From Magnetospirillum sp. (GTDB lineage Bacteria; Pseudomonadota; Alphaproteobacteria; CACIAM-22H2), in the NCBI GenBank assembly GCA_027532905.1, contig JAPZUA010000002.1:1054001-1118000 (forward strand): a stretch of 64,000 bases of DNA, read 5' to 3'. A program made the translations under genes and the position numbers. Below are positions 1 to 64,000 of this stretch, piece after piece; the stretch's first letter is position 1, and every line of letters begins with the position of its first letter. The notes beneath the pieces were generated by a model. The model saw only the letters and a list, made by a program, of their open reading frames with translations, did not search any database and had not been told where the DNA came from.

Positions 1-1
1 C

Positions 2-745
2 GATGCGTGCGTAAAACTCGTGTCGCTCGCCCATGTCTCGAACGTGACCGGAGCGGTGCTCGACGTGGCCGCGGTCGTGGCGGCGGCCGCCAAAGTGGGT
101 GCGCGCGTGCTGCTCGACGGCGCGCAACGCGCCCCGCACGGGCCGCTCGATCTCAAAGCATTGGGCGTGGATTTCTACGCGTTCGGCGGCCACAAGGTAT
201 TTGCGCCGCATGGCGTGGGGGTCCTCTGGGCGCGCGCCGAATTGCTCGACGCGATGCCGCCCTTTCTTGGCGGCGGCGAGATGATTGCGCAGGTCGAACT
301 CGCGCACAGCACATGGGCCGCCGCCCCGGCGAAATTCGAAGCGGGTACCCCGCCCATCGGGGCTGCGATCGGGCTTGGGGCCGCGTGCCGATGGCTCGGC
401 GCCCTGCCCTGGGCCGACATCGCAGCCGCCGAAGCGCGTCTGTGCCAGCGCCTGCTCGACGGGCTTGCGGCTACACCCGGCGTGCGCGTGCTGGGGCCGC
501 AAAGCCTGCAAGCGCGCGCGCCCGTCGTGTCGTTCGCCCTCGAGGGCGCGCATCCGCACGATATCTGCCAGATCATGGACAGCGCGGGTGTGGCCTTGCG
601 CGGCGGCCATCATTGCGCGCAGCCGCTGCACAAGCGCTTCGACCTTGCCGGGACGACGCGCGCGTCGCTGGCTCTCTACAGCGACGACAGCGACGTCGAT
701 GCGTTTTTCGAGGGGCTCGCGAAAGTCCGAAAGATCCTGCTGTGA
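2..745 (+). CDS. sufS: SufS-type cysteine desulfurase, 5' truncated by window edge
   Basis: PLP-dependent enzyme that removes sulfur from cysteine and passes it on for iron-sulfur cluster assembly. The reading frame is open from the first bases, so the true start lies upstream of the window. Visible landmarks are HVSNVTGAVLD, the DGAQ segment of the cofactor site, FGGHK with the Schiff-base lysine, and RGGHHCAQPL, which holds the catalytic cysteine of the SufS/CsdA group. The last base pairs overlap the start of the SufU-like scaffold (GTGA junction), so the two are translationally coupled and probably form the tail of a suf operon. SufS is preferred over IscS because of the RGGHHC loop. Confidence 0.93.
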   Translation, partial: DACVKLVSLAHVSNVTGAVLDVAAVVAAAAKVGARVLLDGAQRAPHGPLDLKALGVDFYAFGGHKVFAPHGVGVLWARAELLDAMPPFLGGGEMIAQVELAHSTWAAAPAKFEAGTPPIGAAIGLGAACRWLGALPWADIAAAEARLCQRLLDGLAATPGVRVLGPQSLQARAPVVSFALEGAHPHDICQIMDSAGVALRGGHHCAQPLHKRFDLAGTTRASLALYSDDSDVDAFFEGLAKVRKILL

Positions 746-1152
746 GCGACGCCCTCTACCACGACGCGATTCTCGCTTTGGCCAAAGACCGGCGCCATGC
801 CGGGCGCCTCGACGCCCCCACGCACAGCCACACCAGCGACAATCCTTTGTGCGGCGACCGCGTGACGATCGACATCGACCGTGCCGCGGACGGCAGCGTG
901 CGCCGCATTGGCCATTTTGTGCGCGGCTGCGTGCTGTGCCAGGCGGCGGCGGCGGCCCTCGCCGCCAGCGTCGAGGGCCAGGGGCCGGCCGCCTTTGCTG
1001 CCGCCGAGGCCGCCCTGGCGCGGGTGCTGGCGGGCGAAAACACCCCTGAAAACGGCGTTTGGGCGGCGTTTTTGCCGGTCGCCCGCCACACAAGCCGCCT
1101 CGATTGCGTGCGCCTGCCGCTTGCCGCCGCCAAGCCCGTCTTCGAGGCTTGA
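742..1152 (+). CDS. sufU: SufU/NifU-like iron-sulfur scaffold or sulfur-transfer protein
   Basis: A 136-residue protein of the NifU N-terminal/SufU family. It is predicted to accept persulfide sulfur from the preceding desulfurase. The signature NPLCGDRV carries Cys37. Two further cysteines, Cys63 (RGCVLC) and Cys122 (LDCVR), sit where SufU keeps its three metal/sulfur ligands. The start is GTG at 742, overlapping the sufS stop, which is the normal coupled layout. A longer open frame running from position 7 is only an overlap with sufS in another phase. Whether it acts as a scaffold or as a SufE-like transfer protein cannot be told from sequence. Confidence 0.87.
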   Translation: MSDALYHDAILALAKDRRHAGRLDAPTHSHTSDNPLCGDRVTIDIDRAADGSVRRIGHFVRGCVLCQAAAAALAASVEGQGPAAFAAAEAALARVLAGENTPENGVWAAFLPVARHTSRLDCVRLPLAAAKPVFEA

Positions 1153-1198
1153 TTTACGCGAACGACCTCGCTACATAGAGCGCCTTCTGCGGGCCCAA

Positions 1199-1274
1199 GT
1201 TCCCTTCGTCTAGAGGCCTAGGACACCACCCTTTCACGGTGGATACAGGGGTTCGAATCCCCTAGGGAACGCCA
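1199..1274 (+). tRNA. tRNA-Glu (anticodon TTC)
   Basis: A complete cloverleaf. The acceptor stem GTTCCCT (1199-1205) pairs with AGGGAAC (1264-1270). The discriminator G and encoded CCA end at 1274. The anticodon stem CCACC/GGTGG flanks a 7-base loop with TTC at 1233-1235, and the T arm reads GGGGTTCGAATCCCC. The gene is the insertion target of the element that follows: its 3' half is repeated exactly at 23803-23853, and the incoming element rebuilt a full-length tRNA. Confidence 0.97.
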
Positions 1275-1277
1275 GCG
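1227..1277 (+). repeat. attL core: left 51-bp direct repeat in tRNA-Glu
   Basis: These 51 bp, running from the anticodon stem through the CCA end plus three bases, are identical to 23803-23853. Bases outside the match differ on both sides (C versus T before it, A versus C after it). The repeat bounds an element that carries an excisionase-like gene next to this copy and a tyrosine integrase next to the other copy, which is the expected arrangement for tRNA-site integration. Confidence 0.95.
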
Positions 1278-1319
1278 ATTTCAATGACTTATATCCCCCC
1301 AAGCATATCACCATTTGCT

Positions 1320-1341
1320 CGTACGGAATCCATACGGAAAA
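1320..1341 (+). promoter_or_regulatory. Left arm-type integrase site (candidate)
   Basis: A 22-bp stretch containing two direct copies of TACGGAA (GTACGGAATC, then ATACGGAAAA). It matches 23677-23698 at 20 of 22 positions in the same orientation. The two copies lie just inside opposite ends of the element, 43 bp from the left core and 105 bp from the right core, as arm-type sites of lambda-like attP regions do. Binding by the integrase is inference. Confidence 0.65.
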
Positions 1342-1346
1342 GTCAT

Positions 1347-1538
1347 TTATCGAAACGTACGTTTTGATAACAAGAATTCACGAAGCGACTCGTGCAAGAC
1401 CAACCGACGGCGTCCAACTTTCACAGTCTGAATTTGGTTTGTGGATATCAGTTGATAGACACGAGTCCGCGACAAACCAGTCGTCGCAACGACTGATTTT
1501 ATTGTGAGCGTCAAAGGCTTAACGTCTAACGGGAGCAT
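1347..1538 (-). CDS. Excisionase-like helix-turn-helix protein
   Basis: A 63-residue protein with the layout of the excisionase/AlpA (MerR-like) DNA-binding family. The helix-turn-helix region is VVATTGLSRTRVYQLI, followed by a basic wing (VKVGRRRLV). GGAG sits seven bases before the ATG at 1538. It is the first gene inside attL and is probably the directionality factor for excision. In the circular form it would lie upstream of attP and the integrase gene, all on one strand. A role as transcriptional regulator instead of, or as well as, Xis is possible. Confidence 0.8.
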   Translation of the reverse strand: MLPLDVKPLTLTIKSVVATTGLSRTRVYQLISTNQIQTVKVGRRRLVLHESLREFLLSKRTFR

Positions 1539-1651
1539 AGCATATCTCCATTTCGTTCAATCGAGGGGTTTACGACCCGCTTATTGAACACTAGGCGTCT
1601 TAAAATCGGGCGCGGCGGAGACAAAAAGTATAAAAACTGATGGAAATAGTT

Positions 1652-2649
1652 TTACATGCTGTGGCTTGAGCCTGTGAACTCACCCGGTTGAAGATAGAGT
1701 CTGTTCCTTATTTGACCCTGTCTGGGTGGTTGTGGCAACGGGGCGAGGCGCGAAGCCCCGTGGGTAGCGCAGCGTCTCTCGCCCCGTTGCATCGCGAGGA
1801 CGCTTGCCGCAGCGAAGGCTGCCGGCGTTTGGTTGTTGATCGAACTGTGCAGCCGGGCTGTGTTGTAGTCGATCCGCCAGGCTTCGATCTTCTCGATGGC
1901 ATCGACGAGCGAGCCGAACAGGTACTCGTTCAAGCACTCGTCGCGCAGCTTGCTGTTGAAGCTTTCGATGAACGCGTTCTGCGTCGGCTTGCCGGGCGTG
2001 ATGTAATGCCATTCGATGCTGTCTCCATCGTCCACTGCACCACGGCCCAGCTGGTCATCTCGCCGCCGTTGTCGCTGACGATCGACAGCGGCTAGCCCCG
2101 CCGCTCGATGATCTTGTCCAACTCGGCGACCAGACGCCGCCCGGTGATCGACGTATCCGGCACCGTCGCCAAGCTCTCATTCGTGAAGTCGTCGACGACC
2201 GTCAGGATACGGAACCGCCGACCTGTCGTGAGCTGGTCGGCAACGAAGTCCAGCGACCAGCGCTGGTTCGGGCCCTGTGGCAACGCCAGCGGAGCCCGAA
2301 CGCCAATGGCCCGGCGTCGGCCACGACGGCGCTGAACCTGCAGCTTCTCTTCGCCGTATAGCCGCCGGAAGCGTTTGTGATTCATCCGAACGCCCTCCCG
2401 TTCGAGAAGCCAACGCAGTCGGCGATAGCCGAACCGCCGTCGCTCGGCCGCCAGCGCACGCATCCGAGCGCGCAGCTCGGCATCGTCCGGCCGCATCGAC
2501 CGGTACCAGAAGCTCGTCCGATCCATCTCCAGAAGCCCGCAGGCGCGGCGCTGGCTCAGTCCGTGCGCCGACATCGTGTGCTGCACCGCCCGTCGCCGCG
2601 TCGCAGGCTTCAGAAGTATTGCTGCGCTGGCCTGCGGCTCCCGAGGCAA
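1652..2649 (-). pseudogene. IS3 transposase orfB, broken by a stop and a frameshift
   Basis: The first part (from 2649) encodes the HTH_21-like region and the start of the integrase core (NQRWSLDFVAD with the first catalytic Asp). It ends at a TAG at 2092-2094, where relatives read GKP. The frame continues into IVSDNGGE (second Asp) and then shifts. The third part, from 2035, resumes with EWHYITPGKPTQN and ESFNSKLRDECLNE (catalytic Glu). The DDE triad is therefore split over separate pieces and the protein cannot be made in one piece. Confidence 0.88.
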
Positions 2650-2964
2650 TATCCTTCAGCGCCGCGTTGTCCAGCATCGCCTCGGCCAGCAGCTTCTTCA
2701 GCTTGCGGTTCTCCTCTTCCAGAACCTTCAACCGCCGGGCTTCAGACACCGTCATCGCCCCGTACTTGGCTTTCCAGTTGTAGAGGGTCGCCTCGCTGAT
2801 CCCATGCTACCGGCACAACTCGCCGACTTTCCCGCCTGCCGCATGCAGCTTCAGAATCTCGATGATCTTCTCCTCCGTAAACCGGCTCTTCTTCATCGTC
2901 CGCTCCTCTCTTCGGGCGGACTCTACACTTCTCAGTGGGCGGGTTTCACGGGCTCAGGCCACGA
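1660..2964 (-). mobile_element. Decayed IS3-family insertion sequence (IS407-like)
   Basis: The ends form imperfect inverted repeats. The left outer end reads TGTGGCTTGAGCCTGTGAA from 1660; the right end, read on the minus strand from 2964, reads CGTGGCCTGAGCCCGTGAA. Between them lie orfA and orfB of an IS3-type transposase, both broken. I could not find a convincing target duplication next to the ends, so the exact termini are uncertain by a few bases. It sits between the excisionase-like gene and the ABC three-component operon. It looks like dead DNA rather than an active element. Confidence 0.85.
2641..2897 (-). pseudogene. IS3 transposase orfA, frameshifted and with internal stop
   Basis: Starts as ATG at 2897 (MKKSRF). 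One extra T in the run near 2880 shifts the frame away from TEEKIIEILKLH. After returning to the expected frame, a TAG replaces the second Arg of the usual CRRHGISEAT motif. The downstream part, MTVSEARRLKVLEEENRKL, is the leucine-zipper region typical of IS3 OrfA. Two lesions in so short a gene show long decay. Confidence 0.85.
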
Positions 2965-3085
2965 GCATTGCCTATTGCGTAGCTAGACCGTCCGATCTCG
3001 ATGTTATCGTGCAACTCCAGGAGCACGATCTCGACGGCCGGCCCCCCGATGCGGCAGATTACAATTCTCTAAAGCAGTTCCGAGA

Positions 3086-5050
3086 TCATTCCTCTTCAAG
3101 CCAATCGAATGGCACCAACGCACGATCGCGCCATTCCTCGGCCAAAATGACGTTGGGCAAATCGCCCCATACATCCTCGTCGGCATGGTCGAGCACGATG
3201 ACCTGCAACCGATCCCGCGCAGCCGATACCTGCTCGCCCAGAAGCGCAAAGACTTTTCGCACCGCGACTACATCTTCATCACGCCAAGTCACAGGGTCCG
3301 CGCTGGTATCTCCGGCAGTCCGCCGCGGAAAATAGACCTGACTGGGTTGATCATAGATCAGGAGACCCGGCACGGGATGATGCGGAAGGTCAAGGAAGAA
3401 GACTTGGAGGGCTAGCGTCAGAGCGACGTGATAGGCCAGCCAGTTGGCGCCGCTGCCGATTTCCCAGAGGTAGTCGTCGCGCGTACCCCTGATGACCTTG
3501 ACTGTGAGATCGGGGATCATGAGCCGTACCGGCGCATCGGGCCACTCCGCATCTAGGCGGGGTATCAGGCGTCCGGTCGTCGCCTCGATACTGTCGACTG
3601 CATTGCGCAACTTTCTTGCAATTTCGGTCTCAGAAACCTTGCGCTGTAGCTCGGCGATCTGTGCCTTGAGAGCGTCAATTTCCTGCCGCAGGTCGGCGGA
3701 TTGGTCGGTGCGGTCGTATAGCTCGAGCGCCTGTTCCAGACGGCCAAGGAAGCGCTCCATACGGTTAAACCGGTCGATCGCCTGCTTGGCTGCCTTCGAA
3801 TCCCGCTCGAGCACGCCGATCTCTCGACGTATCTCGTTGAGCCGGACGAGCTGCGTTTCTGCCGCCGCGCGGAGACGAAGCACTTCGCGGTCCAGCGTGT
3901 CGGACACGCTCGGATGGGTCCGAAGCCGAACCTCAATCGAGGCGAGTGCGTTCGTGAGCTGGTCGATCTTCTGCTTGCCGCCGTTCGATATGAGCGCGAC
4001 CGGCTCGCTCGCTTCAGCTTCCGTGGAAAGCTTTTGCAACCAGTCGGACAGCGCGAGGCGGTCGCGCTGAATACGGAGCGAGCTGCCGTAGATGTCGCTG
4101 CTTTCCAACAGGCGGCGCAGCTCGCTAAGACGCTGGCGATGCCGCGTCAGCTCGGTGGCAACCACGGTCTCTTCGGCTCGAAGCGCCTGGAGCCGATCGA
4201 GCGCGGTGTCGATACCGGCAAGGGTGGGATGCGCGACATCCCCGTTTGCTTCGACGACTCTGCGGAGCAGATCGACGATTTCCGGCCAGTCCGTCGGGAT
4301 AATCTGGTTGGCTGGCAACAATCCGAATTCGATCGCCCGCCGGAGCCAGGATTGCGCCTCCATCCGCCATACATTGGCGGCTGTCACCATAGCCTTTAGA
4401 TCGTTCTCCCGTCGACGTAAAATACGCGACAGCCGGTCCAACTCATACCGGGCCTGCAGGATGTCCGCCGTCACCGCCTGTAGGATGTAGGGGAAGATTG
4501 TCTTGAGCTTCTCGCGGTGCTCGGTCGTATCAGCCTTGAAAAACATGACGTCGGGGTTGGCGACGATGTTTTGTGGCTGAAAGGTAAAGGCCATGAGATC
4601 GCGGAAGCTCGGCCGAGACTTGAAGTTCGAATCCACCTCTGGCTCGAAATCGAGGTTGGTGAGACCCGCGAGCCGGTTGAGCATCGCCTTGACAACCTGC
4701 GTGGTAGTCCCTTTGTCCTCGATGTGTGCCGGGATTTCGACCTCGGCCCCCTCGATCATCACCATGTCGCTGGTGCTTTGCTTGTCGCCGGGTTCGCGCC
4801 GGGCCAGCAGCTTCTGCCCCTCGACCGTGTCGATGAGCACGCCGAACCAGCTACAATTCTCTCGGATAACACCGACCGGTATGGCGCATTTATCGGACGC
4901 CAAGCAGTAATCGATAATGGGGATCACGGCGGACTTGCCGGTCTTCGACGCACCGCTAATAACGTTCACGACGCCCGGGTGGAACTCGACAATGCGTGGC
5001 TCGCCGTCATGCCGGGGCCAAAGGATGAGTTTGCGTATCTGAAAATACAT
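3086..5050 (-). CDS. ABC-3C system ATPase, DUF3732 family
   Basis: A 654-residue SMC/Rad50-like ATPase. The N-terminal Walker A variant is SGASKTGKSAV (about residues 33-43). A long central region (about 200-490) is rich in heptad-like charged stretches and is probably coiled coil. The C-terminal Walker B region reads LLIYDQPSQVYFP, followed by VIVLDHAD. DQPSQVYFP is characteristic of DUF3732, the ATPase of ABC three-component conflict systems. Its ATG shares one base with the stop of the middle-component gene (TAATG), and that gene in turn overlaps the effector. By family knowledge it would sense invading DNA or a related signal and license the nuclease partner; the trigger is unknown. Confidence 0.88.
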   Translation of the reverse strand: MYFQIRKLILWPRHDGEPRIVEFHPGVVNVISGASKTGKSAVIPIIDYCLASDKCAIPVGVIRENCSWFGVLIDTVEGQKLLARREPGDKQSTSDMVMIEGAEVEIPAHIEDKGTTTQVVKAMLNRLAGLTNLDFEPEVDSNFKSRPSFRDLMAFTFQPQNIVANPDVMFFKADTTEHREKLKTIFPYILQAVTADILQARYELDRLSRILRRRENDLKAMVTAANVWRMEAQSWLRRAIEFGLLPANQIIPTDWPEIVDLLRRVVEANGDVAHPTLAGIDTALDRLQALRAEETVVATELTRHRQRLSELRRLLESSDIYGSSLRIQRDRLALSDWLQKLSTEAEASEPVALISNGGKQKIDQLTNALASIEVRLRTHPSVSDTLDREVLRLRAAAETQLVRLNEIRREIGVLERDSKAAKQAIDRFNRMERFLGRLEQALELYDRTDQSADLRQEIDALKAQIAELQRKVSETEIARKLRNAVDSIEATTGRLIPRLDAEWPDAPVRLMIPDLTVKVIRGTRDDYLWEIGSGANWLAYHVALTLALQVFFLDLPHHPVPGLLIYDQPSQVYFPRRTAGDTSADPVTWRDEDVVAVRKVFALLGEQVSAARDRLQVIVLDHADEDVWGDLPNVILAEEWRDRALVPFDWLEEE

Positions 5051-5559
5051 TAGAAATCCACCCTCAGCGTCGAGGCCACCTGCGCCAGACCGAGCCTGGA
5101 GAACCAGTGGCCGAGCTTATCGGCTGCCGCCGCAAATCGCTTCAGTCGTTCGGGCAATCTCGGTTTGGCGGCGTTGAGAAGATCGAGCGGATATCCGCGG
5201 AGCTGGGCTGTGCAGTAATCGATCCGAACGAGCTTCGATGTCGCGGCCACGCCGATCGACTGAAGGCTGAGCGGCCGCAGTTGGATCGCGCGCCCATGAA
5301 TGCCCATCAGGATTTCCCGCTCCTTTTCGAACTTCACCGCGAACAGCGGCAGGCCTGACGACTTTCGCGTTGATGCCACTTCATCGAACGTCTGCCGATG
5401 CAGAAGCATCGGCAGCACCAGGAACGCCATTGGGATCTCTGCCGCTTGGGCACCGTCTTCCTGATAGCCCAGCGTGAACTGCCAGATCAGATAAGCGCCG
5501 ATCGCAGGATTCTGCACGATATCGAGTTCGGTGAGCCCTAAGGTAGATAAGGCCGTCAT
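5050..5559 (-). CDS. ABC-3C system middle component
   Basis: A 169-residue protein with the NPAIGAYLIWQFTLGY opening, then MAFLVLPMLLH. This is the hallmark of the small middle component that sits between the ATPase and the effector in ABC three-component systems. Its start codon overlaps the effector stop (ATGA, 5556-5559), and its stop overlaps the ATPase start. The stoichiometry these overlaps imply suggests one complex. No enzymatic motif is visible; it is probably an adaptor. Confidence 0.82.
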   Translation of the reverse strand: MTALSTLGLTELDIVQNPAIGAYLIWQFTLGYQEDGAQAAEIPMAFLVLPMLLHRQTFDEVASTRKSSGLPLFAVKFEKEREILMGIHGRAIQLRPLSLQSIGVAATSKLVRIDYCTAQLRGYPLDLLNAAKPRLPERLKRFAAAADKLGHWFSRLGLAQVASTLRVDF

Positions 5560-6725
5560 TCGCCATCCCCTTCCAGCAGCGTCAGATAATCGCCGTGCCA
5601 GCCAAGGCGACGACGATCGGCTAGGTCATTGAAGCTGCCGTGAACGAAATGACTGGGAACCGCCCGCCCTTCGAGGGGGGCGACATGCTGAGCACACTGA
5701 CGGTAAATCAGCCGGCCCTGGATCGCCGCCACCTTCTCCCCGTGCAGATCGGCGACGTCGCCTTTAGCCATGCCGTACTTCTTAAGTAGATCTTCGTCCC
5801 AACCGTCCAGGCTGCCGGAAAATATCTCGCCACGCTCGGCCCAATCGGCCTTGTCTGCCGAGGCGCGAAGATAGTCGCTGACGGCGCGAAGCCGGTCCTC
5901 TTCGGTCGCCTCGATGAGTTCGAGCTGCCGCACGAACACCGGCCGGGCTGCGGCGATGCCGACGATCAGCTTGTCATCGGGCGACTCGCTGAGCGATACC
6001 AGCAGGCCAGGCAGGTTGTTTTGGCGTATGAAGGCATGGAAATCGCGGCGGAAGGCCTCCGCATCGAGGATGGGCTTTTCGCCCCGCTGGATTAGTCGAT
6101 CTATCGCCTGTTTCGCTTGGCCGATGCCGGAGCGGACGATGATGTCGATATGGGCCTCGGCAATCGTCGGTCGAAGACGATCCCTGATGCTTTCCAGTGG
6201 ATCGTCCGCCTCCGCCTTCAGTTCGAAATTCCGGAAGAGACCATGGCGATGGTCCTTGGGCGCATCGAGCAACGCCAACACCTTGGCCGCGCTAGCTGGC
6301 GGAGTCTTCTTCTTATCGAGCTTCGCCTTGATGACGGCGAGTGTGGCATCAACCTCTTCGTCGGACGCGGCCGCAGACAACGCCTCCGCGAAGGTGCCTT
6401 TCTTCGCGGGCGTCACGTACAGCCGAAAAGTGGTGGATGCCGCCTCGCACTGCCCGGCATCAAGCATGACCCGCCAGTTATCGAAGGCCTTCCAAAGGTC
6501 TTCGTCCCAGTCCGAAATGGGATTTTGCTTCAAGGCGCTCTTCGTCTGCTCAAGACAAACACTGCCATCGGCGTAATGGACTGAGACATCGTCTTGCAGC
6601 TCAAGTGCAACCTTGGCACCTTTGGGCGCGGTCAGCAGGTGATAGAACGCCCGTACGGGCTGAAGCGCAAAGCCGAGATATTGCCCTGGAGCACTATGCT
6701 TCGTTGGTTTTATCTCGACGTTCAA
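5556..6725 (-). CDS. ABC-3C effector with predicted dsDNA-nuclease domain
   Basis: A 389-residue protein that begins the three-gene operon. Residues 14-66 hold GQYLGFALQPVRAFYHLL, then ELQDDVSV and CLEQTKSAL. The Asp45/Asp46 ... Gln60-x-Lys62 arrangement fits the D-QxK variant of the restriction-endonuclease fold seen in Cap4/DUF4297-like nucleases. The rest matches only the general look of the ABC-3C C-terminal recognition region. The chosen start is TTG at 6725, placed a few bases after a GGGGGG ribosome site; no ATG is available nearby. Nuclease activity is inferred from motif and context. Confidence 0.78.
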   Translation of the reverse strand: MNVEIKPTKHSAPGQYLGFALQPVRAFYHLLTAPKGAKVALELQDDVSVHYADGSVCLEQTKSALKQNPISDWDEDLWKAFDNWRVMLDAGQCEAASTTFRLYVTPAKKGTFAEALSAAASDEEVDATLAVIKAKLDKKKTPPASAAKVLALLDAPKDHRHGLFRNFELKAEADDPLESIRDRLRPTIAEAHIDIIVRSGIGQAKQAIDRLIQRGEKPILDAEAFRRDFHAFIRQNNLPGLLVSLSESPDDKLIVGIAAARPVFVRQLELIEATEEDRLRAVSDYLRASADKADWAERGEIFSGSLDGWDEDLLKKYGMAKGDVADLHGEKVAAIQGRLIYRQCAQHVAPLEGRAVPSHFVHGSFNDLADRRRLGWHGDYLTLLEGDGE

Positions 6726-7018
6726 ATGTGCCCCCCTTCAATCTTAATTACGCCCTCGCTCGGTCGGATATGTAGATGGTTAAGCTATAGCACGCTCCGC
6801 ACAAGTGAGTTTTCAGATTCCGCACCCTGATCCCGGTTGAGTAAGTCAGCTTCAGTGTGAAGCCGTATCGCCGGTCGCGTCCATGAGCTTGTTAAGGGAT
6901 AGCAGAGGATCTCCGATCCACAACGCTGTCGTGAGCTCTACCCATCCTCCAACTAAACTGCGGGAGGCTCCTCGCCCCCCCTTGAATGTCAGAAAAAGAT
7001 ACCTTATCCTAAAGTCGC
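6726..7018. other. Intergenic region upstream of the ABC-3C operon
   Basis: No convincing gene on either strand. The part near 6740-6800 is more AT-rich than its surroundings and should hold the minus-strand promoter of the ABC-3C operon. I could not identify a clear -35/-10 pair. Confidence 0.4.
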
Positions 7019-7261
7019 ATGAAAGAGATAGCCGCCTCTGTTTCAGACCTGTTCATAAAGCGCGTCCGCGCCAGCGTCTTCACGCCCAGCGATTTCCTCA
7101 CGGTTGCCGCTCGCCCGTCTGTCGATCAGGCCCTATCCCGGCTGGTGAAAGGCAAACAGCTCCGCCGGCTTGCGCGTGGACTCTACGACTTCCCCAAACT
7201 GCACCTGAAGCTCGGGGCAGTGTCCCCTCCGCCGTCAACATCGCCACCTCCAATCCGGTGA
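7019..7261 (+). pseudogene. Truncated DUF6088 / AbiEi-like antitoxin gene
   Basis: The first 65 or so residues (SVFTPSDFLTVAARPSVDQA, then LSRLVKGKQLRRLARGLYDF) match the N-terminal winged-helix domain of DUF6088/type IV antitoxin-like proteins, in which a long C-terminal part should follow. Here the frame degenerates after LKLGAVSP and stops at 7261, next to an IS5 fragment. No nucleotidyltransferase-type toxin (AbiEii-like) remains nearby. It is the stump of a former toxin-antitoxin or phage-exclusion module within the island. Confidence 0.7.
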
Positions 7262-7276
7262 CGAAACAATGACGGG

Positions 7277-7319
7277 TGGGTCAGTTCCAACATGCTCCCT
7301 GGGTCAGTTTGAACGTGCT
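7277..7319. repeat. Short tandem repeat, 23-bp period
   Basis: TGGGTCAGTTCCAACATGCT (7277-7296) is followed by TGGGTCAGTTTGAACGTGCT (7300-7319), identical at 17 of 20 positions. It lies at the junction of the DUF6088 stump and the IS5 fragment. It is probably the end of a mobile element, because terminal tandem repeats of this kind are common there. Confidence 0.5.
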
Positions 7320-7326
7320 CGTGACA

Positions 7327-7551
7327 TCCGTATTTCTCGGGCACGTCGCGCCAAGGGGCACCCGTGCATGTCCGCCAGAGAATGCCATTGATGGTGGGCC
7401 GATTATCCGATGCTGGGCGGTTCTTGCGGCCACGCTCGGGCGGCAAGAGATCCTTCAATATACGCCATTCAGATTCGCTCAGATCACCCCGGCCCAAGAA
7501 CGCTTCCTCTACAAAGAGGATTCTTGAACCAAGGTTCGATTCAGGCATCAA
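7327..7551 (-). pseudogene. IS5-family transposase, N-terminal fragment
   Basis: About 75 residues. LSESEWRILKDLLPPERGRK, then RPTINGILWRTCTGAPWRDVPEKYG, is the DUF4096 domain that starts IS5-type transposases. After PEKYG the match stops and unrelated sequence follows, so the DDE catalytic domain is absent. This fragment and the adjacent antitoxin stump mark a recombination scar between the ABC-3C and Gabija-like modules. Confidence 0.8.
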
Positions 7552-7709
7552 GAACTTTGTAAACAGCGCCTAGTGCGTCTCGAATCTTAAATCTTCAGCG
7601 CACCTTATACTGATCGATGAAGTATAAGTGCCGAAATCATGGAAGGCCGCGACTGCGTATCGAGGAAAACTTGACGCGATCGGCCACTAATAACGGGAGG
7701 CCAGCTAAA

Positions 7710-9677
7710 ATGTTTATTGAGCGGCTCAGGCTGACAAATTTCCGCTGCTTCGGACCTGAAGCGACAAGCGTCGACCTCACCTCCGACCTCACCACGTTTG
7801 TCGGCGTCAACGGTGCGGGGAAGACGGCCCTGATGCAGGCCCTGCAACGCCTCTTCGGCGTGACCGGCGATCAGCGACGCCTACGGCGCCAAGATTTCCA
7901 CGTCCCTGCCGCCGAGCTTGCCGCCCCGCTTCAGCGAAACTTCGTCCTGGAGGCGATCATCGCCTTTCCCGAACTGGACGCCGACGGCACCGGCGGCGCG
8001 GCAATTCCGGAATTCTTCCACCAGATGGCCACTGACGAGGCGGGCAAGCTGAAATGCCGCCTGCGTCTCGAAGCGACATGGACCGATGACGGTTCGCTCG
8101 ATGGTGCGATTGAACAGAAATACTGGGCGGTCAGGACTTTCGGGGCGTTCACCGACGCTGATTGTACCGAGTTGAAGGCTGCCGACCGGGCGCGGATCCA
8201 AATGATCTACGTGCCAGCGACGCGGGACGGCGCCTCCCAGGTGACGGCCTTTCTGCGCGGCAGGCTGTGGCGCGCCATCAACTGGTCGCAAGGAGTCCGC
8301 GACACGTTCACAAATGCCAGCGCCGCCTTGAACGGCGCTTTCGCCGGGGAGCCGGCCGTCGATGTGATCGCCGCAGCGGTTACACGGCGGTGGCAGGAAG
8401 TTTACAAAGCCGGGACCGACACGACGCCAGTGTTTCGTCCGCTCGATCTGCGTTTTGAGCATTTCATCCGGAAGGTCGAGGTGGTCTTCCGCCCCGACGA
8501 ACTCGGCCGGGAGCGAGCCCTCGATGACCTGAGTGACGGCCAGAGGTCGCTCTTTCATTTGGCGATGACTGCGGCGACACTGGATGTCGAAGCCGGGATC
8601 GTCGCCGATCCTGCTGGGGCCGGCTTCCACGCTGGCGGCGTACCGTTACCGGCGCTTACACTCATCGCGATCGAAGAGCCTGAGAACAATCTCGCTCCCT
8701 TCTATCTCTCCCGCATCGTCCGGCAGATACAGGACCTGACGAAGTCGCCGCAGGCGCAAGCCGTTGTCTCTAGCCATTCCCCAAGCATCCTCGCCCGGGT
8801 GGATCCGACGCAGGTCCGTCACTTCCGACTTAATCCGCACGATCGAACGGCCCGCATCCGTCCGATCAATCTCCCCGTCGGCGAGGAAGAGGCGTCGAAA
8901 TTCATTCGCGAGGCCGTGCGGACCTATCCCGAACTCTATTTCGCGCGCTTCGTCGTGCTGGGAGAAGGTGCGTCCGAGGAGGTCGTTCTTCCCCGTCTCG
9001 GCGAGGCGATGGGGCTCGACATCGATCGATCCTTTGTCGCGGTCGTTCCGCTGGGCGGTCGGCATGTAAACCACCTCTGGCGACTACTGACCGATCTCGA
9101 CATTCCCTACGCCACCCTGCTGGATCTCGACTGGGGACGTTCTGGGGGTGGATGGGGACGTATCAAAACGGCCTGCACGCAACTACTCGCTAACAACGTC
9201 ACGCCACAAGCCATCTTCGGACAGCACCTTAACCCCCAAGGGCCAGCCGCCAATCTGGCGGCTTTCGATGCTCTGCCGATAGAGGACACTGCAAATATCA
9301 CAACCTGGATTAACTGGCTGCGCGAGTTCAATGTCTTCTTCTGCACGCCCCTCGACCTCGACTATTCGATGCTGAAGGCCCTCCCGCTCGCCTATCAGAT
9401 CGTCGAACCCGGACGCCAAGGGCCCTCGCCGACGGGGGAGCCGCGCACGGCTGTTCTCGGCGACGGCGGCCTGCCTCACCTGTACGCTGCGGACCAGGAC
9501 GGTTTGATGCGCTGGTATAGGTATCTGTTCTTGGGCCGCGGCAAGCCTAGCACCCACGTTCGGGTGTTGAGTGCACAAGACCCGGCTGTCATTGCAGCCG
9601 CCGCTCCCGAGGAACTGCGGGCACTCATGACTTCAATTGTCGCTCGTCTCACCCCGCCGCCTCCCGAGGGTGCCTGA
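7710..9677 (+). CDS. gajA: Gabija-like protein A: OLD-family ATPase with TOPRIM nuclease
   Basis: A 655-residue protein. The ATPase half carries Walker A GVNGAGKTA (about residues 32-40), a signature LSDGQRSLFHLAM, Walker B LTLIAIEEPENN, and the switch histidine in VVSSHSPSIL. A TOPRIM domain follows: VVLGEGASEEVVLPRL supplies the acidic Glu, and LLDLDWG supplies the DxD pair. This is the GajA/OLD architecture: a nucleotide-regulated DNA nickase in anti-phage defence. The ATG at 7710 is chosen over an upstream one at 7617 because GGGAGG precedes it at 7695-7700. The helicase gene follows after two bases, so the pair is one operon. It is slightly longer than typical GajA. Confidence 0.85.
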   Translation: MFIERLRLTNFRCFGPEATSVDLTSDLTTFVGVNGAGKTALMQALQRLFGVTGDQRRLRRQDFHVPAAELAAPLQRNFVLEAIIAFPELDADGTGGAAIPEFFHQMATDEAGKLKCRLRLEATWTDDGSLDGAIEQKYWAVRTFGAFTDADCTELKAADRARIQMIYVPATRDGASQVTAFLRGRLWRAINWSQGVRDTFTNASAALNGAFAGEPAVDVIAAAVTRRWQEVYKAGTDTTPVFRPLDLRFEHFIRKVEVVFRPDELGRERALDDLSDGQRSLFHLAMTAATLDVEAGIVADPAGAGFHAGGVPLPALTLIAIEEPENNLAPFYLSRIVRQIQDLTKSPQAQAVVSSHSPSILARVDPTQVRHFRLNPHDRTARIRPINLPVGEEEASKFIREAVRTYPELYFARFVVLGEGASEEVVLPRLGEAMGLDIDRSFVAVVPLGGRHVNHLWRLLTDLDIPYATLLDLDWGRSGGGWGRIKTACTQLLANNVTPQAIFGQHLNPQGPAANLAAFDALPIEDTANITTWINWLREFNVFFCTPLDLDYSMLKALPLAYQIVEPGRQGPSPTGEPRTAVLGDGGLPHLYAADQDGLMRWYRYLFLGRGKPSTHVRVLSAQDPAVIAAAAPEELRALMTSIVARLTPPPPEGA

Positions 9678-9679
9678 AC

Positions 9680-11563
9680 ATGCGCCTTATTCGGCCAGAG
9701 GACTGGCGCCCGAGCGGCATTAACGATCTCGAACCGGCGGCGTGGAACGCCCTGCGCCACGCCGGCTCAGCGTGTGTGGTCGCAGGCCCCGGCGCCGGCA
9801 AGACCGAGTTTCTGGCCCAACGCGCCGACTATTTGCTTGAGACGGACCTCTGCCGAGCGCCGCACCGCGTGCTGGCGATTTCATTCAAAACAGATGCAGC
9901 CAACAATCTCGCGTCGCGCGTCCGCCAGCGATGTCCGCCAGAGTACGCCAACCGGTTCGTTTCGGTCACTTTCGACGCCTTCACCAAGAGCCTGGTCGAT
10001 CGCTTTCTCAACGCCATCCCCGCTGACTGGCGCCCGACCCGGCCCTACGAAATTGCCTTCCCAAAGCGCAAGGCAGTAGAACGCTTCCTGACGCTCGCCC
10101 GCCTCAGCGCGCCGTCGGAATGGCAGGCTGAAATCGCCGGCTACAGTGCGAGCGACTTTGAAGCCAAGATTGTCGGCAGCTACCGCCTGCCGATGGGGCC
10201 TATCGCGCCCCAAAACGCCGGCGAGTTCACCATCGCCCGCTGGTGGGCGACGCAACTTCCTCCAGGACAGCCTTCTTTACTCACCTTCGTCGGCATCAAC
10301 CGGCTCGCGGAGCTGCTACTCCGGGTCAATCCCCACATCCGCCGGGCGCTCGTCGCAACCTATCCCTTCGTGTTCGTCGACGAATTTCAGGACACGACCT
10401 ACGCGCAATACGACTTCCTGCATTCTGCGTTCTCTGGCGGGCAAACCATCATCACCGGCGTAGGCGACGACAAGCAGCGGATCATGGTCTTCGCCGGCGC
10501 GCGTCAGGACGCCTTTCAGCGGCTGCAGGCCGATTTCGGCGGAGAAAGGTTCCCCCTCCTCTTTAACTTCCGTTCCTCACCGGACCTAGTCGCGATTCAG
10601 TACATCGTCGCGCGCGCTCTCGATCCGAACACCGTCGCCACGGTCGCTCAGACCGTCCGACAGGTTGATGGCGACGTGGCTCAGGTTTGGTCCAGCCAGA
10701 CCAAGGCGGCGGAAGCCGCCCACTTGGCGCAATGGATCGCCAACGACATGGCCACCCGCGCCCGCGCGCCGCGCGACTACGCGCTCCTCGTGAAACAGAA
10801 GTCCGACGATTATGAGCACGAGCTCGCTGGAGCCTTCGCCGCTCAGGGTTTGCGGATCCGCAACGAGAGCCATACCCTTGGCAAAACCTCGCTTCAGGAT
10901 TTGCTTTCCGACGACTTAAGCCGGCTCGCGATTGCGATCTTCCGCCTGGGCGCGACACGCCGCGCGCCGGCCGCATGGCAGCTGGTTTCGTCATCTGTCC
11001 TGTCGCTGCGCGCTACCGGACCTGAAGATGATGCGCGCGCGGCCAAGGTCGAGGCAGAACTAAGCGCATTTCTCACGGCCTTGCGCACAGACATGGCGGC
11101 CACCGCCCCGTCGAGGCAAAGCGCTGCCGATTTCGTCAGACGGGTTTTCGAATATCTGGATCTTGGAGCGATCGCCCGAACCTATGCCGAATATGGCGTT
11201 GGCGACCTGCTTCAGATCATCCTCGAAGCTTTTTGCATCCACTTCTTCGCTTCGGCCGATGGTGCCCCGAACTGGACGGCCTGCCTAGATGCGTTCGAGG
11301 GTGTTAATCAAATTCCGATGATGACCGTCCACAAGAGCAAGGGCCTCGAATACGACACCATCATCTTCGTCGGCCTCGACGACCGTGCTTGGTGGGCCCA
11401 CACCCCCGGCGATCCCGAAGGCGTTGCCGCATTTTTCGTCGCCCTTTCGCGGGCGAAACAGCGCGCGATCTTTGCCTTCTGCCAACAACGCGGCCAGCGA
11501 AACAACGTGGCTGAACTCTATCAGCTGCTCACCGAAGCCGGGGTGCCGGAGATCGAAATATAA
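9680..11563 (+). CDS. gajB: Gabija-like protein B: UvrD/Rep superfamily 1 helicase
   Basis: A 627-residue SF1A helicase. Motif I is VAGPGAGKTEF (about residues 34-44), motif II VFVDEFQDT, motif III VGDDKQRIMVFAGA, motif IV NFRSSPDLV, motif V MMTVHKSKGLEYDTI and motif VI VALSRAKQRAIF, so the catalytic set is complete. It starts two bases after the TOPRIM ATPase stop. The pairing of an OLD-TOPRIM ATPase with a UvrD-like helicase defines Gabija, in which GajB is thought to respond to DNA ends and activate GajA. A housekeeping repair role is less likely given the location inside a mobile element. Confidence 0.84.
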   Translation: MRLIRPEDWRPSGINDLEPAAWNALRHAGSACVVAGPGAGKTEFLAQRADYLLETDLCRAPHRVLAISFKTDAANNLASRVRQRCPPEYANRFVSVTFDAFTKSLVDRFLNAIPADWRPTRPYEIAFPKRKAVERFLTLARLSAPSEWQAEIAGYSASDFEAKIVGSYRLPMGPIAPQNAGEFTIARWWATQLPPGQPSLLTFVGINRLAELLLRVNPHIRRALVATYPFVFVDEFQDTTYAQYDFLHSAFSGGQTIITGVGDDKQRIMVFAGARQDAFQRLQADFGGERFPLLFNFRSSPDLVAIQYIVARALDPNTVATVAQTVRQVDGDVAQVWSSQTKAAEAAHLAQWIANDMATRARAPRDYALLVKQKSDDYEHELAGAFAAQGLRIRNESHTLGKTSLQDLLSDDLSRLAIAIFRLGATRRAPAAWQLVSSSVLSLRATGPEDDARAAKVEAELSAFLTALRTDMAATAPSRQSAADFVRRVFEYLDLGAIARTYAEYGVGDLLQIILEAFCIHFFASADGAPNWTACLDAFEGVNQIPMMTVHKSKGLEYDTIIFVGLDDRAWWAHTPGDPEGVAAFFVALSRAKQRAIFAFCQQRGQRNNVAELYQLLTEAGVPEIEI

Positions 11564-12219
11564 GAGTGTAGGGGCAATTCAGGCGCGCCGCGCCACTATA
11601 GGGCCAACCTAACTGTCGCCAGCGGCCATCGCCAGTTTCCCGGCTAGATGCTGCATGAACGAACGCCTGTTCTCGAATATCTGGACAGTTCGTTCTTCAT
11701 CGTGCCGCTCGAGCGGGTGCATCGCCTGATTGCGCCAAGTGACCTGACCGAGTTTTTGAACCAAGCCGACTGGGAGATCTGGCCTGCTCAGAAAGAAATA
11801 GACGACTGGCTAGCCCGGATTATGACACTTGTCTTCGTTTGTCGTTCAGGTACGGTTAAGAAACGAAATCCTGGAGATTTATGAAGCCAACACTTCAAAA
11901 TGACGTGCAACAGAACGAAGAATAATACGTCGATGGATTCTTCAGCGGCGTCATCGACGAGCGAGAAGCCGAACTTGCCATCCTCACGCGTGCTGGGCGT
12001 CTCTTCGCCGTCTGGTGCGCCGACCTGCGAGGACCCTTTGGCAAAACTGCCGTGGCGATTGGATGGATACACGGGCCTCCGCTACATCGCGCGCCGACAT
12101 GACCGCACGAAGACCTCGTCGGGAGGATAAATGGCCTCTACAAAGCTGAGGTCATTCATCGGCGCGGCCCCTGGCGGAGCTTCATCCATTTAGGCCTCAA
12201 ACTTTTTGGCCTGACCGCA
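11564..12219. other. 656-bp region between the Gabija-like and R-M modules
   Basis: No gene I can support. A 78-codon frame starts at 11648 (MLHERTPVLEYLDSSFFI) with no recognisable domain and no good ribosome site. A start-less open stretch from about 11921 to 12110 reads like protein (DEREAELAILTRAGRLFAVW) but is closed by a stop just upstream, so it may be the 3' remnant of a lost gene. Otherwise the region is unremarkable. Confidence 0.35.
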
Positions 12220-15039
12220 TCACTTCACGCCATAGACCTTCATGACCTCGTCGCCGAGATGGTTGATGACCTTGACGGCGATACGGCCCGATTTGGGCTT
12301 TGCGAAGGGGCGCGAGACAGCACTGTGCAGGCTGTCCCAGGCCTCCTTGTCGATTTCGGCCTTCAGCGTGGTCTTGAGCGCCTTGTAGGGGTCGTTGGCC
12401 CCCAGGAAATAGGCGTGGCGCACGAAGAAGCTTTCGCCGTTGTAGTCCGTATCGACCATCCAGAGCGCCAGCTCGTCGGCTTCCGAGGTTTCGACCTTGC
12501 CGGTCTGCGGCCGGAAGATATCGACCCCGCGAATCTCGACGGCCAGCTCGTTGCCGGGCCGGTCGTGGAATACGATATCCGGCTCGCCGAACACCACGAA
12601 TAGATTGCCGGCCCCGGTGTTCTTGAGCTCGCCCGCCATGTGCAGATCGGGATGCATGCGCGCCTTCAATACCGGAATGCGCCCGAGTTTCTCGAACTCG
12701 GACGAATGGGCGTCGTAGTTAAAGGCGCAGGCAATCAGCATGTCGAAACCGGCATCGGCCGCTTCGCGCGCAGCCATCACCAGATCCTGGCGCGCGACCG
12801 TGCCGAATTCCGGCCCGATGAAAATGCCCGCCCGGCGCTCCTTGTCGCCCTCCAGATAGCGGCCCTCGGCGCAAATATAGTCCCCGCCCGGCCAACCCTG
12901 CAGCGACGTGAAGGCAATCTTGCCTTCCTTGTGCGCCTGCTGGACGCCGGCCTTCTGCAGATTGTCGAGCACCACGCGCGTGAATTCCGGCCCCTCTTGG
13001 CTGCCGCCCGCGCCAGCCTGCCGCGCAGTTGCCGCCGCCCCTTCGTCGAACAGCCCGTCGTCCTCGTCCACCGCCAACACGCGATGCGGCGACAGGCTTT
13101 CGACCGTAAACGGCCCTGCCACGCGCACGCGCGCATCGTCGGCGTAAGGCCGGTCGTAGAGATATTCGAACTCGGCCTTGGCTGCGATCGACGCGTCGAT
13201 TTCCTTCTGGCGGCCGATGCGCGCTTCCCACCATTTCGCATGCGCGTCTTTGGCCTTGGCGGGCCATTTCGCATCCGCCTCGCGCGGGATTTCCCATTCT
13301 TCCCATTTTTTGGCGAGGGCCGCATTCAACTGCGTGCGCAGCGGCTCGAGTACGAGCTGCCACTTGTCCCAAATCACATCGATTTCGGCGTTGTTGGCAA
13401 TGGATTTGAGCGTGATATGCGGCACGCGTTCATACACAAACCCGTGCCGGATATTGCCGTGCGTCGCCGCCTGCTTGGGTGCGGTGCGCGTAACCTCGGC
13501 TTCCTTCTTCTGGCCCTCAGGCGAGTCCGCCAGCAGGTAGAAGGGATAACGCGCGCCCATAATGCGCGAACGCGCCAAAGCGGCAGCAACACGCGACGTG
13601 TCGATCGTGATCCAGCGTCGCCCCCATTGCTCGGCGACATAAGCCGTAGTACCCGAACCGCAAGTCGGATCGAGTACGAGGTCGCCGGGATCGGTGGTCA
13701 TTAAAATACATCTTGCAATCGCACGCTGGTCAGTTTGTACCACATAGACTCTTTCATCACCGACGAAGCCTCCAGTTCCAGTATCGGTCCAGAGATTCGT
13801 ACGTGGCATTAGTTGATTGTCTTCGAGATACCGAACCATACGCAGTACCCGGCCTTTTTCGATTAATCGATCGGCTTTAACTAGGGTCTTCAGTCGTTCG
13901 GGAGTCGTCTTCCAGTGCGCATTTGGCGGACAAGGATAAGATTTTCCTTGGAACTCGATCGGCGAAGATGATGTCGCTGAAACACCCGGCGAAACTAACG
14001 GATTTCGAGCCAACAAACGCGCGTCTGTCGGAATCGTTCGTAGGTCTTCTTTTTCGTCCCGAGTGAGTTGACGACGCACCCCAGGGGAAATTTCTATCGT
14101 ATCGAAAAAGGCTGGATCGCATTCCGCTAAACCGCGAAAGGCATATGCTGGGCGATACTTAATGCTGGAGCGATTTCGGCCATACCAAAGAATTGTATCG
14201 AATACATTCGATAGATAATCGGAAGACGAATAACCTGTCTTCTTGAATTGAATCTGACTTATTAGGTTATCTTCGCCAAACACCTCATCCATTACCGCTC
14301 GAACGCGATGCACATTCTCGTCCCCAATCTGGACGAAGATCGAGCCGCTGTCGGACAGAAGATCGCGCGCGACCGTCAAACGGTCGCGTAGATAAGACAG
14401 ATACGAGTGGATGCCGTCGCGCCAAGTGTCGCGAAAGGCCCGGACCTGTTCGGGCTCGCGGCTGATATGGTCTTTGCTGCCGTCTTTCACGTCGCGACTG
14501 GTCGTCGACCATTGGAAATTCGAATTGAATTTGATGCCGTAAGGCGGATCGAAATAGATGCACTGCACTTGCCCGCGCAATCCTTCGCGCTCGGCAAGGC
14601 TCGCCATCACCTGCAGCGAATCGCCGACGATCAGCCGGTTCGTCCAATGTGCGTCGTGCTGGTAGAACTCGGTCGCGGCCTCTTTGTCGGGCAGGCCGTT
14701 GAAATCGGCGAACAGGTCGGGGGCTGCGGGGGCGGCTTCCTTCTTGCGCGCTTTGCTTTGGCGCAGCAGATCGTCGATCAGGACCTTCGGGTGGACCTTC
14801 TCCTGGATGTAGAGCGGCGGGGCGGGCACCACGAGGTCCGACCAATCCTGCTCGTCTTTGCCGCGCCACACAAGCTGCGGGTCGAGATCCTTGTTGCGCC
14901 GCTCGAACGCAACGCGGATCGGCGATTTGGTCGCCGGATCGACAACGGTTTCAAGCTCCGCCGTCGGGATGTTTTTGCGCTTGGCCGCAACATGCGTCAG
15001 CGCTTCGACCTTGGCTTCGGCTTTCGTCTTTTTGGGCAT
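12220..15039 (-). CDS. mod: Type III-like Mod: DNA adenine methyltransferase
   Basis: A 939-residue beta-class methyltransferase. The catalytic DPPYG motif comes first (about 164-168) and the AdoMet-binding motif DPTCGSGTT later (about 452-460), with the target-recognition domain between them. It is predicted to modify adenine N6 and provide both the sequence specificity and the self-protection of the R-M pair. Around 470 residues follow the AdoMet motif, longer than classic EcoP-type Mod, and include no second catalytic motif. The recognition-domain part of the gene (about 13700-14290) is much more AT-rich than its flanks. It lies 41 bp downstream of res, the reverse of the usual mod-res order. 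Confidence 0.88.
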   Translation of the reverse strand: MPKKTKAEAKVEALTHVAAKRKNIPTAELETVVDPATKSPIRVAFERRNKDLDPQLVWRGKDEQDWSDLVVPAPPLYIQEKVHPKVLIDDLLRQSKARKKEAAPAAPDLFADFNGLPDKEAATEFYQHDAHWTNRLIVGDSLQVMASLAEREGLRGQVQCIYFDPPYGIKFNSNFQWSTTSRDVKDGSKDHISREPEQVRAFRDTWRDGIHSYLSYLRDRLTVARDLLSDSGSIFVQIGDENVHRVRAVMDEVFGEDNLISQIQFKKTGYSSSDYLSNVFDTILWYGRNRSSIKYRPAYAFRGLAECDPAFFDTIEISPGVRRQLTRDEKEDLRTIPTDARLLARNPLVSPGVSATSSSPIEFQGKSYPCPPNAHWKTTPERLKTLVKADRLIEKGRVLRMVRYLEDNQLMPRTNLWTDTGTGGFVGDERVYVVQTDQRAIARCILMTTDPGDLVLDPTCGSGTTAYVAEQWGRRWITIDTSRVAAALARSRIMGARYPFYLLADSPEGQKKEAEVTRTAPKQAATHGNIRHGFVYERVPHITLKSIANNAEIDVIWDKWQLVLEPLRTQLNAALAKKWEEWEIPREADAKWPAKAKDAHAKWWEARIGRQKEIDASIAAKAEFEYLYDRPYADDARVRVAGPFTVESLSPHRVLAVDEDDGLFDEGAAATARQAGAGGSQEGPEFTRVVLDNLQKAGVQQAHKEGKIAFTSLQGWPGGDYICAEGRYLEGDKERRAGIFIGPEFGTVARQDLVMAAREAADAGFDMLIACAFNYDAHSSEFEKLGRIPVLKARMHPDLHMAGELKNTGAGNLFVVFGEPDIVFHDRPGNELAVEIRGVDIFRPQTGKVETSEADELALWMVDTDYNGESFFVRHAYFLGANDPYKALKTTLKAEIDKEAWDSLHSAVSRPFAKPKSGRIAVKVINHLGDEVMKVYGVK

Positions 15040-15080
15040 GGTCTCAAGTCTCCAACCGGGTTGCGGCCCGGTCTTGGGGG

Positions 15081-18000
15081 CTATTCGGCTGGCGCCAAAG
15101 CGGGCGCAAGGCTTGCGACGAGTGCTGCGAACTCCTCGCGTATTTTGTAGACAGCCGTAAATTCGGCGAATGCCCAGCGGCCGTAGCTGCCGAGATTATT
15201 CACGCCCGGAACCCAATAGGCCTTCATCGTGTTGGCTTTCTCTTTGGCGTCTTCGCCGCGATAGCCCTTCACTTCGATGATTAGATGGAGCGGGTCGGCG
15301 TGCCCGTCGTCGATTTTGACGATGAAGTCGGGGATGTAGCGGCGCGGCACGCCGCCCATCACATAGGGCACCTCGAAGCCGAGATTCTGGTTCTTCGCGT
15401 AAGCCAGAACCTTGGGATGGTCCTCGACTACGTTGCAGAGCTCGGCTTCCCAGTCGCCGTCGCAGACGACGAGATTTAAGTGGCAGCGATTATGCCCGGT
15501 CGTCCAGAACGTATCTTTGGTCGTCGTGAAATTGACGAAATTCGTCGATCCCGTCGGATTGTAGGGATCGAGGATCGCGCGCACGGGCTTCGAGTCGGCG
15601 TGCGAGATCGTGATCGCCGCCATGATCTTCTCGCACGCGCGGTCGGCGATCTGGCGATAGAGCAACTGGCCTGGCTTGGTGCCGCCCTCGCACACCAGAT
15701 AGCCGCCGTCGAACCATTCGCGCGCGATGCGCTTGAGCTGGCCGAACAGATGCAGCTTGGGCTGCTCGCCCGGATCGCGGAATTTTTCATAGAGCAAGTG
15801 TTTAGCCAGATGGAACAGCACCGTTGCAGGCCGCACATCGTCGAGATGTTCGAGCGTCAGGTTGATGCCCTCGCCGACAATGCCCTGCACCTTCACCTGC
15901 GCCGGGCCAACAAGTTCGGGCGTCAAGCGCAAGGTCGAGTCCTTCGAGAAAGTCGCGGTCAGGCGCTCTTCGGGCAGTTCCACGCGATAACCTTCGACGC
16001 GCGGAAAGCGGATTTCCAGCGCGTCGCGATCCGGCCGCACGGCATGCACGCGCGTCGATTTCTGCGTTTCTTGCGGTGCCACCACGACCGGCTTGCCGGC
16101 GAAATGGAACGGGATGCCGAGAATGTCGGCATATTCGACATTGAATTTTTCTTCGGCGTTCAACACGTAGGATTGGCGACGCAGGGCGCGGCCGACGACC
16201 TGTTCGCACAAAAGCTGCGTGCCGAAGGCGCGCACGCCCAGAATATGCGTGACCGTGTTGGCATCCCACCCCTCGGTCAGCATCGAGACCGAGACGACGC
16301 AACGGATCGATTCGCCCAAGCGGCCTTTTTTGCCGACCGTGTTCATCACTTCGCGCAGAAGGTCCTGGTCGGAAATATTGTCGGCGGCGTGCTGGTCGCC
16401 GGTGCGCTCGATGATGTCGCGCCGGAAGCGGTCGATTTCGTCGCTTGCGGCTTCGCGGAAACTGCCATCCAAAGCTTCGCCGGATTCGAGCTGTTCGCTG
16501 TCGATCAGCAGCGTATTGGGGCGCGCCATCCGCGCGCCGTCGGCGGCATAGTTGGCGAAGAGATCGAAATGCCCTGGCGTGAATGTGCCGGCCTCGCCCG
16601 GTGCGGGGCGCCAATAGCCGGACATGTATTCGTAGATCAGCTCCGAAATCGACGTGTTCTGGCACACGACGATGAAAACCGGTGGTACCTCGATTTTCTT
16701 GTCCTGCCAGCTTTTGAAGACTTTTTCGTAGTGGCCGTAGAGCGCATCGAGGGCGGTCAGCAGCACGGTTGGCAGTTTGCTGGGGTCGTATTTGCTGCCG
16801 CTCTTGTCGCGGCCCTTTTTGGGTAGGTCCTTGCCGATATGCTCCCAGAGATTCCGGTAGATCGGCAGTTCCTCGCCCGTGATGTTGTCGGCGACAGGAA
16901 TGCGCGGCAGCTTCACGATGCCGCATTCGATCGCGTCCATCAGCGAGAAGTCGCTGACGGTCCACGGGAACAAGGTGCCTTCCGCGTAGCCCGAGCCACG
17001 CAGGAAGAACGGGGTTGCCGAAAGATCGAACACGCCGCGAATGCCGAGTTTGGCGCCGACGGCTTCGAGGCCTGAGATCCAAAGGCGCGCGGCCTCGTTG
17101 TTCTTCTCGGCCTCAAGCTTGTCTTCGGCTTTCAAGCCTTTTCTGTCGCTCGGCTTTTCGCGGTAGCAATGGTGGGCTTCGTCGTTGAGCACAACGATAT
17201 GCTTGAGGCCCATGAGTTCGGGCATCACGCGCTGGAGCATCTGGCCTTCGCTCTCCAGCGTTTCGAGTGCCGACCCGTGGCCCTGCAGCAAAGCGCGGCC
17301 GGTTTTCGAGAGCTCGATGCGCTCGCGCAGTTTGAAAGCGTGATAGTTCGTGACGACGATTTTTGCCCGCGCGATGTCGGGCAGCATGTCGCCGGGCACG
17401 ATCTCGCGGTTTTTGTAGTAGCTCTCGGGGTCGTTGGGCAGCAGCACACGCAACCGGTCGCGGATCGTGATGCCGGGGGCCACGACAAGAAAGCCGCGCG
17501 AAAACAGCTTGCTGGTCGGGTGGCGCACGGCATTGACCGTCTGCCATGCAATCAGCATCGACATGACGGTGGTTTTGCCGGCACCGGTCGCGAGCTTCAG
17601 CGCCAGCCGCAGCAGCTTGGGATTGGCTTCGGCGTTTGCACCCTTCACATGCGCCCAGAACTTGGCGGTCCGAGCCCCGCCTTTGGGGGCGACTTCGGTC
17701 AGCCAGATTGCGGTTTCGACGGCTTCGATTTGGCAGAAAAATGGCCGCACGCCGTTGAATTCGTGGCTACGCCAATGCTGCAGCAGGCGCGCCGTCTCCG
17801 GCGTTACCTGCCACTGGTTCGGGTTGGGAAGTGCACGCCAATCGTCCACGAACTGGCGGATCTCGTTGATGATCGGAAGCGGATTATACGCTTGCTCGGC
17901 GGTCGACAGGCCGTCGGCATCGCCCAGCGTCATCTCCGCTTGGCTTTTGCTCTTCTGCTTTTTCGCGGCCGGAACCGGCGATATCAGCTCGGATTTGCGG

Positions 18001-18113
18001 CGGGCGGCGATTTTTGTGTTGGTCGGCTGGCCCGTCTCGTCGAGCTGCCAATGGTAGACGGGGCGAGCATAGGGCGAATTGACGATAGGCTGACTGAAGA
18101 AATCGTCCGTCAT
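15081..18113 (-). CDS. res: Type III-like Res: DEAD/DEAH translocase with nuclease domain
   Basis: A 1010-residue SF2 enzyme. Walker A is LATGAGKTTVM (about 174-184), the DEAH box is in VVLNDEAHHCY, motif III is LSATPFF, and a late helicase motif is EQVVGRALRRQSY. Near the C terminus PDFIVKI, then LIIEVKGYRG, gives the PD-ExK nuclease signature. This is the restriction subunit expected to translocate and cleave with Mod. Res precedes Mod in the transcript. An alternative is a BREX- or DISARM-like helicase, but neither system's other genes are present. Confidence 0.88.
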   Translation of the reverse strand: MTDDFFSQPIVNSPYARPVYHWQLDETGQPTNTKIAARRKSELISPVPAAKKQKSKSQAEMTLGDADGLSTAEQAYNPLPIINEIRQFVDDWRALPNPNQWQVTPETARLLQHWRSHEFNGVRPFFCQIEAVETAIWLTEVAPKGGARTAKFWAHVKGANAEANPKLLRLALKLATGAGKTTVMSMLIAWQTVNAVRHPTSKLFSRGFLVVAPGITIRDRLRVLLPNDPESYYKNREIVPGDMLPDIARAKIVVTNYHAFKLRERIELSKTGRALLQGHGSALETLESEGQMLQRVMPELMGLKHIVVLNDEAHHCYREKPSDRKGLKAEDKLEAEKNNEAARLWISGLEAVGAKLGIRGVFDLSATPFFLRGSGYAEGTLFPWTVSDFSLMDAIECGIVKLPRIPVADNITGEELPIYRNLWEHIGKDLPKKGRDKSGSKYDPSKLPTVLLTALDALYGHYEKVFKSWQDKKIEVPPVFIVVCQNTSISELIYEYMSGYWRPAPGEAGTFTPGHFDLFANYAADGARMARPNTLLIDSEQLESGEALDGSFREAASDEIDRFRRDIIERTGDQHAADNISDQDLLREVMNTVGKKGRLGESIRCVVSVSMLTEGWDANTVTHILGVRAFGTQLLCEQVVGRALRRQSYVLNAEEKFNVEYADILGIPFHFAGKPVVVAPQETQKSTRVHAVRPDRDALEIRFPRVEGYRVELPEERLTATFSKDSTLRLTPELVGPAQVKVQGIVGEGINLTLEHLDDVRPATVLFHLAKHLLYEKFRDPGEQPKLHLFGQLKRIAREWFDGGYLVCEGGTKPGQLLYRQIADRACEKIMAAITISHADSKPVRAILDPYNPTGSTNFVNFTTTKDTFWTTGHNRCHLNLVVCDGDWEAELCNVVEDHPKVLAYAKNQNLGFEVPYVMGGVPRRYIPDFIVKIDDGHADPLHLIIEVKGYRGEDAKEKANTMKAYWVPGVNNLGSYGRWAFAEFTAVYKIREEFAALVASLAPALAPAE

Positions 18114-18322
18114 CTTATCCGGCGCCCTGGCATGAATCGAAGCCTCAACATTGCAATTGTTTCAGGATCATGGATTTATTTCAACCACCATTGGCAGCCG
18201 CCTGAATCGAGCACTTGATTCGCAACCAAGATTGGCTCCGAAGGGCTGCCTCGGTTTATGCGGACACTTGGTCTTTTGCCACACACAAGCCCGAGGGCAG
18301 CCCAATAAGCGGATTCAGTCTA

Positions 18323-18682
18323 CTACAATTCAATTTCTATCGATTTCTTCGGTGGCGGCTTCGGCGGCGCTGCCATCTTTGATTTTTGCTGGGCAGCGTC
18401 GATAAGCTGATCCGGAGTGAAGCCCTGCGCTATTGCCCATTTGGCGAATGACAATAACGAGGTTGCGCCCCAGCCATGATCGGCCGATTTGACCCGAATG
18501 AAGGCTTTGAGGGAGTCGAATTCCCTCCGATCCTGGGCGACTTCCAGCCTCCGGTATGCGTCACGGAGCTGTTCGCGCTGCTCCGATATCCCTTGCTTCA
18601 GATTCTCTATCCTTTTTTCAAGGGTAGCGATGCGCTTCCGCAGACCTCCAAATGGGTCGATGTCCTGTATCGCGTTGTCCAT
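18323..18682 (-). CDS. Coiled-coil protein, possible relaxosome accessory
   Basis: A 119-residue protein of unknown family. Residues 16-55 (LRKRIATLEKRIENLKQGIS, then a second heptad stretch) form a predicted coiled coil. A globular middle, and a proline/lysine tail, follow. The ATG at 18682 has GGGAG upstream; longer versions of the frame would run through the palindromes and are rejected. It is transcribed away from the relaxase gene across a palindrome-rich intergenic region. That is where MobC-like accessory proteins often lie. Function is inferred from position only. Confidence 0.6.
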   Translation of the reverse strand: MDNAIQDIDPFGGLRKRIATLEKRIENLKQGISEQREQLRDAYRRLEVAQDRREFDSLKAFIRVKSADHGWGATSLLSFAKWAIAQGFTPDQLIDAAQQKSKMAAPPKPPPKKSIEIEL

Positions 18683-18731
18683 TTTATGCTCCCTATTTGA
18701 GTAGTCAGTACCGCCGCAGCTTATCCCCACC

Positions 18732-18844
18732 CGTCTTAAAAACCGGCGCGGCGGGAGCGTGTTTTTAAAATTAACAGTTTCTTGTTGTAGTTTCTGACTG
18801 CGCCAATGCTCAAACCCGCTCCCGCCGCGCCGGTTTTTAAGACG
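18732..18844. promoter_or_regulatory. Candidate origin of transfer (oriT) with 28-bp palindrome arms
   Basis: Two perfectly complementary 28-bp arms (18732-18759 and 18817-18844, each with CGTCTTAAAAACCGG at the outer end) enclose 57 bp. The loop contains CAGTTTCT, then TGACTGCGCC (18795-18804). From memory, the RSF1010-type (MOBQ) nic region has CAGTTTCT followed by a TGCGCC core at similar spacing. It lies directly beside a MOBQ-type relaxase gene. No other stretch of the element is so palindromic. The nic position is inference. Confidence 0.65.
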
Positions 18845-18936
18845 CTCCGGACTATTCTGACACCGGCATCGAGGCAATGAGGTGCCGCCGCCGGCGGCTT
18901 CGGATTAACAAACCAGCGGCCGCAGGCCGCCGATGC

Positions 18937-19002
18937 CTTTTCCCGAGGATGCCGGAGGCATCCTCGGGAAAAGCGCAATTCTTCGTCCCACACCTGTGGG
19001 AC
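18937..19002. repeat. Two further perfect inverted repeats before the relaxase gene
   Basis: Arms of 17 bp (18937-18953, CTTTTCCCGAGGATGCC; complement at 18957-18973) are separated by three bases. A second pair of 8 bp, GTCCCACA at 18985-18992, has its complement at 18995-19002. They lie between the candidate oriT and the relaxase ribosome site and would fold in the leader RNA or as cruciforms. They may be part of oriT, or a hairpin controlling relaxase translation. Confidence 0.7.
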
Positions 19003-19020
19003 GACACGGAGGCAAATGAA

Positions 19021-21315
19021 ATGGACCATTTCGACGAGGACTTCTGGAAAAAACACCGCCCTGGACGCCTGGACGAAGGCGATCAAGAGGTCAAACTTCT
19101 TCTCGGAGGAAGACATGGCGTTCCACCCCCGGTCCTCCTGCGGATGGCGCGCCGCTTCGCGATTCGCCATCAGCAACCGATCGCGCAAGTTTCTCAGGAT
19201 GTCCGGGCCAAATACGCGGCCGTCGATAGTGCACCCCCCGGAACCAACATTCAGCCAGTGCACTTTCGGCAATCGCGGGTTTCCGCACCCCGCACTTGGA
19301 GCCTTCCAAATTCGGTAAAGGAGCGATCAAGTGTCGCCATATTTCCGATCGGAAGAGACGTCGAAATCGTAAAGGAGGCCGGTGCAAAATACTGCGACCG
19401 CCACCATGTCTGGACGATTGCATCGAATAGCAAATTCTTGACCACCCCGAAGGGGCGAAGTCTATCAACTCCCGCTGCCGCTATGGCCCGTGAGCGCTGG
19501 CGGAACGGGTCCGGCGCAGCAAAAAGCAAATATACCGCTGTCGACCACCAAGTTTATATCGAGCGACACACGCGCAATGGTGAGCGGCGCCAACGGGAAA
19601 TCATACATGATAGCATGGGGCCAATTCTGCTCGGCTCGATCGGCGCCACGCTTGAGCAGCGCAAACTTTTTTGGCGAAAAATTGCCGATAGCGAGGCGAG
19701 AATCGATGCGACTCTTCAGCTAAGAATTATCGCTGAGCTGCCCTACGATCTCCCGCCAGAGAGAATCCGAAATTTGCTGACGGAATTTGGCGAAGTTTTT
19801 GACTCAAAACAGCTCGGATGGTTTGCGGCCGTTCACCAACCAAACACAGCTGCAGGAGGCGACAAGAGAAACATCCATGTGCATATCGTTTATTTCGATA
19901 GGCCCATCATTGGCTGGAAGCCGCAAGGATCGGCGCCAGACTCAACTCTTGAACCGGATTTCGCGGAAAGAAAGAACCGAGATTGTGCGGGCGCGCAATG
20001 GATACGTTCTCTCCGAGAAGCGTACGTCAACGCCGTCAACCGCGCGCTCGTCGAACACTACGCCAAGCATCCTCAGGAATTCCAAAGACTGTATCATCCT
20101 GGATCGTACTCGGACATTGGCATCTTGCAAAAATGCCGGCAACGGCACCTGGGGCAGACGGCGACCGCGCTAGAACGCAGAGGCATCCCTAGCAAAACAG
20201 GGCTCTATAACATTCGCAGCACTCTCACCGAGATTGAGGCTCGCGAATCTAGATGCCTTGATCGATTGACCGAGCTTTACGCAAAACTCAACCGAGTCTC
20301 AAAAAAGCTACAGGTTGCCTCGACTGCACGCCATGCGACGCCAATTGAGATTCAGCGGCTGTCGGAGTTGTTAGCGTCACAGTCAGCGGCAATCGAAAAT
20401 TTGCTTGTGGATATCGACAAGAAGGCAGGCAGTGTCATACTCGCGAGCTATGCGGAGATTGACCCACTGCACTACGCTGGAACACAAGAATTGCTATCTC
20501 GTGCTTTGCAGGGTGATGGGCTCAATGCCGAAAAGACCCCGCCTCCAACCTATGCTGAACTACTGATCCGCTACCTTGACTCATTGGGCCACCATAGTGC
20601 GGCGCGAACGTTGATCGACGAATTGGTCAAGCTTGAAAAAGTCGAAAACATAGACGAGATAATTCGGCAACGACGCATCCTGACATCGCTTCGATTGCCG
20701 GTGCTGCGTGCTCTCGAATCGTCGATCGATGAACTCGAATCACTATTGAGCGATTTGCTGAAGACAAACCAAGATTTGCGGAAAGCACTCGAACGCGACA
20801 CGGCCAGATCAAATCGACAGCAAGATCTATATCCGACGATTAGCACGTCACGTGATCGTGTTCGGGCAATTGACGCGCCCGCCAATAACACCAACGGGAT
20901 TAACAATGCAAAAGATGCCCCTGAGAGCGATACGATCGCGTCTGGCCTAGCTCGCGAAAGCGCCAAACTGCAGTCAGAAGATATCTCCAAGTCTAACGTT
21001 GCTTCGGCAATCCAGCGTCTCCTCAATTCGAACTCGGGGTACACAAGGGCCAAGATTTCTGAAAAGGACCTAAAGCGATTTTCCGTGATCGAATTGAAGC
21101 AGCTGTACAACAACCGAGCCCGTGCTCTGGAAGCAAGCGAGCGACCTGCCGAGCACGAATCCCTTAGGTATGAACTTCACTTGATAAGGCGAGAGATTGA
21201 CCAGAAAGATCTCAGCCGCGCTATACTGAAGGATCCGGAGGTAATAAACCCAAAGGATACAGATGTGCAGCAAGAGCCGCTGCGCAAGCCTAAGAGGGAT
21301 ACCTGGGATCGTTAA
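19021..21315 (+). CDS. MobA/MobL-family relaxase (MOBQ-like)
   Basis: A 764-residue DNA-nicking protein expected to cut oriT and lead the strand into a recipient. The core has LFWRKIADSEARIDA, then LRIIAELPYDL, then the metal-binding RNIHVHIVYF (His at about 286 and 288). These match the MobA/MobL consensus. The catalytic Tyr is probably in VDHQVYIER (about residue 179). About 165 residues precede the core, with a DUF5710-like piece (VKEAGAKYCDRHHVWTI, about 117-133). That is unusual because these relaxases normally begin with the nicking domain. The C-terminal half is helical and may bind DNA or a helper system. Start 19021 follows GGAGG by eight bases. Confidence 0.8.
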   Translation: MDHFDEDFWKKHRPGRLDEGDQEVKLLLGGRHGVPPPVLLRMARRFAIRHQQPIAQVSQDVRAKYAAVDSAPPGTNIQPVHFRQSRVSAPRTWSLPNSVKERSSVAIFPIGRDVEIVKEAGAKYCDRHHVWTIASNSKFLTTPKGRSLSTPAAAMARERWRNGSGAAKSKYTAVDHQVYIERHTRNGERRQREIIHDSMGPILLGSIGATLEQRKLFWRKIADSEARIDATLQLRIIAELPYDLPPERIRNLLTEFGEVFDSKQLGWFAAVHQPNTAAGGDKRNIHVHIVYFDRPIIGWKPQGSAPDSTLEPDFAERKNRDCAGAQWIRSLREAYVNAVNRALVEHYAKHPQEFQRLYHPGSYSDIGILQKCRQRHLGQTATALERRGIPSKTGLYNIRSTLTEIEARESRCLDRLTELYAKLNRVSKKLQVASTARHATPIEIQRLSELLASQSAAIENLLVDIDKKAGSVILASYAEIDPLHYAGTQELLSRALQGDGLNAEKTPPPTYAELLIRYLDSLGHHSAARTLIDELVKLEKVENIDEIIRQRRILTSLRLPVLRALESSIDELESLLSDLLKTNQDLRKALERDTARSNRQQDLYPTISTSRDRVRAIDAPANNTNGINNAKDAPESDTIASGLARESAKLQSEDISKSNVASAIQRLLNSNSGYTRAKISEKDLKRFSVIELKQLYNNRARALEASERPAEHESLRYELHLIRREIDQKDLSRAILKDPEVINPKDTDVQQEPLRKPKRDTWDR

Positions 21316-21468
21316 CGAATTGATAGTTGTCCGTCGTCAGAAGAATCGGGACGTTTTGAGAAGGCGGTTAACGGAGGCTTCAGCGCATCTGGGTTTGCAG
21401 TTTAGGCAGTGGCTTGCCGGTGCAACAAGCGGCGTTGCTAGATGGTCTTTCGCTTGATCGTTTTAGGC

Positions 21469-22176
21469 TGCCCCGGGTTCCGCGGACACGTAGTTAAGCT
21501 ACCCGCATCTTCGCCTCGAAGGCTATCGAGCTCTTGTAACCGAGCGTTGAGTTCCTGCGATGCGGGTTGCAGAAGCGCTCGATATAGTCGAACACGTCGG
21601 CTCACGCATCGTCACGCGTGCGATAGATCTTTCGGCTGACCCGCCGGGCGCCGTAAAACCGGTCGCTGGTCAGGAAGCTCGATCGTATCTCACGTTCGAG
21701 CATGGCGTCGTAGACGGACCTGTCGCTCGGCGGGCGGCCCAGACAGGCGTAAAACCCGCCATGCGAGACACCGAGCGCCCCGCACATCCACCGCACCGGC
21801 CAGATCCCTCGGTGCTTCGCCACGAAGCCGAACTTCACATCGACTCCTTCGCGAAGTAGGCCGCGGCTTTTTTTAGGATGTCGCGCTCCGCCTTCAGCTT
21901 CACGACGCAGCCGCTCGATCTCTTGCCGCTCGGGCTTCATTTGCCCATGACCGGGGAATGCGCTCTTCGGATCGGCAGCCTGCTGCCTAGACCATTTACG
22001 CAGCAAGTTCTCGTGGATATCCAGATCGCGTGCCGCCTGTGCGACCGACACGCCGCGATCTCGTGCCAGCTTCACCGCCTCAAGCTTGAACTCGCGGCTG
22101 AAGATCCTTCTCTGTCCCATGGTCGTCCTCCGGTTCCAGTGTGACACCAATCTCGGTGTCCGCGAAACCCAGGGCA
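21469..22176 (-). mobile_element. Internally deleted IS3-group element with intact ends
   Basis: The termini are clear inverted repeats. The left end reads TGCCCCGGGTTCCGCGGACA from 21469; the right end, on the minus strand from 22176, reads TGCCCTGGGTTTCGCGGACA. Only 708 bp lie between them instead of the 1.2-1.4 kb usual for the family, because the middle of the transposase is gone. Flanking trinucleotides (GGC and GAC) are similar but not identical, so a target duplication is not proven. It could still be moved in trans by a full-length relative. Confidence 0.85.
21488..22120 (-). pseudogene. IS3 transposase remnant lacking the DDE core
   Basis: Begins at ATG 22120 (MGQRRIFSREFKLEAVKLAR) with the OrfA helix-turn-helix. 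It then passes into the OrfB N terminus (KFGFVAKHRGIWPV, then HGGFYACLGRPPSDRS and FYGARRVSRKIYRTRDDA). At 21602 the frame stops. The next sequence encodes the far end of OrfB in another frame (DYIERFCNPHRRNSTLGYKS). Roughly 160 residues with the catalytic Asp and Glu residues are missing. Confidence 0.85.
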
Positions 22177-22364
22177 GACCAGTGGAGCTCCAGCGCCACG
22201 GCATTAACTCGACGGTGCGTTTGGTCGGCCGACCTTACGCAAGGCGGGCAATATCCGCCAGCACAAGCTCTTTGCGCCCTGTATAGAGAATGCTTTGGTG
22301 CTCCCCGCACCAGTACACGGCATCAGCAGGCGGACTATACTCATGACGATAATAAAGATAAAAC

Positions 22365-23660
22365 TTATAAATCATTACCATTTAAACCCATATATCCAAA
22401 TGCGGTTCGCACAGTATCAGCAACGTAACTGGGCGACAGATGTGCATAGTGTCGGCTGGTTACACGAATATCGGCGTGGCCCAATTGTGCCGCGATCACC
22501 GCCATGGGCACGCCAGAACGCACAAGTCGACTGGCGTAGGTATGGCGCAGAATATGAAATGAAATCATCGGTGCAATACCTGCCACCTCGCAAGCTACGT
22601 GCAGTGGACGCACCTGTTCCGCCGCTTTCCAAGGCTTCCCGTTGCTCCGCAAAAACACCAGCGCATTTGGCACCTTACCAGTTACTGCCTGAGCAAAGAA
22701 TTCGTGCCCCTCGTCAGTTAATGCGACATCACGGGGCTTGCCACTCTTGGTGAAAGGTATATGGATAGAACTATTATCGAAGTTTAAATCTGAAACGCGC
22801 ATCTTTATAAGTTCACCATATCGGCAGCCAGTCAGCAGCGCAGCAATTAAAATAGCCCGAAAACTTGTCTCGCATGCATTGACCAACCGCAAAGCTTCAT
22901 CGTCCATCAGGTAACGGATCCGTGGCGCATCTGTGTTTTCAAATGGCTTTACGGCAGCCCATGCGGAATCTGATGAAATGTGCTGGCATTGGTGGGCGTG
23001 ATTCAATGCTGCGCGGAGTGTCGAAAACACCCGGTTTGCTGTTGCCCGTCGTTTGCGTAACTGGTCGGGATCGTTGATATCAATTTCTTTGAACTTTTGT
23101 TCGTGCCCCCGCTGCGTGCGAAGCCTGCGCCCGGTTTTTGTGAGCCCGTCGCGAAACCCCTTCACTTGGCTATGGGTCAATTTGGCAAGTTGAACAGATC
23201 CCAAAACCGGCCGGATCAGAACATCAATCGCTTGCCGTGTCTCTTTTTCCGCTCGGCCGCCCCGTGTTCGATAATCACTTAAGTAATCATCGAGTGCGTC
23301 ACCAACCGTATATGGCTGAGTTACGTCCACTCCGCCTGCCTCTGCTCGCGCAGCCTCCACCAACCACGCGCGAGCGCACTCTTGTGCCTGCGCAAAAGTC
23401 AGAACACGAGTCCCATCCGCAGGGGCGTAATCGTCGGCTGCTCCGAGGGCACGATATCTAATCCGAGGATATCCGTCCGATGTATAGCGGCGCGCGATCC
23501 ATGTTCCACCCTTACCAGCGCTGCGTCGGTAGCCGAGCGCAAACCCTGGTTCGATTGCGCGCCAGTGAGGTTCGCGACGTGCGGGCAACTTTTCACGCGC
23601 GCTAAAGCTGTCAAGTTTACCGCCACGCACTTTCGTACTTTTGAGACCGCCACGCATCAT
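22365..23660 (-). CDS. int: Tyrosine-recombinase integrase
   Basis: A 431-residue phage/ICE-type integrase. The C-terminal catalytic domain shows Arg in LLTGCRYGELIKM, the Lys-bearing beta hairpin in PFTKSGKPRDVALT, HxxR in SFHILRHTYASRL, the second His in LGHADIRVTSRHYAH, and the nucleophilic Tyr in SRHYAHLS. The middle core-binding domain and an N-terminal arm-binding domain precede it. Start: ATG at 23660, with GGAAGG eleven bases upstream; a TTG at 23669 is too close to that site. It is the last gene before attR and reads inward. A candidate arm site lies directly upstream, so integrase probably represses its own synthesis. Confidence 0.93.
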   Translation of the reverse strand: MMRGGLKSTKVRGGKLDSFSAREKLPARREPHWRAIEPGFALGYRRSAGKGGTWIARRYTSDGYPRIRYRALGAADDYAPADGTRVLTFAQAQECARAWLVEAARAEAGGVDVTQPYTVGDALDDYLSDYRTRGGRAEKETRQAIDVLIRPVLGSVQLAKLTHSQVKGFRDGLTKTGRRLRTQRGHEQKFKEIDINDPDQLRKRRATANRVFSTLRAALNHAHQCQHISSDSAWAAVKPFENTDAPRIRYLMDDEALRLVNACETSFRAILIAALLTGCRYGELIKMRVSDLNFDNSSIHIPFTKSGKPRDVALTDEGHEFFAQAVTGKVPNALVFLRSNGKPWKAAEQVRPLHVACEVAGIAPMISFHILRHTYASRLVRSGVPMAVIAAQLGHADIRVTSRHYAHLSPSYVADTVRTAFGYMGLNGNDL

Positions 23661-23676
23661 GTCACCCAATACCTTC

Positions 23677-23698
23677 CGTACGGAATCTGTACGGAAAA
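23677..23698 (+). promoter_or_regulatory. Right arm-type integrase site (candidate)
   Basis: Carries CGTACGGAATC, then GTACGGAAAA, in the same orientation as the copy at 1320-1341, with only two differences in 22 bp. An inverted single copy (TTCCGTAC) lies at 23763-23770, nearer the core. The site overlaps the expected promoter region of the integrase gene. Confidence 0.65.
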
Positions 23699-23802
23699 CA
23701 TGAGGCTGAACATAACAAAACGCAAGGGGACGAACGTCAGCTTAAGCCTTGTATTTCTTGAGTTCCGTACTGTCCCACACTGTCCATAAGGACGTCTGTA
23801 TT

Positions 23803-23853
23803 CACCCTTTCACGGTGGATACAGGGGTTCGAATCCCCTAGGGAACGCCAGCG
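23803..23853 (+). repeat. attR core: displaced 3' end of tRNA-Glu
   Basis: An exact copy of 1227-1277. It contains the anticodon loop, T arm, acceptor 3' strand and CCA, but lacks the 5' half (D arm and acceptor 5' strand), so it cannot make a tRNA. It is the original chromosomal end of the gene, pushed 22.6 kb away by integration. Confidence 0.95.
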
Positions 23854-23928
23854 CGAGCAAAAGCGCGGACCTGACGGTCGATTCCATTGAAAAAGTAGCT
23901 TTTTTTGCGCGCCGAAGGCGCGGGCTCG

Positions 23929-25221
23929 TCATCGTGTCTTTTCAAGGAAACTTGCGACCGAATCGCGCATTGCCTCGGACTGTGTGTTCAGCCCCGATGC
24001 GGCGTCGAGCACAGTGCGCGCCGATTCGCGGACGCTTTCGGTCGATTGCGAAACGGATGTGATGTTCGACGTCACCATGCTCGTGCCGGCGGAAGCTTCG
24101 CTTACGCTTCGCGCAATCTCTTGGGTCGCCGCATTCTGCTCTTCGACCGCCCCGGCGATCGCGGTCGTCGCCTCGTTGACTTTCTCAACAGTGGTCGCGA
24201 TACCGCGAATTGCCGCCACGGCGTCGCGCGTCGAATCCGCAATGGCGGCAATCTGGCTGGAGATGTCTTCCGTGGCGCGGGCCGTCTGATTCGCCAGCCC
24301 CTTCACTTCAGAGGCCACAACCGCGAATCCTTTGCCGGCATCGCCGGCGCGGGCCGCCTCGATCGTTGCGTTCAGCGCCAGCAGATTGGTTTGTTCGGCG
24401 ATCTTGCGGATCAGAGTCGCAAACTCGCCGATGCGCCCTGTCGCGGCGGCAAGCGAGGCGACGGTCGCGTCGACGGCTCTGGCCTCGGTAGCGGCTTGCG
24501 TCGCGATCGCCGCCGCCTCGCCGACGCGCGACGAAATCTCGCGGATCGACGCCGAAAGCTCTTCGGCCGCGGCAGCGACCGTTTGCACGTTCGCGGTTGC
24601 CTCTTCGGAAGCCGCCGAAACGACGAGCGACCGCTGTTGCGTATCCTCGGCTATCTTGACCAAAGATTCCGCATGTTCGCGAAGCGAGTTCGCAGACCCG
24701 GCGACGCTTTGGACGACCGAGCCGACCTCGTCCTGAAAGTCGACTGCCAGTTTGCGATTGGCCGCGAGTTTTTCGCGCATCGAATCGTTCGCTTCGTTGA
24801 CGATACGAGCGGCGCGCTTGAACGATCCCAGCATGCCCGTCTCGAGAACCTTGCGGTAGAACTTGCCCTGCCGCGCATGGTCCATCGACGCCGTTGCCTC
24901 CCGCACGAACGCATCGGTCGCGTCGATCAGCGTGTTGATCGAGTTCGAAAGCTCGCGCAGTTCGCCGGAATCGCGAATGCCGACGAGACGCGGCTCGAGA
25001 TTCCCTTTGGCCGCCGCGCGCGCGACAGCACTGACGTCGATCACGCAACGCCGCGCGCGAAGCGAAAAATAGACGGCGATCAGCGTCGAAAAGACACTCG
25101 CAGGCGCCAAGATCGGTGCCAGCGGGAGACCGAGCAGACCTGCGACGATGCCTGCGAGCCCCACGAACGCGCCGAATGCGGCCGCAAAACATGCCTTAGA
25201 CAGAGAAGATAAATTCGTCAT
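23929..25221 (-). CDS. Methyl-accepting chemotaxis protein (no periplasmic sensor)
   Basis: A 430-residue receptor. Residues 8-55 hold two hydrophobic segments ([20 protein letters not shown], then FSTLIAVYF) with almost no loop between them, so it is anchored but has no external ligand domain. A HAMP-like stretch precedes the cytoplasmic signalling domain, whose tip reads [18 protein letters not shown]. The start at 25221 overlaps the end of the PAS gene by 26 bp. Together the two proteins equal the PAS-HAMP-signalling plan of Aer-type redox receptors, here split in two. Confidence 0.9.
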
Positions 25222-25720
25222 AGCTGACCCCCTTCGACGCAAGCATAGAGCCGAGATACTCGAAGGATTGCTCCATCCCGATCTTCCTGTCGGACGCGCG
25301 CTGTTCGATTTCCGAGAGGGTTCTGTACAGGCCGGTGGCCGCTTGCGACTGGTTTGCTTTCGGTTTGCGGCGATTGGAGTGGTAGCCGACGACACTGCCG
25401 TCGGACGCGAAGGTGGGCGTGATGTGCGCGAAGACCCAATAGTGGTCGCCGCCTTTCGCCATGTTGACGACATAGGCGAAAACCTCGTCGCCCGATTCGA
25501 TTCTGTCCCACAGCAGTTTGAACACGCAACGCGGCATCCAGGGATGCCGCAAGATGCTGTGCGGCGCGCCAACAATCTCCGACTCCGGATAGCCCGCGAT
25601 ACGAAGGAAGACTTCGTTGCCGTAGGTGATCCGACCCTTGAGGTCGGTCTTGCTGACGATAACCTCGTCCTCGCCGAAGGTTCGTTCGATGCCGGTTGGC
25701 TTGAAGGCGTATTTTGCCAT
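25196..25720 (-). CDS. Aer-like PAS-domain sensor protein
   Basis: A 174-residue soluble protein. Residues 10-120 form a PAS/PAC domain ([19 protein letters not shown], then [20 protein letters not shown]) of the Aer subfamily, which in relatives binds FAD. An alpha-helical tail follows. AGGGGGT precedes the ATG at 25720. It is the first gene of a two-gene operon with the overlapping methyl-accepting protein, probably giving it redox or oxygen sensing. FAD binding is inferred from family membership. Confidence 0.87.
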
Positions 25721-26143
25721 GTTTCGACCCCCTATTACTGCGCGATCAGGCGATTGTGGCCTTCTTGACCTGAAGCGAAGTGCGCTCGCCGCGTCCGAAA
25801 CGTTCGAATCGAGCGCGCCTCGGCATGTCTGCAGATGCAAGGCTTTGCGTTGCGGGCGATCAGATGAGCCCGTTGCGTCGAGGCATCAACGATATCGTGC
25901 GGCCCATCGTGCGGCTCCTTCCCTTTTTGTTGTTTGAAGCCAGAATTGAATGGAAGTGCTTAAAAATTGGTGAATGTACGGACAGCGCGGTGCGGCGGCG
26001 CAGCCGCGCTCGGCGTTTCGCATGGTTGCCGTCGCTTAAGTCTTCCTTAAGTACGCCGACGATACGTTTCGGGTATCGCGTTTGGATTTCTGCGCGCCGA
26101 GTCGGTTTCCGACCCGAAGCCTTGCTAAAGAAGGAAGCGCGTC
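25721..26143. other. Divergent intergenic region of the sensory cluster
   Basis: 423 bp with no supportable gene. It separates the minus-strand PAS/receptor operon from the plus-strand protoglobin gene and should hold both promoters. The middle (25930-25990) is locally AT-rich. I see no clear sigma-54 or sigma-28 promoter. Confidence 0.4.
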
Positions 26144-26626
26144 GTGGCAGCTGTCGATCTCTCGAAACGTCTGAAGCTTCTGAATATCACCGACATTACG
26201 ATCGGGAACATGCGCACGTTCCATCCGATCGTGCAAAACAACATCGACAACCTGATCGCCGAATTCTATCGGTTCATCCACCACATGCCGGCGACGGCCG
26301 CGATTTTTTACGGCTACGACATCGAACGGCATTTGAAGCCGGCGCAAAAAAAGCATTGGGATTCGCTCTTTTCCGGCCGGTTCGACGACGACTACATCGA
26401 TCAAGCGATCCGGATCGGCACGATTCACTACCGGCGGAAAGTCGCGCCGTATCTCTACATCGCCGGATACAACTACTTCCATTGCGAGATGATCCGCCTC
26501 GCGGCCCTCCACTACAGCGGCATGGATCTCGCCGAACTGTTGCAGGCCATTGCCAAGGCGGTCGCGCTCGACATGGACCTCGCGCTGACTTCATATACGC
26601 GTGCCGCATGGCTGCACGACGCTTGA
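26144..26626 (+). CDS. Single-domain protoglobin (globin-coupled-sensor type globin)
   Basis: A 160-residue all-helical heme protein of the protoglobin/HemAT sensor-globin family. It has no output domain, where relatives carry a signalling or cyclase domain. Residues such as FYRFIHHMPATAAIF and the F-helix region IGTIHYRRKVAPYLYIAGYNYF, with its candidate proximal His (IGTIHY), fit the family. The start is GTG at 26144 after AAGGAAG. It lies next to PAS and chemoreceptor genes, so an oxygen- or NO-sensing role in the same pathway is likely but unproven. Confidence 0.85.
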   Translation: MAAVDLSKRLKLLNITDITIGNMRTFHPIVQNNIDNLIAEFYRFIHHMPATAAIFYGYDIERHLKPAQKKHWDSLFSGRFDDDYIDQAIRIGTIHYRRKVAPYLYIAGYNYFHCEMIRLAALHYSGMDLAELLQAIAKAVALDMDLALTSYTRAAWLHDA

Positions 26627-26699
26627 CCCATCTCAACGCATCGGGAATCGCACGGATGCAGACTGGCGGCGTTTCTGGATCCGATCGGAGACAATCCGC

Positions 26700-27200
26700 G
26701 TGACCGACAAACGACTGCCCCTCGACGCCGACCAAGCTCTTGCGGCTTGGAACAAAGCACGCGGGAGCGAACTTCTGCCGCCGGTCGCGTTCGCGGCCTC
26801 GGAAATTCCGCCGCATTTGTTGCCAATGAGCATGTGCTACCGGCGGATGCCGGACGGCAGCTATCTCTACAGCCTGGTCGGCGACGATATCGCCGCACTG
26901 CTTCTCGAAGATCCGCGCGGCACGACCGTGCTGCATTCGGCACCTGAGGCCGAGCGGCAGCAACGCTACGCGCAGATCGACAGGGCCATCGACGAAGGGC
27001 ATCCGTTCTGGTTCGAAACGAAGTCGCAGCTTACCGACGGAACGGCGATCGACGTGGGGCGTTTGGCACTTCCCGCAACAAACGGCCCGCGCAAGGTTCT
27101 TTTGATGATCTATTTCGTCGCTGCCGGAGATTTGCGCCCGGACGTTCGCTTCGCCAGTTTCGCGCATTGGGACGAATCGTCGATACGCTGGCTAGCCTAG
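26700..27200 (+). CDS. PAS_5-like sensor protein
   Basis: A 166-residue cytoplasmic protein with the PAS_5 layout common in Rhodospirillales: LPPVAFAASEIPPHLLPMSM, then YRRMPDGSYLYSLVGDDIA. No output domain follows. The GTG at 26700 has GGAG upstream and is preferred over an in-frame ATG at 26601, which overlaps the protoglobin gene. The ligand is unknown. A distant relative lies at 33653-34141. Confidence 0.65.
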   Translation: MTDKRLPLDADQALAAWNKARGSELLPPVAFAASEIPPHLLPMSMCYRRMPDGSYLYSLVGDDIAALLLEDPRGTTVLHSAPEAERQQRYAQIDRAIDEGHPFWFETKSQLTDGTAIDVGRLALPATNGPRKVLLMIYFVAAGDLRPDVRFASFAHWDESSIRWLA

Positions 27201-27394
27201 TGTCCCCGAAGCAGCGCTTTGGCTGCGCAGCACCTGCACCGCCGACAGAAGCGGGTGCTGCAGCCGGCAGGTCGCACCTCGATCAAACGCGCGAAATGCG
27301 CACGCCGATCCGCCACCGCATATCGGAGCCAGTTGGCGCTGCTGCGACAAGTTGACGCGCGTTTGGATTGGGGTGGTCGACTTCGTTCGCGGGG

Positions 27395-28708
27395 TCAGTT
27401 CGGCGCGAACATGCGCTGCGGCAGTTCGGTCGCGATCCACGGGAAATGGATCAGGATCGCCGTCATCAGCACCATTGCCGCCACGAACGGGATCGTGCCG
27501 GCGAACACGTCGCGGATATTGCCTTCGCGCCGAACGGCCTGGATGACGTAGAGCGTCATGCCGACCGGCGGCGACAGCAGCGACAATTCGCACATCAGCA
27601 CCATGAACACGCCGAACCAGATCGGGTCGATGCCGGCCGCCACGATGATCGGGAACACGATCGGCACGGTGCCGACCATCATCGGCAGCGTCTCGAAAAA
27701 GACGCCGAGCACGACGTAGAAGACCGCAAGGATCCACATAAGCTCGGTCGGCGAGCGGCCGAGGCCGGCGATGAAAGCACTCAACGTCTGCGTCACGTTG
27801 AGACTGCCGAGCGCGAAGTTGAGGAAAAATGCGACTGCCAAAATGAGCATCGTGATTGCGGTGAGGTTCGCGGTGGCAACGAAGCTTTCGTGCAGCATGC
27901 GGATCGTGAGCGTACGATTGACGGCCGCGATCACAAGGGCCACCAGCACCGACAAAGCCGCCGATTCCGTGACGGTCGCCCAGCCCGTATAGATCGACCC
28001 CATGATGACGACGAACACGACGATCGGGCCGGTGAGGTCGGCGAGGCCGCGGATGCGCTCGGCGAGGCTCCGTTTGGGCTCCTTGGGCCCCATCAGGTTC
28101 GGACGCAGCAGTGCGATTGCCACGATCGTCGCCATGAAAAGAAATGTCATCAGCACACTCGGAATGATCGCACCCGCGTAGAGCTGGCCGACCGAGCTGT
28201 TCGTCAATGCGGCATAGACGATGAAGGCAATGCCCGGCGGAATGAGATTGCCGAGCGACGCGCCCGCGGCGATCGAGCCCAGCACAAACCGGTCGTCGTA
28301 GCCGCGCTGGCGGAACGACGGCAATGCCACGGTCGCGATGGTTGCGGCCGTCGAAACGGACGAGCCGGAAACGGCCGAGAACAGCGCCGATGCGCCGACA
28401 TTCGTGTGCAGGAGCCCGCCCGGCAGGCGGCCGAGCCAAAGTGCCAAGGCACCGTACATCTTGTCGGTCGCCCCGCAGCGCACGAGAATTTCACCGAGCA
28501 GAATATAGAGCGGGATCGACAGGAGGATGTAGTCCTCCATGGCGCTCCAAAGCTGCGTGCCGTAGATCGCCATCAACGCGCCGCCGAAATAGATCTCGAT
28601 CGCGACGGCAGCCGTCAAGAACAGCACGGTTGCGACGTGCAGCCCGAGGAACAGGAGCAGCAGCATGCCGAGGAAGCCGATCGCGACGGCGGCGATCCCG
28701 ATCGTCAC
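27395..28708 (-). CDS. dctM: TRAP transporter large permease, DctM type
   Basis: A 437-residue membrane protein with about twelve hydrophobic segments and the DctM signature region (SGSSVSTAATIATVALPSF, then GSIAAGASLGNLIPPGIAF). It imports an organic acid by coupling to an ion gradient. The start is GTG at 28708, overlapping the dctQ stop (GTGA). A much longer frame extends upstream through dctQ in another phase and is not used. It ends with a histidine-free cytoplasmic tail at 27395. Confidence 0.92.
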   Translation of the reverse strand: MTIGIAAVAIGFLGMLLLLFLGLHVATVLFLTAAVAIEIYFGGALMAIYGTQLWSAMEDYILLSIPLYILLGEILVRCGATDKMYGALALWLGRLPGGLLHTNVGASALFSAVSGSSVSTAATIATVALPSFRQRGYDDRFVLGSIAAGASLGNLIPPGIAFIVYAALTNSSVGQLYAGAIIPSVLMTFLFMATIVAIALLRPNLMGPKEPKRSLAERIRGLADLTGPIVVFVVIMGSIYTGWATVTESAALSVLVALVIAAVNRTLTIRMLHESFVATANLTAITMLILAVAFFLNFALGSLNVTQTLSAFIAGLGRSPTELMWILAVFYVVLGVFFETLPMMVGTVPIVFPIIVAAGIDPIWFGVFMVLMCELSLLSPPVGMTLYVIQAVRREGNIRDVFAGTIPFVAAMVLMTAILIHFPWIATELPQRMFAPN

Positions 28709-29325
28709 GATGCTTTTCCTTCGGCGGTCGGCGGCAACGTCCCTTGCGTTTCGACCTCGATCTGGCCTTCGACCGTGAGCGGACCGTAGAGCGCATCGAG
28801 GCGTTTGCGGTCGCGCACGAACAGGAGTGCGGCATGCACGGCACACGCCCCCGAAACGCCCGCAAACAGGGCAAGCCCGGCGAGCCACAGGCCCTGCGGG
28901 ATCCACATCGGCGTCTGCAGCGGCGTGGCCGCACGGCTGTCGAACAGGAGGCTCTCGTCGAGCACGTGCCAGCCTTGCCAAACCGAAATCGCCGCAAGTG
29001 CGGCGAGCGACACGGCCGTCGCGAGGTTCAGGATCGAGACCGCCAGCGGCGACATATAGGGATAGAGGAAATCGACGCGCGAATGCGCCTTTTGCAGCAA
29101 TGCGGAGGAAAACCCGAAGGCCGAGACGATGGCGAGCAGATAGGCGCCGAGCTCGTTCACGCCCTGCACGGAGTGGCCAAACAAGCGCCGCGCCACGATG
29201 TCGTAGAGGGTGGCAAAGCAAATCGCCATCAACGCCCAGCCGCACGCGATCTGAAACCAGCGAACGGCCGGCCCCAGAACGCGCGCGACGGGATTGTTGC
29301 TGTCGTAAGGGCCGGCGCCGGGCAT
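28705..29325 (-). CDS. dctQ: TRAP transporter small permease, DctQ type
   Basis: A 206-residue protein with four transmembrane segments typical of DctQ (WALMAICFATLYDIVARRLF is the first). It bridges the binding protein and the large permease. It starts directly after the dctP stop (TAAATG) and overlaps dctM by four bases. The C-terminal extension of about 40 residues is somewhat longer than usual. Confidence 0.88.
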   Translation of the reverse strand: MPGAGPYDSNNPVARVLGPAVRWFQIACGWALMAICFATLYDIVARRLFGHSVQGVNELGAYLLAIVSAFGFSSALLQKAHSRVDFLYPYMSPLAVSILNLATAVSLAALAAISVWQGWHVLDESLLFDSRAATPLQTPMWIPQGLWLAGLALFAGVSGACAVHAALLFVRDRKRLDALYGPLTVEGQIEVETQGTLPPTAEGKAS

Positions 29326-30375
29326 TTAGGGGATCGTGATCCCGCGCGCCTTGCCGATGCTGCCGTTCCAGGCCTGCTTGCAGTTCGGATACGCGCGCGC
29401 GCAGCGCTCGGCCCATTCGGGCAGGACCTGCTCGGCCGAGATCTTGCGCACGCGCGCGAGATCGGCGGGTGCGACGTCGACGAGCGTCATCTTGTAGCTC
29501 ACATGCGGCGGCGTGCACGGCTCCTTGCCGATGCTGCAGTTGGTCGCAATCTCGTTGGTGTTGCGCGCGAGGTTCCAAAGTTCGGCTTCCATGCGCCGCA
29601 GCTCGAGCGACAGCACGTCCTTCTGGGGTGCCGAGAGCTTGGCGTACCACGCCGCGTTGACGAGATGCGCCTGTACCGAGCCCGAAACGGAGAGCGGCAG
29701 CAGATGCGACGTCACCTCAGGCCAACGGCCGGTGTTGGCCGACGTGGGCGACGTGACGCCGCAATTGGCGACACCGCGCTGCAGAGAGGGATAGACTTCC
29801 GGGAACGCGATCGAGACGGGCGTCGAGCCCAGCTGCTCGAGCAGCTTCGACATCGACGGCGTGAACGAGCGCACGCGCTGGCCCTTGAGATCGTCGAGCG
29901 TCTTGATGGCCTGGTTGCAGAAAAAGACCTGCGGGCCGAACGGCCAGATCGCCAATGCGCGCGCGCCGAAGCGCTGCTCCAAGCGCTTGTCGAACAGCGG
30001 ACGATAGGCCTTCACGGCCGATTCGAGATCGTCCATGTCGGTCGACACGCCAATGAGGTCGATGCCTTCAAGGAACGGATCGTCGCGCGAGGCGAGACCG
30101 ATTTGCGTGGAGACGATGTCGTAAGTACCCCCGCGCACGAGGCGCAGCGCATCGGCAAGATTGAGGCCGAGCGCCATGAACTCTTGACGATCGACGCGCA
30201 GGCCAACGCCCGCCGAAGTGATGCGCGCCATCGCCGCCGATTCGATCGGAAACTGGGTTTGCACGCTCGGCGTTTGGCTCAGCCAACGAACTGGGGTCTG
30301 GGCAGACGCACCCGAGGCAACGACCCCGGAGCCGACAACAAGGGCCGCAACGACCCCGAAAACAAACGACCGCAT
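29326..30375 (-). CDS. dctP: TRAP transporter substrate-binding protein, DctP type
   Basis: A 349-residue periplasmic binding protein. The signal peptide MRSFVFGVVAALVVGS is followed by a cleavage site at ASA-QTP. The body has the family pattern VRSFTPSMSKLLEQLGSTP, then VFPEVY-like AFPEVYPSLQRG, and the conserved carboxylate-binding Arg is expected in that first segment. ATG 30375 has AGGAG upstream. The ligand cannot be told. A TAXI-type protein was considered and rejected because the partner permeases are separate rather than fused. Confidence 0.9.
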   Translation of the reverse strand: MRSFVFGVVAALVVGSGVVASGASAQTPVRWLSQTPSVQTQFPIESAAMARITSAGVGLRVDRQEFMALGLNLADALRLVRGGTYDIVSTQIGLASRDDPFLEGIDLIGVSTDMDDLESAVKAYRPLFDKRLEQRFGARALAIWPFGPQVFFCNQAIKTLDDLKGQRVRSFTPSMSKLLEQLGSTPVSIAFPEVYPSLQRGVANCGVTSPTSANTGRWPEVTSHLLPLSVSGSVQAHLVNAAWYAKLSAPQKDVLSLELRRMEAELWNLARNTNEIATNCSIGKEPCTPPHVSYKMTLVDVAPADLARVRKISAEQVLPEWAERCARAYPNCKQAWNGSIGKARGITIP

Positions 30376-30588
30376 GCGCAAAACTCCTGGTTCGATCGAT
30401 ACAACAAATCGCCCCAGGATGATGCAATTCATATGCCATTGAAGGCCTTAGGCCGAACGCGTTGCGCCTCGCCGCGTCGCACGGGGGCGGCCTCAAGGCG
30501 TCGATCGCGAGGCCGTGTATCTTGCCCAACGCCTCTTTGGCCGCGAGCATCGACGCGTGGAACGCGCGGCATGAATCTTCGCCGCAAT

Positions 30589-31017
30589 CTAGTCCGTGCG
30601 TGCCTTGCACGCCTCGAGGGCGGCGACGCTTGCGGGCGGCAGCGGGCGCGATTTGCGGTCGCCCGTGTCGACATGCACGATCACGCTTTCGGCGGAAGCG
30701 ACGTGGCGGCCGTCCTGGAACAAAGCTTGTTCGAGCCGTATCGACGAACGCCCGATCGCCGCGACGCGGCTGCCGATATCGACCCTGCCCGGCCAGCGGA
30801 TTTCGTCGACGAAATCGATGGCCACGCGCGCGATCACAAATGCGCCGTCGGGCGCATGGAGCGGTGCGGCCGGGTCGTACAAAAATTCGACACGGCCGGT
30901 TTCGAAAAACGTCGCGAACACGGCGTTGTTAACGTGCCCTTGCCGGTCGGTGTCGGCATAGCGCAGCTTGTCGTAAGATTGGCGCGGATAGTCGGCGAGT
31001 TCCGGTTTTTCGCTCAT
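30589..31017 (-). CDS. Hotdog-fold acyl-CoA thioesterase (YbgC/4HBT-like)
   Basis: A 142-residue enzyme with the 4HBT pattern LRYADTDRQGHVNNAVFATF; the Asp of YADTD is the expected catalytic base. It would hydrolyse acyl-CoA thioesters. It is transcribed away from the Rieske oxygenase gene, about 100 bp apart. Substrate range is unknown. Confidence 0.86.
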   Translation of the reverse strand: MSEKPELADYPRQSYDKLRYADTDRQGHVNNAVFATFFETGRVEFLYDPAAPLHAPDGAFVIARVAIDFVDEIRWPGRVDIGSRVAAIGRSSIRLEQALFQDGRHVASAESVIVHVDTGDRKSRPLPPASVAALEACKARTD

Positions 31018-31121
31018 GGGCAGTTGGTTCCCCGATCAGCTTGAGGGCGTACGAAGCTCAGCATAGTCGCCTGCACCGCGTCGAGAGCGGACTGGCATCC
31101 GAATTGCTTGCCGATACCCCC

Positions 31122-32114
31122 ATGAAACTCTCGGAAATTCCGGCGCTGAAGCGCTTCTGGTATCCGCTCGTGCGCGTCGAAGATCTCGCGGCAGGGCCGG
31201 TCGCACAGCGCCTACTCGGCGTCGATCTCGTGCTGTGGCTGGACGAAAGCGGCGCACCCGCCGCCGCCATCGACCGCTGCTGCCATCGCACGGCCAAACT
31301 TTCGATCGGATACGTCGAAAACGGCGCCATCGTGTGCGGCTATCACGGCTGGACGTTCGATCGGTCGGGCAAATGCGTGCGCATCCCGCAGCGCGTCGAT
31401 CCGGCCGCGACCGGCAACATCAAAATCGCCGCGTACCATGCCCAAGCGCGCTACGGCCATGTCTGGGTCGCGCTCGACACGCCGCAAGCCGACATTCCCG
31501 ATTTTGCCGAAGACGGCGATCCAGCTTGGCGGCGCATCCCGGAATTTGCCGAGACATGGGGCTGCGGCGCCTTGCGCCTCATGGAAAACGAGTTCGACAA
31601 TGCGCATATCGAGTTCGTACACCAGGCGACGTTCGGCAACACGCGCGATCCGATCCCGGCCGAAAACAGCATCGAGGAATTTGCCGACGGGTTCGTGACG
31701 CACACGGTCATTCGCGCCGCCAACCGCGCCATCGGTGCCGCCTATTCCGGCCTTGCAGGCGAGACCACGACGCGCACGACCGTGCATCGCTACTGGGTCC
31801 CGTTCCTGCGCAAGCTCGACCTTACCTATCCCAACGGCGTTGCCCACCGTATCGTGACCGCGACCGTACCCGTCGACGAGGGCCATACGCGGCTCGTGCA
31901 ATGGGCCTATCGCAACGACAGCGAAGCGGAGGTTCCGGCCGCAAAGGCCGTGGCGTTCGATCGCGCGGTCACGCTCGAAGACAAAGCCGTGCTCGAGGCA
32001 ACCGACCCTTACGTACCGTTGCGCGATTTTGCGACCGCCGAACGGCACATGCCGTCGGACAAGCCCGGCCTCATCATGCGCCGGATGCTGCTGGCCCTGG
32101 CCGATTCCGGCTGA
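31122..32114 (+). CDS. Rieske-type aromatic-ring oxygenase, alpha-subunit-like
   Basis: A 330-residue oxygenase component. The N-terminal Rieske centre is CCHRTAKL, then CGYHGWTF (two Cys, two His), which binds a 2Fe-2S cluster. The mononuclear iron site is in MENEFDNAHIEFVH (Asp and His ligands). The C-terminal part fits the demethylase/PaO-like branch of the family. No reductase gene is adjacent, so electrons must come from elsewhere. The ATG at 31122 is chosen over an upstream one at 31041. The last 41 bp overlap the convergent YeeE-like gene. Confidence 0.84.
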   Translation: MKLSEIPALKRFWYPLVRVEDLAAGPVAQRLLGVDLVLWLDESGAPAAAIDRCCHRTAKLSIGYVENGAIVCGYHGWTFDRSGKCVRIPQRVDPAATGNIKIAAYHAQARYGHVWVALDTPQADIPDFAEDGDPAWRRIPEFAETWGCGALRLMENEFDNAHIEFVHQATFGNTRDPIPAENSIEEFADGFVTHTVIRAANRAIGAAYSGLAGETTTRTTVHRYWVPFLRKLDLTYPNGVAHRIVTATVPVDEGHTRLVQWAYRNDSEAEVPAAKAVAFDRAVTLEDKAVLEATDPYVPLRDFATAERHMPSDKPGLIMRRMLLALADSG

Positions 32115-32562
32115 GATTTGCGGCGAGTGCCCGTGCCGCCGCCATGCCGACCAGCATTGCGGCGGCAAACAGCAATGCCGGTGCAGCGCCCGTCCCGACC
32201 GCAACGAAGGCAGGGCCGGGGCAGAACCCGACAAGCCCCCAACCGACGCCGAAAATCGCCGCCCCGAATACGAGACGCGCATCGATAGACGTCGCCGTCG
32301 GCAGATGGAACGCGTCGGCGAAGACCGGCTGCCGGCGCTGCAGCACCAAGCGATAGCCGAGTGCGGCAACCCCGACGGCGCCGAACAGCACAAACGCCAA
32401 GCGCGGATCCCAAGCCCCTGCGCCGATCGCCGCAAAATCGAGAAATCCAAGCACCGTCGCCGGGTTCGACATGCCCGAGACGACAAGCCCGAGCCCGAAC
32501 AGCAAACCGATCGCAAATTGAACGAAGATCGCCACCGCAAACCTCACAGATATTGCCGCCAT
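32074..32562 (-). CDS. YeeE/YedE-family sulfur transport protein, second half (PmpB-like)
   Basis: A 162-residue membrane protein with four or five hydrophobic segments. Motif FGLGLVVSGMSNPATVLGFL, and later GWGLVGFCPGPAFVA with a conserved Cys, are typical of the thiosulfate/sulfur transport family. It overlaps the first half (32544-32981) by 19 bp, so the pair is translated together and forms the two halves of one transporter, fused in some other bacteria. Confidence 0.85.
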   Translation of the reverse strand: MAAISVRFAVAIFVQFAIGLLFGLGLVVSGMSNPATVLGFLDFAAIGAGAWDPRLAFVLFGAVGVAALGYRLVLQRRQPVFADAFHLPTATSIDARLVFGAAIFGVGWGLVGFCPGPAFVAVGTGAAPALLFAAAMLVGMAAARALAANLSRNRPGPAASGA

Positions 32563-32981
32563 AGAATGGCCGTCGCGATCGCCGTCGCCATGAAGATCGC
32601 GACGGCCGCAAAAGAGCGTTTGGACAGGCGCGACAATCCGCACACGCCGTGGCCCGACGTACAGCCGCTGCCCCACACCGCCCCGAAGCCGACCAGTAGG
32701 CCCGCCACGACGAGCGTGGCAGGCCCCGCTTCGACGACGAGTTCTGGCATGGCGCCCGTGCCGAGCCGCCACGCAAGCGGTGCGGCCACGAGCCCGACCA
32801 CAAAAGCGGCCCGCCCAAGAAATTCGCGCCCCGTGAAGTCGCCAGCGGCGTAAGGCGGCAGCAGGCGCGACGCAATGCCGCTCACGCCCGCGATGCGCCC
32901 CTCGAACAGCATCAGAAGCATGGCCGCCGCACCGATCAGCGCACCGCCCGCCAATGCGGCAGCAAACGAAAAGTCGGTCAT
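32544..32981 (-). CDS. YeeE/YedE-family sulfur transport protein, first half (PmpA-like)
   Basis: A 145-residue membrane protein with FEGRIAGVSGIASRLL, then GFGAVWGSGCTSGHGVCGLS. The two cysteines in the latter (SGCTSGHGVC) are the family's sulfur-relay residues. It precedes the second half and follows the DUF2892 gene on the same strand. The three genes face away from the BigR/SqrR-type repressor, which suggests control by sulfide or persulfide. Confidence 0.86.
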   Translation of the reverse strand: MTDFSFAAALAGGALIGAAAMLLMLFEGRIAGVSGIASRLLPPYAAGDFTGREFLGRAAFVVGLVAAPLAWRLGTGAMPELVVEAGPATLVVAGLLVGFGAVWGSGCTSGHGVCGLSRLSKRSFAAVAIFMATAIATAILWRQYL

Positions 32982-32988
32982 CGCGGCG

Positions 32989-33213
32989 TCACGGCGACGG
33001 GATGCGGCATGTCGAAATGCCGATGAGCCGATAGGCCGGGCAGAAGCGGAAGGCTGCCGTCGCCATCAAGATCGCACCCACCGCGACGAATACAAATTTC
33101 CAGAGGCCGAGGGCCGCGAAGAATTCGGCGAAGGGCGGCAAGAACGGAGCCGCGAGCAGCACCGCGCCGCCGGCAAAACGCAGCAGGCGATCGGTCGATC
33201 CAACATTGGCCAT
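32989..33213 (-). CDS. DUF2892 small membrane protein (YgaP-like membrane domain)
   Basis: A 74-residue protein with two hydrophobic segments (LLRFAGGAVLLAAPFLPPF, then FVFVAVGAILMATAAF) and the FCPAYRLIGI end typical of DUF2892, the membrane part of YgaP-type rhodanese proteins. GGAG lies upstream of the ATG at 33213. First gene of the sulfur operon. The rhodanese domain usually fused or nearby is absent here. Confidence 0.82.
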   Translation of the reverse strand: MANVGSTDRLLRFAGGAVLLAAPFLPPFAEFFAALGLWKFVFVAVGAILMATAAFRFCPAYRLIGISTCRIPSP

Positions 33214-33251
33214 GGAAAGCTCCTTCGTTTTTCCGAGCGTGAAACTATTTG

Positions 33252-33275
33252 TTAAGTATATTCGAAAATACTAAA
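33252..33275. promoter_or_regulatory. Candidate operator for the ArsR-family repressor
   Basis: A 24-bp imperfect palindrome, TTAAGTATATTC then GAAAATACTAAA, with half-sites matching at 10 of 12 positions. It sits in the short gap between the DUF2892 gene and the divergent repressor gene and is very AT-rich in a GC-rich setting, like known BigR-type operators. One site could control both directions. Confidence 0.7.
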
Positions 33276-33278
33276 ATA

Positions 33279-33680
33279 ATGAAGATGGAAACGAAACGAC
33301 GGAAAATCGCGGCCAACGCGTTGGAATCGAAAGCCGAACAGGCGGCCGCTCTGCTCGGCGCGATGGCCAACGGCAAACGGCTGATGGTGCTGTGCAGCCT
33401 CTTGGAGGGCGAAAAATCGGCCGGCACGCTCGCCGAGATCGTCGCGTTGAGCCCGGCAGCGCTTTCGCAGCATCTTGCGAAACTGCGCGCACTCGGCCTC
33501 GTCGCCGCCCGCCGCGACGGCCAGACGATCCGCTACAGCCTTGCCGACGCCGCCGTCACGCGCGTGCTCGAAACGCTTTACCGGATATATTGCGCGCCGA
33601 AGCCCAAAGCGCTGCGGCGTGTATCCAAACCCGCTGCACGCGGTCGCGCCGCTCAGACGTCCGAGCCGTCGAAGCGGTAA
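33279..33680 (+). CDS. ArsR-family persulfide-type repressor (BigR/SqrR-like)
   Basis: A 133-residue winged-helix repressor. The recognition region is ALSPAALSQHLAKLRALGLV. Cys39 (RLMVLCSLLEGE) and Cys105 (YRIYCAP) are 66 residues apart, the same spacing as the redox pair of BigR and SqrR, which sense persulfides by forming a bridge. No metal-site cysteine pair (ELCV-type) is present. An ATG at 33249 is rejected because it would place the operator inside the gene. It ends with a basic tail and overlaps the convergent PAS gene by 28 bp. Confidence 0.84.
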   Translation: MKMETKRRKIAANALESKAEQAAALLGAMANGKRLMVLCSLLEGEKSAGTLAEIVALSPAALSQHLAKLRALGLVAARRDGQTIRYSLADAAVTRVLETLYRIYCAPKPKALRRVSKPAARGRAAQTSEPSKR

Positions 33681-34141
33681 TAGACCGAGACGCCGAGCAG
33701 GATGTCGGGATGTTCGCCGTCGTCGGCAAACGGCACCATCAGGCTCTCGACCTCCGACCAAATGTCGCCATGGTGCAGGATCGGCGGCGTACGGGCCCAA
33801 GTCGCCAAGCCGTCGATCGCGGTCAGGCGCAGGCGCACCGCGTCGAGCGGGCGCTGCGGATCGGACAAAGGGCGGTCCTGGAGATACTGGCCGGTAATGT
33901 CGACGCCGACCGACGCGGCGATCCGGGTGCCGAACAGGCGGCAGCGCAACCGAAATGGCTCGCGCTCGATGTCGTGCATCCAGATCCAGCCAAGGGCGGC
34001 GGGTACGGCAAACGCATCGAAGGCGGCGCGGACCGGAAGGCGTCCATGCGGGCGCGGTAGGCCCTGCCAATGCGCATAGACGCTGCGCGTGCGCGGATGC
34101 CAGAGTTCGGTATCGAAGGGCTCGACGGTGAAGTCACGCAT
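33653..34141 (-). CDS. PAS_5-like protein
   Basis: A 162-residue cytoplasmic protein with the PAS_5 pattern (HDIEREPFRLRCRLFGTRIA, then DITGQYLQD). It is stand-alone with no output domain. It converges on the repressor gene, and the two 3' ends overlap by 28 bp. Ligand and partner unknown. Confidence 0.65.
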   Translation of the reverse strand: MRDFTVEPFDTELWHPRTRSVYAHWQGLPRPHGRLPVRAAFDAFAVPAALGWIWMHDIEREPFRLRCRLFGTRIAASVGVDITGQYLQDRPLSDPQRPLDAVRLRLTAIDGLATWARTPPILHHGDIWSEVESLMVPFADDGEHPDILLGVSVYYRFDGSDV

Positions 34142-34254
34142 TGGTGCAATCGTGCCGATCTCGTTTGCGATCGATCGGCGAAGCGACAGACCCTGCGTGC
34201 CGTCGCCGTGTCAAAAGGCGATGCGGCGACGTCTCGGTGCTGCAGCTTGCCCGA

Positions 34255-34407
34255 TCAGCTATCGAGCCAATTGAACAGGATGAAGATAATGGCAAGGAGC
34301 GCCATCACGGGCGCGACCGGTCCCGAACTCGGAAAAAGAACCAGCAGCACGAAAACCGGCAGCAGGTACATCAACGAGCGGTAGGTGCGCATGATCTTCT
34401 TCGACAT
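34255..34407 (-). CDS. Small two-segment membrane protein, unknown
   Basis: A 50-residue protein with two hydrophobic stretches (SLMYLLPVFVLLVLF and APVMALLAIIFILFNW). GGAG precedes the ATG at 34407; an earlier ATG at 34437 lacks a ribosome site. It lies just downstream (at 3') of no operon partner and next to pucC. Possibly photosynthesis-related, but nothing in it shows this. Confidence 0.5.
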   Translation of the reverse strand: MSKKIMRTYRSLMYLLPVFVLLVLFPSSGPVAPVMALLAIIFILFNWLDS

Positions 34408-34504
34408 GTGGGGCTCCGATGGGTCGCGGGCGTTCATTTGAGGATAAAGGCGGGGAATTCAGGCGGCAAGCTGGATGTCGATGCCTTTGTCGGAAGGATG
34501 GCCG

Positions 34505-35935
34505 TCACGATACCGCGGCCCCGGTCGGCGGATTGACATGTGCGAGCCCCGTCGTGCGCCGCAGCAGCGGCAGCATCGCCAGCAGGGCCGCAAACAAGAG
34601 CCCGATCTCGATCGCATATACGACATTGTAGCCGGTCGCGGGATCGAGCCCGCGCGCGGCGGCAAACCAGGCGACGGCCTCGTAAACGATGCCGCCCGTC
34701 GCCACCGCAAGGCCGGCTGCCGAAGCCTGCACGGCCCCCCAAGCGCCAAGGGCGAGACCCGTCTGGTTTTTGGGCGCCAAGTTCATCGTCGCGGTCAAGG
34801 TGCCGTGGCCGAACAGCCCAGCCCCGAACCCGACTGCCGCGGTACCAAGGCCGAACAGCACGGGGGCTTCGAACGGGGCCGATGCGATCAGCGCCAAGTA
34901 AGCGGGAATGCCGACCAAAGCGCCGTAGCTTGCCATGCGGAACGGGTCGGCACCGCGGCCCAGCACGCGCGAGGCCAGGCCAAAGCCGAACAGCCCGCCG
35001 AGCGCGAGCGTGGCCGTGAGCGCCGTCGTGGTGCCGACCTCCATATGCAGTATCTGCCCGCCATAGGGCTCGAGCAGCACGTCGGACATGCTGAACGCCA
35101 TCGTGCCGAAACCGGTCGCAATCAAGCGGCGAATGGCACGGTCGCCGGCGACAAAATGGGCCCAGGCTTCCGCAAACGAGTGCTGCTTTTTTGCGGGCGC
35201 GGCGGCGGCCGCACCGTAGAGCGGCTTGCGCGGCTCCTGTTTCCACAACGCCACCACATTGAGCACGATCGTCGCGAGGGCCGCACCTTGGATGACCTGC
35301 ACGAGGCGCAGCGGCGAGAAATCCGCGAGCAGCCAGCCGAACAACAGGGCCGAGAAGATCATGCCCGCAAGCAGCATCACATACATGAGCCCGACGACTT
35401 TGGGCTGGGATTCGACGGGTGCGAGATCCGTCGCCAACGCGAGGCCCACGGTCTGCGTCATGTGGAGCCCCGCCCCCACCAGCAGAAACGCGAGGCCCGC
35501 ACCAAGCTGGCCAATCCAGGCCGGCGCATCGGCGGACTCGCCGCCACCGGCGAGAACAAGCAACGCGAACGGCATCAGCGCAAGGCCGCCGAACTGGATC
35601 ATCGTGCCGCGCCAGATGAAGGGCACGCGCCGCCAGCCCAGGGCCGAGCTGTGCGTGTCCGAACGGAAACCGATCAGCGCGCGGAAGGGCGCGAATATCA
35701 GCGGCAGCGAAATCATCACGCCGACCAAGGCGGCCGAGACGCCGAGTTCGACGATCATCACGCGGTTCAGCGTGCCGACCAGCAGCACCAGCGCCATTCC
35801 GACCGAAACCTGAAACAGCGACAGCCGCAGCAGACGGCCGAGCGGCAGATCCGGCGTCGCCGCATCCGCAAACGGCAAAAAGCGCGGGCCTGCCTGCAGC
35901 AGGAACAGCACGGCTTTCTGGCGCATTCCACTCAT
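34505..35935 (-). CDS. pucC: PucC/LhaA-type light-harvesting assembly factor
   Basis: A 476-residue membrane protein with about twelve transmembrane segments, of the BCH2/PucC branch of the major facilitator family. Conserved stretches are LNRVMIVELGVSAALVG, then RSDTHSSALGWRRVPFIW, which is diagnostic of this branch. It assists assembly of antenna complexes and may handle bacteriochlorophyll. ATG 35935 has GAGG upstream. It follows pucA after a strong hairpin, the usual pucBAC order. Confidence 0.92.
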   Translation of the reverse strand: MSGMRQKAVLFLLQAGPRFLPFADAATPDLPLGRLLRLSLFQVSVGMALVLLVGTLNRVMIVELGVSAALVGVMISLPLIFAPFRALIGFRSDTHSSALGWRRVPFIWRGTMIQFGGLALMPFALLVLAGGGESADAPAWIGQLGAGLAFLLVGAGLHMTQTVGLALATDLAPVESQPKVVGLMYVMLLAGMIFSALLFGWLLADFSPLRLVQVIQGAALATIVLNVVALWKQEPRKPLYGAAAAAPAKKQHSFAEAWAHFVAGDRAIRRLIATGFGTMAFSMSDVLLEPYGGQILHMEVGTTTALTATLALGGLFGFGLASRVLGRGADPFRMASYGALVGIPAYLALIASAPFEAPVLFGLGTAAVGFGAGLFGHGTLTATMNLAPKNQTGLALGAWGAVQASAAGLAVATGGIVYEAVAWFAAARGLDPATGYNVVYAIEIGLLFAALLAMLPLLRRTTGLAHVNPPTGAAVS

Positions 35936-36010
35936 CGCACGATCCTCTTTGCGGCCCTCTGTGCGGCCTTGCAAACGAAACGAGGCAAAAGCATCAGATC
36001 AAACGAAACA

Positions 36011-36038
36011 GGCCGGGATCCCGACTAGGACCCCGGCC
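36011..36038 (-). terminator. Hairpin between pucA and pucC
   Basis: GGCCGGGATCC (36011-36021) pairs with GGACCCCGGCC (36028-36038) across a six-base loop, with one wobble. On the minus strand it lies after pucA and before pucC, followed by a modestly T-rich run. It is probably a partial terminator or RNA-stabilising hairpin that makes antenna mRNA more abundant than pucC mRNA, as is common in puc and puf operons. Confidence 0.72.
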
Positions 36039-36066
36039 CGTTGACGTCGTCTGCCGTGCAGCCCCG

Positions 36067-36300
36067 TTACTTCGGGAGTTCCAGGGACGCAAACGCTTGC
36101 GCGCCCGGCGGTTGTCCTGTGGGAACGACCAGTTCCGAAACGATGCGCGGCTTGGCGCTGCCGTTCAGAAAGGCCGGGAACCACGTCGTGTTCGTGAGGA
36201 TGCACGCGTGAATGAACAGCGAGACCCCAAAGATGCCGACGGCGCCCATGGGGATGCCGACCGACGGTTTCACGACCAGCCACATTCTTCCGTAAAACAT
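36067..36300 (-). CDS. pucA: Peripheral light-harvesting alpha polypeptide (LH3-like)
   Basis: A 77-residue membrane polypeptide. It aligns without gaps to LH2 alpha of Rhodoblastus acidophilus: IGIP-like VGIP at 14-17, His31 (SLFIHACIL) that ligates bacteriochlorophyll, and TTWFPA at 38-43. Positions 44-45 are Phe-Leu where B850-type LH2 has Tyr-Trp. From the literature as I recall it, Phe-Leu is the pair of B800-820 (LH3) complexes. A 25-residue C-terminal extension follows. It lies after pucB (11 bp) and before pucC. Confidence 0.93.
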   Translation of the reverse strand: MFYGRMWLVVKPSVGIPMGAVGIFGVSLFIHACILTNTTWFPAFLNGSAKPRIVSELVVPTGQPPGAQAFASLELPK

Positions 36301-36311
36301 GGTGCGTTCTC

Positions 36312-36467
36312 CTATTTCAGCCAGGGCGTGAACATGTACGCCATCAGATGTGCGGCCAACGAAACCAGCGCGAAGATGCGCGTTCCGTCGATGATGTGAC
36401 GGTGGATCTCCTCCGCCTCCGGCAGCGTCAGGCCCGTCGGCCAGACTTTGGTGGGATCGTCGGACAT
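36312..36467 (-). CDS. pucB: Peripheral light-harvesting beta polypeptide
   Basis: A 51-residue antenna polypeptide. EAEEIHRHIIDGTRIF, then SLAAHLMAYMFTPWLK, matches LH2 beta. The His in AHLM ligates the B850-position bacteriochlorophyll and the earlier His sits near the B800 site. AGGAGG lies just before the ATG at 36467; longer versions of the frame have no support. First gene of pucBAC. Confidence 0.94.
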   Translation of the reverse strand: MSDDPTKVWPTGLTLPEAEEIHRHIIDGTRIFALVSLAAHLMAYMFTPWLK

Positions 36468-36814
36468 GTCGTTCCTCCTAGGGGTTCTTTGGGACTCAAG
36501 AGCGTGCAGATCCCGCACGCAGGGTTTTACAACTTGAGAACATGTCATCGACCCAAACGGAGGAATCGATGAACGGACAAACTTATCAAGCGAGCACGAC
36601 CACGCCAAGCGGAAATTTAACGGTTTATGTTTGTTTATGAATGGTTTTTGCGAATATCTCGCAATTCTACAGCACTAAACGGTACTCCAATATGTAAATC
36701 TAACCTGTCATAAATTTTTGTCGACATAAAGTTACAAATGACATGGCCCGAGTCGGCACCCCGATTGCGTGCTAGCGTCGCGCGCGAAATTCAGTCCAAA
36801 GGGAGAGCCAAGCC
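36468..36814. promoter_or_regulatory. Divergent puc / peroxiredoxin control region
   Basis: 347 bp between pucB (left) and a 1-Cys peroxiredoxin (right). At 36719-36736 it has TGT-N12-ACA, the exact PpsR/CrtJ consensus. A second copy with one mismatch (TGT-N12-TCA) lies at 36693-36710. A separate palindrome, TTGCGA-N5-TCGCAA, is at 36648-36664. PpsR represses photosynthesis genes in the presence of oxygen, so light-harvesting genes here should be off in air. No gene is visible. Confidence 0.78.
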
Positions 36815-37474
36815 ATGACCTTGCGCATCAACGCCGTTGCGCCGGACTTCACCGCCACCACGACCCAAGGCACGATCCATTTCCACGAATGGATCGGCGA
36901 CAGTTGGGCGGTGCTGTTTTCGCATCCCAAGGATTTCACGCCCGTCTGCACGACCGAGCTCGGCTACGTGGCGCGCCTCAAGCCCGAATTCGTCAAGCGC
37001 AACACGAAAGTGATCGGCCTCAGCGTCGATCCGGTCGAAAACCACGCGCGCTGGGCGGCCGACATCGAGGAAACGCAAGGCTCGAAGGTCGATTTCCCGA
37101 TGATCGGCGACCCTACGCTTGCAGTTGCAAAACTCTACGATATGCTGCCCGAGGCGGCAGGCAGCACGGCCGACGGCCGCACAGCGGCCGACAATGCGAC
37201 CGTGCGCACGGTCTTCATCATCGGCCCCGACAAGAAGATCAAAGCCATGCTGATCTATCCGATGACGTCGGGGCGCAATTTCGACGAAGTGCTGCGCCTG
37301 CTGGATTCCATCCAGCTCACCGCCAAGCACCAGGTCGCAACCCCGGTGAACTGGAAAAACGGCGAGGACGTGATCATCGCAGGTTCGGTCACCGACGACC
37401 AAGCCAAGGCCAAATATCCGGGCGGCTGGAAGGCGCCCAAGCCCTACTTGCGCATCGTGCCCCAGCCGAAATAG
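36815..37474 (+). CDS. 1-Cys peroxiredoxin (Prx6 type)
   Basis: A 219-residue peroxidase with PVCTTELGYVA, the catalytic cysteine motif of Prx6. The C-terminal domain ending in KAPKPYLRIVPQP is typical, and no resolving cysteine is evident. It detoxifies peroxides in the cytoplasm. GGGAG precedes the ATG at 36815. It is divergent from puc with a shared control region, which would fit the oxidative stress that bacteriochlorophyll brings. Confidence 0.92.
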   Translation: MTLRINAVAPDFTATTTQGTIHFHEWIGDSWAVLFSHPKDFTPVCTTELGYVARLKPEFVKRNTKVIGLSVDPVENHARWAADIEETQGSKVDFPMIGDPTLAVAKLYDMLPEAAGSTADGRTAADNATVRTVFIIGPDKKIKAMLIYPMTSGRNFDEVLRLLDSIQLTAKHQVATPVNWKNGEDVIIAGSVTDDQAKAKYPGGWKAPKPYLRIVPQPK

Positions 37475-37553
37475 GCGACTTGACCTGAATCAATGCAACC
37501 ATTCGCGCCGGTTGCCAATCTGCCGTCATCCTCGCAACACAAAGGAGATGGCG

Positions 37554-37727
37554 ATGGCAACCGGCGAAATGATCTATCTGGGTTTCGTGCTCGTCTTGTT
37601 TGCGACGTTTGCAGGCGTCGTTTTGTGGGTCTCGGCCGACGATGTGCGCAACCGCGCCAATCGGCGCACGAACCAGAACGCCGCCAACGACAGCAGCGTT
37701 TCCTTGCCGCAGCAGCGCGCGGCTTAA
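37554..37727 (+). CDS. Small single-span membrane protein, unknown
   Basis: A 57-residue protein. One hydrophobic segment (IYLGFVLVLFATFAGVVLWV) is followed by a charged tail. AAGGAGA precedes the second of two close ATGs (37554). It is reminiscent in size of CcoQ-like subunits, but no motif proves this. Confidence 0.55.
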   Translation: MATGEMIYLGFVLVLFATFAGVVLWVSADDVRNRANRRTNQNAANDSSVSLPQQRAA

Positions 37728-37737
37728 GCAACGCCGT

Positions 37738-39279
37738 TTAGACGACCGGGCCGAACGCGTCCGCCGGGCACGGGCGGATCGGAAAGCGTGCGCGCGGCGG
37801 GCCGGCTGCCGGATCGCTCATTCCCGCCGCGCACACGCGGCCTTGGCAAAAACCCATGCCGAGGCGCGTGGCCATTTTGAGTGCGGCGGGTGCGTCGAGA
37901 TCGAGCGCACGTGCCGCATCGAGATCGCGGCGCGTCACCGCTTCGCAGCGGCACACGATCGTTTCGGGTGCTGCCGATTGCGCGGGGATACGCAACCAGC
38001 GCCCAAGTGCGCGCGCGGCCGCTTCGAAGCTTTTGCGCCTGATACGCGCGCGCCGCACGGCCTCGACCATCTCCTGCGACGGCGTGCGGCCGAGCCGGGC
38101 CACGATCGCGGCGGCCGTCTCGGGCGCGTCGCACAAGGCGGCTTCCACGCCGCGCACGCCGCGCGTTTCGCCGATCGCATAGAGATCGGCAATGCTGGTT
38201 TCGCCGACGCCGTCCACGCGCGCATGCCAGCCGCCGAGTGCCGCATCGAAAGCGGTGTCGGCACCGGCGACCTGCACGAGATCGATATTCGCCATCAAGC
38301 CGTAGCCCGCACCGACGACCGCAACGTCGAAGCGGCGCGTGCGGCTGGGATCGTCCAATCTCGCGACCGTCGCCGACGCGACGGATTTGTCGCCATCCAC
38401 GCGCACAAGCGCATGCTTGCGCAAAATCGGCACGCGCGCGCGCATCAAGCGCAGCACGAAACCGGCGGCCCGGCCGAGCAGGCCCGGCGCCCCCAGCAAC
38501 GCGCGCAAGACGCTTGGCGACGGCAAGCCCGACGCATCGACGACCGCGACGAGTTCCACGCCGGCCGCGCGCATCTCGTCCGCGACGAGATAAAGCAGCG
38601 GCCCGCTGCCTGCGAGCAAGGTCGGCCCCCGCGGCACAATGCCCTGCCCCTTCGCCAGCGCCTGCAGGGCGCCGAGATTGAACACGCCCGGCAGTTCCCA
38701 GCCCGGTACGGCAACGTTGCGCTCGATGGCACCGGTCGCCAGCACCACGGCTTTGGCGTTCAAGATATGGCCGCGCCCGGCCGCATCAAGCGCCCACACT
38801 TCATGGCCGGCGCGAATGTCCAGGACCTCGATGCCCGCACGATGGGAAAGATGCTTGGCCGCTCCAACGCGACTGCGCAGCCATGCCCCGCTGCCTTGGT
38901 CGCGCCCGCGCGGCTTGCGCCACACATTGCCGCCGGGGGCCGCATCGGCATCGAGCAGCAGGGTCTCGACCCCTTCGGCCGCAAGGGCAAGCGCGCAAGC
39001 CGAGCCCGCCGGCCCGGCACCGATCACGACGGCTTCGCACGCCGGCAATGGCTGAGATGCAGACTCGCTGGGCTGCGCGCGGCAGGTGCGTTTGCCCTCG
39101 GCGTCCAGACATTGAAAGCAATGACCGATCGCGCACAGGGCCGGATGCGGGCCGCGCAAGAGAGCTTGCGCAAGGCGGCTGTGCGGCGGCGCGGATGTTT
39201 CGGCTTCGGGATCGGCTGCGGAATCGAGAGGGCGGAACAAAGCTTCGGTCCGTTTGAAATTGATCCCGAACCGTGTCAC
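37738..39279 (-). CDS. Fused HcnA/HcnB-like FAD oxidoreductase
   Basis: About 513 residues. Near the N terminus CAIGHCFQC...C gives a 2Fe-2S cysteine cluster of HcnA type. A Rossmann fold follows (VVIGAGPAGSACALALAAEG), with a second dinucleotide signature later (GSGPLLYLVADEM). The end has a BFD-like ferredoxin motif (CRCEAVTRRD, then GFCQGRVC). Separate HcnA and HcnB (opine/octopine or hydrogen cyanide synthase type) subunits thus appear to be one chain. The GTG at 39279 is my best start; earlier ATGs would lie in the opposite gene's leader. It is divergent from an HcnC-like gene, so the pair probably forms one amino-acid or opine dehydrogenase. Confidence 0.75.
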   Translation of the reverse strand: MTRFGINFKRTEALFRPLDSAADPEAETSAPPHSRLAQALLRGPHPALCAIGHCFQCLDAEGKRTCRAQPSESASQPLPACEAVVIGAGPAGSACALALAAEGVETLLLDADAAPGGNVWRKPRGRDQGSGAWLRSRVGAAKHLSHRAGIEVLDIRAGHEVWALDAAGRGHILNAKAVVLATGAIERNVAVPGWELPGVFNLGALQALAKGQGIVPRGPTLLAGSGPLLYLVADEMRAAGVELVAVVDASGLPSPSVLRALLGAPGLLGRAAGFVLRLMRARVPILRKHALVRVDGDKSVASATVARLDDPSRTRRFDVAVVGAGYGLMANIDLVQVAGADTAFDAALGGWHARVDGVGETSIADLYAIGETRGVRGVEAALCDAPETAAAIVARLGRTPSQEMVEAVRRARIRRKSFEAAARALGRWLRIPAQSAAPETIVCRCEAVTRRDLDAARALDLDAPAALKMATRLGMGFCQGRVCAAGMSDPAAGPPRARFPIRPCPADAFGPVV

Positions 39280-39307
39280 GAAAGACCGCAAGGAGCAACC
39301 GCCGCCT

Positions 39308-40510
39308 ATGCGCCGCATCGACACTGAGATCGCCGTTTTCGGCGCCGGAATCATGGGGGCTGCGTGCGCCGAAGCGCTCGCCGCCGCGGGCCATCGCGTC
39401 GTCTTGATCGATAGCGCATTGCCGAACGCGGGCAGCTCCGGGGCGTGCGACGGCTACGTGTCGGTCTCGACCAAAACGCCGGGCCCGGCTTTGGAAATGG
39501 CGGCGGCAAGCCAGCGCCTCTATCCCGCTTTGGCCAAGCGGCTGGGGCCTTCGCGAATCGAGTACAAGCGCTGCGGCGGGCTCATGCTGATCGAAGCGGC
39601 CGACGAGATCGCCAAGATGGACGCGCATTGCGCGCTGCTGCAAGCGGCCGGAGTCGATGCGCGCATGGTCGATCGGGCGGGCATGCTGGCGATCGAGCCC
39701 AACCTGTCGCCGGACTTGCACGGTGCGCTCGACGTGCCAGACGAGGCGCAAGTGACCCCCTATCTCGTCGTACTCGCCCTTGTCGCGGCCGCGCGGACAC
39801 GCGGCGTGGAAACGCTGTGGCACACCTCCGTCAAAGAATTCGACGTGGCGGGCGACCGCATCGCCAGGGCGCATCTCGAACGCGGCGACGGCGAACGCAT
39901 CGACTTGGCGGCCGAACAATTTGTGTTCTGTGCCGGCATTTGGAGCCGCGAACTAGGTGCCCTTGCTGGGCTCGAATTGCCGGTCGTCCCCCGCCGCGGC
40001 GAGCTTTTGGTCACCGCACGCGCCAAGCCGCTCGCCACGCGCTTTCTCGTATCGGCGCGCTACCTCACCGCCAAGCTCGATCCGGACGCCGCCAAATCCT
40101 CGCCCGACCCGCTCGTGCGCATGGGCTACGGCTTCACGCTCGAGGCCACGCCGCACGGCCAGCATATCGTCGGCAATACGCGCGTATTTGCGGGCTTCGA
40201 CCGGCGCGTGTCGGGCGACGGCTACCGCACCATTCTGGCCGAGGGCGCCAAGCGCGTCCCAGCACTTGCCAAAGCGACGATCCTGCGCGCCTTTGCGGGC
40301 CTGCGCCCGTTTGTGCCCGACAAGCGCCCCCTGCTCGGCCGCTCAGGCATACGGCGCAACGCGATCGTCGCCGCCGGGCACGAGGGCGACGGCATCACGC
40401 TCGCCCCGCTGACGGCGCAGATCGTCGCAGCACTCGCGGGCGGACACCCAAGCCCCTTCCCGCTTGCCGGCATGGAGCCCGACCGCTTCGCGAGCCCGCC
40501 CTTGCCCTAA
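39308..40510 (+). CDS. HcnC/DAO-family FAD-dependent amine oxidoreductase
   Basis: A 400-residue D-amino-acid-oxidase-like enzyme. The N-terminal FAD fold reads AVFGAGIMGAACAEALAAAG, and the C-terminal region has AGHEGDGITLAPLTAQ. AAGGAG lies before the ATG at 39308. It is divergent from the fused HcnAB-like gene with only 28 bp between the assumed starts, so a common promoter region and a joint complex are likely. Substrate is not determined; glycine, opine or proline are all possible for this group. Confidence 0.82.
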   Translation: MRRIDTEIAVFGAGIMGAACAEALAAAGHRVVLIDSALPNAGSSGACDGYVSVSTKTPGPALEMAAASQRLYPALAKRLGPSRIEYKRCGGLMLIEAADEIAKMDAHCALLQAAGVDARMVDRAGMLAIEPNLSPDLHGALDVPDEAQVTPYLVVLALVAAARTRGVETLWHTSVKEFDVAGDRIARAHLERGDGERIDLAAEQFVFCAGIWSRELGALAGLELPVVPRRGELLVTARAKPLATRFLVSARYLTAKLDPDAAKSSPDPLVRMGYGFTLEATPHGQHIVGNTRVFAGFDRRVSGDGYRTILAEGAKRVPALAKATILRAFAGLRPFVPDKRPLLGRSGIRRNAIVAAGHEGDGITLAPLTAQIVAALAGGHPSPFPLAGMEPDRFASPPLP

Positions 40511-40566
40511 GGTCCCAAGCACCGCACACTCGCAGCTCAAGAATCTTGTCGCCGGGAGCGAACGCA

Positions 40567-41841
40567 ATGTCAGCCGTGGTCGACCAGGACGACTTCCATC
40601 GTCGCCGCAGCATGGACCAGCGCGAGTGCGATCTTGCGGTCCGCAAACACGAGCTGTTCGCAAACAACCGTCCGGGCGGCCAGCGCGCCAATTTCAGCTA
40701 CCGCAACCTGACCGGCCTCAATCTCGCCTGCAAGAATCTGGCGGAGGCCGATTTCACCGGTGCCATCATGGTCGAGTGCGATCTGAGCGGCAGCGACCTG
40801 CAGCGCGCGATGCTGTTCTGCGTGAATCTGACCAAAGCCAAGCTCGTGCGCGCCAATCTCACGCGCGCGGACATGCGCGGTGCGGTCTTGAAAGGGGCCG
40901 ACCTCACGGCTGCCGAAATGTTCAACGCCGATCTGCGCGAAGGGGCGATCTTCACCAAGCGCCTCGCCTCCGACCTCGAAAACGTCGCGACGTCGGCCGA
41001 TCCCACGGATCTTTCGCGCGCGCGCATGGTCAACGCGAACCTCACGCAAGCCAACATGTCGGGCGCGGTCGCGGCGATGGCGGATTTCACCGACGCGATC
41101 CTCAAAGGGGCCAATCTCGCCAAGGCCAACCTCAAGAACGCGACGTTCGAAGGGGCCGATCTCGAAGGGGCCGACCTCTCGCGCGCCGACATGCGCGGGG
41201 CCGTGTTGCGCAACGCCAATCTCTACGGGACGACGATGGTGGCGGCCGACCGCACAGGCTGCGACGAGACCGGGGCTTTGACCGACCAGCCGCGCGGCAA
41301 GCCGATGTCGATGCTCAAGGAGTCGCTGCACATCCTCGTGCGCGACCATGGCGCCTGGATCGAAAGCGCCGGCGCCAAAGGCCGTCCGCTCGACATTTCC
41401 GGCTTCGATCTGCGCGATATCTCGTGGCCCGAACACGCGCTGCTCACCTCGCTGAAAGCGAAAGAGGCCTGCATCGCCAATGCGCGGTTCGACGGCACAT
41501 GGCTTCAGGCAAGCCTGTTCGAGGGGGCCGATCTGCGCGGTGCGATCTTCAAAAGTGCCGATCTGCGCGGCGCCAATCTAAAGGGCGCCAATCTCGTGCG
41601 CGCCGTGTTCGAAGGCTGCAATTTGGCCCCGCTCGTCGTGGCCTCGGGCCGGTCGCTGATCGCGCGCTTCGATGCGGCAGTGCTTCGCCATGCGAAGTTC
41701 CAGCACTGCCAGCTTGCCAACGTGTCGTTCGCGAATGCCGATCTGCGCTGGGTTTCGATGGCCGAATGCGACACCGCCGGTGCCGATTTTGCCGGTGCCA
41801 TCGGCGCACCCGCCGCACTCGCAGCACGCCCGCAGGGCTGA
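40567..41841 (+). CDS. Pentapeptide-repeat protein 1
   Basis: A 424-residue protein made mostly of A(D/N)LxX pentapeptides (for example ADLTAAEMFNADLREGA), which fold as a right-handed square beta helix. A non-repeat segment near the middle (LKESLHILVRDHGAWIES, then GRPLDISGFDLRD) splits the repeats in two. GGGAG precedes the ATG at 40567. The second pentapeptide protein in the window (47332-48627) has the same plan, so the two are paralogues. Family members range from DNA mimics to cytosolic scaffolds; the function here is unknown. Confidence 0.85.
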   Translation: MSAVVDQDDFHRRRSMDQRECDLAVRKHELFANNRPGGQRANFSYRNLTGLNLACKNLAEADFTGAIMVECDLSGSDLQRAMLFCVNLTKAKLVRANLTRADMRGAVLKGADLTAAEMFNADLREGAIFTKRLASDLENVATSADPTDLSRARMVNANLTQANMSGAVAAMADFTDAILKGANLAKANLKNATFEGADLEGADLSRADMRGAVLRNANLYGTTMVAADRTGCDETGALTDQPRGKPMSMLKESLHILVRDHGAWIESAGAKGRPLDISGFDLRDISWPEHALLTSLKAKEACIANARFDGTWLQASLFEGADLRGAIFKSADLRGANLKGANLVRAVFEGCNLAPLVVASGRSLIARFDAAVLRHAKFQHCQLANVSFANADLRWVSMAECDTAGADFAGAIGAPAALAARPQG

Positions 41842-41875
41842 GTTTGGCTTCGCCAAAAGAAACGGCTTGACCAAG

Positions 41876-41893
41876 CTACCTACCAGAAGGTAG
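41876..41893. promoter_or_regulatory. TetR operator, upstream copy
   Basis: CTACCTACCAGAAGGTAG, a palindrome with 5-bp outer arms, lies just ahead of the tetR start. The half-site CTACCTAC recurs at 42490-42497 before the SDR gene. Predicted autoregulatory site. Confidence 0.72.
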
Positions 41894-41902
41894 TTTCTCG
41901 TC

Positions 41903-42472
41903 ATGCTCATGTCGAACACCCGCGACGACCTTTTGGATGCCGCCGAAGCGCTGATGCGCAGGAACGGCTATTCGAGCGTCAGCTACGCCGATCTTGCCGC
42001 GCGCGTCGGCATCCGCAAAGCGAGCATCCACCATCATTTTCCGGGCAAAGCCGATCTCGGTGCGGCCCTTGTCGAACGCTACATCGCCCAGTTCGACGAA
42101 AAGACCGCCGCGATCGAAGTGCAGTTCTCCGATCTGCGCAGGCGCATGCGGGCCTACGGCGAAATCTATCTCCGCAGTCTTCAGGAAAGGCAATTCTGCC
42201 TGTGCGGGATGCTCGCAACGGAAACAGAGCTCCTGCCCGATGCGGTCCGCCAGAACGTCGAGCGCTTCTTCGTTCGTCAGACCGAATGGCTCGCGCAGAT
42301 CTACCTCGCGCAGCGCGCGTCGAAATCGGCGTCCGACCGCCAAGCGGCGCAGCGTGCCGCCGAGACGACGCTGTCGGCACTGCAAGGCGCCTTGTTGGTC
42401 GCCTGGGCGCGGCGCGATCCGCGCATCCTGGCGCGCGCCCTGGATGCAATCGAAGCAACGATCGACGGCTAA
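41903..42472 (+). CDS. TetR-family repressor
   Basis: A 189-residue regulator. The helix-turn-helix reads [19 protein letters not shown] (about residues 25-45), followed by the TetR linker FPGKADL. The C-terminal domain has Cys in RQFCLCGM, so a thiol or electrophile signal is possible. ATG at 41903. It probably represses itself and the downstream SDR-cupin genes, since an operator half-site precedes both. Confidence 0.88.
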
Positions 42473-42489
42473 AAATTTTGACGGCAAAA

Positions 42490-42503
42490 CTACCTACTGA
42501 TAG
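42490..42503. promoter_or_regulatory. TetR operator half-site before the SDR gene
   Basis: CTACCTACTGATAG repeats the CTACCTAC half-site of 41876-41893 but the second half is degenerate. It lies about ten bases ahead of the ribosome site of the SDR gene, where bound repressor would block transcription. Confidence 0.6.
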
Positions 42504-42513
42504 AGAGGCTAAT

Positions 42514-43290
42514 ATGGAGTTCGCAAACACACAAACGCTGATCCTCGGCGGCTCGGGCGGCATGGCGTCGGCAACGGCGGCCGAAATTCTGCGCGCGGGC
42601 GGCAGCGTCGTGCTCGCCGCACGCGGCAAGGACAAACTGGATGCGGCCAAGCGCGACCTCGCGAAGCTCGGCACGGTCGAGACCGAGTTGCTCGACCTTG
42701 CCGACGCTTCCGCCGTTGCGGAATTCGCACAAAGACTGCCAAGCGCCTACCCCGCCCTCACCGGCCTGGTCAATGCGGCCGGCCGATTCATTCCGCGCTC
42801 TTTCGTCGAACACACGCCCGCCGACTACGACAGCTACCACGACATAAATCGCGGGACGTTTTTTGTGACCCAAGCCTTGGCGCGGTCGCTGATCGCGCGC
42901 AAGAGCGCGGGCGCCATCGTCAATATCGGGTCGATGTGGGCCAAACAGGCCGTTCAGGCGACGCCGTCGTCGGCCTATTCGATGGCGAAGGCAGGCCTCC
43001 ATTCGCTGACGCAGCATCTGGCGATGGAACTCGGCGTCCACGGCATCCGGGTCAATGCCGTGTCGCCGGCGGTCGTCGAAACGCCGATCTATGAAGGCTT
43101 CATCCCGAAGGCAGACGTGCACGCCGCCCTACAGGGGTTCAACGCCTTCCATCCGATCGGCCGGATCGGCACCGCGCAAGACGTCGCATCTGCCGTTGCG
43201 TTTCTGCTGTCCTCGAAGGCGGCCTGGGTCACCGGTGCGGTATGGGACGTCGATGGCGGCGTCATGGCGGGCCGCAATGCCTACAACTGA
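42514..43290 (+). CDS. Short-chain dehydrogenase/reductase
   Basis: A 258-residue NAD(P)-dependent enzyme. The cofactor motif is [14 protein letters not shown], a divergent GxxxGxG. Catalytic residues are Ser in NIGSMWAK and YSMAK (Tyr, Lys). The end [13 protein letters not shown] is typical. GAGAGG precedes the ATG. It overlaps the cupin gene by 14 bp. The substrate is unknown; induction by an electrophile or aldehyde would fit the TetR context. Confidence 0.88.
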
Positions 43291-43954
43291 GCAAACTGCG
43301 GCGCGCATCGTCGTTGCGCCGGACTTCGGCGTTTGGCGCAATGCCGCAGACAGCGGCGTGCAGCGCAAGATCCTCACCGACGCCAACGGCCGAAGCGAAG
43401 ACGCTGCCATGTTCGAACGTTTCGCGCCCGGCGCGCGACGTGCCGCACGCGACGATCCGCATGGCCGCGAAATCTTCGTGCTCGAAGGATCCTATGCGGA
43501 CTCCTCCGGGCGATATCCGGCCGGCACGTATCTGCGCAATCCGCCGGGTTTCGAAAACACAGGGTCAAGCGACGAAGGCTGCCTGCTTTTCGTGCGGCGT
43601 GGCGACTGCGCCGCTGCGGACATTGCGCGGGTTGTCGTCGATACGGCTTCGTCGCCCTGGCATCCAGGTCTGGTCGAGGGCCTAAAGGTAATGCCGCTGC
43701 ACGCGCACGGCACCGAACACGTGGCCCTTGTCGATTGGCAGCCCGGCACGTTCTTCCAGCCGCATTCGCATTTCGGCGGCGAAGAAATTCTGGTCTTGGC
43801 GGGCGAGTTCGCCGACGAACACGGCAAATATCCGGCGGGCACCTGGATTTCCAGCCCCCATCTCAGTCGCCACACGCCGTTCAGCACAAAAGGTTGCCGC
43901 ATCCTCGTCAAGACCGGCCATCTCGCAACGACGGCTGCAACGCGCGTCGGCTAG
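43277..43954 (+). CDS. Double-cupin ChrR-like protein
   Basis: A 225-residue protein with two ChrR-type cupin domains. The first has [20 protein letters not shown]; the second has [20 protein letters not shown] (His/Glu metal ligands). The anti-sigma N-terminal zinc domain of ChrR is absent, so it is not an anti-sigma factor. ATG 43277 lies inside the SDR gene end, implying coupled expression. It is probably a small-molecule-binding or dioxygenase-like partner of the SDR. Confidence 0.82.
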
Positions 43955-46900
43955 AGAAACCGCATCTCGACGCGCGCTTTGGCGTTGGGCGTGTCGTCGA
44001 CGAGCGCGCGGCATTCGAACACGCGCGAGGCCGCGACCTTGCCGCCGTCGACAAGACGCGCTTTGGCGGCCGCCGAACGCGCCGCGGCAAGCGCTTCGAG
44101 GTCGGCAGGCTCGGCCTTGTCGATCTCGCCCGCATGCGCGAAGCCGCACAGCTCAACCTGCGCGGCCGGGCGCTTCTCGAGCAAGGTTACGAGTGCGGAC
44201 AGCTGTTCGGCAGCGGCGACTTCGATGTCGCTTTTGCCGGCGGCGAAGGCGATCGGCGGCAGCACGATCGCGGTCCCCCGCCGCTCGCTGTCGACCGCGC
44301 TCGAGATGAGCGCGCCGAACGGAAACAGCACCGAGAAGGTCGTCGACAATGCGCCCTCGAGTGCGCCGCCCACGGCCTGACGCACCGCATCGGCCGTGTC
44401 GAATTGCGGATCGCGCAGCGGCCCCGCAACCGGGATATCGAGCTCGATCGTGCCGTCGGGATCGGCGAGCAAGCCAAGCACCGTCGCCACGGGCAGCTTC
44501 GGCTCGGGATCGTCAGGTGCTCGCGCGCGTTCGTCGATCTGCAGATTCTCGAAGCGCCATTTCGTGGTGCCGGAAAGCTGCTCGTCGCGGGCACTCAAGG
44601 TGGCCGCCACGTCGCTCGTCCCGGTGCGCAGATCGATGCCCAAAGCCAGATCGACATAGGGCGACAGCGGCGGCAGATCGATCGCCTTGGCCGCAAGTTC
44701 GAGATCGAATGACAGCAAGGGGGCGAACGCGAACGCCGTTCCCTGCACGCTTGCCTGCCCAAAACCGCCCACGCGCGCCGACAGCGAAAACGCGATCGGC
44801 CGCTCGGGGCGCAAATTGTCGAGGTCGCTGATGCTTGCCTCAATGCGGTCGAGGGCAAGGCGCACCGGGGCGTGCGGCGTGCGATCTTCGAAGATCGCGC
44901 GCCCGCCGCCCATCGACAGGCGCCCCACCGCATAGCGCAATGGTGCCGGTGCCGCGATCGGCGTGGGCACGGAAGGTGTTTGCGCCGCGGCAGTTTCGGC
45001 GGGCACCGGCGCGCGCGCGGCATCGAGACTGAGCCAGCCTTCTTTGGTGCGCGTGAGGCGCAGCAGCGGGCGATCGATTTGGATCGTGTTGACGGCGACC
45101 GCGCGGGTGCCTTCGAGGCGCAGATCGCGCATGGCGGCGCGCGCGGCCTCGATCCGCCACGGAAAGGCGGGCTGCCCCGCGCCGGCGGCCACGCGGCGCA
45201 AGACGCGCAGATTTTCGATGTCGATGCGCGGTGCTTGCGTTCCGGCGGTATCTGCTGCGAGGTCGGCGGCGGTGAAGCGGCCGATGGCGGCGAGCGTGCG
45301 CCCGTCGGCGGCATCGAGCGTGAAGTCGCTCGCCGCCAGGCGGCCCGCGAGCGCCAAAACCGGCGCCACGCTTGCCCGCCCCTCGTGGCGCAGATCGGCG
45401 AACGCAACCGCGAGCCCCGCCTGTTTGGAAGCGGCCGATCCGCGCTCGAGGCCTAACGCACCGGTGCTGGAAATTGCATCGCCCTGCTGCACCAGCACGC
45501 CGCGATAGCGCAGCTGCGCCAGCGTCGCCTCGACGTCGTCGCCGGCGAACTTCGCAAGCGCCGTCTCGAGCGCGCCGTCGAACTGCAGCAAGCTCCCGTC
45601 GCGCGACAAGGTCGCGTCCGCCGATAGGCTTTGCGCCGCGAAACTCGTCGTCCCTTGCGCGAAGGCGACGTCGCGAACGACCGGATTGCCGCCGAATGCG
45701 ATCTTGCCCGAAGATGCGACCGACAATTCGAGCCGCGCAAGATCGAGGCCGGCCGCGCGCAGTTTGGTACCGGCAGCGTCCAGCGCGAGCGATGTCGCAT
45801 TGATGCCGCCGCGCACCGCCAATGTGCCGTCGCGCGCGCGCGTCGCCTGGATTTGCGTGGCCGCAAAGGTCTGCATGTCGACCGCCAGATCGGGCCCGCG
45901 CAAAGACGGCCGCACGAGGTTAAGATCGCCGCGCAGATCGAGCGCATCTTGGGCCCCAAGCGTCGCCGCCCCGCGGTAGGCAAGGCTTTCGCCAGCAAGC
46001 GTGCCGGCATCGGTGTCGCGCGAGAAATCCTGCGCCGTAAGCGTGCCGTCGAGCGCCAAGCCGCTTACCGACTGCCAGCGCACGCGGCCGTTCCATGAAG
46101 CGGCAGCCGCACGCGTGGCCGGAACGGCAAGGCTGCGAACGCTGGCTTCGCCGCTCAGCGACAAATTGGGGCCGGCAGCAAGCTGTGCCACGGCGACGTC
46201 GAGCTTGGCCTCGAGCGTGCCGCCAAGCTCGAGGCCGGCAATCTTCGCAAACGAGGCCAATGGAAGCCCGGCAATCTCGACCTGCCCCTCGAAAGACGGT
46301 GCCTGGAGATCGGCCGCCCCGCGCACCGTGAAAGGCGTGTCGCCGAGCGTGGCTGCCAGCGCAAAGCGCAGCTTGCGCGGCTGCTCGTCGAAGGCGAAGC
46401 GCTCGAGCTTGAGGCTGTCGATCTTCAGCACCAACGACGCGTCGCCGTCGCGATAGACAAGGGTCGAGCCGACGATTTCGGCAACGCCGATGCCGATCGG
46501 CCAGTCGAAGCCGAGCCCTTGCGTCTTGGACGGTGCGAGGCCCGGCCGCGCAGGTGCGCCACCGCCAAGTGCCACGCCCGAGACGGCAAAACCGCCATCT
46601 GGCTTGCGCACCAGCGCAAGGGCGAGCCCCTCCACATGCAGGCGCGGCAACTCCAAGCGGCCGGCCAGCAGCTTGCGCCAATCGAACCGCAGATCGAGGC
46701 TGCCCACGCGCAAGCCCGGCTCGGCACCTAGCACCGGCTGCATCTGCGCAAGCTCGACGCCGCCCAGCAGAATTTCGCCCGCGCGCAACGACACCGAAGC
46801 CTGGCCGAGCCCGACCAGCTGCAGCCCGGCCAAGGCCGCCCCCTGACGCACCGCATAACGCAGGGCAAAATCAGGCGCCCATACAACGGCCAGACCGCCC

Positions 46901-46983
46901 ATAGCGGCAAACGCCAACGCAAAGGCGGCAATCCAACGCACGCGGGCTTGCCGCAGGCTCGCCATGATTTTGCGCGTCTCCAT
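43951..46983 (-). CDS. AsmA/DUF748-like envelope protein
   Basis: A 1010-residue protein. One N-terminal transmembrane helix (WIAAFALAFAAMGGLAVVW) is followed by a long region of repeated amphipathic beta strands with the DUF748 look (LRVGSLDLRFDWRKLLAG). Near residue 800 LDLGIDLRTGTSDVA-like strands continue, and the C terminus has an OmpA-like segment. It is predicted to lie in the periplasm and help lipid or outer-membrane homeostasis. Start is uncertain: ATG at 46983 or, with a better ribosome site, 46965. Its 3' end overlaps the cupin gene by four bases. Confidence 0.75.
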   Translation of the reverse strand: METRKIMASLRQARVRWIAAFALAFAAMGGLAVVWAPDFALRYAVRQGAALAGLQLVGLGQASVSLRAGEILLGGVELAQMQPVLGAEPGLRVGSLDLRFDWRKLLAGRLELPRLHVEGLALALVRKPDGGFAVSGVALGGGAPARPGLAPSKTQGLGFDWPIGIGVAEIVGSTLVYRDGDASLVLKIDSLKLERFAFDEQPRKLRFALAATLGDTPFTVRGAADLQAPSFEGQVEIAGLPLASFAKIAGLELGGTLEAKLDVAVAQLAAGPNLSLSGEASVRSLAVPATRAAAASWNGRVRWQSVSGLALDGTLTAQDFSRDTDAGTLAGESLAYRGAATLGAQDALDLRGDLNLVRPSLRGPDLAVDMQTFAATQIQATRARDGTLAVRGGINATSLALDAAGTKLRAAGLDLARLELSVASSGKIAFGGNPVVRDVAFAQGTTSFAAQSLSADATLSRDGSLLQFDGALETALAKFAGDDVEATLAQLRYRGVLVQQGDAISSTGALGLERGSAASKQAGLAVAFADLRHEGRASVAPVLALAGRLAASDFTLDAADGRTLAAIGRFTAADLAADTAGTQAPRIDIENLRVLRRVAAGAGQPAFPWRIEAARAAMRDLRLEGTRAVAVNTIQIDRPLLRLTRTKEGWLSLDAARAPVPAETAAAQTPSVPTPIAAPAPLRYAVGRLSMGGGRAIFEDRTPHAPVRLALDRIEASISDLDNLRPERPIAFSLSARVGGFGQASVQGTAFAFAPLLSFDLELAAKAIDLPPLSPYVDLALGIDLRTGTSDVAATLSARDEQLSGTTKWRFENLQIDERARAPDDPEPKLPVATVLGLLADPDGTIELDIPVAGPLRDPQFDTADAVRQAVGGALEGALSTTFSVLFPFGALISSAVDSERRGTAIVLPPIAFAAGKSDIEVAAAEQLSALVTLLEKRPAAQVELCGFAHAGEIDKAEPADLEALAAARSAAAKARLVDGGKVAASRVFECRALVDDTPNAKARVEMRFL

Positions 46984-47096
46984 CAAGCGACTGAGAATAA
47001 GGCAAGAACGGCAGACGATAAAGTTTTCGCGACACAAGCTAGGCCCGGCGTGCTACAACAACGGTCGTTCAAGCGCCTTTATTTGGGAGAATCCCG

Positions 47097-47297
47097 ATGT
47101 CGCTCACGATTTCTTCGGTCGCCGGCGAAAAAGCGATTGCCTCGCTGTCGAGCGCCAATTCCGACGTCAAGCAAGCCGCCGCCATCTCGGCTTTCAATGC
47201 AGCCAACGACGCGCAAGCAGCGCTGGTCGATCTCGTTTCGACGATCGCACCGCCCGCCGCCAGCGGGCGCGGCAAAACGCTGGACGTCGAAGCCTAA
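47097..47297 (+). CDS. Small soluble protein, possibly YjfB-like
   Basis: A 66-residue helical protein (VKQAAAISAFNAANDAQAAL). GGGAG lies seven bases upstream. The size and Ala/Gln-rich helix recall YjfB-type putative motility proteins, but this is weak. Divergent from the large envelope-protein gene. Confidence 0.55.
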   Translation: MSLTISSVAGEKAIASLSSANSDVKQAAAISAFNAANDAQAALVDLVSTIAPPAASGRGKTLDVEA

Positions 47298-47300
47298 AGA

Positions 47301-47345
47301 TTCAGTTCGGCAGCGTTCAGTTCGGCAGCGCTCAGTTCGGAAGCG
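47301..47345. repeat. Three 15-bp tandem repeats at the end of a pentapeptide gene
   Basis: TTCAGTTCGGCAGCG occurs twice exactly and once as CTCAGTTCGGAAGCG. Read on the minus strand in a second frame it encodes AELSA, AELNA, AELNL, i.e. true pentapeptide units. The main frame stops inside the third repeat (47332-47334). Confidence 0.8.
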
Positions 47346-48627
47346 GGCCGTCGGCCAAGCAATTGGCCAAGTCGGCCTGTGCGAACTGCGCGCCGTCGAG
47401 ATTGGCCTCGCGCAGGTCGGCCGCGCGCAGCACCGCTTCTGAAAAATCGGCGTGCGAGAGCACGGCTTTGCGCAAGACCGCGCGCGACAGATCGGCACGC
47501 CAAAGGCGCGCGCGCTCGAAATTGGCGCCCATAATCTGGCCTGCGGCACCGCCCAAACGAACCGGCTGCAGATTGGTGTCCGCCATTTTGGCGTCGGCCA
47601 GATAGACGCGCTTGAACGTGGCTGCGCGCAGATCGGCGCCGGTGAAATCCGCATGCGAAAGATCGGCCGACGCGAAATCCGTCAGCACCAGGATGGCGCC
47701 GCGGAAACTCGCGCGCGAGGCAACCGAATTGCGCAGCACGGCCCCCGACAGATCCTTGCCGTCGAAGCCGTAGCCGGTGAGATCGACGCTCGACAGATCG
47801 AGCCGCTTGCCAGCCGCACCCTGGGTTGCGATCCAGCGCGCATGTTCGGCGAGCGCTTCGTCGATCGAACCGTCCATTTCGCGCAGCTTCGCACTGGCAT
47901 TGCCCGCGCGCGCGAACGCCGCGCGCATGTCGGCGTCGAGGATGGCTCCCGTCGCGTCGGCTTCGCCCAGAACCACGCCCGCAAGGACGGTTTCCAGCAT
48001 CAGCGATCCGCGCAAATTGGCGCCCGTCATGTTGCAGTTGCGCAAGTCGGCCTTGCGCAGATCGGCGCCGGTAAAGTTCGCGTTGCGGAAATCCACGCCG
48101 TCGAGCGAAGCGCCCACGAGTTTGGCGTCGCTGAGATCGACCTGCATGGCGATGGTCTGCGAAAGTCGCGCGCCCGAGAGATCCACCCCCCTCAGCGTCG
48201 CTGTCGCCGCATCGACGGCACCGCCGACCGTGCCATCGGTCTGGCCGCCATTGCCTTGGCGCGCGAGTTCCCCCTCGCGCATATCGGCGTCGCGCATGTT
48301 CGCATCGCTGAGATCGGACCCGCGCAGATTGGCGCCGCGCAGATCGGCGCGCGACAGGTCGGCGTTCTGCAGGCGCGCAAAACGCAGATCCGCGCAGAAC
48401 AGCGTGGCGCCGACGAACCGCGTGCCGCGCGCCGAACAGCCTTTGAGGCGCGCACCCGTGAGATCGGCACCGGACAGATCGAGCCCGTCGAGTTCCATGC
48501 CCGAAAGATCGTAGAAGGCAAGCTTGGCGCGCCGCCCGGCGGGATCGCGGCGCATGAAGCGCACGTTCGACGCGGCAAGTTCGCGCAACGTCGCACGGTC
48601 GATGCGCACAAGCGTGCGGCCGCTCAT
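47332..48627 (-). CDS. Pentapeptide-repeat protein 2
   Basis: A 431-residue pentapeptide-repeat protein (for example GADLTGARLKGCSARGT), with the same plan as 40567-41841. A central non-repeat piece (AEHARWIATQGAAGKRLDLS) again divides the repeats. Its ATG overlaps the stop of the histidine-kinase gene (ATGA, 48624-48627), so kinase and repeat protein are coupled. The last units may have been lost through a frameshift, since in-phase repeat units continue beyond the stop in another frame. Confidence 0.83.
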   Translation of the reverse strand: MSGRTLVRIDRATLRELAASNVRFMRRDPAGRRAKLAFYDLSGMELDGLDLSGADLTGARLKGCSARGTRFVGATLFCADLRFARLQNADLSRADLRGANLRGSDLSDANMRDADMREGELARQGNGGQTDGTVGGAVDAATATLRGVDLSGARLSQTIAMQVDLSDAKLVGASLDGVDFRNANFTGADLRKADLRNCNMTGANLRGSLMLETVLAGVVLGEADATGAILDADMRAAFARAGNASAKLREMDGSIDEALAEHARWIATQGAAGKRLDLSSVDLTGYGFDGKDLSGAVLRNSVASRASFRGAILVLTDFASADLSHADFTGADLRAATFKRVYLADAKMADTNLQPVRLGGAAGQIMGANFERARLWRADLSRAVLRKAVLSHADFSEAVLRAADLREANLDGAQFAQADLANCLADGPLPN

Positions 48628-49448
48628 CGCCAGGTCCACTTGGCGGCGGCCGCGCGGTCGGCCGCACCGCTGCGCCATTCGGGGAATATCGCGCGCACCG
48701 ATGTCCCTTTGCCCGGAACGCTGTCGATTTCCAAGGTGCCGCCGTGCTGTTCGAGAAGGATCGCAACGATCGAGAGTCCAAGGCCGGTGCCAGCCTCGCC
48801 GCTTGAGCCGAGGCTCGAATGCGCGTAGGGAATTTTTACACGATCCAGGTCGGCCAATGCAATGCCGCACCCGCCGTCGGCGACGGTGAGAACGGCGCGG
48901 CCCGCCGCATCGCGATCGACGTCGAGCGCGACCGTCGCGTTCGGCGCCGAAAACTTCACTGCATTGGAAACCAGATTAACAATAATCTGGTGCAACGCCC
49001 GGCGGTCGGCCGACAACGCCACTTCAGCGCGATATTCGATCGCAAGCGCGATACCTTTGGCGACGGCAAGTCCGCCGATGGTGGCCGCACAGCCTTCGAC
49101 GATTTCGCGCAAGTTCACCCGCTCGTCCTCGAGGCGGTACTGGCTCTCCTCGAACTTGGTCTGGTCGAGAAGTTGGGTGACGGTTTCCGCCAACTGCAAG
49201 GCAGAAACGCGGATATCGCGGGCATAGCCCGCATAACGCGGATCGCCGAGCGGGCCGAAACGACCGCCTTCCATGATCTCGGCAAAGCCTGCGATGGCGT
49301 TGAGCGGACTGCGAAAATCGTGCACCAGACGCGCGAGCAACTGGCGCTGTTCGGCCAAGCGCCGTTCGGCATCGCGGCGCCGCGCTTGCTCGGCGGCGAG
49401 AGCGGCTTCAATCGGCGATGATCCCTGCCTGTCCATAAGAACGATCAT
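48624..49448 (-). CDS. Cytoplasmic sensor histidine kinase
   Basis: A 274-residue kinase without a transmembrane segment. Phospho-acceptor His is in LARLVHDFRSPLNAIAGF; the N box is NLVSNAVKFS, G1 is DGGCGI and G2 GTGLGLSI. No PAS or response-regulator gene is next to it, so its partner is elsewhere. A coiled coil of about 25 residues precedes the kinase core. Start ATG at 49448 or 49436. Its product is coupled to pentapeptide protein 2. Confidence 0.9.
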   Translation of the reverse strand: MIVLMDRQGSSPIEAALAAEQARRRDAERRLAEQRQLLARLVHDFRSPLNAIAGFAEIMEGGRFGPLGDPRYAGYARDIRVSALQLAETVTQLLDQTKFEESQYRLEDERVNLREIVEGCAATIGGLAVAKGIALAIEYRAEVALSADRRALHQIIVNLVSNAVKFSAPNATVALDVDRDAAGRAVLTVADGGCGIALADLDRVKIPYAHSSLGSSGEAGTGLGLSIVAILLEQHGGTLEIDSVPGKGTSVRAIFPEWRSGAADRAAAAKWTWR

Positions 49449-49481
49449 TAGTTCAAATTGGTGAAGGCTTGTTTAAGAGCG

Positions 49482-51221
49482 CTATGCGCCCGCAGCATCC
49501 TCGATATGAAACTGCACGCGCACGGCCCCGCGATACGCGTCGCGCTTGAGACGCCCGACAAGATGCAGCGGCGCGCCGTCGCCGCGCAGCAGCAGGCTCC
49601 CAAGTTCGCTGTCGAGGCTGCGGAACGCAATCGCTGCAAGCCTTGCGCCGCGCGCATCCTGCAGGAAGCAGCGCACATGGTTGGTGCCGACGACGTCGGC
49701 CTTGGCGATGCGCACGCCCGCGAGCACGAAGCGCGGCTCGGGGTTGCCCATGCCGAACGGGCCAACTTGTTCGAGCTCGTCGAGAAACGCGGGCGTTGCG
49801 GCCGAGAGCGGCACCACGTCGTCGTAGTCGAGCACGGTCGCGCGCGACGCGCGCTTCAGATGTTCGGCCAGATGCGCGTCGAGAAAGGCGCGCAGCGCCG
49901 GCAACGCATCGCGCGCGACGGTGAGGCCTGCGGCGTTGGCATGGCCGCCGCCGTTGATAAGCAGACCGGCGTGGCGCGCGGCGATGGTCGCAGCGCCGAT
50001 GTCCCAGCCGAAGGCCGATCGCGCCGAGCCTTTTCCCACGTCGCCGTCGAGCGCCACAACGAAGGCCGGCCGATCGAAGCGGTCTTTGAGGCGGCTTGCG
50101 ACGATGCCGATGACGCCCGGATGCCAGCCCTCGCCCGCCACGAGCGTGAGATCGTTTGGGTTCCCTTCGGCTTGCGCAAGTGCCGCAGCCAGCACCTCGG
50201 CTTCGATGCGTTGGCGGTCGCGATTGTAGCCGTCGAGGCGCTTGGCAAGATCGGTCGCCTCGATCGGATCGCGCGTGGTCAACAGGCGCACGCCCAGATC
50301 CGCCTCGCCCACGCGCCCGCCGGCATTGACGCGCGGGCCCAGCAGAAAGCCCAAATGAAAAGCCTGCGGCGTTTCGGCCAAGCCAGCGACGTCGGCCAAG
50401 GCCGCAATGCCGACGCGCGCCCGTGCCGCGATCGCCTTCAAGCCTTGCGCCACGAAGGCGCGGTTGAGGCCGGTCAGCGGTACCACGTCCGCGACGGTGC
50501 CGAGTGCGACCAGATCGAGCGCTTCAAGCAGATCGGGTGCGTCGCGCCCGCGCTTGCGCAAGGTGCGGTTCAGCGCCACGAGCAGCAGGAACGCGACACC
50601 CACGGCCGCGAGCTGGCCAAGCTCGCTCGTCTGGTCGATGCGGTTCGGATTGACGATCGCGAACGCCTGCGGCAGCGACACCTCCGCCGCATGGTGGTCG
50701 ACGACGATGACGTCGAGCTTGGCTTCGGCCGCCGCCGCAAGCGGCGCATGCGCGGTGGTGCCGCAATCGACCGTCACCACCACGCGCACGCCTTCTTGCG
50801 CGAGCATCAGCAAGGCCGGCGCGTTGGGGCCGTAGCCTTCTTTCATGCGGTCGGGGATGTAGTGGCGAACTTTGGCGCCCAGCGCTTCGAGATGGCCGTG
50901 CAGCAAGGCTGCCGACGTCGCACCGTCGACGTCGTAGTCGCCGAAAATCGCGATCGGCTCGCCCGCATCGATCGCGGCGATGAGCCGGTCGACCGCCTTG
51001 TCCATGTCTTTGAGATGCGAGGGATCGGGCATCGCATCGCGGATTTTGGGGGCGAGAAACGAAGCCGCGTGCTCGGCATCCACACCGCGCCCCGCCAGAA
51101 TGCGCGCGACCGTCTCGCTCAAGCCCGCACGCTGGGCAAGAGCCATCGCCGCGCGCGCATCGCCCAGGCGCGGCTGCCAGCGCCGCCCGAGGACCGAGCG
51201 CTCGAGCCCGGCGAAGCTCAT
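49482..51221 (-). CDS. recJ: Single-stranded-DNA-specific exonuclease RecJ
   Basis: A 579-residue DHH-family nuclease. GDYDVDGATSAALL holds the metal-binding Asp pair, and VVDHHAAEV the DHH motif. It degrades single strands 5' to 3' in recombination and mismatch repair. It lies ten bases after glpX in the same direction and belongs to the hom-glpX-recJ run common in alphaproteobacteria. Confidence 0.95.
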   Translation of the reverse strand: MSFAGLERSVLGRRWQPRLGDARAAMALAQRAGLSETVARILAGRGVDAEHAASFLAPKIRDAMPDPSHLKDMDKAVDRLIAAIDAGEPIAIFGDYDVDGATSAALLHGHLEALGAKVRHYIPDRMKEGYGPNAPALLMLAQEGVRVVVTVDCGTTAHAPLAAAAEAKLDVIVVDHHAAEVSLPQAFAIVNPNRIDQTSELGQLAAVGVAFLLLVALNRTLRKRGRDAPDLLEALDLVALGTVADVVPLTGLNRAFVAQGLKAIAARARVGIAALADVAGLAETPQAFHLGFLLGPRVNAGGRVGEADLGVRLLTTRDPIEATDLAKRLDGYNRDRQRIEAEVLAAALAQAEGNPNDLTLVAGEGWHPGVIGIVASRLKDRFDRPAFVVALDGDVGKGSARSAFGWDIGAATIAARHAGLLINGGGHANAAGLTVARDALPALRAFLDAHLAEHLKRASRATVLDYDDVVPLSAATPAFLDELEQVGPFGMGNPEPRFVLAGVRIAKADVVGTNHVRCFLQDARGARLAAIAFRSLDSELGSLLLRGDGAPLHLVGRLKRDAYRGAVRVQFHIEDAAGA

Positions 51222-51231
51222 CGCATTGCGC

Positions 51232-52206
51232 TCAAGGGCCGGGCTTCACCCGGTGATTGTGCGTGGCTTCGATCACGCGCACGGTACCTGTCTTCGAGCG
51301 CATCACGATCGAGTGCGTGGACGAGCCGCCCGGAAAGCGGCGAATGCCCTTCAGCATCGAGCCGTCGGTCACCCCCGTCGCCGCGAACATCACGTCGCCC
51401 TTGGCAAGTTCGAGGATCGTGTATTTCTTCGAAAGATCCTTGACGCCGAGACGGGCGGCACGGCCGCGCTCGTCGTCGTTGCGGAACAACAAGCGCCCCT
51501 GGATCTGGCCGCCGATGCAGCGCAACGCCGCCGCCGCCAGCACGCCTTCGGGTGCGCCGCCCGAGCCCATATAAAGATCGACGCCCGAGCCCGCACTCGA
51601 CGTCGCGATCACGCCCGACACGTCGCCGTCCGAGATCAGCATGATGCGGGCACCCGCCTCGCGCACCTTGGCAATGAGCTCGGCATGGCGCGGCCGGTCG
51701 AGAATGCAGGTCACGAGATCGGCGATGTCCACGCCCTTGGCCTTGGCGAGATTCTTGAGATTGGTCTCAGGGCTGTTGTCGAGATCGACGACACCTTCGG
51801 GCAGGCCGCCGCCGACGGCGATCTTGTCCATGTAGACGTCGGGCGCGTTGAGGAACCCGCCCTGCTCGGCCATCGCGATCACGGCAAGCGCGTTGGGCCC
51901 GCCTTTGGCGGTGATGGTCGTCCCTTCGAGCGGATCGAGCGCAATGTCGACGCGCGGGCCGCCTTGGCCCACTTTCTCGCCGATATAGAGCATGGGCGCT
52001 TCGTCGCGCTCGCCTTCGCCGATAACGACCGTGCCGTCGATGGCGAGCGAGTTGAGCGCCTTGCGCATCGCGTCGACCGCCGCCTGGTCGGCCGCCTTCT
52101 CGTCGCCGCGCCCCATCAGGCGCGACGCGGCAAGGGCCGCCGCTTCAGTTACGCGCACGACTTCAAGCGCAAGGTTGCGGTCGAGATGCAAAGAGGCATT
52201 GGGCAT
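51232..52206 (-). CDS. glpX: Class II fructose-1,6-bisphosphatase GlpX
   Basis: A 324-residue lithium-sensitive phosphatase. IGEGERDEAPMLY and DPLEGTT carry metal ligands; further on VYMDKIAVGGG is diagnostic. It acts in gluconeogenesis, and also in the Calvin cycle if this organism fixes carbon. ATG 52206 has GGAG upstream. It lies between hom and recJ on the same strand. Confidence 0.95.
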   Translation of the reverse strand: MPNASLHLDRNLALEVVRVTEAAALAASRLMGRGDEKAADQAAVDAMRKALNSLAIDGTVVIGEGERDEAPMLYIGEKVGQGGPRVDIALDPLEGTTITAKGGPNALAVIAMAEQGGFLNAPDVYMDKIAVGGGLPEGVVDLDNSPETNLKNLAKAKGVDIADLVTCILDRPRHAELIAKVREAGARIMLISDGDVSGVIATSSAGSGVDLYMGSGGAPEGVLAAAALRCIGGQIQGRLLFRNDDERGRAARLGVKDLSKKYTILELAKGDVMFAATGVTDGSMLKGIRRFPGGSSTHSIVMRSKTGTVRVIEATHNHRVKPGP

Positions 52207-52235
52207 CGTTGGGACTCCGTCGCGTTCAGTTCTGC

Positions 52236-53528
52236 TCAAAGACTTTCGATCCGTACCACGACCGGCGGCTCGAGCACGGCCCCGAGTGCGGAAATGCGCG
52301 CCAAGGCTTTGGCCATCGCGGCTTCCGAGGTTTCGTGCGTCACGAGTACCACGGGCACGCGCTCGTCGGGTGCGCGCCCGCGCTGCAGCATCGAGGCAAG
52401 GCTCACCGCCTCGTCGCGCAACGCGGCCGTCACGTCGGCGATCACGCCGGGCCGGTCGACAACGTCGAGGCGGATATAGTAGCTGCCGCGCCGTGCCGAA
52501 ATGCCGAGGCGCGCTGGCTCCGCGAGTTTGCCGGCGGGCACTTGGAACGTCATCGGCCGGCGCCCGTGCGCGATATCGACGAGATCGGCGACGACCGCCG
52601 ACGCCGTCGGCCCGGCCCCTGCCCCGCGCCCTTCGCACACCAGGCGGCCGACAAAATCGCCTTCGGCCACGACCGCGTTGTAGACGTCTTCCACATGCGC
52701 GATCGGCGTTTCGAGCGGCACCATGCACGGATGCACGCGCTGCATGAGGCCGTTCGGCCCGAGCTCGGCGATGCCGAGCAGCTTGATGCGGTAGCCAAGC
52801 TCGCGCGCGAACTGGATGTCTTCAGCACCCACGCGGCGAATGCCTTCGACATGCACGCCCGCAAAATCGATCTTGGTGCCGAACGCGACACCGGCGAGCA
52901 CGGCAAGCTTGTGCGCTGCGTCCACGCCGTCCACGTCGAAGCTCGGATCGGCTTCGGCGTAGCCGAGCTTCTGCGCTTCTGCGAGCACGTCGCCGAAAGC
53001 GGCACCGGTCTTGCGCATCTGCGTGAGGATGTAGTTGCACGTCCCGTTCAGGATGCCGTAGACGCGCGAGATGCGGTTGGCGGCCAAGCCTTCGCGGATC
53101 GCCTTGATGATCGGGATGCCGCCCGCCACCGCCGCTTCGTAGGCGATCGTGAGGCCCTTGGCTTCGGCCGATGCCGCAAGCGAAGTCCCGTGATGGGCGA
53201 GCAGCGCCTTGTTGGCCGTCACGACGTGGCGTCCGGCGGCGATCGCGTTTTCGCACACGGCGCGCGCGACACCTTCCGAGCCGCCGATGAGTTCGACGAC
53301 CACGTCGCACGGCGCTTGGCTCGCCATTGCGGCCGCATCGTCGAACCACGCGATCTTGCCAAGATCGAGCCCACGGCCCTTCTTGCGGTCGCGTGCACTG
53401 ACCGCGACGATCTCGAGCGGCCGGCCGCCGCGTTCGGCAATCAAGGTGCCGTTCTTGGCCAGAAGCTGCACGACCCCGGCACCGACCGTGCCGAGACCTG
53501 CGATGGCGATACGAAGGGGAGCGGTCAT
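52236..53528 (-). CDS. hom: Homoserine dehydrogenase
   Basis: A 430-residue enzyme: aspartate semialdehyde to homoserine on the threonine/methionine path. The NAD(P) site is IAIAGLGTVGAGVVQ; GILNGTCNYILTQM is the family signature. The C-terminal ACT domain (DRPGVIADVTAALRDEA) is for feedback control. ATG 53528 overlaps the stop of the aminotransferase gene. Confidence 0.96.
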   Translation of the reverse strand: MTAPLRIAIAGLGTVGAGVVQLLAKNGTLIAERGGRPLEIVAVSARDRKKGRGLDLGKIAWFDDAAAMASQAPCDVVVELIGGSEGVARAVCENAIAAGRHVVTANKALLAHHGTSLAASAEAKGLTIAYEAAVAGGIPIIKAIREGLAANRISRVYGILNGTCNYILTQMRKTGAAFGDVLAEAQKLGYAEADPSFDVDGVDAAHKLAVLAGVAFGTKIDFAGVHVEGIRRVGAEDIQFARELGYRIKLLGIAELGPNGLMQRVHPCMVPLETPIAHVEDVYNAVVAEGDFVGRLVCEGRGAGAGPTASAVVADLVDIAHGRRPMTFQVPAGKLAEPARLGISARRGSYYIRLDVVDRPGVIADVTAALRDEAVSLASMLQRGRAPDERVPVVLVTHETSEAAMAKALARISALGAVLEPPVVVRIESL

Positions 53529-54763
53529 ACGGCGGCTTTTTTCTTCTGCGTCGGCGGTTCGGGCAGGCGCTCGGGTGCGCCCATGAACTGTTTGATCGCG
53601 CGCACAGCCTGGCGGATGCGCTGCACGTTTTCCACGAGGGCGAGGCGCACATGCGTGTCGCCGTATTCGCCGAACCCGATTCCGGGCGAGACCGCAACCT
53701 TGGCCTCGCGCATCAGGAGCTTCGAAAATTCGAGCGATCCCAGCGCCGCATATTGCGGCGGGATCGGCGCCCAGGCGAACATCGAAGCGGGCGGATTGGG
53801 CACGTCCCATCCCGCCTGCTGCAGACCCTGGATCAGCACGTCGCGGCGCTGCTTGTAGATCTCGCGCGCCTCGACGACGCAATCCTGCGGCCCGTTGAGG
53901 GCGGCGGCGGCCGCCACCTGCACGGGCGTGAACGCGCCGTAGTCGAGATAGCTTTTGATGCGCGCGAGCGCTTTGATCAGCGTCTTGTTGCCGGCGGCGA
54001 AGCCCACACGCCAGCCGGCCATCGAATAGGTCTTGCTCATCGAGGTGAATTCAATGGCGACGTCCTTGGCCCCCGGCACTTGCAGGATCGAGGGCGGCGG
54101 AACGTCGTCGAAATAGATCTCCGAATACGCAAGATCGGACAGGATCCAGATTTTGTGTTCGCGGCAGAACGAAACGCAGCGCTCGTAAAACGCAAGATCG
54201 ACGACCTGCGCCGTCGGGTTCGACGGATAGTTTAAGATCAGCGCCAAGGGCTTGGGAACCGAGTGCTTGACCGCGCGCTCCATGGCCCCGAAAAACGCTT
54301 CCACGCCGGCCGGCGTGGACACGTCGGTCGGCAGATGGCGGATCGAAGCGCCCGCCATGATGAAGCCGTAGGGATGGATCGGATAGCTCGGGTTCGGCAC
54401 CAGGATCACATCGCCGGGGCTCGTGATCGCTTGCGCCAAATTGGCGAGGCCTTCCTTCGAGCCGAGTGTGACGATCGTCTCGGTTTCCGGATCGAGCTCG
54501 ACGCCGAAGCGGCGGCCGTAATAGGCCGCGTGCGCGCGGCGCAGGCCGGGAATGCCCTTCGACATCGAATAGCGGTGCGTGCGCGGATCCTGCACGGCCT
54601 CGGTCAGCTTCGCCACGATGTGCGCGGGCGTGGGCAGATCGGGATTGCCCATGCCAAGATCGATCACATCGTCGCCGACGGCGCGGGCCTTGGCCTTCTG
54701 CGCGTTCACTTCGGCGAACACGTAGGGCGGCAGGCGCTTGATGCGATAGAAATCGTCTTGCAT
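53525..54763 (-). CDS. Class I aminotransferase (AlaC / LL-DAP aminotransferase-like)
   Basis: A 412-residue PLP enzyme. The Schiff-base Lys is in TSMSKTYSMAGWRVGF. It starts at ATG 54763 and overlaps hom by four bases. Members next to hom are usually annotated as alanine/glutamate or LL-diaminopimelate aminotransferase; coupling with hom fits the aspartate family. Exact specificity is open. Confidence 0.88.
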   Translation of the reverse strand: MQDDFYRIKRLPPYVFAEVNAQKAKARAVGDDVIDLGMGNPDLPTPAHIVAKLTEAVQDPRTHRYSMSKGIPGLRRAHAAYYGRRFGVELDPETETIVTLGSKEGLANLAQAITSPGDVILVPNPSYPIHPYGFIMAGASIRHLPTDVSTPAGVEAFFGAMERAVKHSVPKPLALILNYPSNPTAQVVDLAFYERCVSFCREHKIWILSDLAYSEIYFDDVPPPSILQVPGAKDVAIEFTSMSKTYSMAGWRVGFAAGNKTLIKALARIKSYLDYGAFTPVQVAAAAALNGPQDCVVEAREIYKQRRDVLIQGLQQAGWDVPNPPASMFAWAPIPPQYAALGSLEFSKLLMREAKVAVSPGIGFGEYGDTHVRLALVENVQRIRQAVRAIKQFMGAPERLPEPPTQKKKAAV

Positions 54764-55021
54764 GGCGGTACGAGGCCTTTTCCTCAACGACGGAGCAGCG
54801 GGGCAGAATCGAGCCAAAAAGCCCGGTTCGCGGGTCCTCTATCTACAGCGAACACCCTGCAAACGCATCCGGAAAAAAGGGGGTTTCGGCGCTGCGGCCT
54901 GCAAAAACCGGATAGAAGACATGCAAGCGGTTTGGTTGCTGCATGGCAGCTGCGATTCTAAAACGAAACCAACCGATTAAAAAGGACACGACGCGCCATC
55001 GCAAACCCGGTTCCCCCGCCC
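54764..55021. promoter_or_regulatory. Divergent promoter region, aminotransferase operon / azlCD
   Basis: 258 bp. AT-rich near 54950-54985. No leader peptide, T-box or riboswitch-like structure was recognised by eye. Confidence 0.35.
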
Positions 55022-55732
55022 GTGGCCTATAGCTGGAACGGCATCAAGCGCGGCTTCTTCCGCGCCCAGCCGATGGCTGTGGGCGTGTTTGCGTACGGCG
55101 TTGCATTTGGCCTGCTCGCCCAAGAAGCGCGCCTGTCGCTGGCCGAAGCCATGACGATGAGCGCACTCATCTATTCGGGCACAGCGCAGCTTGCGACGGT
55201 GAGCGCACTTGGGGCGAGTGCGAGCACCGCCACGCTTGCGATCGCACTCGCGGTGCTGCTGCTCAATGCGCGCTATCTGCTCTACAGCGCCGCGTTCCGC
55301 CCCTGGCTCGGTACATTGCCCGCTTACCAGACCTATCCGATGCTGTTTTTCATGGGCGACGGCAGCTGGGTTCTGTCGATGCAGGCCTATGCCAAGGGCG
55401 AGCGCGACGGCGGCTTTCCGTTCGGGGCCAGCATCGCGATGTTCTTTCCGTGGCTGCTCGGCACGCTCGCCGGCGTGGTCGCCGCCGGCCTCGTCGCCAA
55501 CCCGGCTTTGCTGGGGCTCGACTTCATGCTCGTCGCGTTTTCGGCCGCGATGGGCCTCAGCATGTTCAAATTGCAGCGCAGTTGGAGCGGTGTGATCGCG
55601 GCGGCCGCAACCGCGTTGCTCGTCGACCGCTTCGCACCCGGCGGCTGGACGATTGTGGCGGCGGGCTTGGTCGGTGGCCTCGTTGCCTATGTGCGCTTCA
55701 AGCCGCCCGCGCCAACGGCAACGGCGCCATGA
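55022..55732 (+). CDS. azlC: Branched-chain amino acid exporter subunit AzlC
   Basis: A 236-residue membrane protein with the AzlC pattern (GVFAYGVAFGLLAQEARLSL, then ALIYSGTAQLATV). The start is GTG at 55022. It overlaps azlD (ATGA), and the pair exports valine-type amino acids in relatives. Confidence 0.92.
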   Translation: MAYSWNGIKRGFFRAQPMAVGVFAYGVAFGLLAQEARLSLAEAMTMSALIYSGTAQLATVSALGASASTATLAIALAVLLLNARYLLYSAAFRPWLGTLPAYQTYPMLFFMGDGSWVLSMQAYAKGERDGGFPFGASIAMFFPWLLGTLAGVVAAGLVANPALLGLDFMLVAFSAAMGLSMFKLQRSWSGVIAAAATALLVDRFAPGGWTIVAAGLVGGLVAYVRFKPPAPTATAP

Positions 55733-56031
55733 ATATCCGCCCCGACATCCTCACGGTGCTGCTGGTCGCCGGTGCGGTTGCGTTTTTCTGCCGCGCGGCG
55801 GGCTTTTTCCTGATGCGCTTCGTGCCGATCACGCCGCGCCTCGAAGCCGCATTGCGCGCAACGCCGCTTGCCGTGATGGTCGGCATCTGCGCGCCCGTCG
55901 TAGCACGCGGCAATCCCGCCGAACTCGCGGCCCTCGGCGTGGTCGCGATCGCAACGAAGCTCACCGGCAGCGACGTTCTAGGTGCTATGATCGGCGTGGT
56001 TGCGGTCGCAGGCTTGCGCGCGCTGTTCTGA
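55729..56031 (+). CDS. azlD: Branched-chain amino acid exporter subunit AzlD
   Basis: A 100-residue membrane protein with three to four segments (FFLMRFVPITPRLEAALR is conserved). The ATG at 55729 lies within the azlC stop. A strong terminator follows 13 bases after its stop. Confidence 0.9.
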   Translation: MNIRPDILTVLLVAGAVAFFCRAAGFFLMRFVPITPRLEAALRATPLAVMVGICAPVVARGNPAELAALGVVAIATKLTGSDVLGAMIGVVAVAGLRALF

Positions 56032-56043
56032 AATCGCAGACAC

Positions 56044-56076
56044 AAAAAAGGGGAGCGCTGCCGCCCCCCTTTTTTT
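56044..56076. terminator. Rho-independent terminator after azlD
   Basis: AAAAAAGGGG (56044-56053) pairs with CCCCTTTTTT (56066-56075) over a twelve-base loop. A-rich on one side and T-rich on the other, it can end transcripts from both directions. Confidence 0.85.
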
Positions 56077-56089
56077 GCCTTGCCGCCGA

Positions 56090-56343
56090 TCAGGCCGCTT
56101 GGCCGTAGTCGGTAGAGCCCTTGGCCCCGCCGCCGCAGTACGTGTTGCGGTCGTAGGGGTCGAGCGGCAGCCCTGCCCGCTTTTGCCGCGCGCGTAGCCC
56201 AAGATCGTGTCGAAATAGGCTTCGAGCCGGGCCAGCGGCGGGCGCATGCGCTCGAAATACGCGTCGAAGATCTCGGATTTTTCGACAAACGGGCCATAGA
56301 CATGAATATGACCGAACGGTCTTTTTGCCTGTCGGACGCGCCT
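56090..56343 (-). pseudogene. Possible decayed reading frame after the GFA gene
   Basis: Directly after the GFA stop the same frame stays open and protein-like (YGPFVEKSEIFDAYFERM, then LARLEAYFDTILGYAR). It then shifts into another frame ending in LPLDPYDRNTYCGGG and STDYGQAA at 56090. No start codon exists ahead of the first part. It may be a former C-terminal part of the GFA protein or of a lost neighbour. Weak. Confidence 0.25.
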
Positions 56344-56826
56344 TCAGGCGCCGATCGCACGCCGGCGCGCGAGGCTTTCGGCCGGCCAGTATTTCTCGCG
56401 GTCGTAGTATTCTTCCATCGCGGGCGTGTGCGGCGGCAGCACGACCCACGGCTGCTTGGAAGCGGTGAAGATATGGATATCGGGCGGCAGCCGATCCGGT
56501 TCGTCGAGCGTGCCGACGCGGATGAAGGCGATCTTCGTCCCCGCCCCCGCATAATGGCTCCACAGCGCCACGCGGCAGGTGGGGCAGCGCACGACGTGCT
56601 GGCCCTTGCCGCTGTTGGACGGCGTTGCGACCGTCTCGGGCTTTCCGCCAACAATCTCAAGCCGCTCGGTTTCGACCATCGCGTTTACGGCAAAAGCGCT
56701 GCCAGACTCGCGCTGGCACCAGCGGCAATGGCAGCAATTGACGAACATCGGGCGCACCGCAAAGCGGTAGCGCACCGCACGGCACGTGCACCCGCCCTCG
56801 AAAATCGCGGTCCTATCCCCGGCCAT
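56344..56826 (-). CDS. GFA/CENP-V-family glutathione-dependent-type protein
   Basis: A 160-residue zinc-binding protein with GGCTCRAVRYRF, NCCHCRWCQ and CPTCR, the three cysteine groups of GFA. It has the typical C-terminal PPDIHIFTASKQPW. ATG 56826. Family members act on formaldehyde-glutathione adducts or have no known role. Confidence 0.9.
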   Translation of the reverse strand: MAGDRTAIFEGGCTCRAVRYRFAVRPMFVNCCHCRWCQRESGSAFAVNAMVETERLEIVGGKPETVATPSNSGKGQHVVRCPTCRVALWSHYAGAGTKIAFIRVGTLDEPDRLPPDIHIFTASKQPWVVLPPHTPAMEEYYDREKYWPAESLARRRAIGA

Positions 56827-56849
56827 GCGAAGCCCTTTCAACTTCAATG

Positions 56850-57656
56850 CTACTCGCTGTCGCGCTGCGTTTCGCGCGGTGCGCCCACGCGCCCGATGCC
56901 GGGCAGTTTTATGGCGAGCCCCAGCGGATCGATGCCGAACGTGAGCCCCGCAATATTGACCTCGAGCCCCTCTTCGCGCGCGGCTGCAATCCCGAGCAAG
57001 CCCCACAGCGACACCTGCACGCCCGTCCCGCTCGGTGTGGATGCAGCGAACACGTCGCCGCCCAGATAGTCTTTGCCGATCGCGGTCGGCGGCAGATCGA
57101 GCCGCAATTCAGGTGCCGCACGCGCCACCATCGCCGTGAACGTGTTCGAATTCGGCCCCGGCCAGAGCGTGTAGCTGCGCCGATAGGGATACGCGTCGGC
57201 CGCCGCCACAATGCGCGCGATCGCGGCCTCGGCCGCAGCCCCCTCAATCTCGGCATAAAGCTCGGGCTCGGCACCGAACCAACGCCGGTCGGGCGGGCCG
57301 TTCGTGACAACAAGACCGTCGCCGCCGCGCAAGGCGCGCCAACCGATCAGTTCGAAGGTCGTCCATTCGTGCGCTTGGGCCGGCTTGATCGCGATCCAGG
57401 TATGCACCCCGAAAATGCCGCGCCAGCTCAAGGCGCGGGCACCGTAGACCTGCACCATCGCTTGCGGCGTTTCGTGCGCCAGTGGGGCCGTGCCCATGCT
57501 CGCCCGGCTTGCCGTGCGCCAATCCTGGCCGTGCGTGGTGCCGGAGACGAACACGGCAAACGGCCCCGCAAGCAGGAACGCGAGGGCGATGCCCACGCGC
57601 CGCATGGCGGATCGGGCCTTGTTGCCGCGCGACGAAGCCGTTGGCGTACCTCGCAT
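56850..57656 (-). CDS. DUF3750 family membrane-anchored protein
   Basis: A 268-residue protein with an N-terminal hydrophobic helix (VGIALAFLLAGPFAVFV). The body has VHTWIAIKPAQAHEWTTFEL, then YTLWPGPNSNTFTAMVAR and LRLDLPPTAIGKDYLGG, which are the DUF3750 hallmarks. The presumed active residues are unknown. AGAGGG precedes the ATG at 57656. Upstream of GFA on the same strand, 23 bp apart. Confidence 0.82.
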   Translation of the reverse strand: MRGTPTASSRGNKARSAMRRVGIALAFLLAGPFAVFVSGTTHGQDWRTASRASMGTAPLAHETPQAMVQVYGARALSWRGIFGVHTWIAIKPAQAHEWTTFELIGWRALRGGDGLVVTNGPPDRRWFGAEPELYAEIEGAAAEAAIARIVAAADAYPYRRSYTLWPGPNSNTFTAMVARAAPELRLDLPPTAIGKDYLGGDVFAASTPSGTGVQVSLWGLLGIAAAREEGLEVNIAGLTFGIDPLGLAIKLPGIGRVGAPRETQRDSE

Positions 57657-57835
57657 TGACGTATCCCTCTTTCCATTCGCAGCGCGAAGCGCCACGTTCA
57701 AAATTGCATCCGTACGCGAGCCGGTCAATCGCCTGTGGTTGCGATGAACGCTCCGCGAACAAACATGCCTTATTCCCCTGGGGCCGGGCCCTGCGTTAAG
57801 CGTGCCTCGACAACGTGACGCAAACGAGGCAGGCC

Positions 57836-58327
57836 ATGGCGCGCAAACGCAGTGCGATCGAACATCTGGAAAATGGGCGGGTCCCGCATATCGTGCATCA
57901 GATTCCGCCGGGTGCGCCCGGCTATCGCGAGGCCAAGGGCGGGGCGATGGTCGTCTCGAGCCCGGCCGAAATCGACGCGCTGATCAGGCGCATCGAGCCG
58001 GGCCACGTCGCAACGCTCGACGATCTGCGCCAGGCTCTCGCCAAGCGCCACAAGGTCGCCGTCGCCTGCCCGGTCTCGACTGCGATCTTCGCCAATATGT
58101 GCGCGCGCGCGGCCGAAGAGCGCCGGGCATCCGGCGTTGCCGTCGATGCCCTCACGCCCTGGTGGCGCGTGCTCAAAAGCGGCGGCTTCCTCAATCCCAA
58201 ACTGCCCGGCGGCGTCGAGCGCCAGGCCGCCTTGCTGGCGGCCGAAGGTGTGCGCAGCTCGCCCTTGCGCAAGCAATTCGCCGTTTACGACTTCGCGGCC
58301 CGCAAGGCCGACCTCGACGATGTGTGA
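57836..58327 (+). CDS. MGMT-family DNA-base repair-like protein
   Basis: A 163-residue protein. IRRIEPGHVATLDDLRQALA matches the winged-helix core of alkylguanine-transferase-like proteins. The reactive-site segment reads VACPVSTAIF (Cys78-Pro79) instead of the usual PCHR, as in a distinct bacterial MGMT subgroup. It may bind damaged DNA without being a classical methyltransferase. ATG 57836 after GAGG; a GTG at 57815 is an alternative. Confidence 0.68.
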   Translation: MARKRSAIEHLENGRVPHIVHQIPPGAPGYREAKGGAMVVSSPAEIDALIRRIEPGHVATLDDLRQALAKRHKVAVACPVSTAIFANMCARAAEERRASGVAVDALTPWWRVLKSGGFLNPKLPGGVERQAALLAAEGVRSSPLRKQFAVYDFAARKADLDDV

Positions 58328-58641
58328 GGCCTTTTCGGCATCGTAATTATGATTTTGATACTAAATAGGCTGAATTACTGATAGGGTAATTCCGGTAACG
58401 CTGTTTGACATGGTGAAGACGATTTCTCGACCGCCCGGCGATGCGGGTGCTTATGCAGCTGTTTGTCGCGCACGGCAAAAAGAACCAAAAACGTCGCGTA
58501 TTAGAAAACAGAAAGTTTTAAAAACAGTATATTAGAGATGAAACCTCAGAGAAATGTCGCGTCTATGTCGCGTGCATGTCGCGTCTTGGTCGCGCCAAAG
58601 ACGCATCGATGTCGCGTCGTTGTCGCACCGCTCGATGGGCG
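58328..58641. other. Intergenic region with 7-bp inverted repeat and 11-bp array
   Basis: 314 bp between the MGMT-like gene and the 3' end of the lipoprotein gene. GAATTAC (58372-58378) and GTAATTC (58386-58392) form an inverted repeat. The right part holds the 11-bp-period array described separately. It has no gene. Confidence 0.5.
58555..58628. repeat. Seven-unit array with an 11-bp period
   Basis: TGTCGCGT begins at 58555, 58566, 58577 and 58610, and weaker copies lie in exact phase at 58588 (GGTCGCGC), 58599 (AGACGCAT) and 58621 (TGTCGCAC). The spacing of 11 bp is close to one helical turn. The array lies just past the lipoprotein stop codon. Not CRISPR: no spacers and far too short. Confidence 0.82.
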
Positions 58642-59556
58642 TCAGAACTCGACGGCAACCCGCGCGTTTCGGAAGCCGCCGGCGTCGATGCGGATTTTAT
58701 CCCGTGACAATCCCAGCGCCTCCAACTCGCCCGCCATTGCGGCCATGCGGCGCGGCGCCAACGCCCCGTCCTGCGGGCCCGCAAGGTTCCCGGCAATCGG
58801 CGTGATGCGGACCGCCCCGCCCTGTTCGTTGGCCGCCACCACCGCGGTGCGCAGCGTGCGGCGGGCCTCGGCGGTCAAAAGCGGCGAGCCCTCGGCGAAC
58901 GCCACCTCGCCGACCAGCCATGCCGTGTTGGCGGTTGCACGCGGCGCAGATGCAGCCGCCGGTCGCGGAGCGGCTGGCGTGGGAACGGGGATGGCGGCCG
59001 GAATCGTGGCCGGTGCCAAAACCGGCGGCACAAACGGCGGCAAAGCGGCCGTTTGCGGTGCTGGAGCGGCGACCGCCGACGGCGTCGCGATCGCCGGGGC
59101 AGCAAGCGGCGCTGGCACGCGCGGCGCGGTCCCAGCGGGCGCCGATCCAACCGGCACCGCTTCGACGGGCGCAAGTGCGGCCGCAATCGCCGGCGGCTCG
59201 GGCGGGCGGCTGGTCGGGTTCAGCACCGGATCGATCGCGCGCAGCTGCGTATCGAAATTCTGCGAGGCCTGGCGTTGGCCGACGAGGGCGGCCTGTTCGG
59301 TCGCAAGCGTTTGCGCATCGGGCCGTGCCGGGCGGCGGGGGACCACGGCGAGGTTCGGATAGGGCGTGTCGCCGGGATCGGGCGCGTCGATGGCGGCCGG
59401 TTTGGGCGTGTCGGACGCGAACACGTTGCCGACCGCATTTGCAGCGTCTTTCGTGGCCTGCCAGACGGCGCGATCTGGCCCCTGCTCGGTGCATCCCCCG
59501 AGGGCCAGAAAAGAAAATCCGATCAAGGAGATGCGTAACTTCGACAAAAACGTCAT
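58642..59556 (-). CDS. OmpA-like lipoprotein with proline/alanine-rich linker
   Basis: A 304-residue lipoprotein. The signal sequence ends in the lipobox LALGGC (Cys at about 22). A low-complexity Ala/Pro linker (about 115-215) probably spans the periplasm. The C-terminal domain (VAFAEGSPLLTAEARRTLRT, then ITPIAGNLAGPQ) is OmpA-like and may bind peptidoglycan. Its start lies in the inverted repeat upstream of phaC. Confidence 0.72.
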   Translation of the reverse strand: MTFLSKLRISLIGFSFLALGGCTEQGPDRAVWQATKDAANAVGNVFASDTPKPAAIDAPDPGDTPYPNLAVVPRRPARPDAQTLATEQAALVGQRQASQNFDTQLRAIDPVLNPTSRPPEPPAIAAALAPVEAVPVGSAPAGTAPRVPAPLAAPAIATPSAVAAPAPQTAALPPFVPPVLAPATIPAAIPVPTPAAPRPAAASAPRATANTAWLVGEVAFAEGSPLLTAEARRTLRTAVVAANEQGGAVRITPIAGNLAGPQDGALAPRRMAAMAGELEALGLSRDKIRIDAGGFRNARVAVEF

Positions 59557-59580
59557 CGAACTCGTTATAATCGAGTTCGA
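59556..59580. promoter_or_regulatory. Inverted repeat enclosing a TATAAT box ahead of phaC
   Basis: TCGAACTCG (59556-59564) and CGAGTTCGA (59572-59580) flank TTATAAT. The TATAAT at 59566-59571 is a perfect -10 box for phaC, about 36 bp before its ATG. A TTCGAC-like -35 lies some 19-20 bp upstream. A regulator binding the palindrome would occlude the promoter. Confidence 0.65.
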
Positions 59581-59606
59581 ATTCGCCGCCAAGGAGAGAA
59601 GAAACT

Positions 59607-61397
59607 ATGGCCGATAAGCCGGATCGCGACGTCAAACTGCCGGACCCGGTCGAAATGTCGCGCATGATGGCGCACATTGCCGAGCAGAGCCAACATCTGG
59701 TCGCCGAGTTTCTCCAGCGCCAGACGCCGATGCAGTTCGGCAATCCCGATCCGCTGAATTTGGGCCAGGCGTTTTTCGACATGACCGCGCGCATGATGGC
59801 CAACCCGGCCAAGCTCATGCAGGCGCAGTTCTCGCTGTGGCAGGACTACATGTCGCTGTGGCAGTCGACGACGCGCAAGATGCTCGGCGAAACCTCGCAG
59901 CCCGTCGTGCAGCCGACGACCGAAGACCGCCGCTTCAAGGACGCGCTGTGGGACGAAAACTACGTGTTCGACTTCATCAAGCAGTCGTATCTGCTGTCCG
60001 CACGCTGGCTGCAGGGCACGGTGCGCGAGGTCGAAGGGCTCGACGACAAGACGGCGCGCAAGGTCGATTTCTACACCCGTCAGTTCGTCGACGCGATGGC
60101 GCCGTCCAATTTCGCGATGACCAATCCCGAGGTGCTTCGCGAAACGCTCGAGACGGGCGGGGAAAATCTCGTCAAGGGGCTGTCGAACCTGCTGGGCGAC
60201 CTCGAGCGCGGCAAGGGCAAGCTGCAGATCCGCATGACCGACATGGCGGCCTTCAAGGTTGGCGAGAACATCGCCGTCACGCCGGGTTCGGTCGTGTTCC
60301 AGAACGACCTCATGCAGCTCCTGCAGTACAAGCCCACGACCGAAGACGTCGTGAAGGCGCCGCTGCTGATCGTGCCGCCCTGGATCAACAAATTTTACAT
60401 CCTCGATCTTCGCGAAAAGAACTCGTTCATCAAGTGGGCAGTTGCGCAAGGGCACACGGTGTTCGTGATCTCGTGGGTCAATCCGGACTCCGAACTCGCC
60501 GACGCCACCTTCGCCGACTACATGACCAAGGGCCCGCTTGCGGCCCTCGACGCGATCGAAGCGGCGACGGGCGAGCGGCTCGTGAACATCATCGGCTATT
60601 GCCTCGGCGGCACGCTGACCGCATCCACCCTCGCCTACATGGCCGTCAAGAACGACAAGCGCATCGCCTCGGCGACGTTCTTCACGACGATGGTCGATTT
60701 CGAAGAGGCCGGCGAATTGTCGGTCTTCATCGACGAGGAGCAGTTGGCGGCCCTCGAAGAGAAGATGCACGAGCGCGGCTATCTCGAAGGCGCGGACATG
60801 GCAACGACCTTCAACATGCTGCGCGCCAACGACCTCATCTGGTCGTTCGTGGTGAACAATTATCTAATGGGCAAGGAGCCGTTCCCGTTCGACCTGCTCT
60901 ACTGGAACGCGGACTCGACGCGCATGCCGGCCGCGATGCATTCCTTCTATCTGCGGCAGATGTACCAGGAGAACCGGCTGTCGCGCGGCAAGGTCAAGCT
61001 GCTCGGCACCAAGATCGACCTCACCAAGATCGACATGCCGGTCTTCATTCTGTCGACGCGCGAAGACCATATCGCCCCGTGGAAATCGACCTACGCAGCA
61101 ACCCAACTTTATGCCGGACCGACGACCTTCTGCCTTGCGGCCTCGGGGCACATTGCGGGCGTGGTCAATCCGCCGGCGGCCGGCAAGTACTGCCATTGGG
61201 TCAACGACAAGCTGCCGCGCAAACCCGAACAATGGCTCGAGACCGCAACCCAAAAACCAGGCTCATGGTGGCCGCTGTGGGACGAATGGGCCAAGGGCCA
61301 TGGCGGCGGCATGGTGCCCGCACGAACGCCCGGCGACAGCAAGCTCGCCGTTATCGAAGCGGCCCCCGGAAGCTACGTGAAAGTGAAGGCACAGTAG
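59607..61397 (+). CDS. phaC: Class I polyhydroxyalkanoate synthase
   Basis: A 596-residue enzyme that polymerises hydroxyacyl-CoA into storage granules. The lipase-like box GYCLGGTL has the catalytic Cys; Asp in STREDHIAPW and His in SGHIAGVVNPP complete the triad. Length and the N-terminal domain fit class I synthase (short-chain monomers). AAGGAGA is upstream. No phaA/B or phasin gene is in the window. It ends 43 bp before a terminator. Confidence 0.96.
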   Translation: MADKPDRDVKLPDPVEMSRMMAHIAEQSQHLVAEFLQRQTPMQFGNPDPLNLGQAFFDMTARMMANPAKLMQAQFSLWQDYMSLWQSTTRKMLGETSQPVVQPTTEDRRFKDALWDENYVFDFIKQSYLLSARWLQGTVREVEGLDDKTARKVDFYTRQFVDAMAPSNFAMTNPEVLRETLETGGENLVKGLSNLLGDLERGKGKLQIRMTDMAAFKVGENIAVTPGSVVFQNDLMQLLQYKPTTEDVVKAPLLIVPPWINKFYILDLREKNSFIKWAVAQGHTVFVISWVNPDSELADATFADYMTKGPLAALDAIEAATGERLVNIIGYCLGGTLTASTLAYMAVKNDKRIASATFFTTMVDFEEAGELSVFIDEEQLAALEEKMHERGYLEGADMATTFNMLRANDLIWSFVVNNYLMGKEPFPFDLLYWNADSTRMPAAMHSFYLRQMYQENRLSRGKVKLLGTKIDLTKIDMPVFILSTREDHIAPWKSTYAATQLYAGPTTFCLAASGHIAGVVNPPAAGKYCHWVNDKLPRKPEQWLETATQKPGSWWPLWDEWAKGHGGGMVPARTPGDSKLAVIEAAPGSYVKVKAQ

Positions 61398-61439
61398 TGT
61401 AGAATACAATCGTGTTTTCGGTCGTTGTCTTGCGTTCCG

Positions 61440-61464
61440 CCCCGCCTTAACCGGCGGGGTTTTC
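61440..61464 (+). terminator. Rho-independent terminator after phaC
   Basis: CCCCGCC (61440-61446) pairs with GGCGGGG (61453-61459) over TTAACC, followed by TTTT. It lies only 15-20 bp before the DUF1800 start, so DUF1800 is either transcribed from elsewhere or read through it. Confidence 0.85.
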
Positions 61465-61478
61465 GTTGGAGGTTTCGG

Positions 61479-63455
61479 ATGGCGAAATTTTGGGCAAAAC
61501 TGTGCATCGTCGCCACACTCGCGGCGGTCGCGAGCCTGCCGGCGGCGGCCTTGCCGCTCGACGAAGCCCGCCATCTCCTGCAGCGCACCGGCTTCGGCGC
61601 TTCGCCCGCCGATATCGCAAAGCTTGCCCCGCTCGATCGCGCCGCCGCAATCGACCGCCTGCTCGCCGAAACGCGCAATTCGCCGACCCTGCCGCCGCCA
61701 GGCTTTCTCGCCGAACCCTGGCCGCGCTATCGCGACTTCCCCGACATGCGCGAAGAACAGCGCCAGCCCTTTATCCAAGCCCGTCGCGACGAAATGCAGA
61801 CGCTGAAGGCCTGGTGGTACGCCGAAATGATCGCCACACCGTCGCCGCTCACCGAGCGCATGGCGCTGTTCTGGCACAACCACTTCGTCTCGAATTTCGA
61901 AGGCGTGGGTTTCAACGTGCACCGCATCTGGAACCAGCATGCGTTGTTCCGGCGCGAAGCGACAGGCAGCTTCGAGACCCTGCTGCGCGAGATCCTTCGC
62001 GATCCGATCATGCTGCGCTATCTCGACAACCACACCAACCGCAAAGGCCGGCCCAACGAGAATCTGGCCCGCGAACTGCTCGAGCTGTTCACGCTCGGCG
62101 AAGGCAACTATGCCGAGGCCGACATCAAGGAAACCGCCCGCGCGCTCACCGGCCGCACGATCGAGCGCACGAGCGATTTCGGCTATCGCTTCGTGCAAGG
62201 CATGCACGACGAAAGCAGCAAACGCATTTTCGGCGTGCGCGCCGACGACGGCGACGACGTCGCGCGCATTCTGCTGGCCCAGAAACGCACGGCCGAATTC
62301 GTCGCCGAAAAGCTGTGGCGCGAATTCGTATCGACCGAAACCCCGCCCGCCGCCGAGATCGCGGCGGTGGCCGACGCGATCCGCACCAGCGGCTACCAGA
62401 TCAAGCCGGGCTTGCGGCGGCTGTTCCTGTCCGACGCGTTCTGGGCGCCGGCCAATCGCGGCACGTTGATCAAGTCGCCGGTTGCGATGATCGTCGGCGC
62501 CTATCGCGATTTGGGATTGCCGGTCGTCGATCTGCAGGCCCTGCCCGTGCACGGCCGGCGCCTCGGCCAGGACCTGTTCGAGCCGCCAAACGTCAAAGGC
62601 TGGCCCGGCGGCTCGCTGTGGATCACGCCCGCAAGCCTTGTGGCGCGCTACGACATTCTGGGCCGCCTGCTCGACACGCGCAGCCTCGTGCCCGCGCGCC
62701 CCGCCGAGGGCGTGCAAACGATCAGCCTGCGTGTGGCGGGCGATGCCTATCGCGGGGGCCCGCACATGGTCGTCAAGATCAACGGCGATCATGTCGTTGC
62801 GGCACGGGACATCGAGTTCGCGACCGACAGCGCCAAGTTCGGCACTTTGCCCGACCGCAACGACTGGGTCTGGCGCGTGCTGTCGTTTCCGGTCGACCGT
62901 CCCGTTGCCGCCGTCAGCATCGCCTTCGACAACGATGCTGCCGCACCGGTCGATGCCAACGGCGTCAAGCGCGGCGACCGCAATCTGTTCGTCGAATGGA
63001 TCGAGGTCGAGGGCCGCGTCTATCCTGCCCGCGAAGGCCAGCAAGAGAGCTCGAACCCCAATTGCCGCAACCAGCGTCCCGGCGACCTCTACTGCAATTC
63101 GACGCTCACGCTGGACATCGCCGCCCTCAAAGCCGCCGGGAAAGGCCGCCCGGCCGGCATGGATGTCGAGGCGATGAACGGCAGCATGATGGCGCCGAAT
63201 ATGATGGCTGCAAATATGATGGCGCCGGGGATGATGGCGCCGAGCCGCCGTCCGGTCGATCCAACCGCCAGCATCGACCGAAAAGTCAATCTGTCGGCCG
63301 AGGCGTGGCTTGCGTCGCTGCCCGCCGATTGGCAAACGCCCGGCCGCACCTGGCATTCGCTGATGCCGCTGCCGCCGGTCGCACGACCGGCCGAGGGCGA
63401 CGCGGAAAGCCGCCTGCGCAGTCTTCTGTTCGATCCCGCCTATCAGCTGATGTGA
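61479..63455 (+). CDS. DUF1800 protein with inserted CBM60-like domain
   Basis: A 658-residue exported protein. Signal peptide (AKLCIVATLAAVASLPAAAL). DUF1800 signature LLQRTGFGASPADIAKLAPL, then FWHNHFVSNF and PNENLARELLELFTLGEG. After GGSLWITPASLVARYD an insert of about 115 residues (SLRVAGDAYRGGPHMVVKIN, then SIAFDNDA and DRNLFVEWIEVEG) resembles the calcium-dependent CBM60/CBM36 carbohydrate-binding fold. A Met-rich stretch follows (NMMAANMMAPG). The DUF1501 gene begins eight bases downstream, the usual partner. Confidence 0.84.
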   Translation: MAKFWAKLCIVATLAAVASLPAAALPLDEARHLLQRTGFGASPADIAKLAPLDRAAAIDRLLAETRNSPTLPPPGFLAEPWPRYRDFPDMREEQRQPFIQARRDEMQTLKAWWYAEMIATPSPLTERMALFWHNHFVSNFEGVGFNVHRIWNQHALFRREATGSFETLLREILRDPIMLRYLDNHTNRKGRPNENLARELLELFTLGEGNYAEADIKETARALTGRTIERTSDFGYRFVQGMHDESSKRIFGVRADDGDDVARILLAQKRTAEFVAEKLWREFVSTETPPAAEIAAVADAIRTSGYQIKPGLRRLFLSDAFWAPANRGTLIKSPVAMIVGAYRDLGLPVVDLQALPVHGRRLGQDLFEPPNVKGWPGGSLWITPASLVARYDILGRLLDTRSLVPARPAEGVQTISLRVAGDAYRGGPHMVVKINGDHVVAARDIEFATDSAKFGTLPDRNDWVWRVLSFPVDRPVAAVSIAFDNDAAAPVDANGVKRGDRNLFVEWIEVEGRVYPAREGQQESSNPNCRNQRPGDLYCNSTLTLDIAALKAAGKGRPAGMDVEAMNGSMMAPNMMAANMMAPGMMAPSRRPVDPTASIDRKVNLSAEAWLASLPADWQTPGRTWHSLMPLPPVARPAEGDAESRLRSLLFDPAYQLM

Positions 63456-63463
63456 GAGCGCCC

Positions 63464-64000
63464 ATGGATCGCCGCAAATTCCTCGTTGCCGCTTCAGGCA
63501 GTCTGCTTGCCGCCTGCACAGGCCCACAAAACGCCGCCGTTGCACCGCCGGTTACTGCACGCCCGAGCGTTCCGCGTTCGACCGGCGTTGCAGGGCCGGT
63601 GCGCAATCGCATCCTCGTATTGGTCGAGCTGCAAGGCGGCAATGACGGGCTCAACACGGTCATCCCGATCGCCGACGCCAATTACCGTCGCCTGCGCGGC
63701 GGGCTTGCGATCGACGCCCAGGAAGCGCTCGACGTGACGCAAGAGATCGCCTTCCATCCATCGCTAAAACCGCTGGTCGATCCGCTCGAGCGCGGCGAGC
63801 TTTCCGTCTTTCATTCGGTCGGCTATCCCAAGCCCAACCGTTCGCATTTCCGCTCGATCGAGATTTGGGAACAGGCCACCGGCAGCGACCGCTACGGCGA
63901 CGAAGGGTGGGTCACGCAAGCTTTGCGCGGCCATTCGGAATTTTCGAAGCGCAATGCCGACGCCGACGCGATCGTTTTGGGCGTTGGCAATATCGGTCCG
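63464..64000 (+). CDS. DUF1501 protein, 3' truncated by window edge
   Basis: Starts at ATG 63464 and stays open to the window end (179 codons seen). The N terminus, MDRRKFLVAASGSLLAAC, looks like a twin-arginine signal with a lipobox. LVLVELQGGNDGLNTVIP and PNRSHFRSIEIWEQATG are the DUF1501 signature. DUF1800/DUF1501 pairs occur widely and are thought to be exported; no activity is established. Confidence 0.9.
   Translation, partial: MDRRKFLVAASGSLLAACTGPQNAAVAPPVTARPSVPRSTGVAGPVRNRILVLVELQGGNDGLNTVIPIADANYRRLRGGLAIDAQEALDVTQEIAFHPSLKPLVDPLERGELSVFHSVGYPKPNRSHFRSIEIWEQATGSDRYGDEGWVTQALRGHSEFSKRNADADAIVLGVGNIGP

Follow-up and report, generated by a model that had tools for sequence, protein, structure and literature searches.

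The intergenic interval between a relaxase gene and the small gene that diverges from it raises the question of where transfer would start, and what purpose the longest palindrome in that interval would serve. The sequence analyzed here (the window) is a 64-kb stretch, positions 1054001–1118000 of contig C2 in an assembly (G000) of 4.26 Mb, 13 contigs and 95.7 % completeness. We propose an origin of transfer (oriT) next to the relaxase gene and, separate from it, a divergent promoter region under a shared regulator; as a whole, with nicking and promoter activity as its predictions, this reading seems reasonably probable to us.

The mobilizable element and its sisters

The locus belongs to a 22.6-kb integrative and mobilizable element, IME-1, in a tRNA-Glu gene (Table 1); it has an integrase, att repeats and its own relaxase, and its relatives point to an alphaproteobacterium as the probable host. 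In the small ORF near attL, the HTH_17 match (E=1.1e-7) is over the curated cut-off and the Phage_AlpA match (E=5e-4) just under it. VirB4 (PF03135) gave no match in the G000 assembly; among the 11 genomes of the genus the profile matched once, at a VirB4-like gene (G005:C13:127700–128317) that possibly belongs to a helper system. The cargo (3086–18113) includes ABC-3C genes (DUF3732, MC3, CTD7), an OLD-like TOPRIM ATPase with a UvrD-type helicase, which we take to be a Gabija-like pair, and a BPTD_3080-family restriction enzyme with an N6/N4 methylase; judged from these genes, it looks like a defence island. An IS3-family transposase ORF (21602–22204; HTH_Tnp_1 and a partial match to an IS3 model) lies between the relaxase and the integrase. 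Two further elements occupy the same contig: IME-2, with a relaxase starting at C2:23095, a coil-like ORF and an integrase, and IME-3, with tRNA-Pro, an integrase, an HTH-like ORF, a relaxase and a coil-like ORF. No direct repeats were found at the ends of IME-2 and IME-3 in the stretches compared.

Table 1. Features of IME-1 in the window (positions count from the first base of the window).
Feature	Position	Strand	Evidence or remark
attL, 3′ part of tRNA-Glu	1227–1277	+	51-bp exact direct repeat with 23803–23853
HTH_17/AlpA-like ORF, 63 aa, possible excisionase/regulator	1347–1538	−	Pfam matches
Third box, towards HTH ORF	1598–1618	−	1 mismatch; −10-like TTCAAT 30 nt from box start; 59 bp to ATG
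Coil-like ORF, 119 aa, candidate relaxosome accessory protein	18323–18682	−	Divergent from relaxase, MobC-like position
Palindrome, two boxes head to head	18732–18844		28-bp perfect arms (97 % over 33 nt)
Box copy 1, left arm, towards coil-like gene	18734–18754	−	−10-like GATAAG/TAAGCT at about 18725–18718
Box copy 2, right arm, towards relaxase	18822–18842	+	−10-like TATTCT at 18853–18858; 178 bp to relaxase ATG
Predicted oriT hairpin 3′ of core	18937–18973		17-bp arms, 3-nt loop
Predicted nic core 5′-AGAATTGCGC	18973–18982	−	Alignment with RSF1010 TAAGTGCG/CCCT
Predicted oriT inverted repeat 5′ of core, expected relaxase-binding hairpin	18983–19004		10-bp arms, 2-nt loop
MobA/MobL-family (MOBQ-like) relaxase, 764 aa	19021–21315	+	PF03389 match
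Tyrosine integrase	22365–23669	−	Phage_integrase
attR, 51-bp tRNA-Glu repeat	23803–23853	+	Direct repeat of 1227–1277

The relaxase start, an ATG, was set by alignment of seven relaxases, all of which match MobA_MobL (PF03389, E=3e-8 in the window relaxase); the NCBIfam MobQ match is far under its cut-off, at 43 of 200 bits. Candidate catalytic residues Y179, E239, H272, H286 and H288 are invariant in all seven, and were equated by motif and eye with Y25, E74/E76 and H112/H120/H122 of MobA as given in the available excerpt of PMC6856555. An AlphaFold model of the relaxase domain (mean pLDDT 36.6) is too poor to support this residue assignment, and a profile search of PDB sequences gave no match at 0.01. 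About 150 residues (19021–19560) precede the candidate catalytic Tyr region; part of them may resemble a DUF5710-like domain, with no Pfam match. Close relaxases occur in three of 11 genomes of the genus. A sample of the class yielded matches in 16 of 385 genomes, outside G000 to part of the domain only. A single-protein query against genome contigs found no relative. In plasmids, a search for DNA related to 18323–21315 (E 1e-5) or 18684–19025 (E 0.01) found none; protein relatives there are 25–31 % identical in the best 20 of 56 records.

The coil-like ORF, called coiled-coil from visual inspection, has no family match above a cut-off and a weak one to TIGR02680. A divergent small ORF accompanies the relaxase in all six aligned loci (G010:C109 left out). 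At the latter locus (L005), the relaxase copy appears in two matches with an internal TAG, and is probably decayed.

Inverted repeats and the predicted oriT core

Three perfect inverted repeats lie in the interval. The palindrome, which the initial annotation described as 28-bp perfect arms around 57 bp, was confirmed at that size (18732–18759/18817–18844), and its arms reach 33 nt when one mismatch is allowed (18732–18764/18812–18844). The 17-bp perfect repeat that had been described before the relaxase start is also present (18937–18953/18957–18973), while the last repeat, put at 8 bp, measures 10 bp (18983–18992/18995–19004). With loops of up to 100 nt, no other perfect inverted repeat in the window is as long as those of 28 and 17 bp; the longest arm that arose by chance in 20 first-order Markov simulations of the window was 14 bp.

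The interval had been proposed to be an oriT of RSF1010/MOBQ layout. Its position beside a MobA/MobL relaxase agrees with this, and the interval probably contains an oriT; what changes is the position of the core, which likely corresponds to the region between the 17-bp and 10-bp repeats (18937–19004) and would be read on the other strand. This assignment comes from a comparison of seven close relaxase loci (three in G000, two in G005 and two in G010), of which at most six are independent because L006 and L007 are closely related. In all seven, TTGCGC is found on the strand opposite the relaxase, 41–55 bp before the relaxase start, and a hairpin with arms of 8–11 bp ends 3–6 nt before it; each of these 5′ hairpins was equalled by at most four of 300 shuffles. 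A second hairpin directly follows TTGCGC in six of the seven loci, each equalled by at most two of 300 shuffles. Its arms are 12–16 bp in five loci, and in L007 the scan chose a longer, imperfect pairing; at G005:C8 the same scan did not find a 3′ hairpin. Stem sequences vary between the elements, with pairing preserved.

The core reads GAATTGCGC in the window and TWATTGCGC in the six other loci. The tested RSF1010 substrate, as described in the available part of PMC4814116, consists of a hairpin and then TAAGTGCG/CCCT; the conserved TTGCGC resembles this core and does not equal it, the window having AGAATTGCGCTTTT. An inverted repeat directly 5′ of the nic core, as in RSF1010, is present in the window as in all seven loci. 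The order of hairpin and core is that of RSF1010. By alignment of the core with TAAGTGCG/CCCT, the predicted nick falls, on the minus strand, between 18974 and 18973. We infer both nicking and its strand: the MOBQ-like relaxase of the neighbouring gene would bind the 10-bp hairpin and nick the minus strand at 5′-AGAATTGCG/C, and the relaxase gene would then enter the recipient last.

No such oriT was found in three more distant plasmid relatives (Azospirillum, Indioceanicola and Thalassospira). A scan of 21 loci, one of which (L062) is the window itself, gave one clear extra case in G264, a genome of another family, where hairpin–GGTA–TTGCGCC stands upstream of a distant relaxase ORF (L083, ~7496, reverse orientation, G264:C2). 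This is a single site, seen in L047 and L064, and was left out of the seven; it suggests a wider oriT type. L053 contains two weaker hairpin–TTGCGC sites.

A 21-bp box repeated in three elements

The arms of the palindrome are two head-to-head copies of a 21-bp box, CCGCCGCGCCGGATTTTAAGA, and match other places of the G000 genome. The box was searched as the pattern TCTTAAAANCCGGNGCGGCGG (19 fixed bases, ≤3 mismatches), with the reversed pattern as control. G000 gave ten matches, nine of them in the three IMEs (three each) and one on C4, versus seven for the control; at ≤1 mismatch, the numbers are seven and one. As the control nearly equals the real pattern at three mismatches, the claim of a box rests on the close matches and on their positions.

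Each IME carries an inverted box pair between the relaxase and the coil-like ORF, plus one single copy. The gaps from box to coil-like ORF are 51, 47 and 65 bp in the three elements, and those to the relaxase 178, 177 and 186 bp. The single copy of IME-1 points at the HTH_17 ORF (gap 59 bp), that of IME-2 at the integrase (30 or 45 bp, depending on the start codon) and that of IME-3 at the HTH-like ORF (21 bp), the HTH_17 match of which (E=0.0027) is under the Pfam cut-off. Two other genomes of the genus have one box each, which gives 11 copies examined in all. G003, the only one of the other 22 genomes of the order with a box at ≤1 mismatch, has it before a Phage_AlpA ORF (E=3e-12; gap 51 bp from an internal ATG). 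The box of G004 (2 mismatches) adjoins an integrase 92 % identical to that of IME-3 and lies 21 bp before an ORF that is 52 % identical to the HTH-like ORF of IME-3 and has no HTH_17 match. For these two ORFs, the listed starts, 21 bp from the box, are too near for a normal leader.

The box was not found in the G005 and G010 elements. In L006 (1234–1323) and the same region of L007, looser paired GC-rich/CTTAAAA (TTTTAAG) arms lie between the coil-like ORF and the oriT, possibly a diverged box of another regulator; no GC-rich/TTTTAAG pair was seen in L004 or L005. At ≤1 mismatch, the class sample of 385 genomes gave G000 and a single match in G136, which falls inside long open frames and was considered a chance match. 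Pattern matches outside G000 and G003/G004 were read at 27 loci (G026:C13 is among those left out): of those with 2 mismatches, the one in G005:C15 sits in an open frame of 502 codons, that in G028 in one of 228 and that in G026:C12 in one of 149. The exact sequence CTTAAAANCCGGCGCGGCGG had no occurrence in IMG/VR and one 20-mer spelling of the box retrieved no papers; among the papers listed by a literature search, judged mostly from titles and abstract openings and covering few subscription journals, none was recognizable as a description of the box or the elements.

Promoter-like signals and the probable role of the palindrome

The 11 boxes were aligned and the best TATAAT match was counted at each offset, the downstream sequence having been seen before the test was fixed. 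A −10-like hexamer lies downstream, with its optimum 29–31 nt from the box start (mean 3.55; four of six bases in six boxes, three in the other five). In 2000 shuffles of the downstream sequence, this mean was never attained at any of the 23 offsets (22–44). Other pattern matches served as a control: their 29 rows (27 distinct sites), of which 27 rows fall in open frames that span at least 150 codons, had a mean of 1.93, with seven reaching 3 and none 4. TTTAAG inside the box is a better match (10 of 11 boxes, offset 12–14, mean 3.91), and since this is the best TATAAT match of the whole alignment, the true −10 could lie inside the box instead of downstream. The TTGACA match is 2–3 of 6 at 16–18 nt before the downstream hexamer and 2–4 of 6 before the in-box TTTAAG; none is good.

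The best reading of the palindrome from these signals would be a control element, namely divergent promoters under one shared regulator. One promoter of the box pair would serve the relaxase and be transcribed through the oriT, and the other would serve the coil-like accessory gene, with the box covering the −35 region and part of the spacer and a weak −10-like hexamer downstream. Because that hexamer is weak and there is no good −35, a dedicated activator is the most likely user of the box. One trans-acting regulator would turn on excision and mobilization together, given that the same box precedes an HTH/AlpA-like ORF or an integrase in the three IMEs. The sequences, their conservation, their positions and the −10 spacing are observed; promoter activity, an activator role and a single regulator for all boxes are what we infer from them. 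The initial annotation had likewise paired an oriT with a control hairpin; the two assignments are swapped in our analysis, in which the 17- and 10-bp repeats likely flank the oriT core and the control role more likely falls to the 28-bp palindrome.

Alternatively, the boxes could be repressor operators, or belong to promoters read by a dedicated alternative sigma factor, and the palindrome would still be a divergent promoter region. A box that overlies the −35 position, with a −10-like hexamer at a constant distance, is compatible with this, repressor sites and sigma-factor promoters would show like conservation, and the box extends into the spacer, unlike AcaCD sites as portrayed in the available part of PMC5058578. 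A repressed promoter, however, would be expected to retain a recognizable −35, and the TTGACA match at that place is at best 2–3 of 6. Moreover, some 21 conserved bases are long for a sigma-factor promoter element. On balance, we regard this alternative as unlikely, with appreciable weight.

The initial annotation had placed the nic core in the palindrome itself: the 28-bp arms would be the oriT stem, and the words CAGTTTCT (18775–18782) and TGACTGCGCC (18795–18804) in its 57-bp loop an RSF1010-like nic core. Both words do exist; relative to the excerpt of PMC4814116 available, eight nucleotides equal the left arm of the RSF1010 repeat and TGCGCC equals the bases around the RSF1010 nick. In RSF1010, however, the words are joined by an inverted repeat, whereas the second half here is a direct AGTTTCT, so that no hairpin stands beside the nick that the loop words would define. 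Furthermore, the corresponding spacers in the two sister elements lack both words, 168 bp separate the boxes of IME-2, which differ at 5 of 21 positions, and an alternative core is found in all seven relaxase loci. The loop words, which have no hairpin and are not conserved, were rejected as a nic core, and an oriT formed by the palindrome is very improbable. Least probable of all, and of hardly any weight, is a MITE-like insertion or a structural single-stranded DNA hairpin of the oriT, which would account for long near-perfect arms, a short spacer and single copies elsewhere in the elements, but predicts neither that all 11 examined copies point at an element ORF, nor that paired copies differ (at 5 of 21 positions in IME-2 and 2 of 21 in IME-3), nor that nine of ten matches in the own assembly fall within the three IMEs, nor the fixed −10 spacing.

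A proposed shared regulator for several islands

The relaxases of the three IMEs are 30–33 % identical, similarity between the integrases of IME-1 and IME-2 is confined to a 47-residue stretch (38 % identical), and blastp (E 1e-3) found no match among the three coil-like proteins or between the HTH proteins of IME-1 and IME-3. The proteins encoded by the elements seem to have diverged too far for a common DNA specificity, while the boxes deviate from the 19 fixed pattern bases at only 0–3 positions. Because the proteins have diverged and the boxes barely differ, a shared trans-acting factor would be a better explanation than three diverged cognate regulators. Since G000 gave no VirB4 match, no helper with the box is seen in this genome. 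More specifically, a master activator from a helper element or the host may run a regulon across several unrelated alphaproteobacterial IMEs through the 21-bp box and couple excision to mobilization, as an independent counterpart of AcaCD/SetCD; we offer this as a tentative proposal whose chances fall slightly short of even. If it is true, a signal would release the three islands of the chromosome at the same time, including the one that carries anti-phage-type genes.

In the part available of a 2017 review (PMC5704250), no IME then described from Proteobacteria was canonical (own relaxase, no T4SS), and mapped nicks were limited to some canonical IMEs of Bacteroidetes and Firmicutes. The present locus offers a predicted, testable oriT for a proteobacterial IME of the canonical type, and the shared box opens to test the question of what wakes several silent islands at once. 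The analysis also suggests that the most striking palindrome of a mobilization locus need not be its oriT.

Comparison with known systems

The predicted oriT can be compared with that of RSF1010/R1162 and its relaxase MobA (MOBQ1), which has in common a MobA/MobL relaxase and an inverted repeat followed by a TGCG/C core (PMC4814116, available excerpt). The elements described here differ from it in the core (TWATTGCGC in the relatives, GAATTGCGC in the window), in a second strong hairpin directly after the core, in the candidate catalytic Tyr at residue 179 instead of 25, and in an accessory-like protein that matches no family over a cut-off. The gene order resembles that of the MOBQ4 mobilizable plasmids, in which the oriT occupies the intergenic region that separates mobA from a divergent small mobC without known homology, as described in the excerpt of PMC6856555 available. 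Those are small plasmids, whereas the present elements are tRNA-integrated islands, and the same excerpt does not mention a repeated promoter box.

Such a box recalls SGI1, MGIVmi1 and MGIVflInd1, islands controlled by AcaCD/SetCD, where a long box precedes excision and mobilization genes of unrelated islands (PMC4207636, PMC5058578 and PMC5704250, each in the part available). According to these excerpts, the AcaCD promoters of SGI1 have a −10 and no obvious −35 (PMC5058578), and the helper plasmid carries paired AcaCD sites in its divergent vcrx059/traI region (PMC4207636). The 11 boxes show a pattern of this type in which the −10 is weak and its place not unique, and there is no good −35. 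In contrast to the AcaCD/SetCD islands, these IMEs encode their own MOBQ-like relaxase and reside in a different bacterial class, and the box sequences of the two systems are unlike each other (GCCCAAAATGGGC). In the SGI1 promoters as described there, the site ends at the −35 and the −10 follows 22–24 bp after it, whereas here the box runs on and the hexamer lies 8–10 nt after the box; the geometry of box and −10 is similar in kind to that of AcaCD, not equal.
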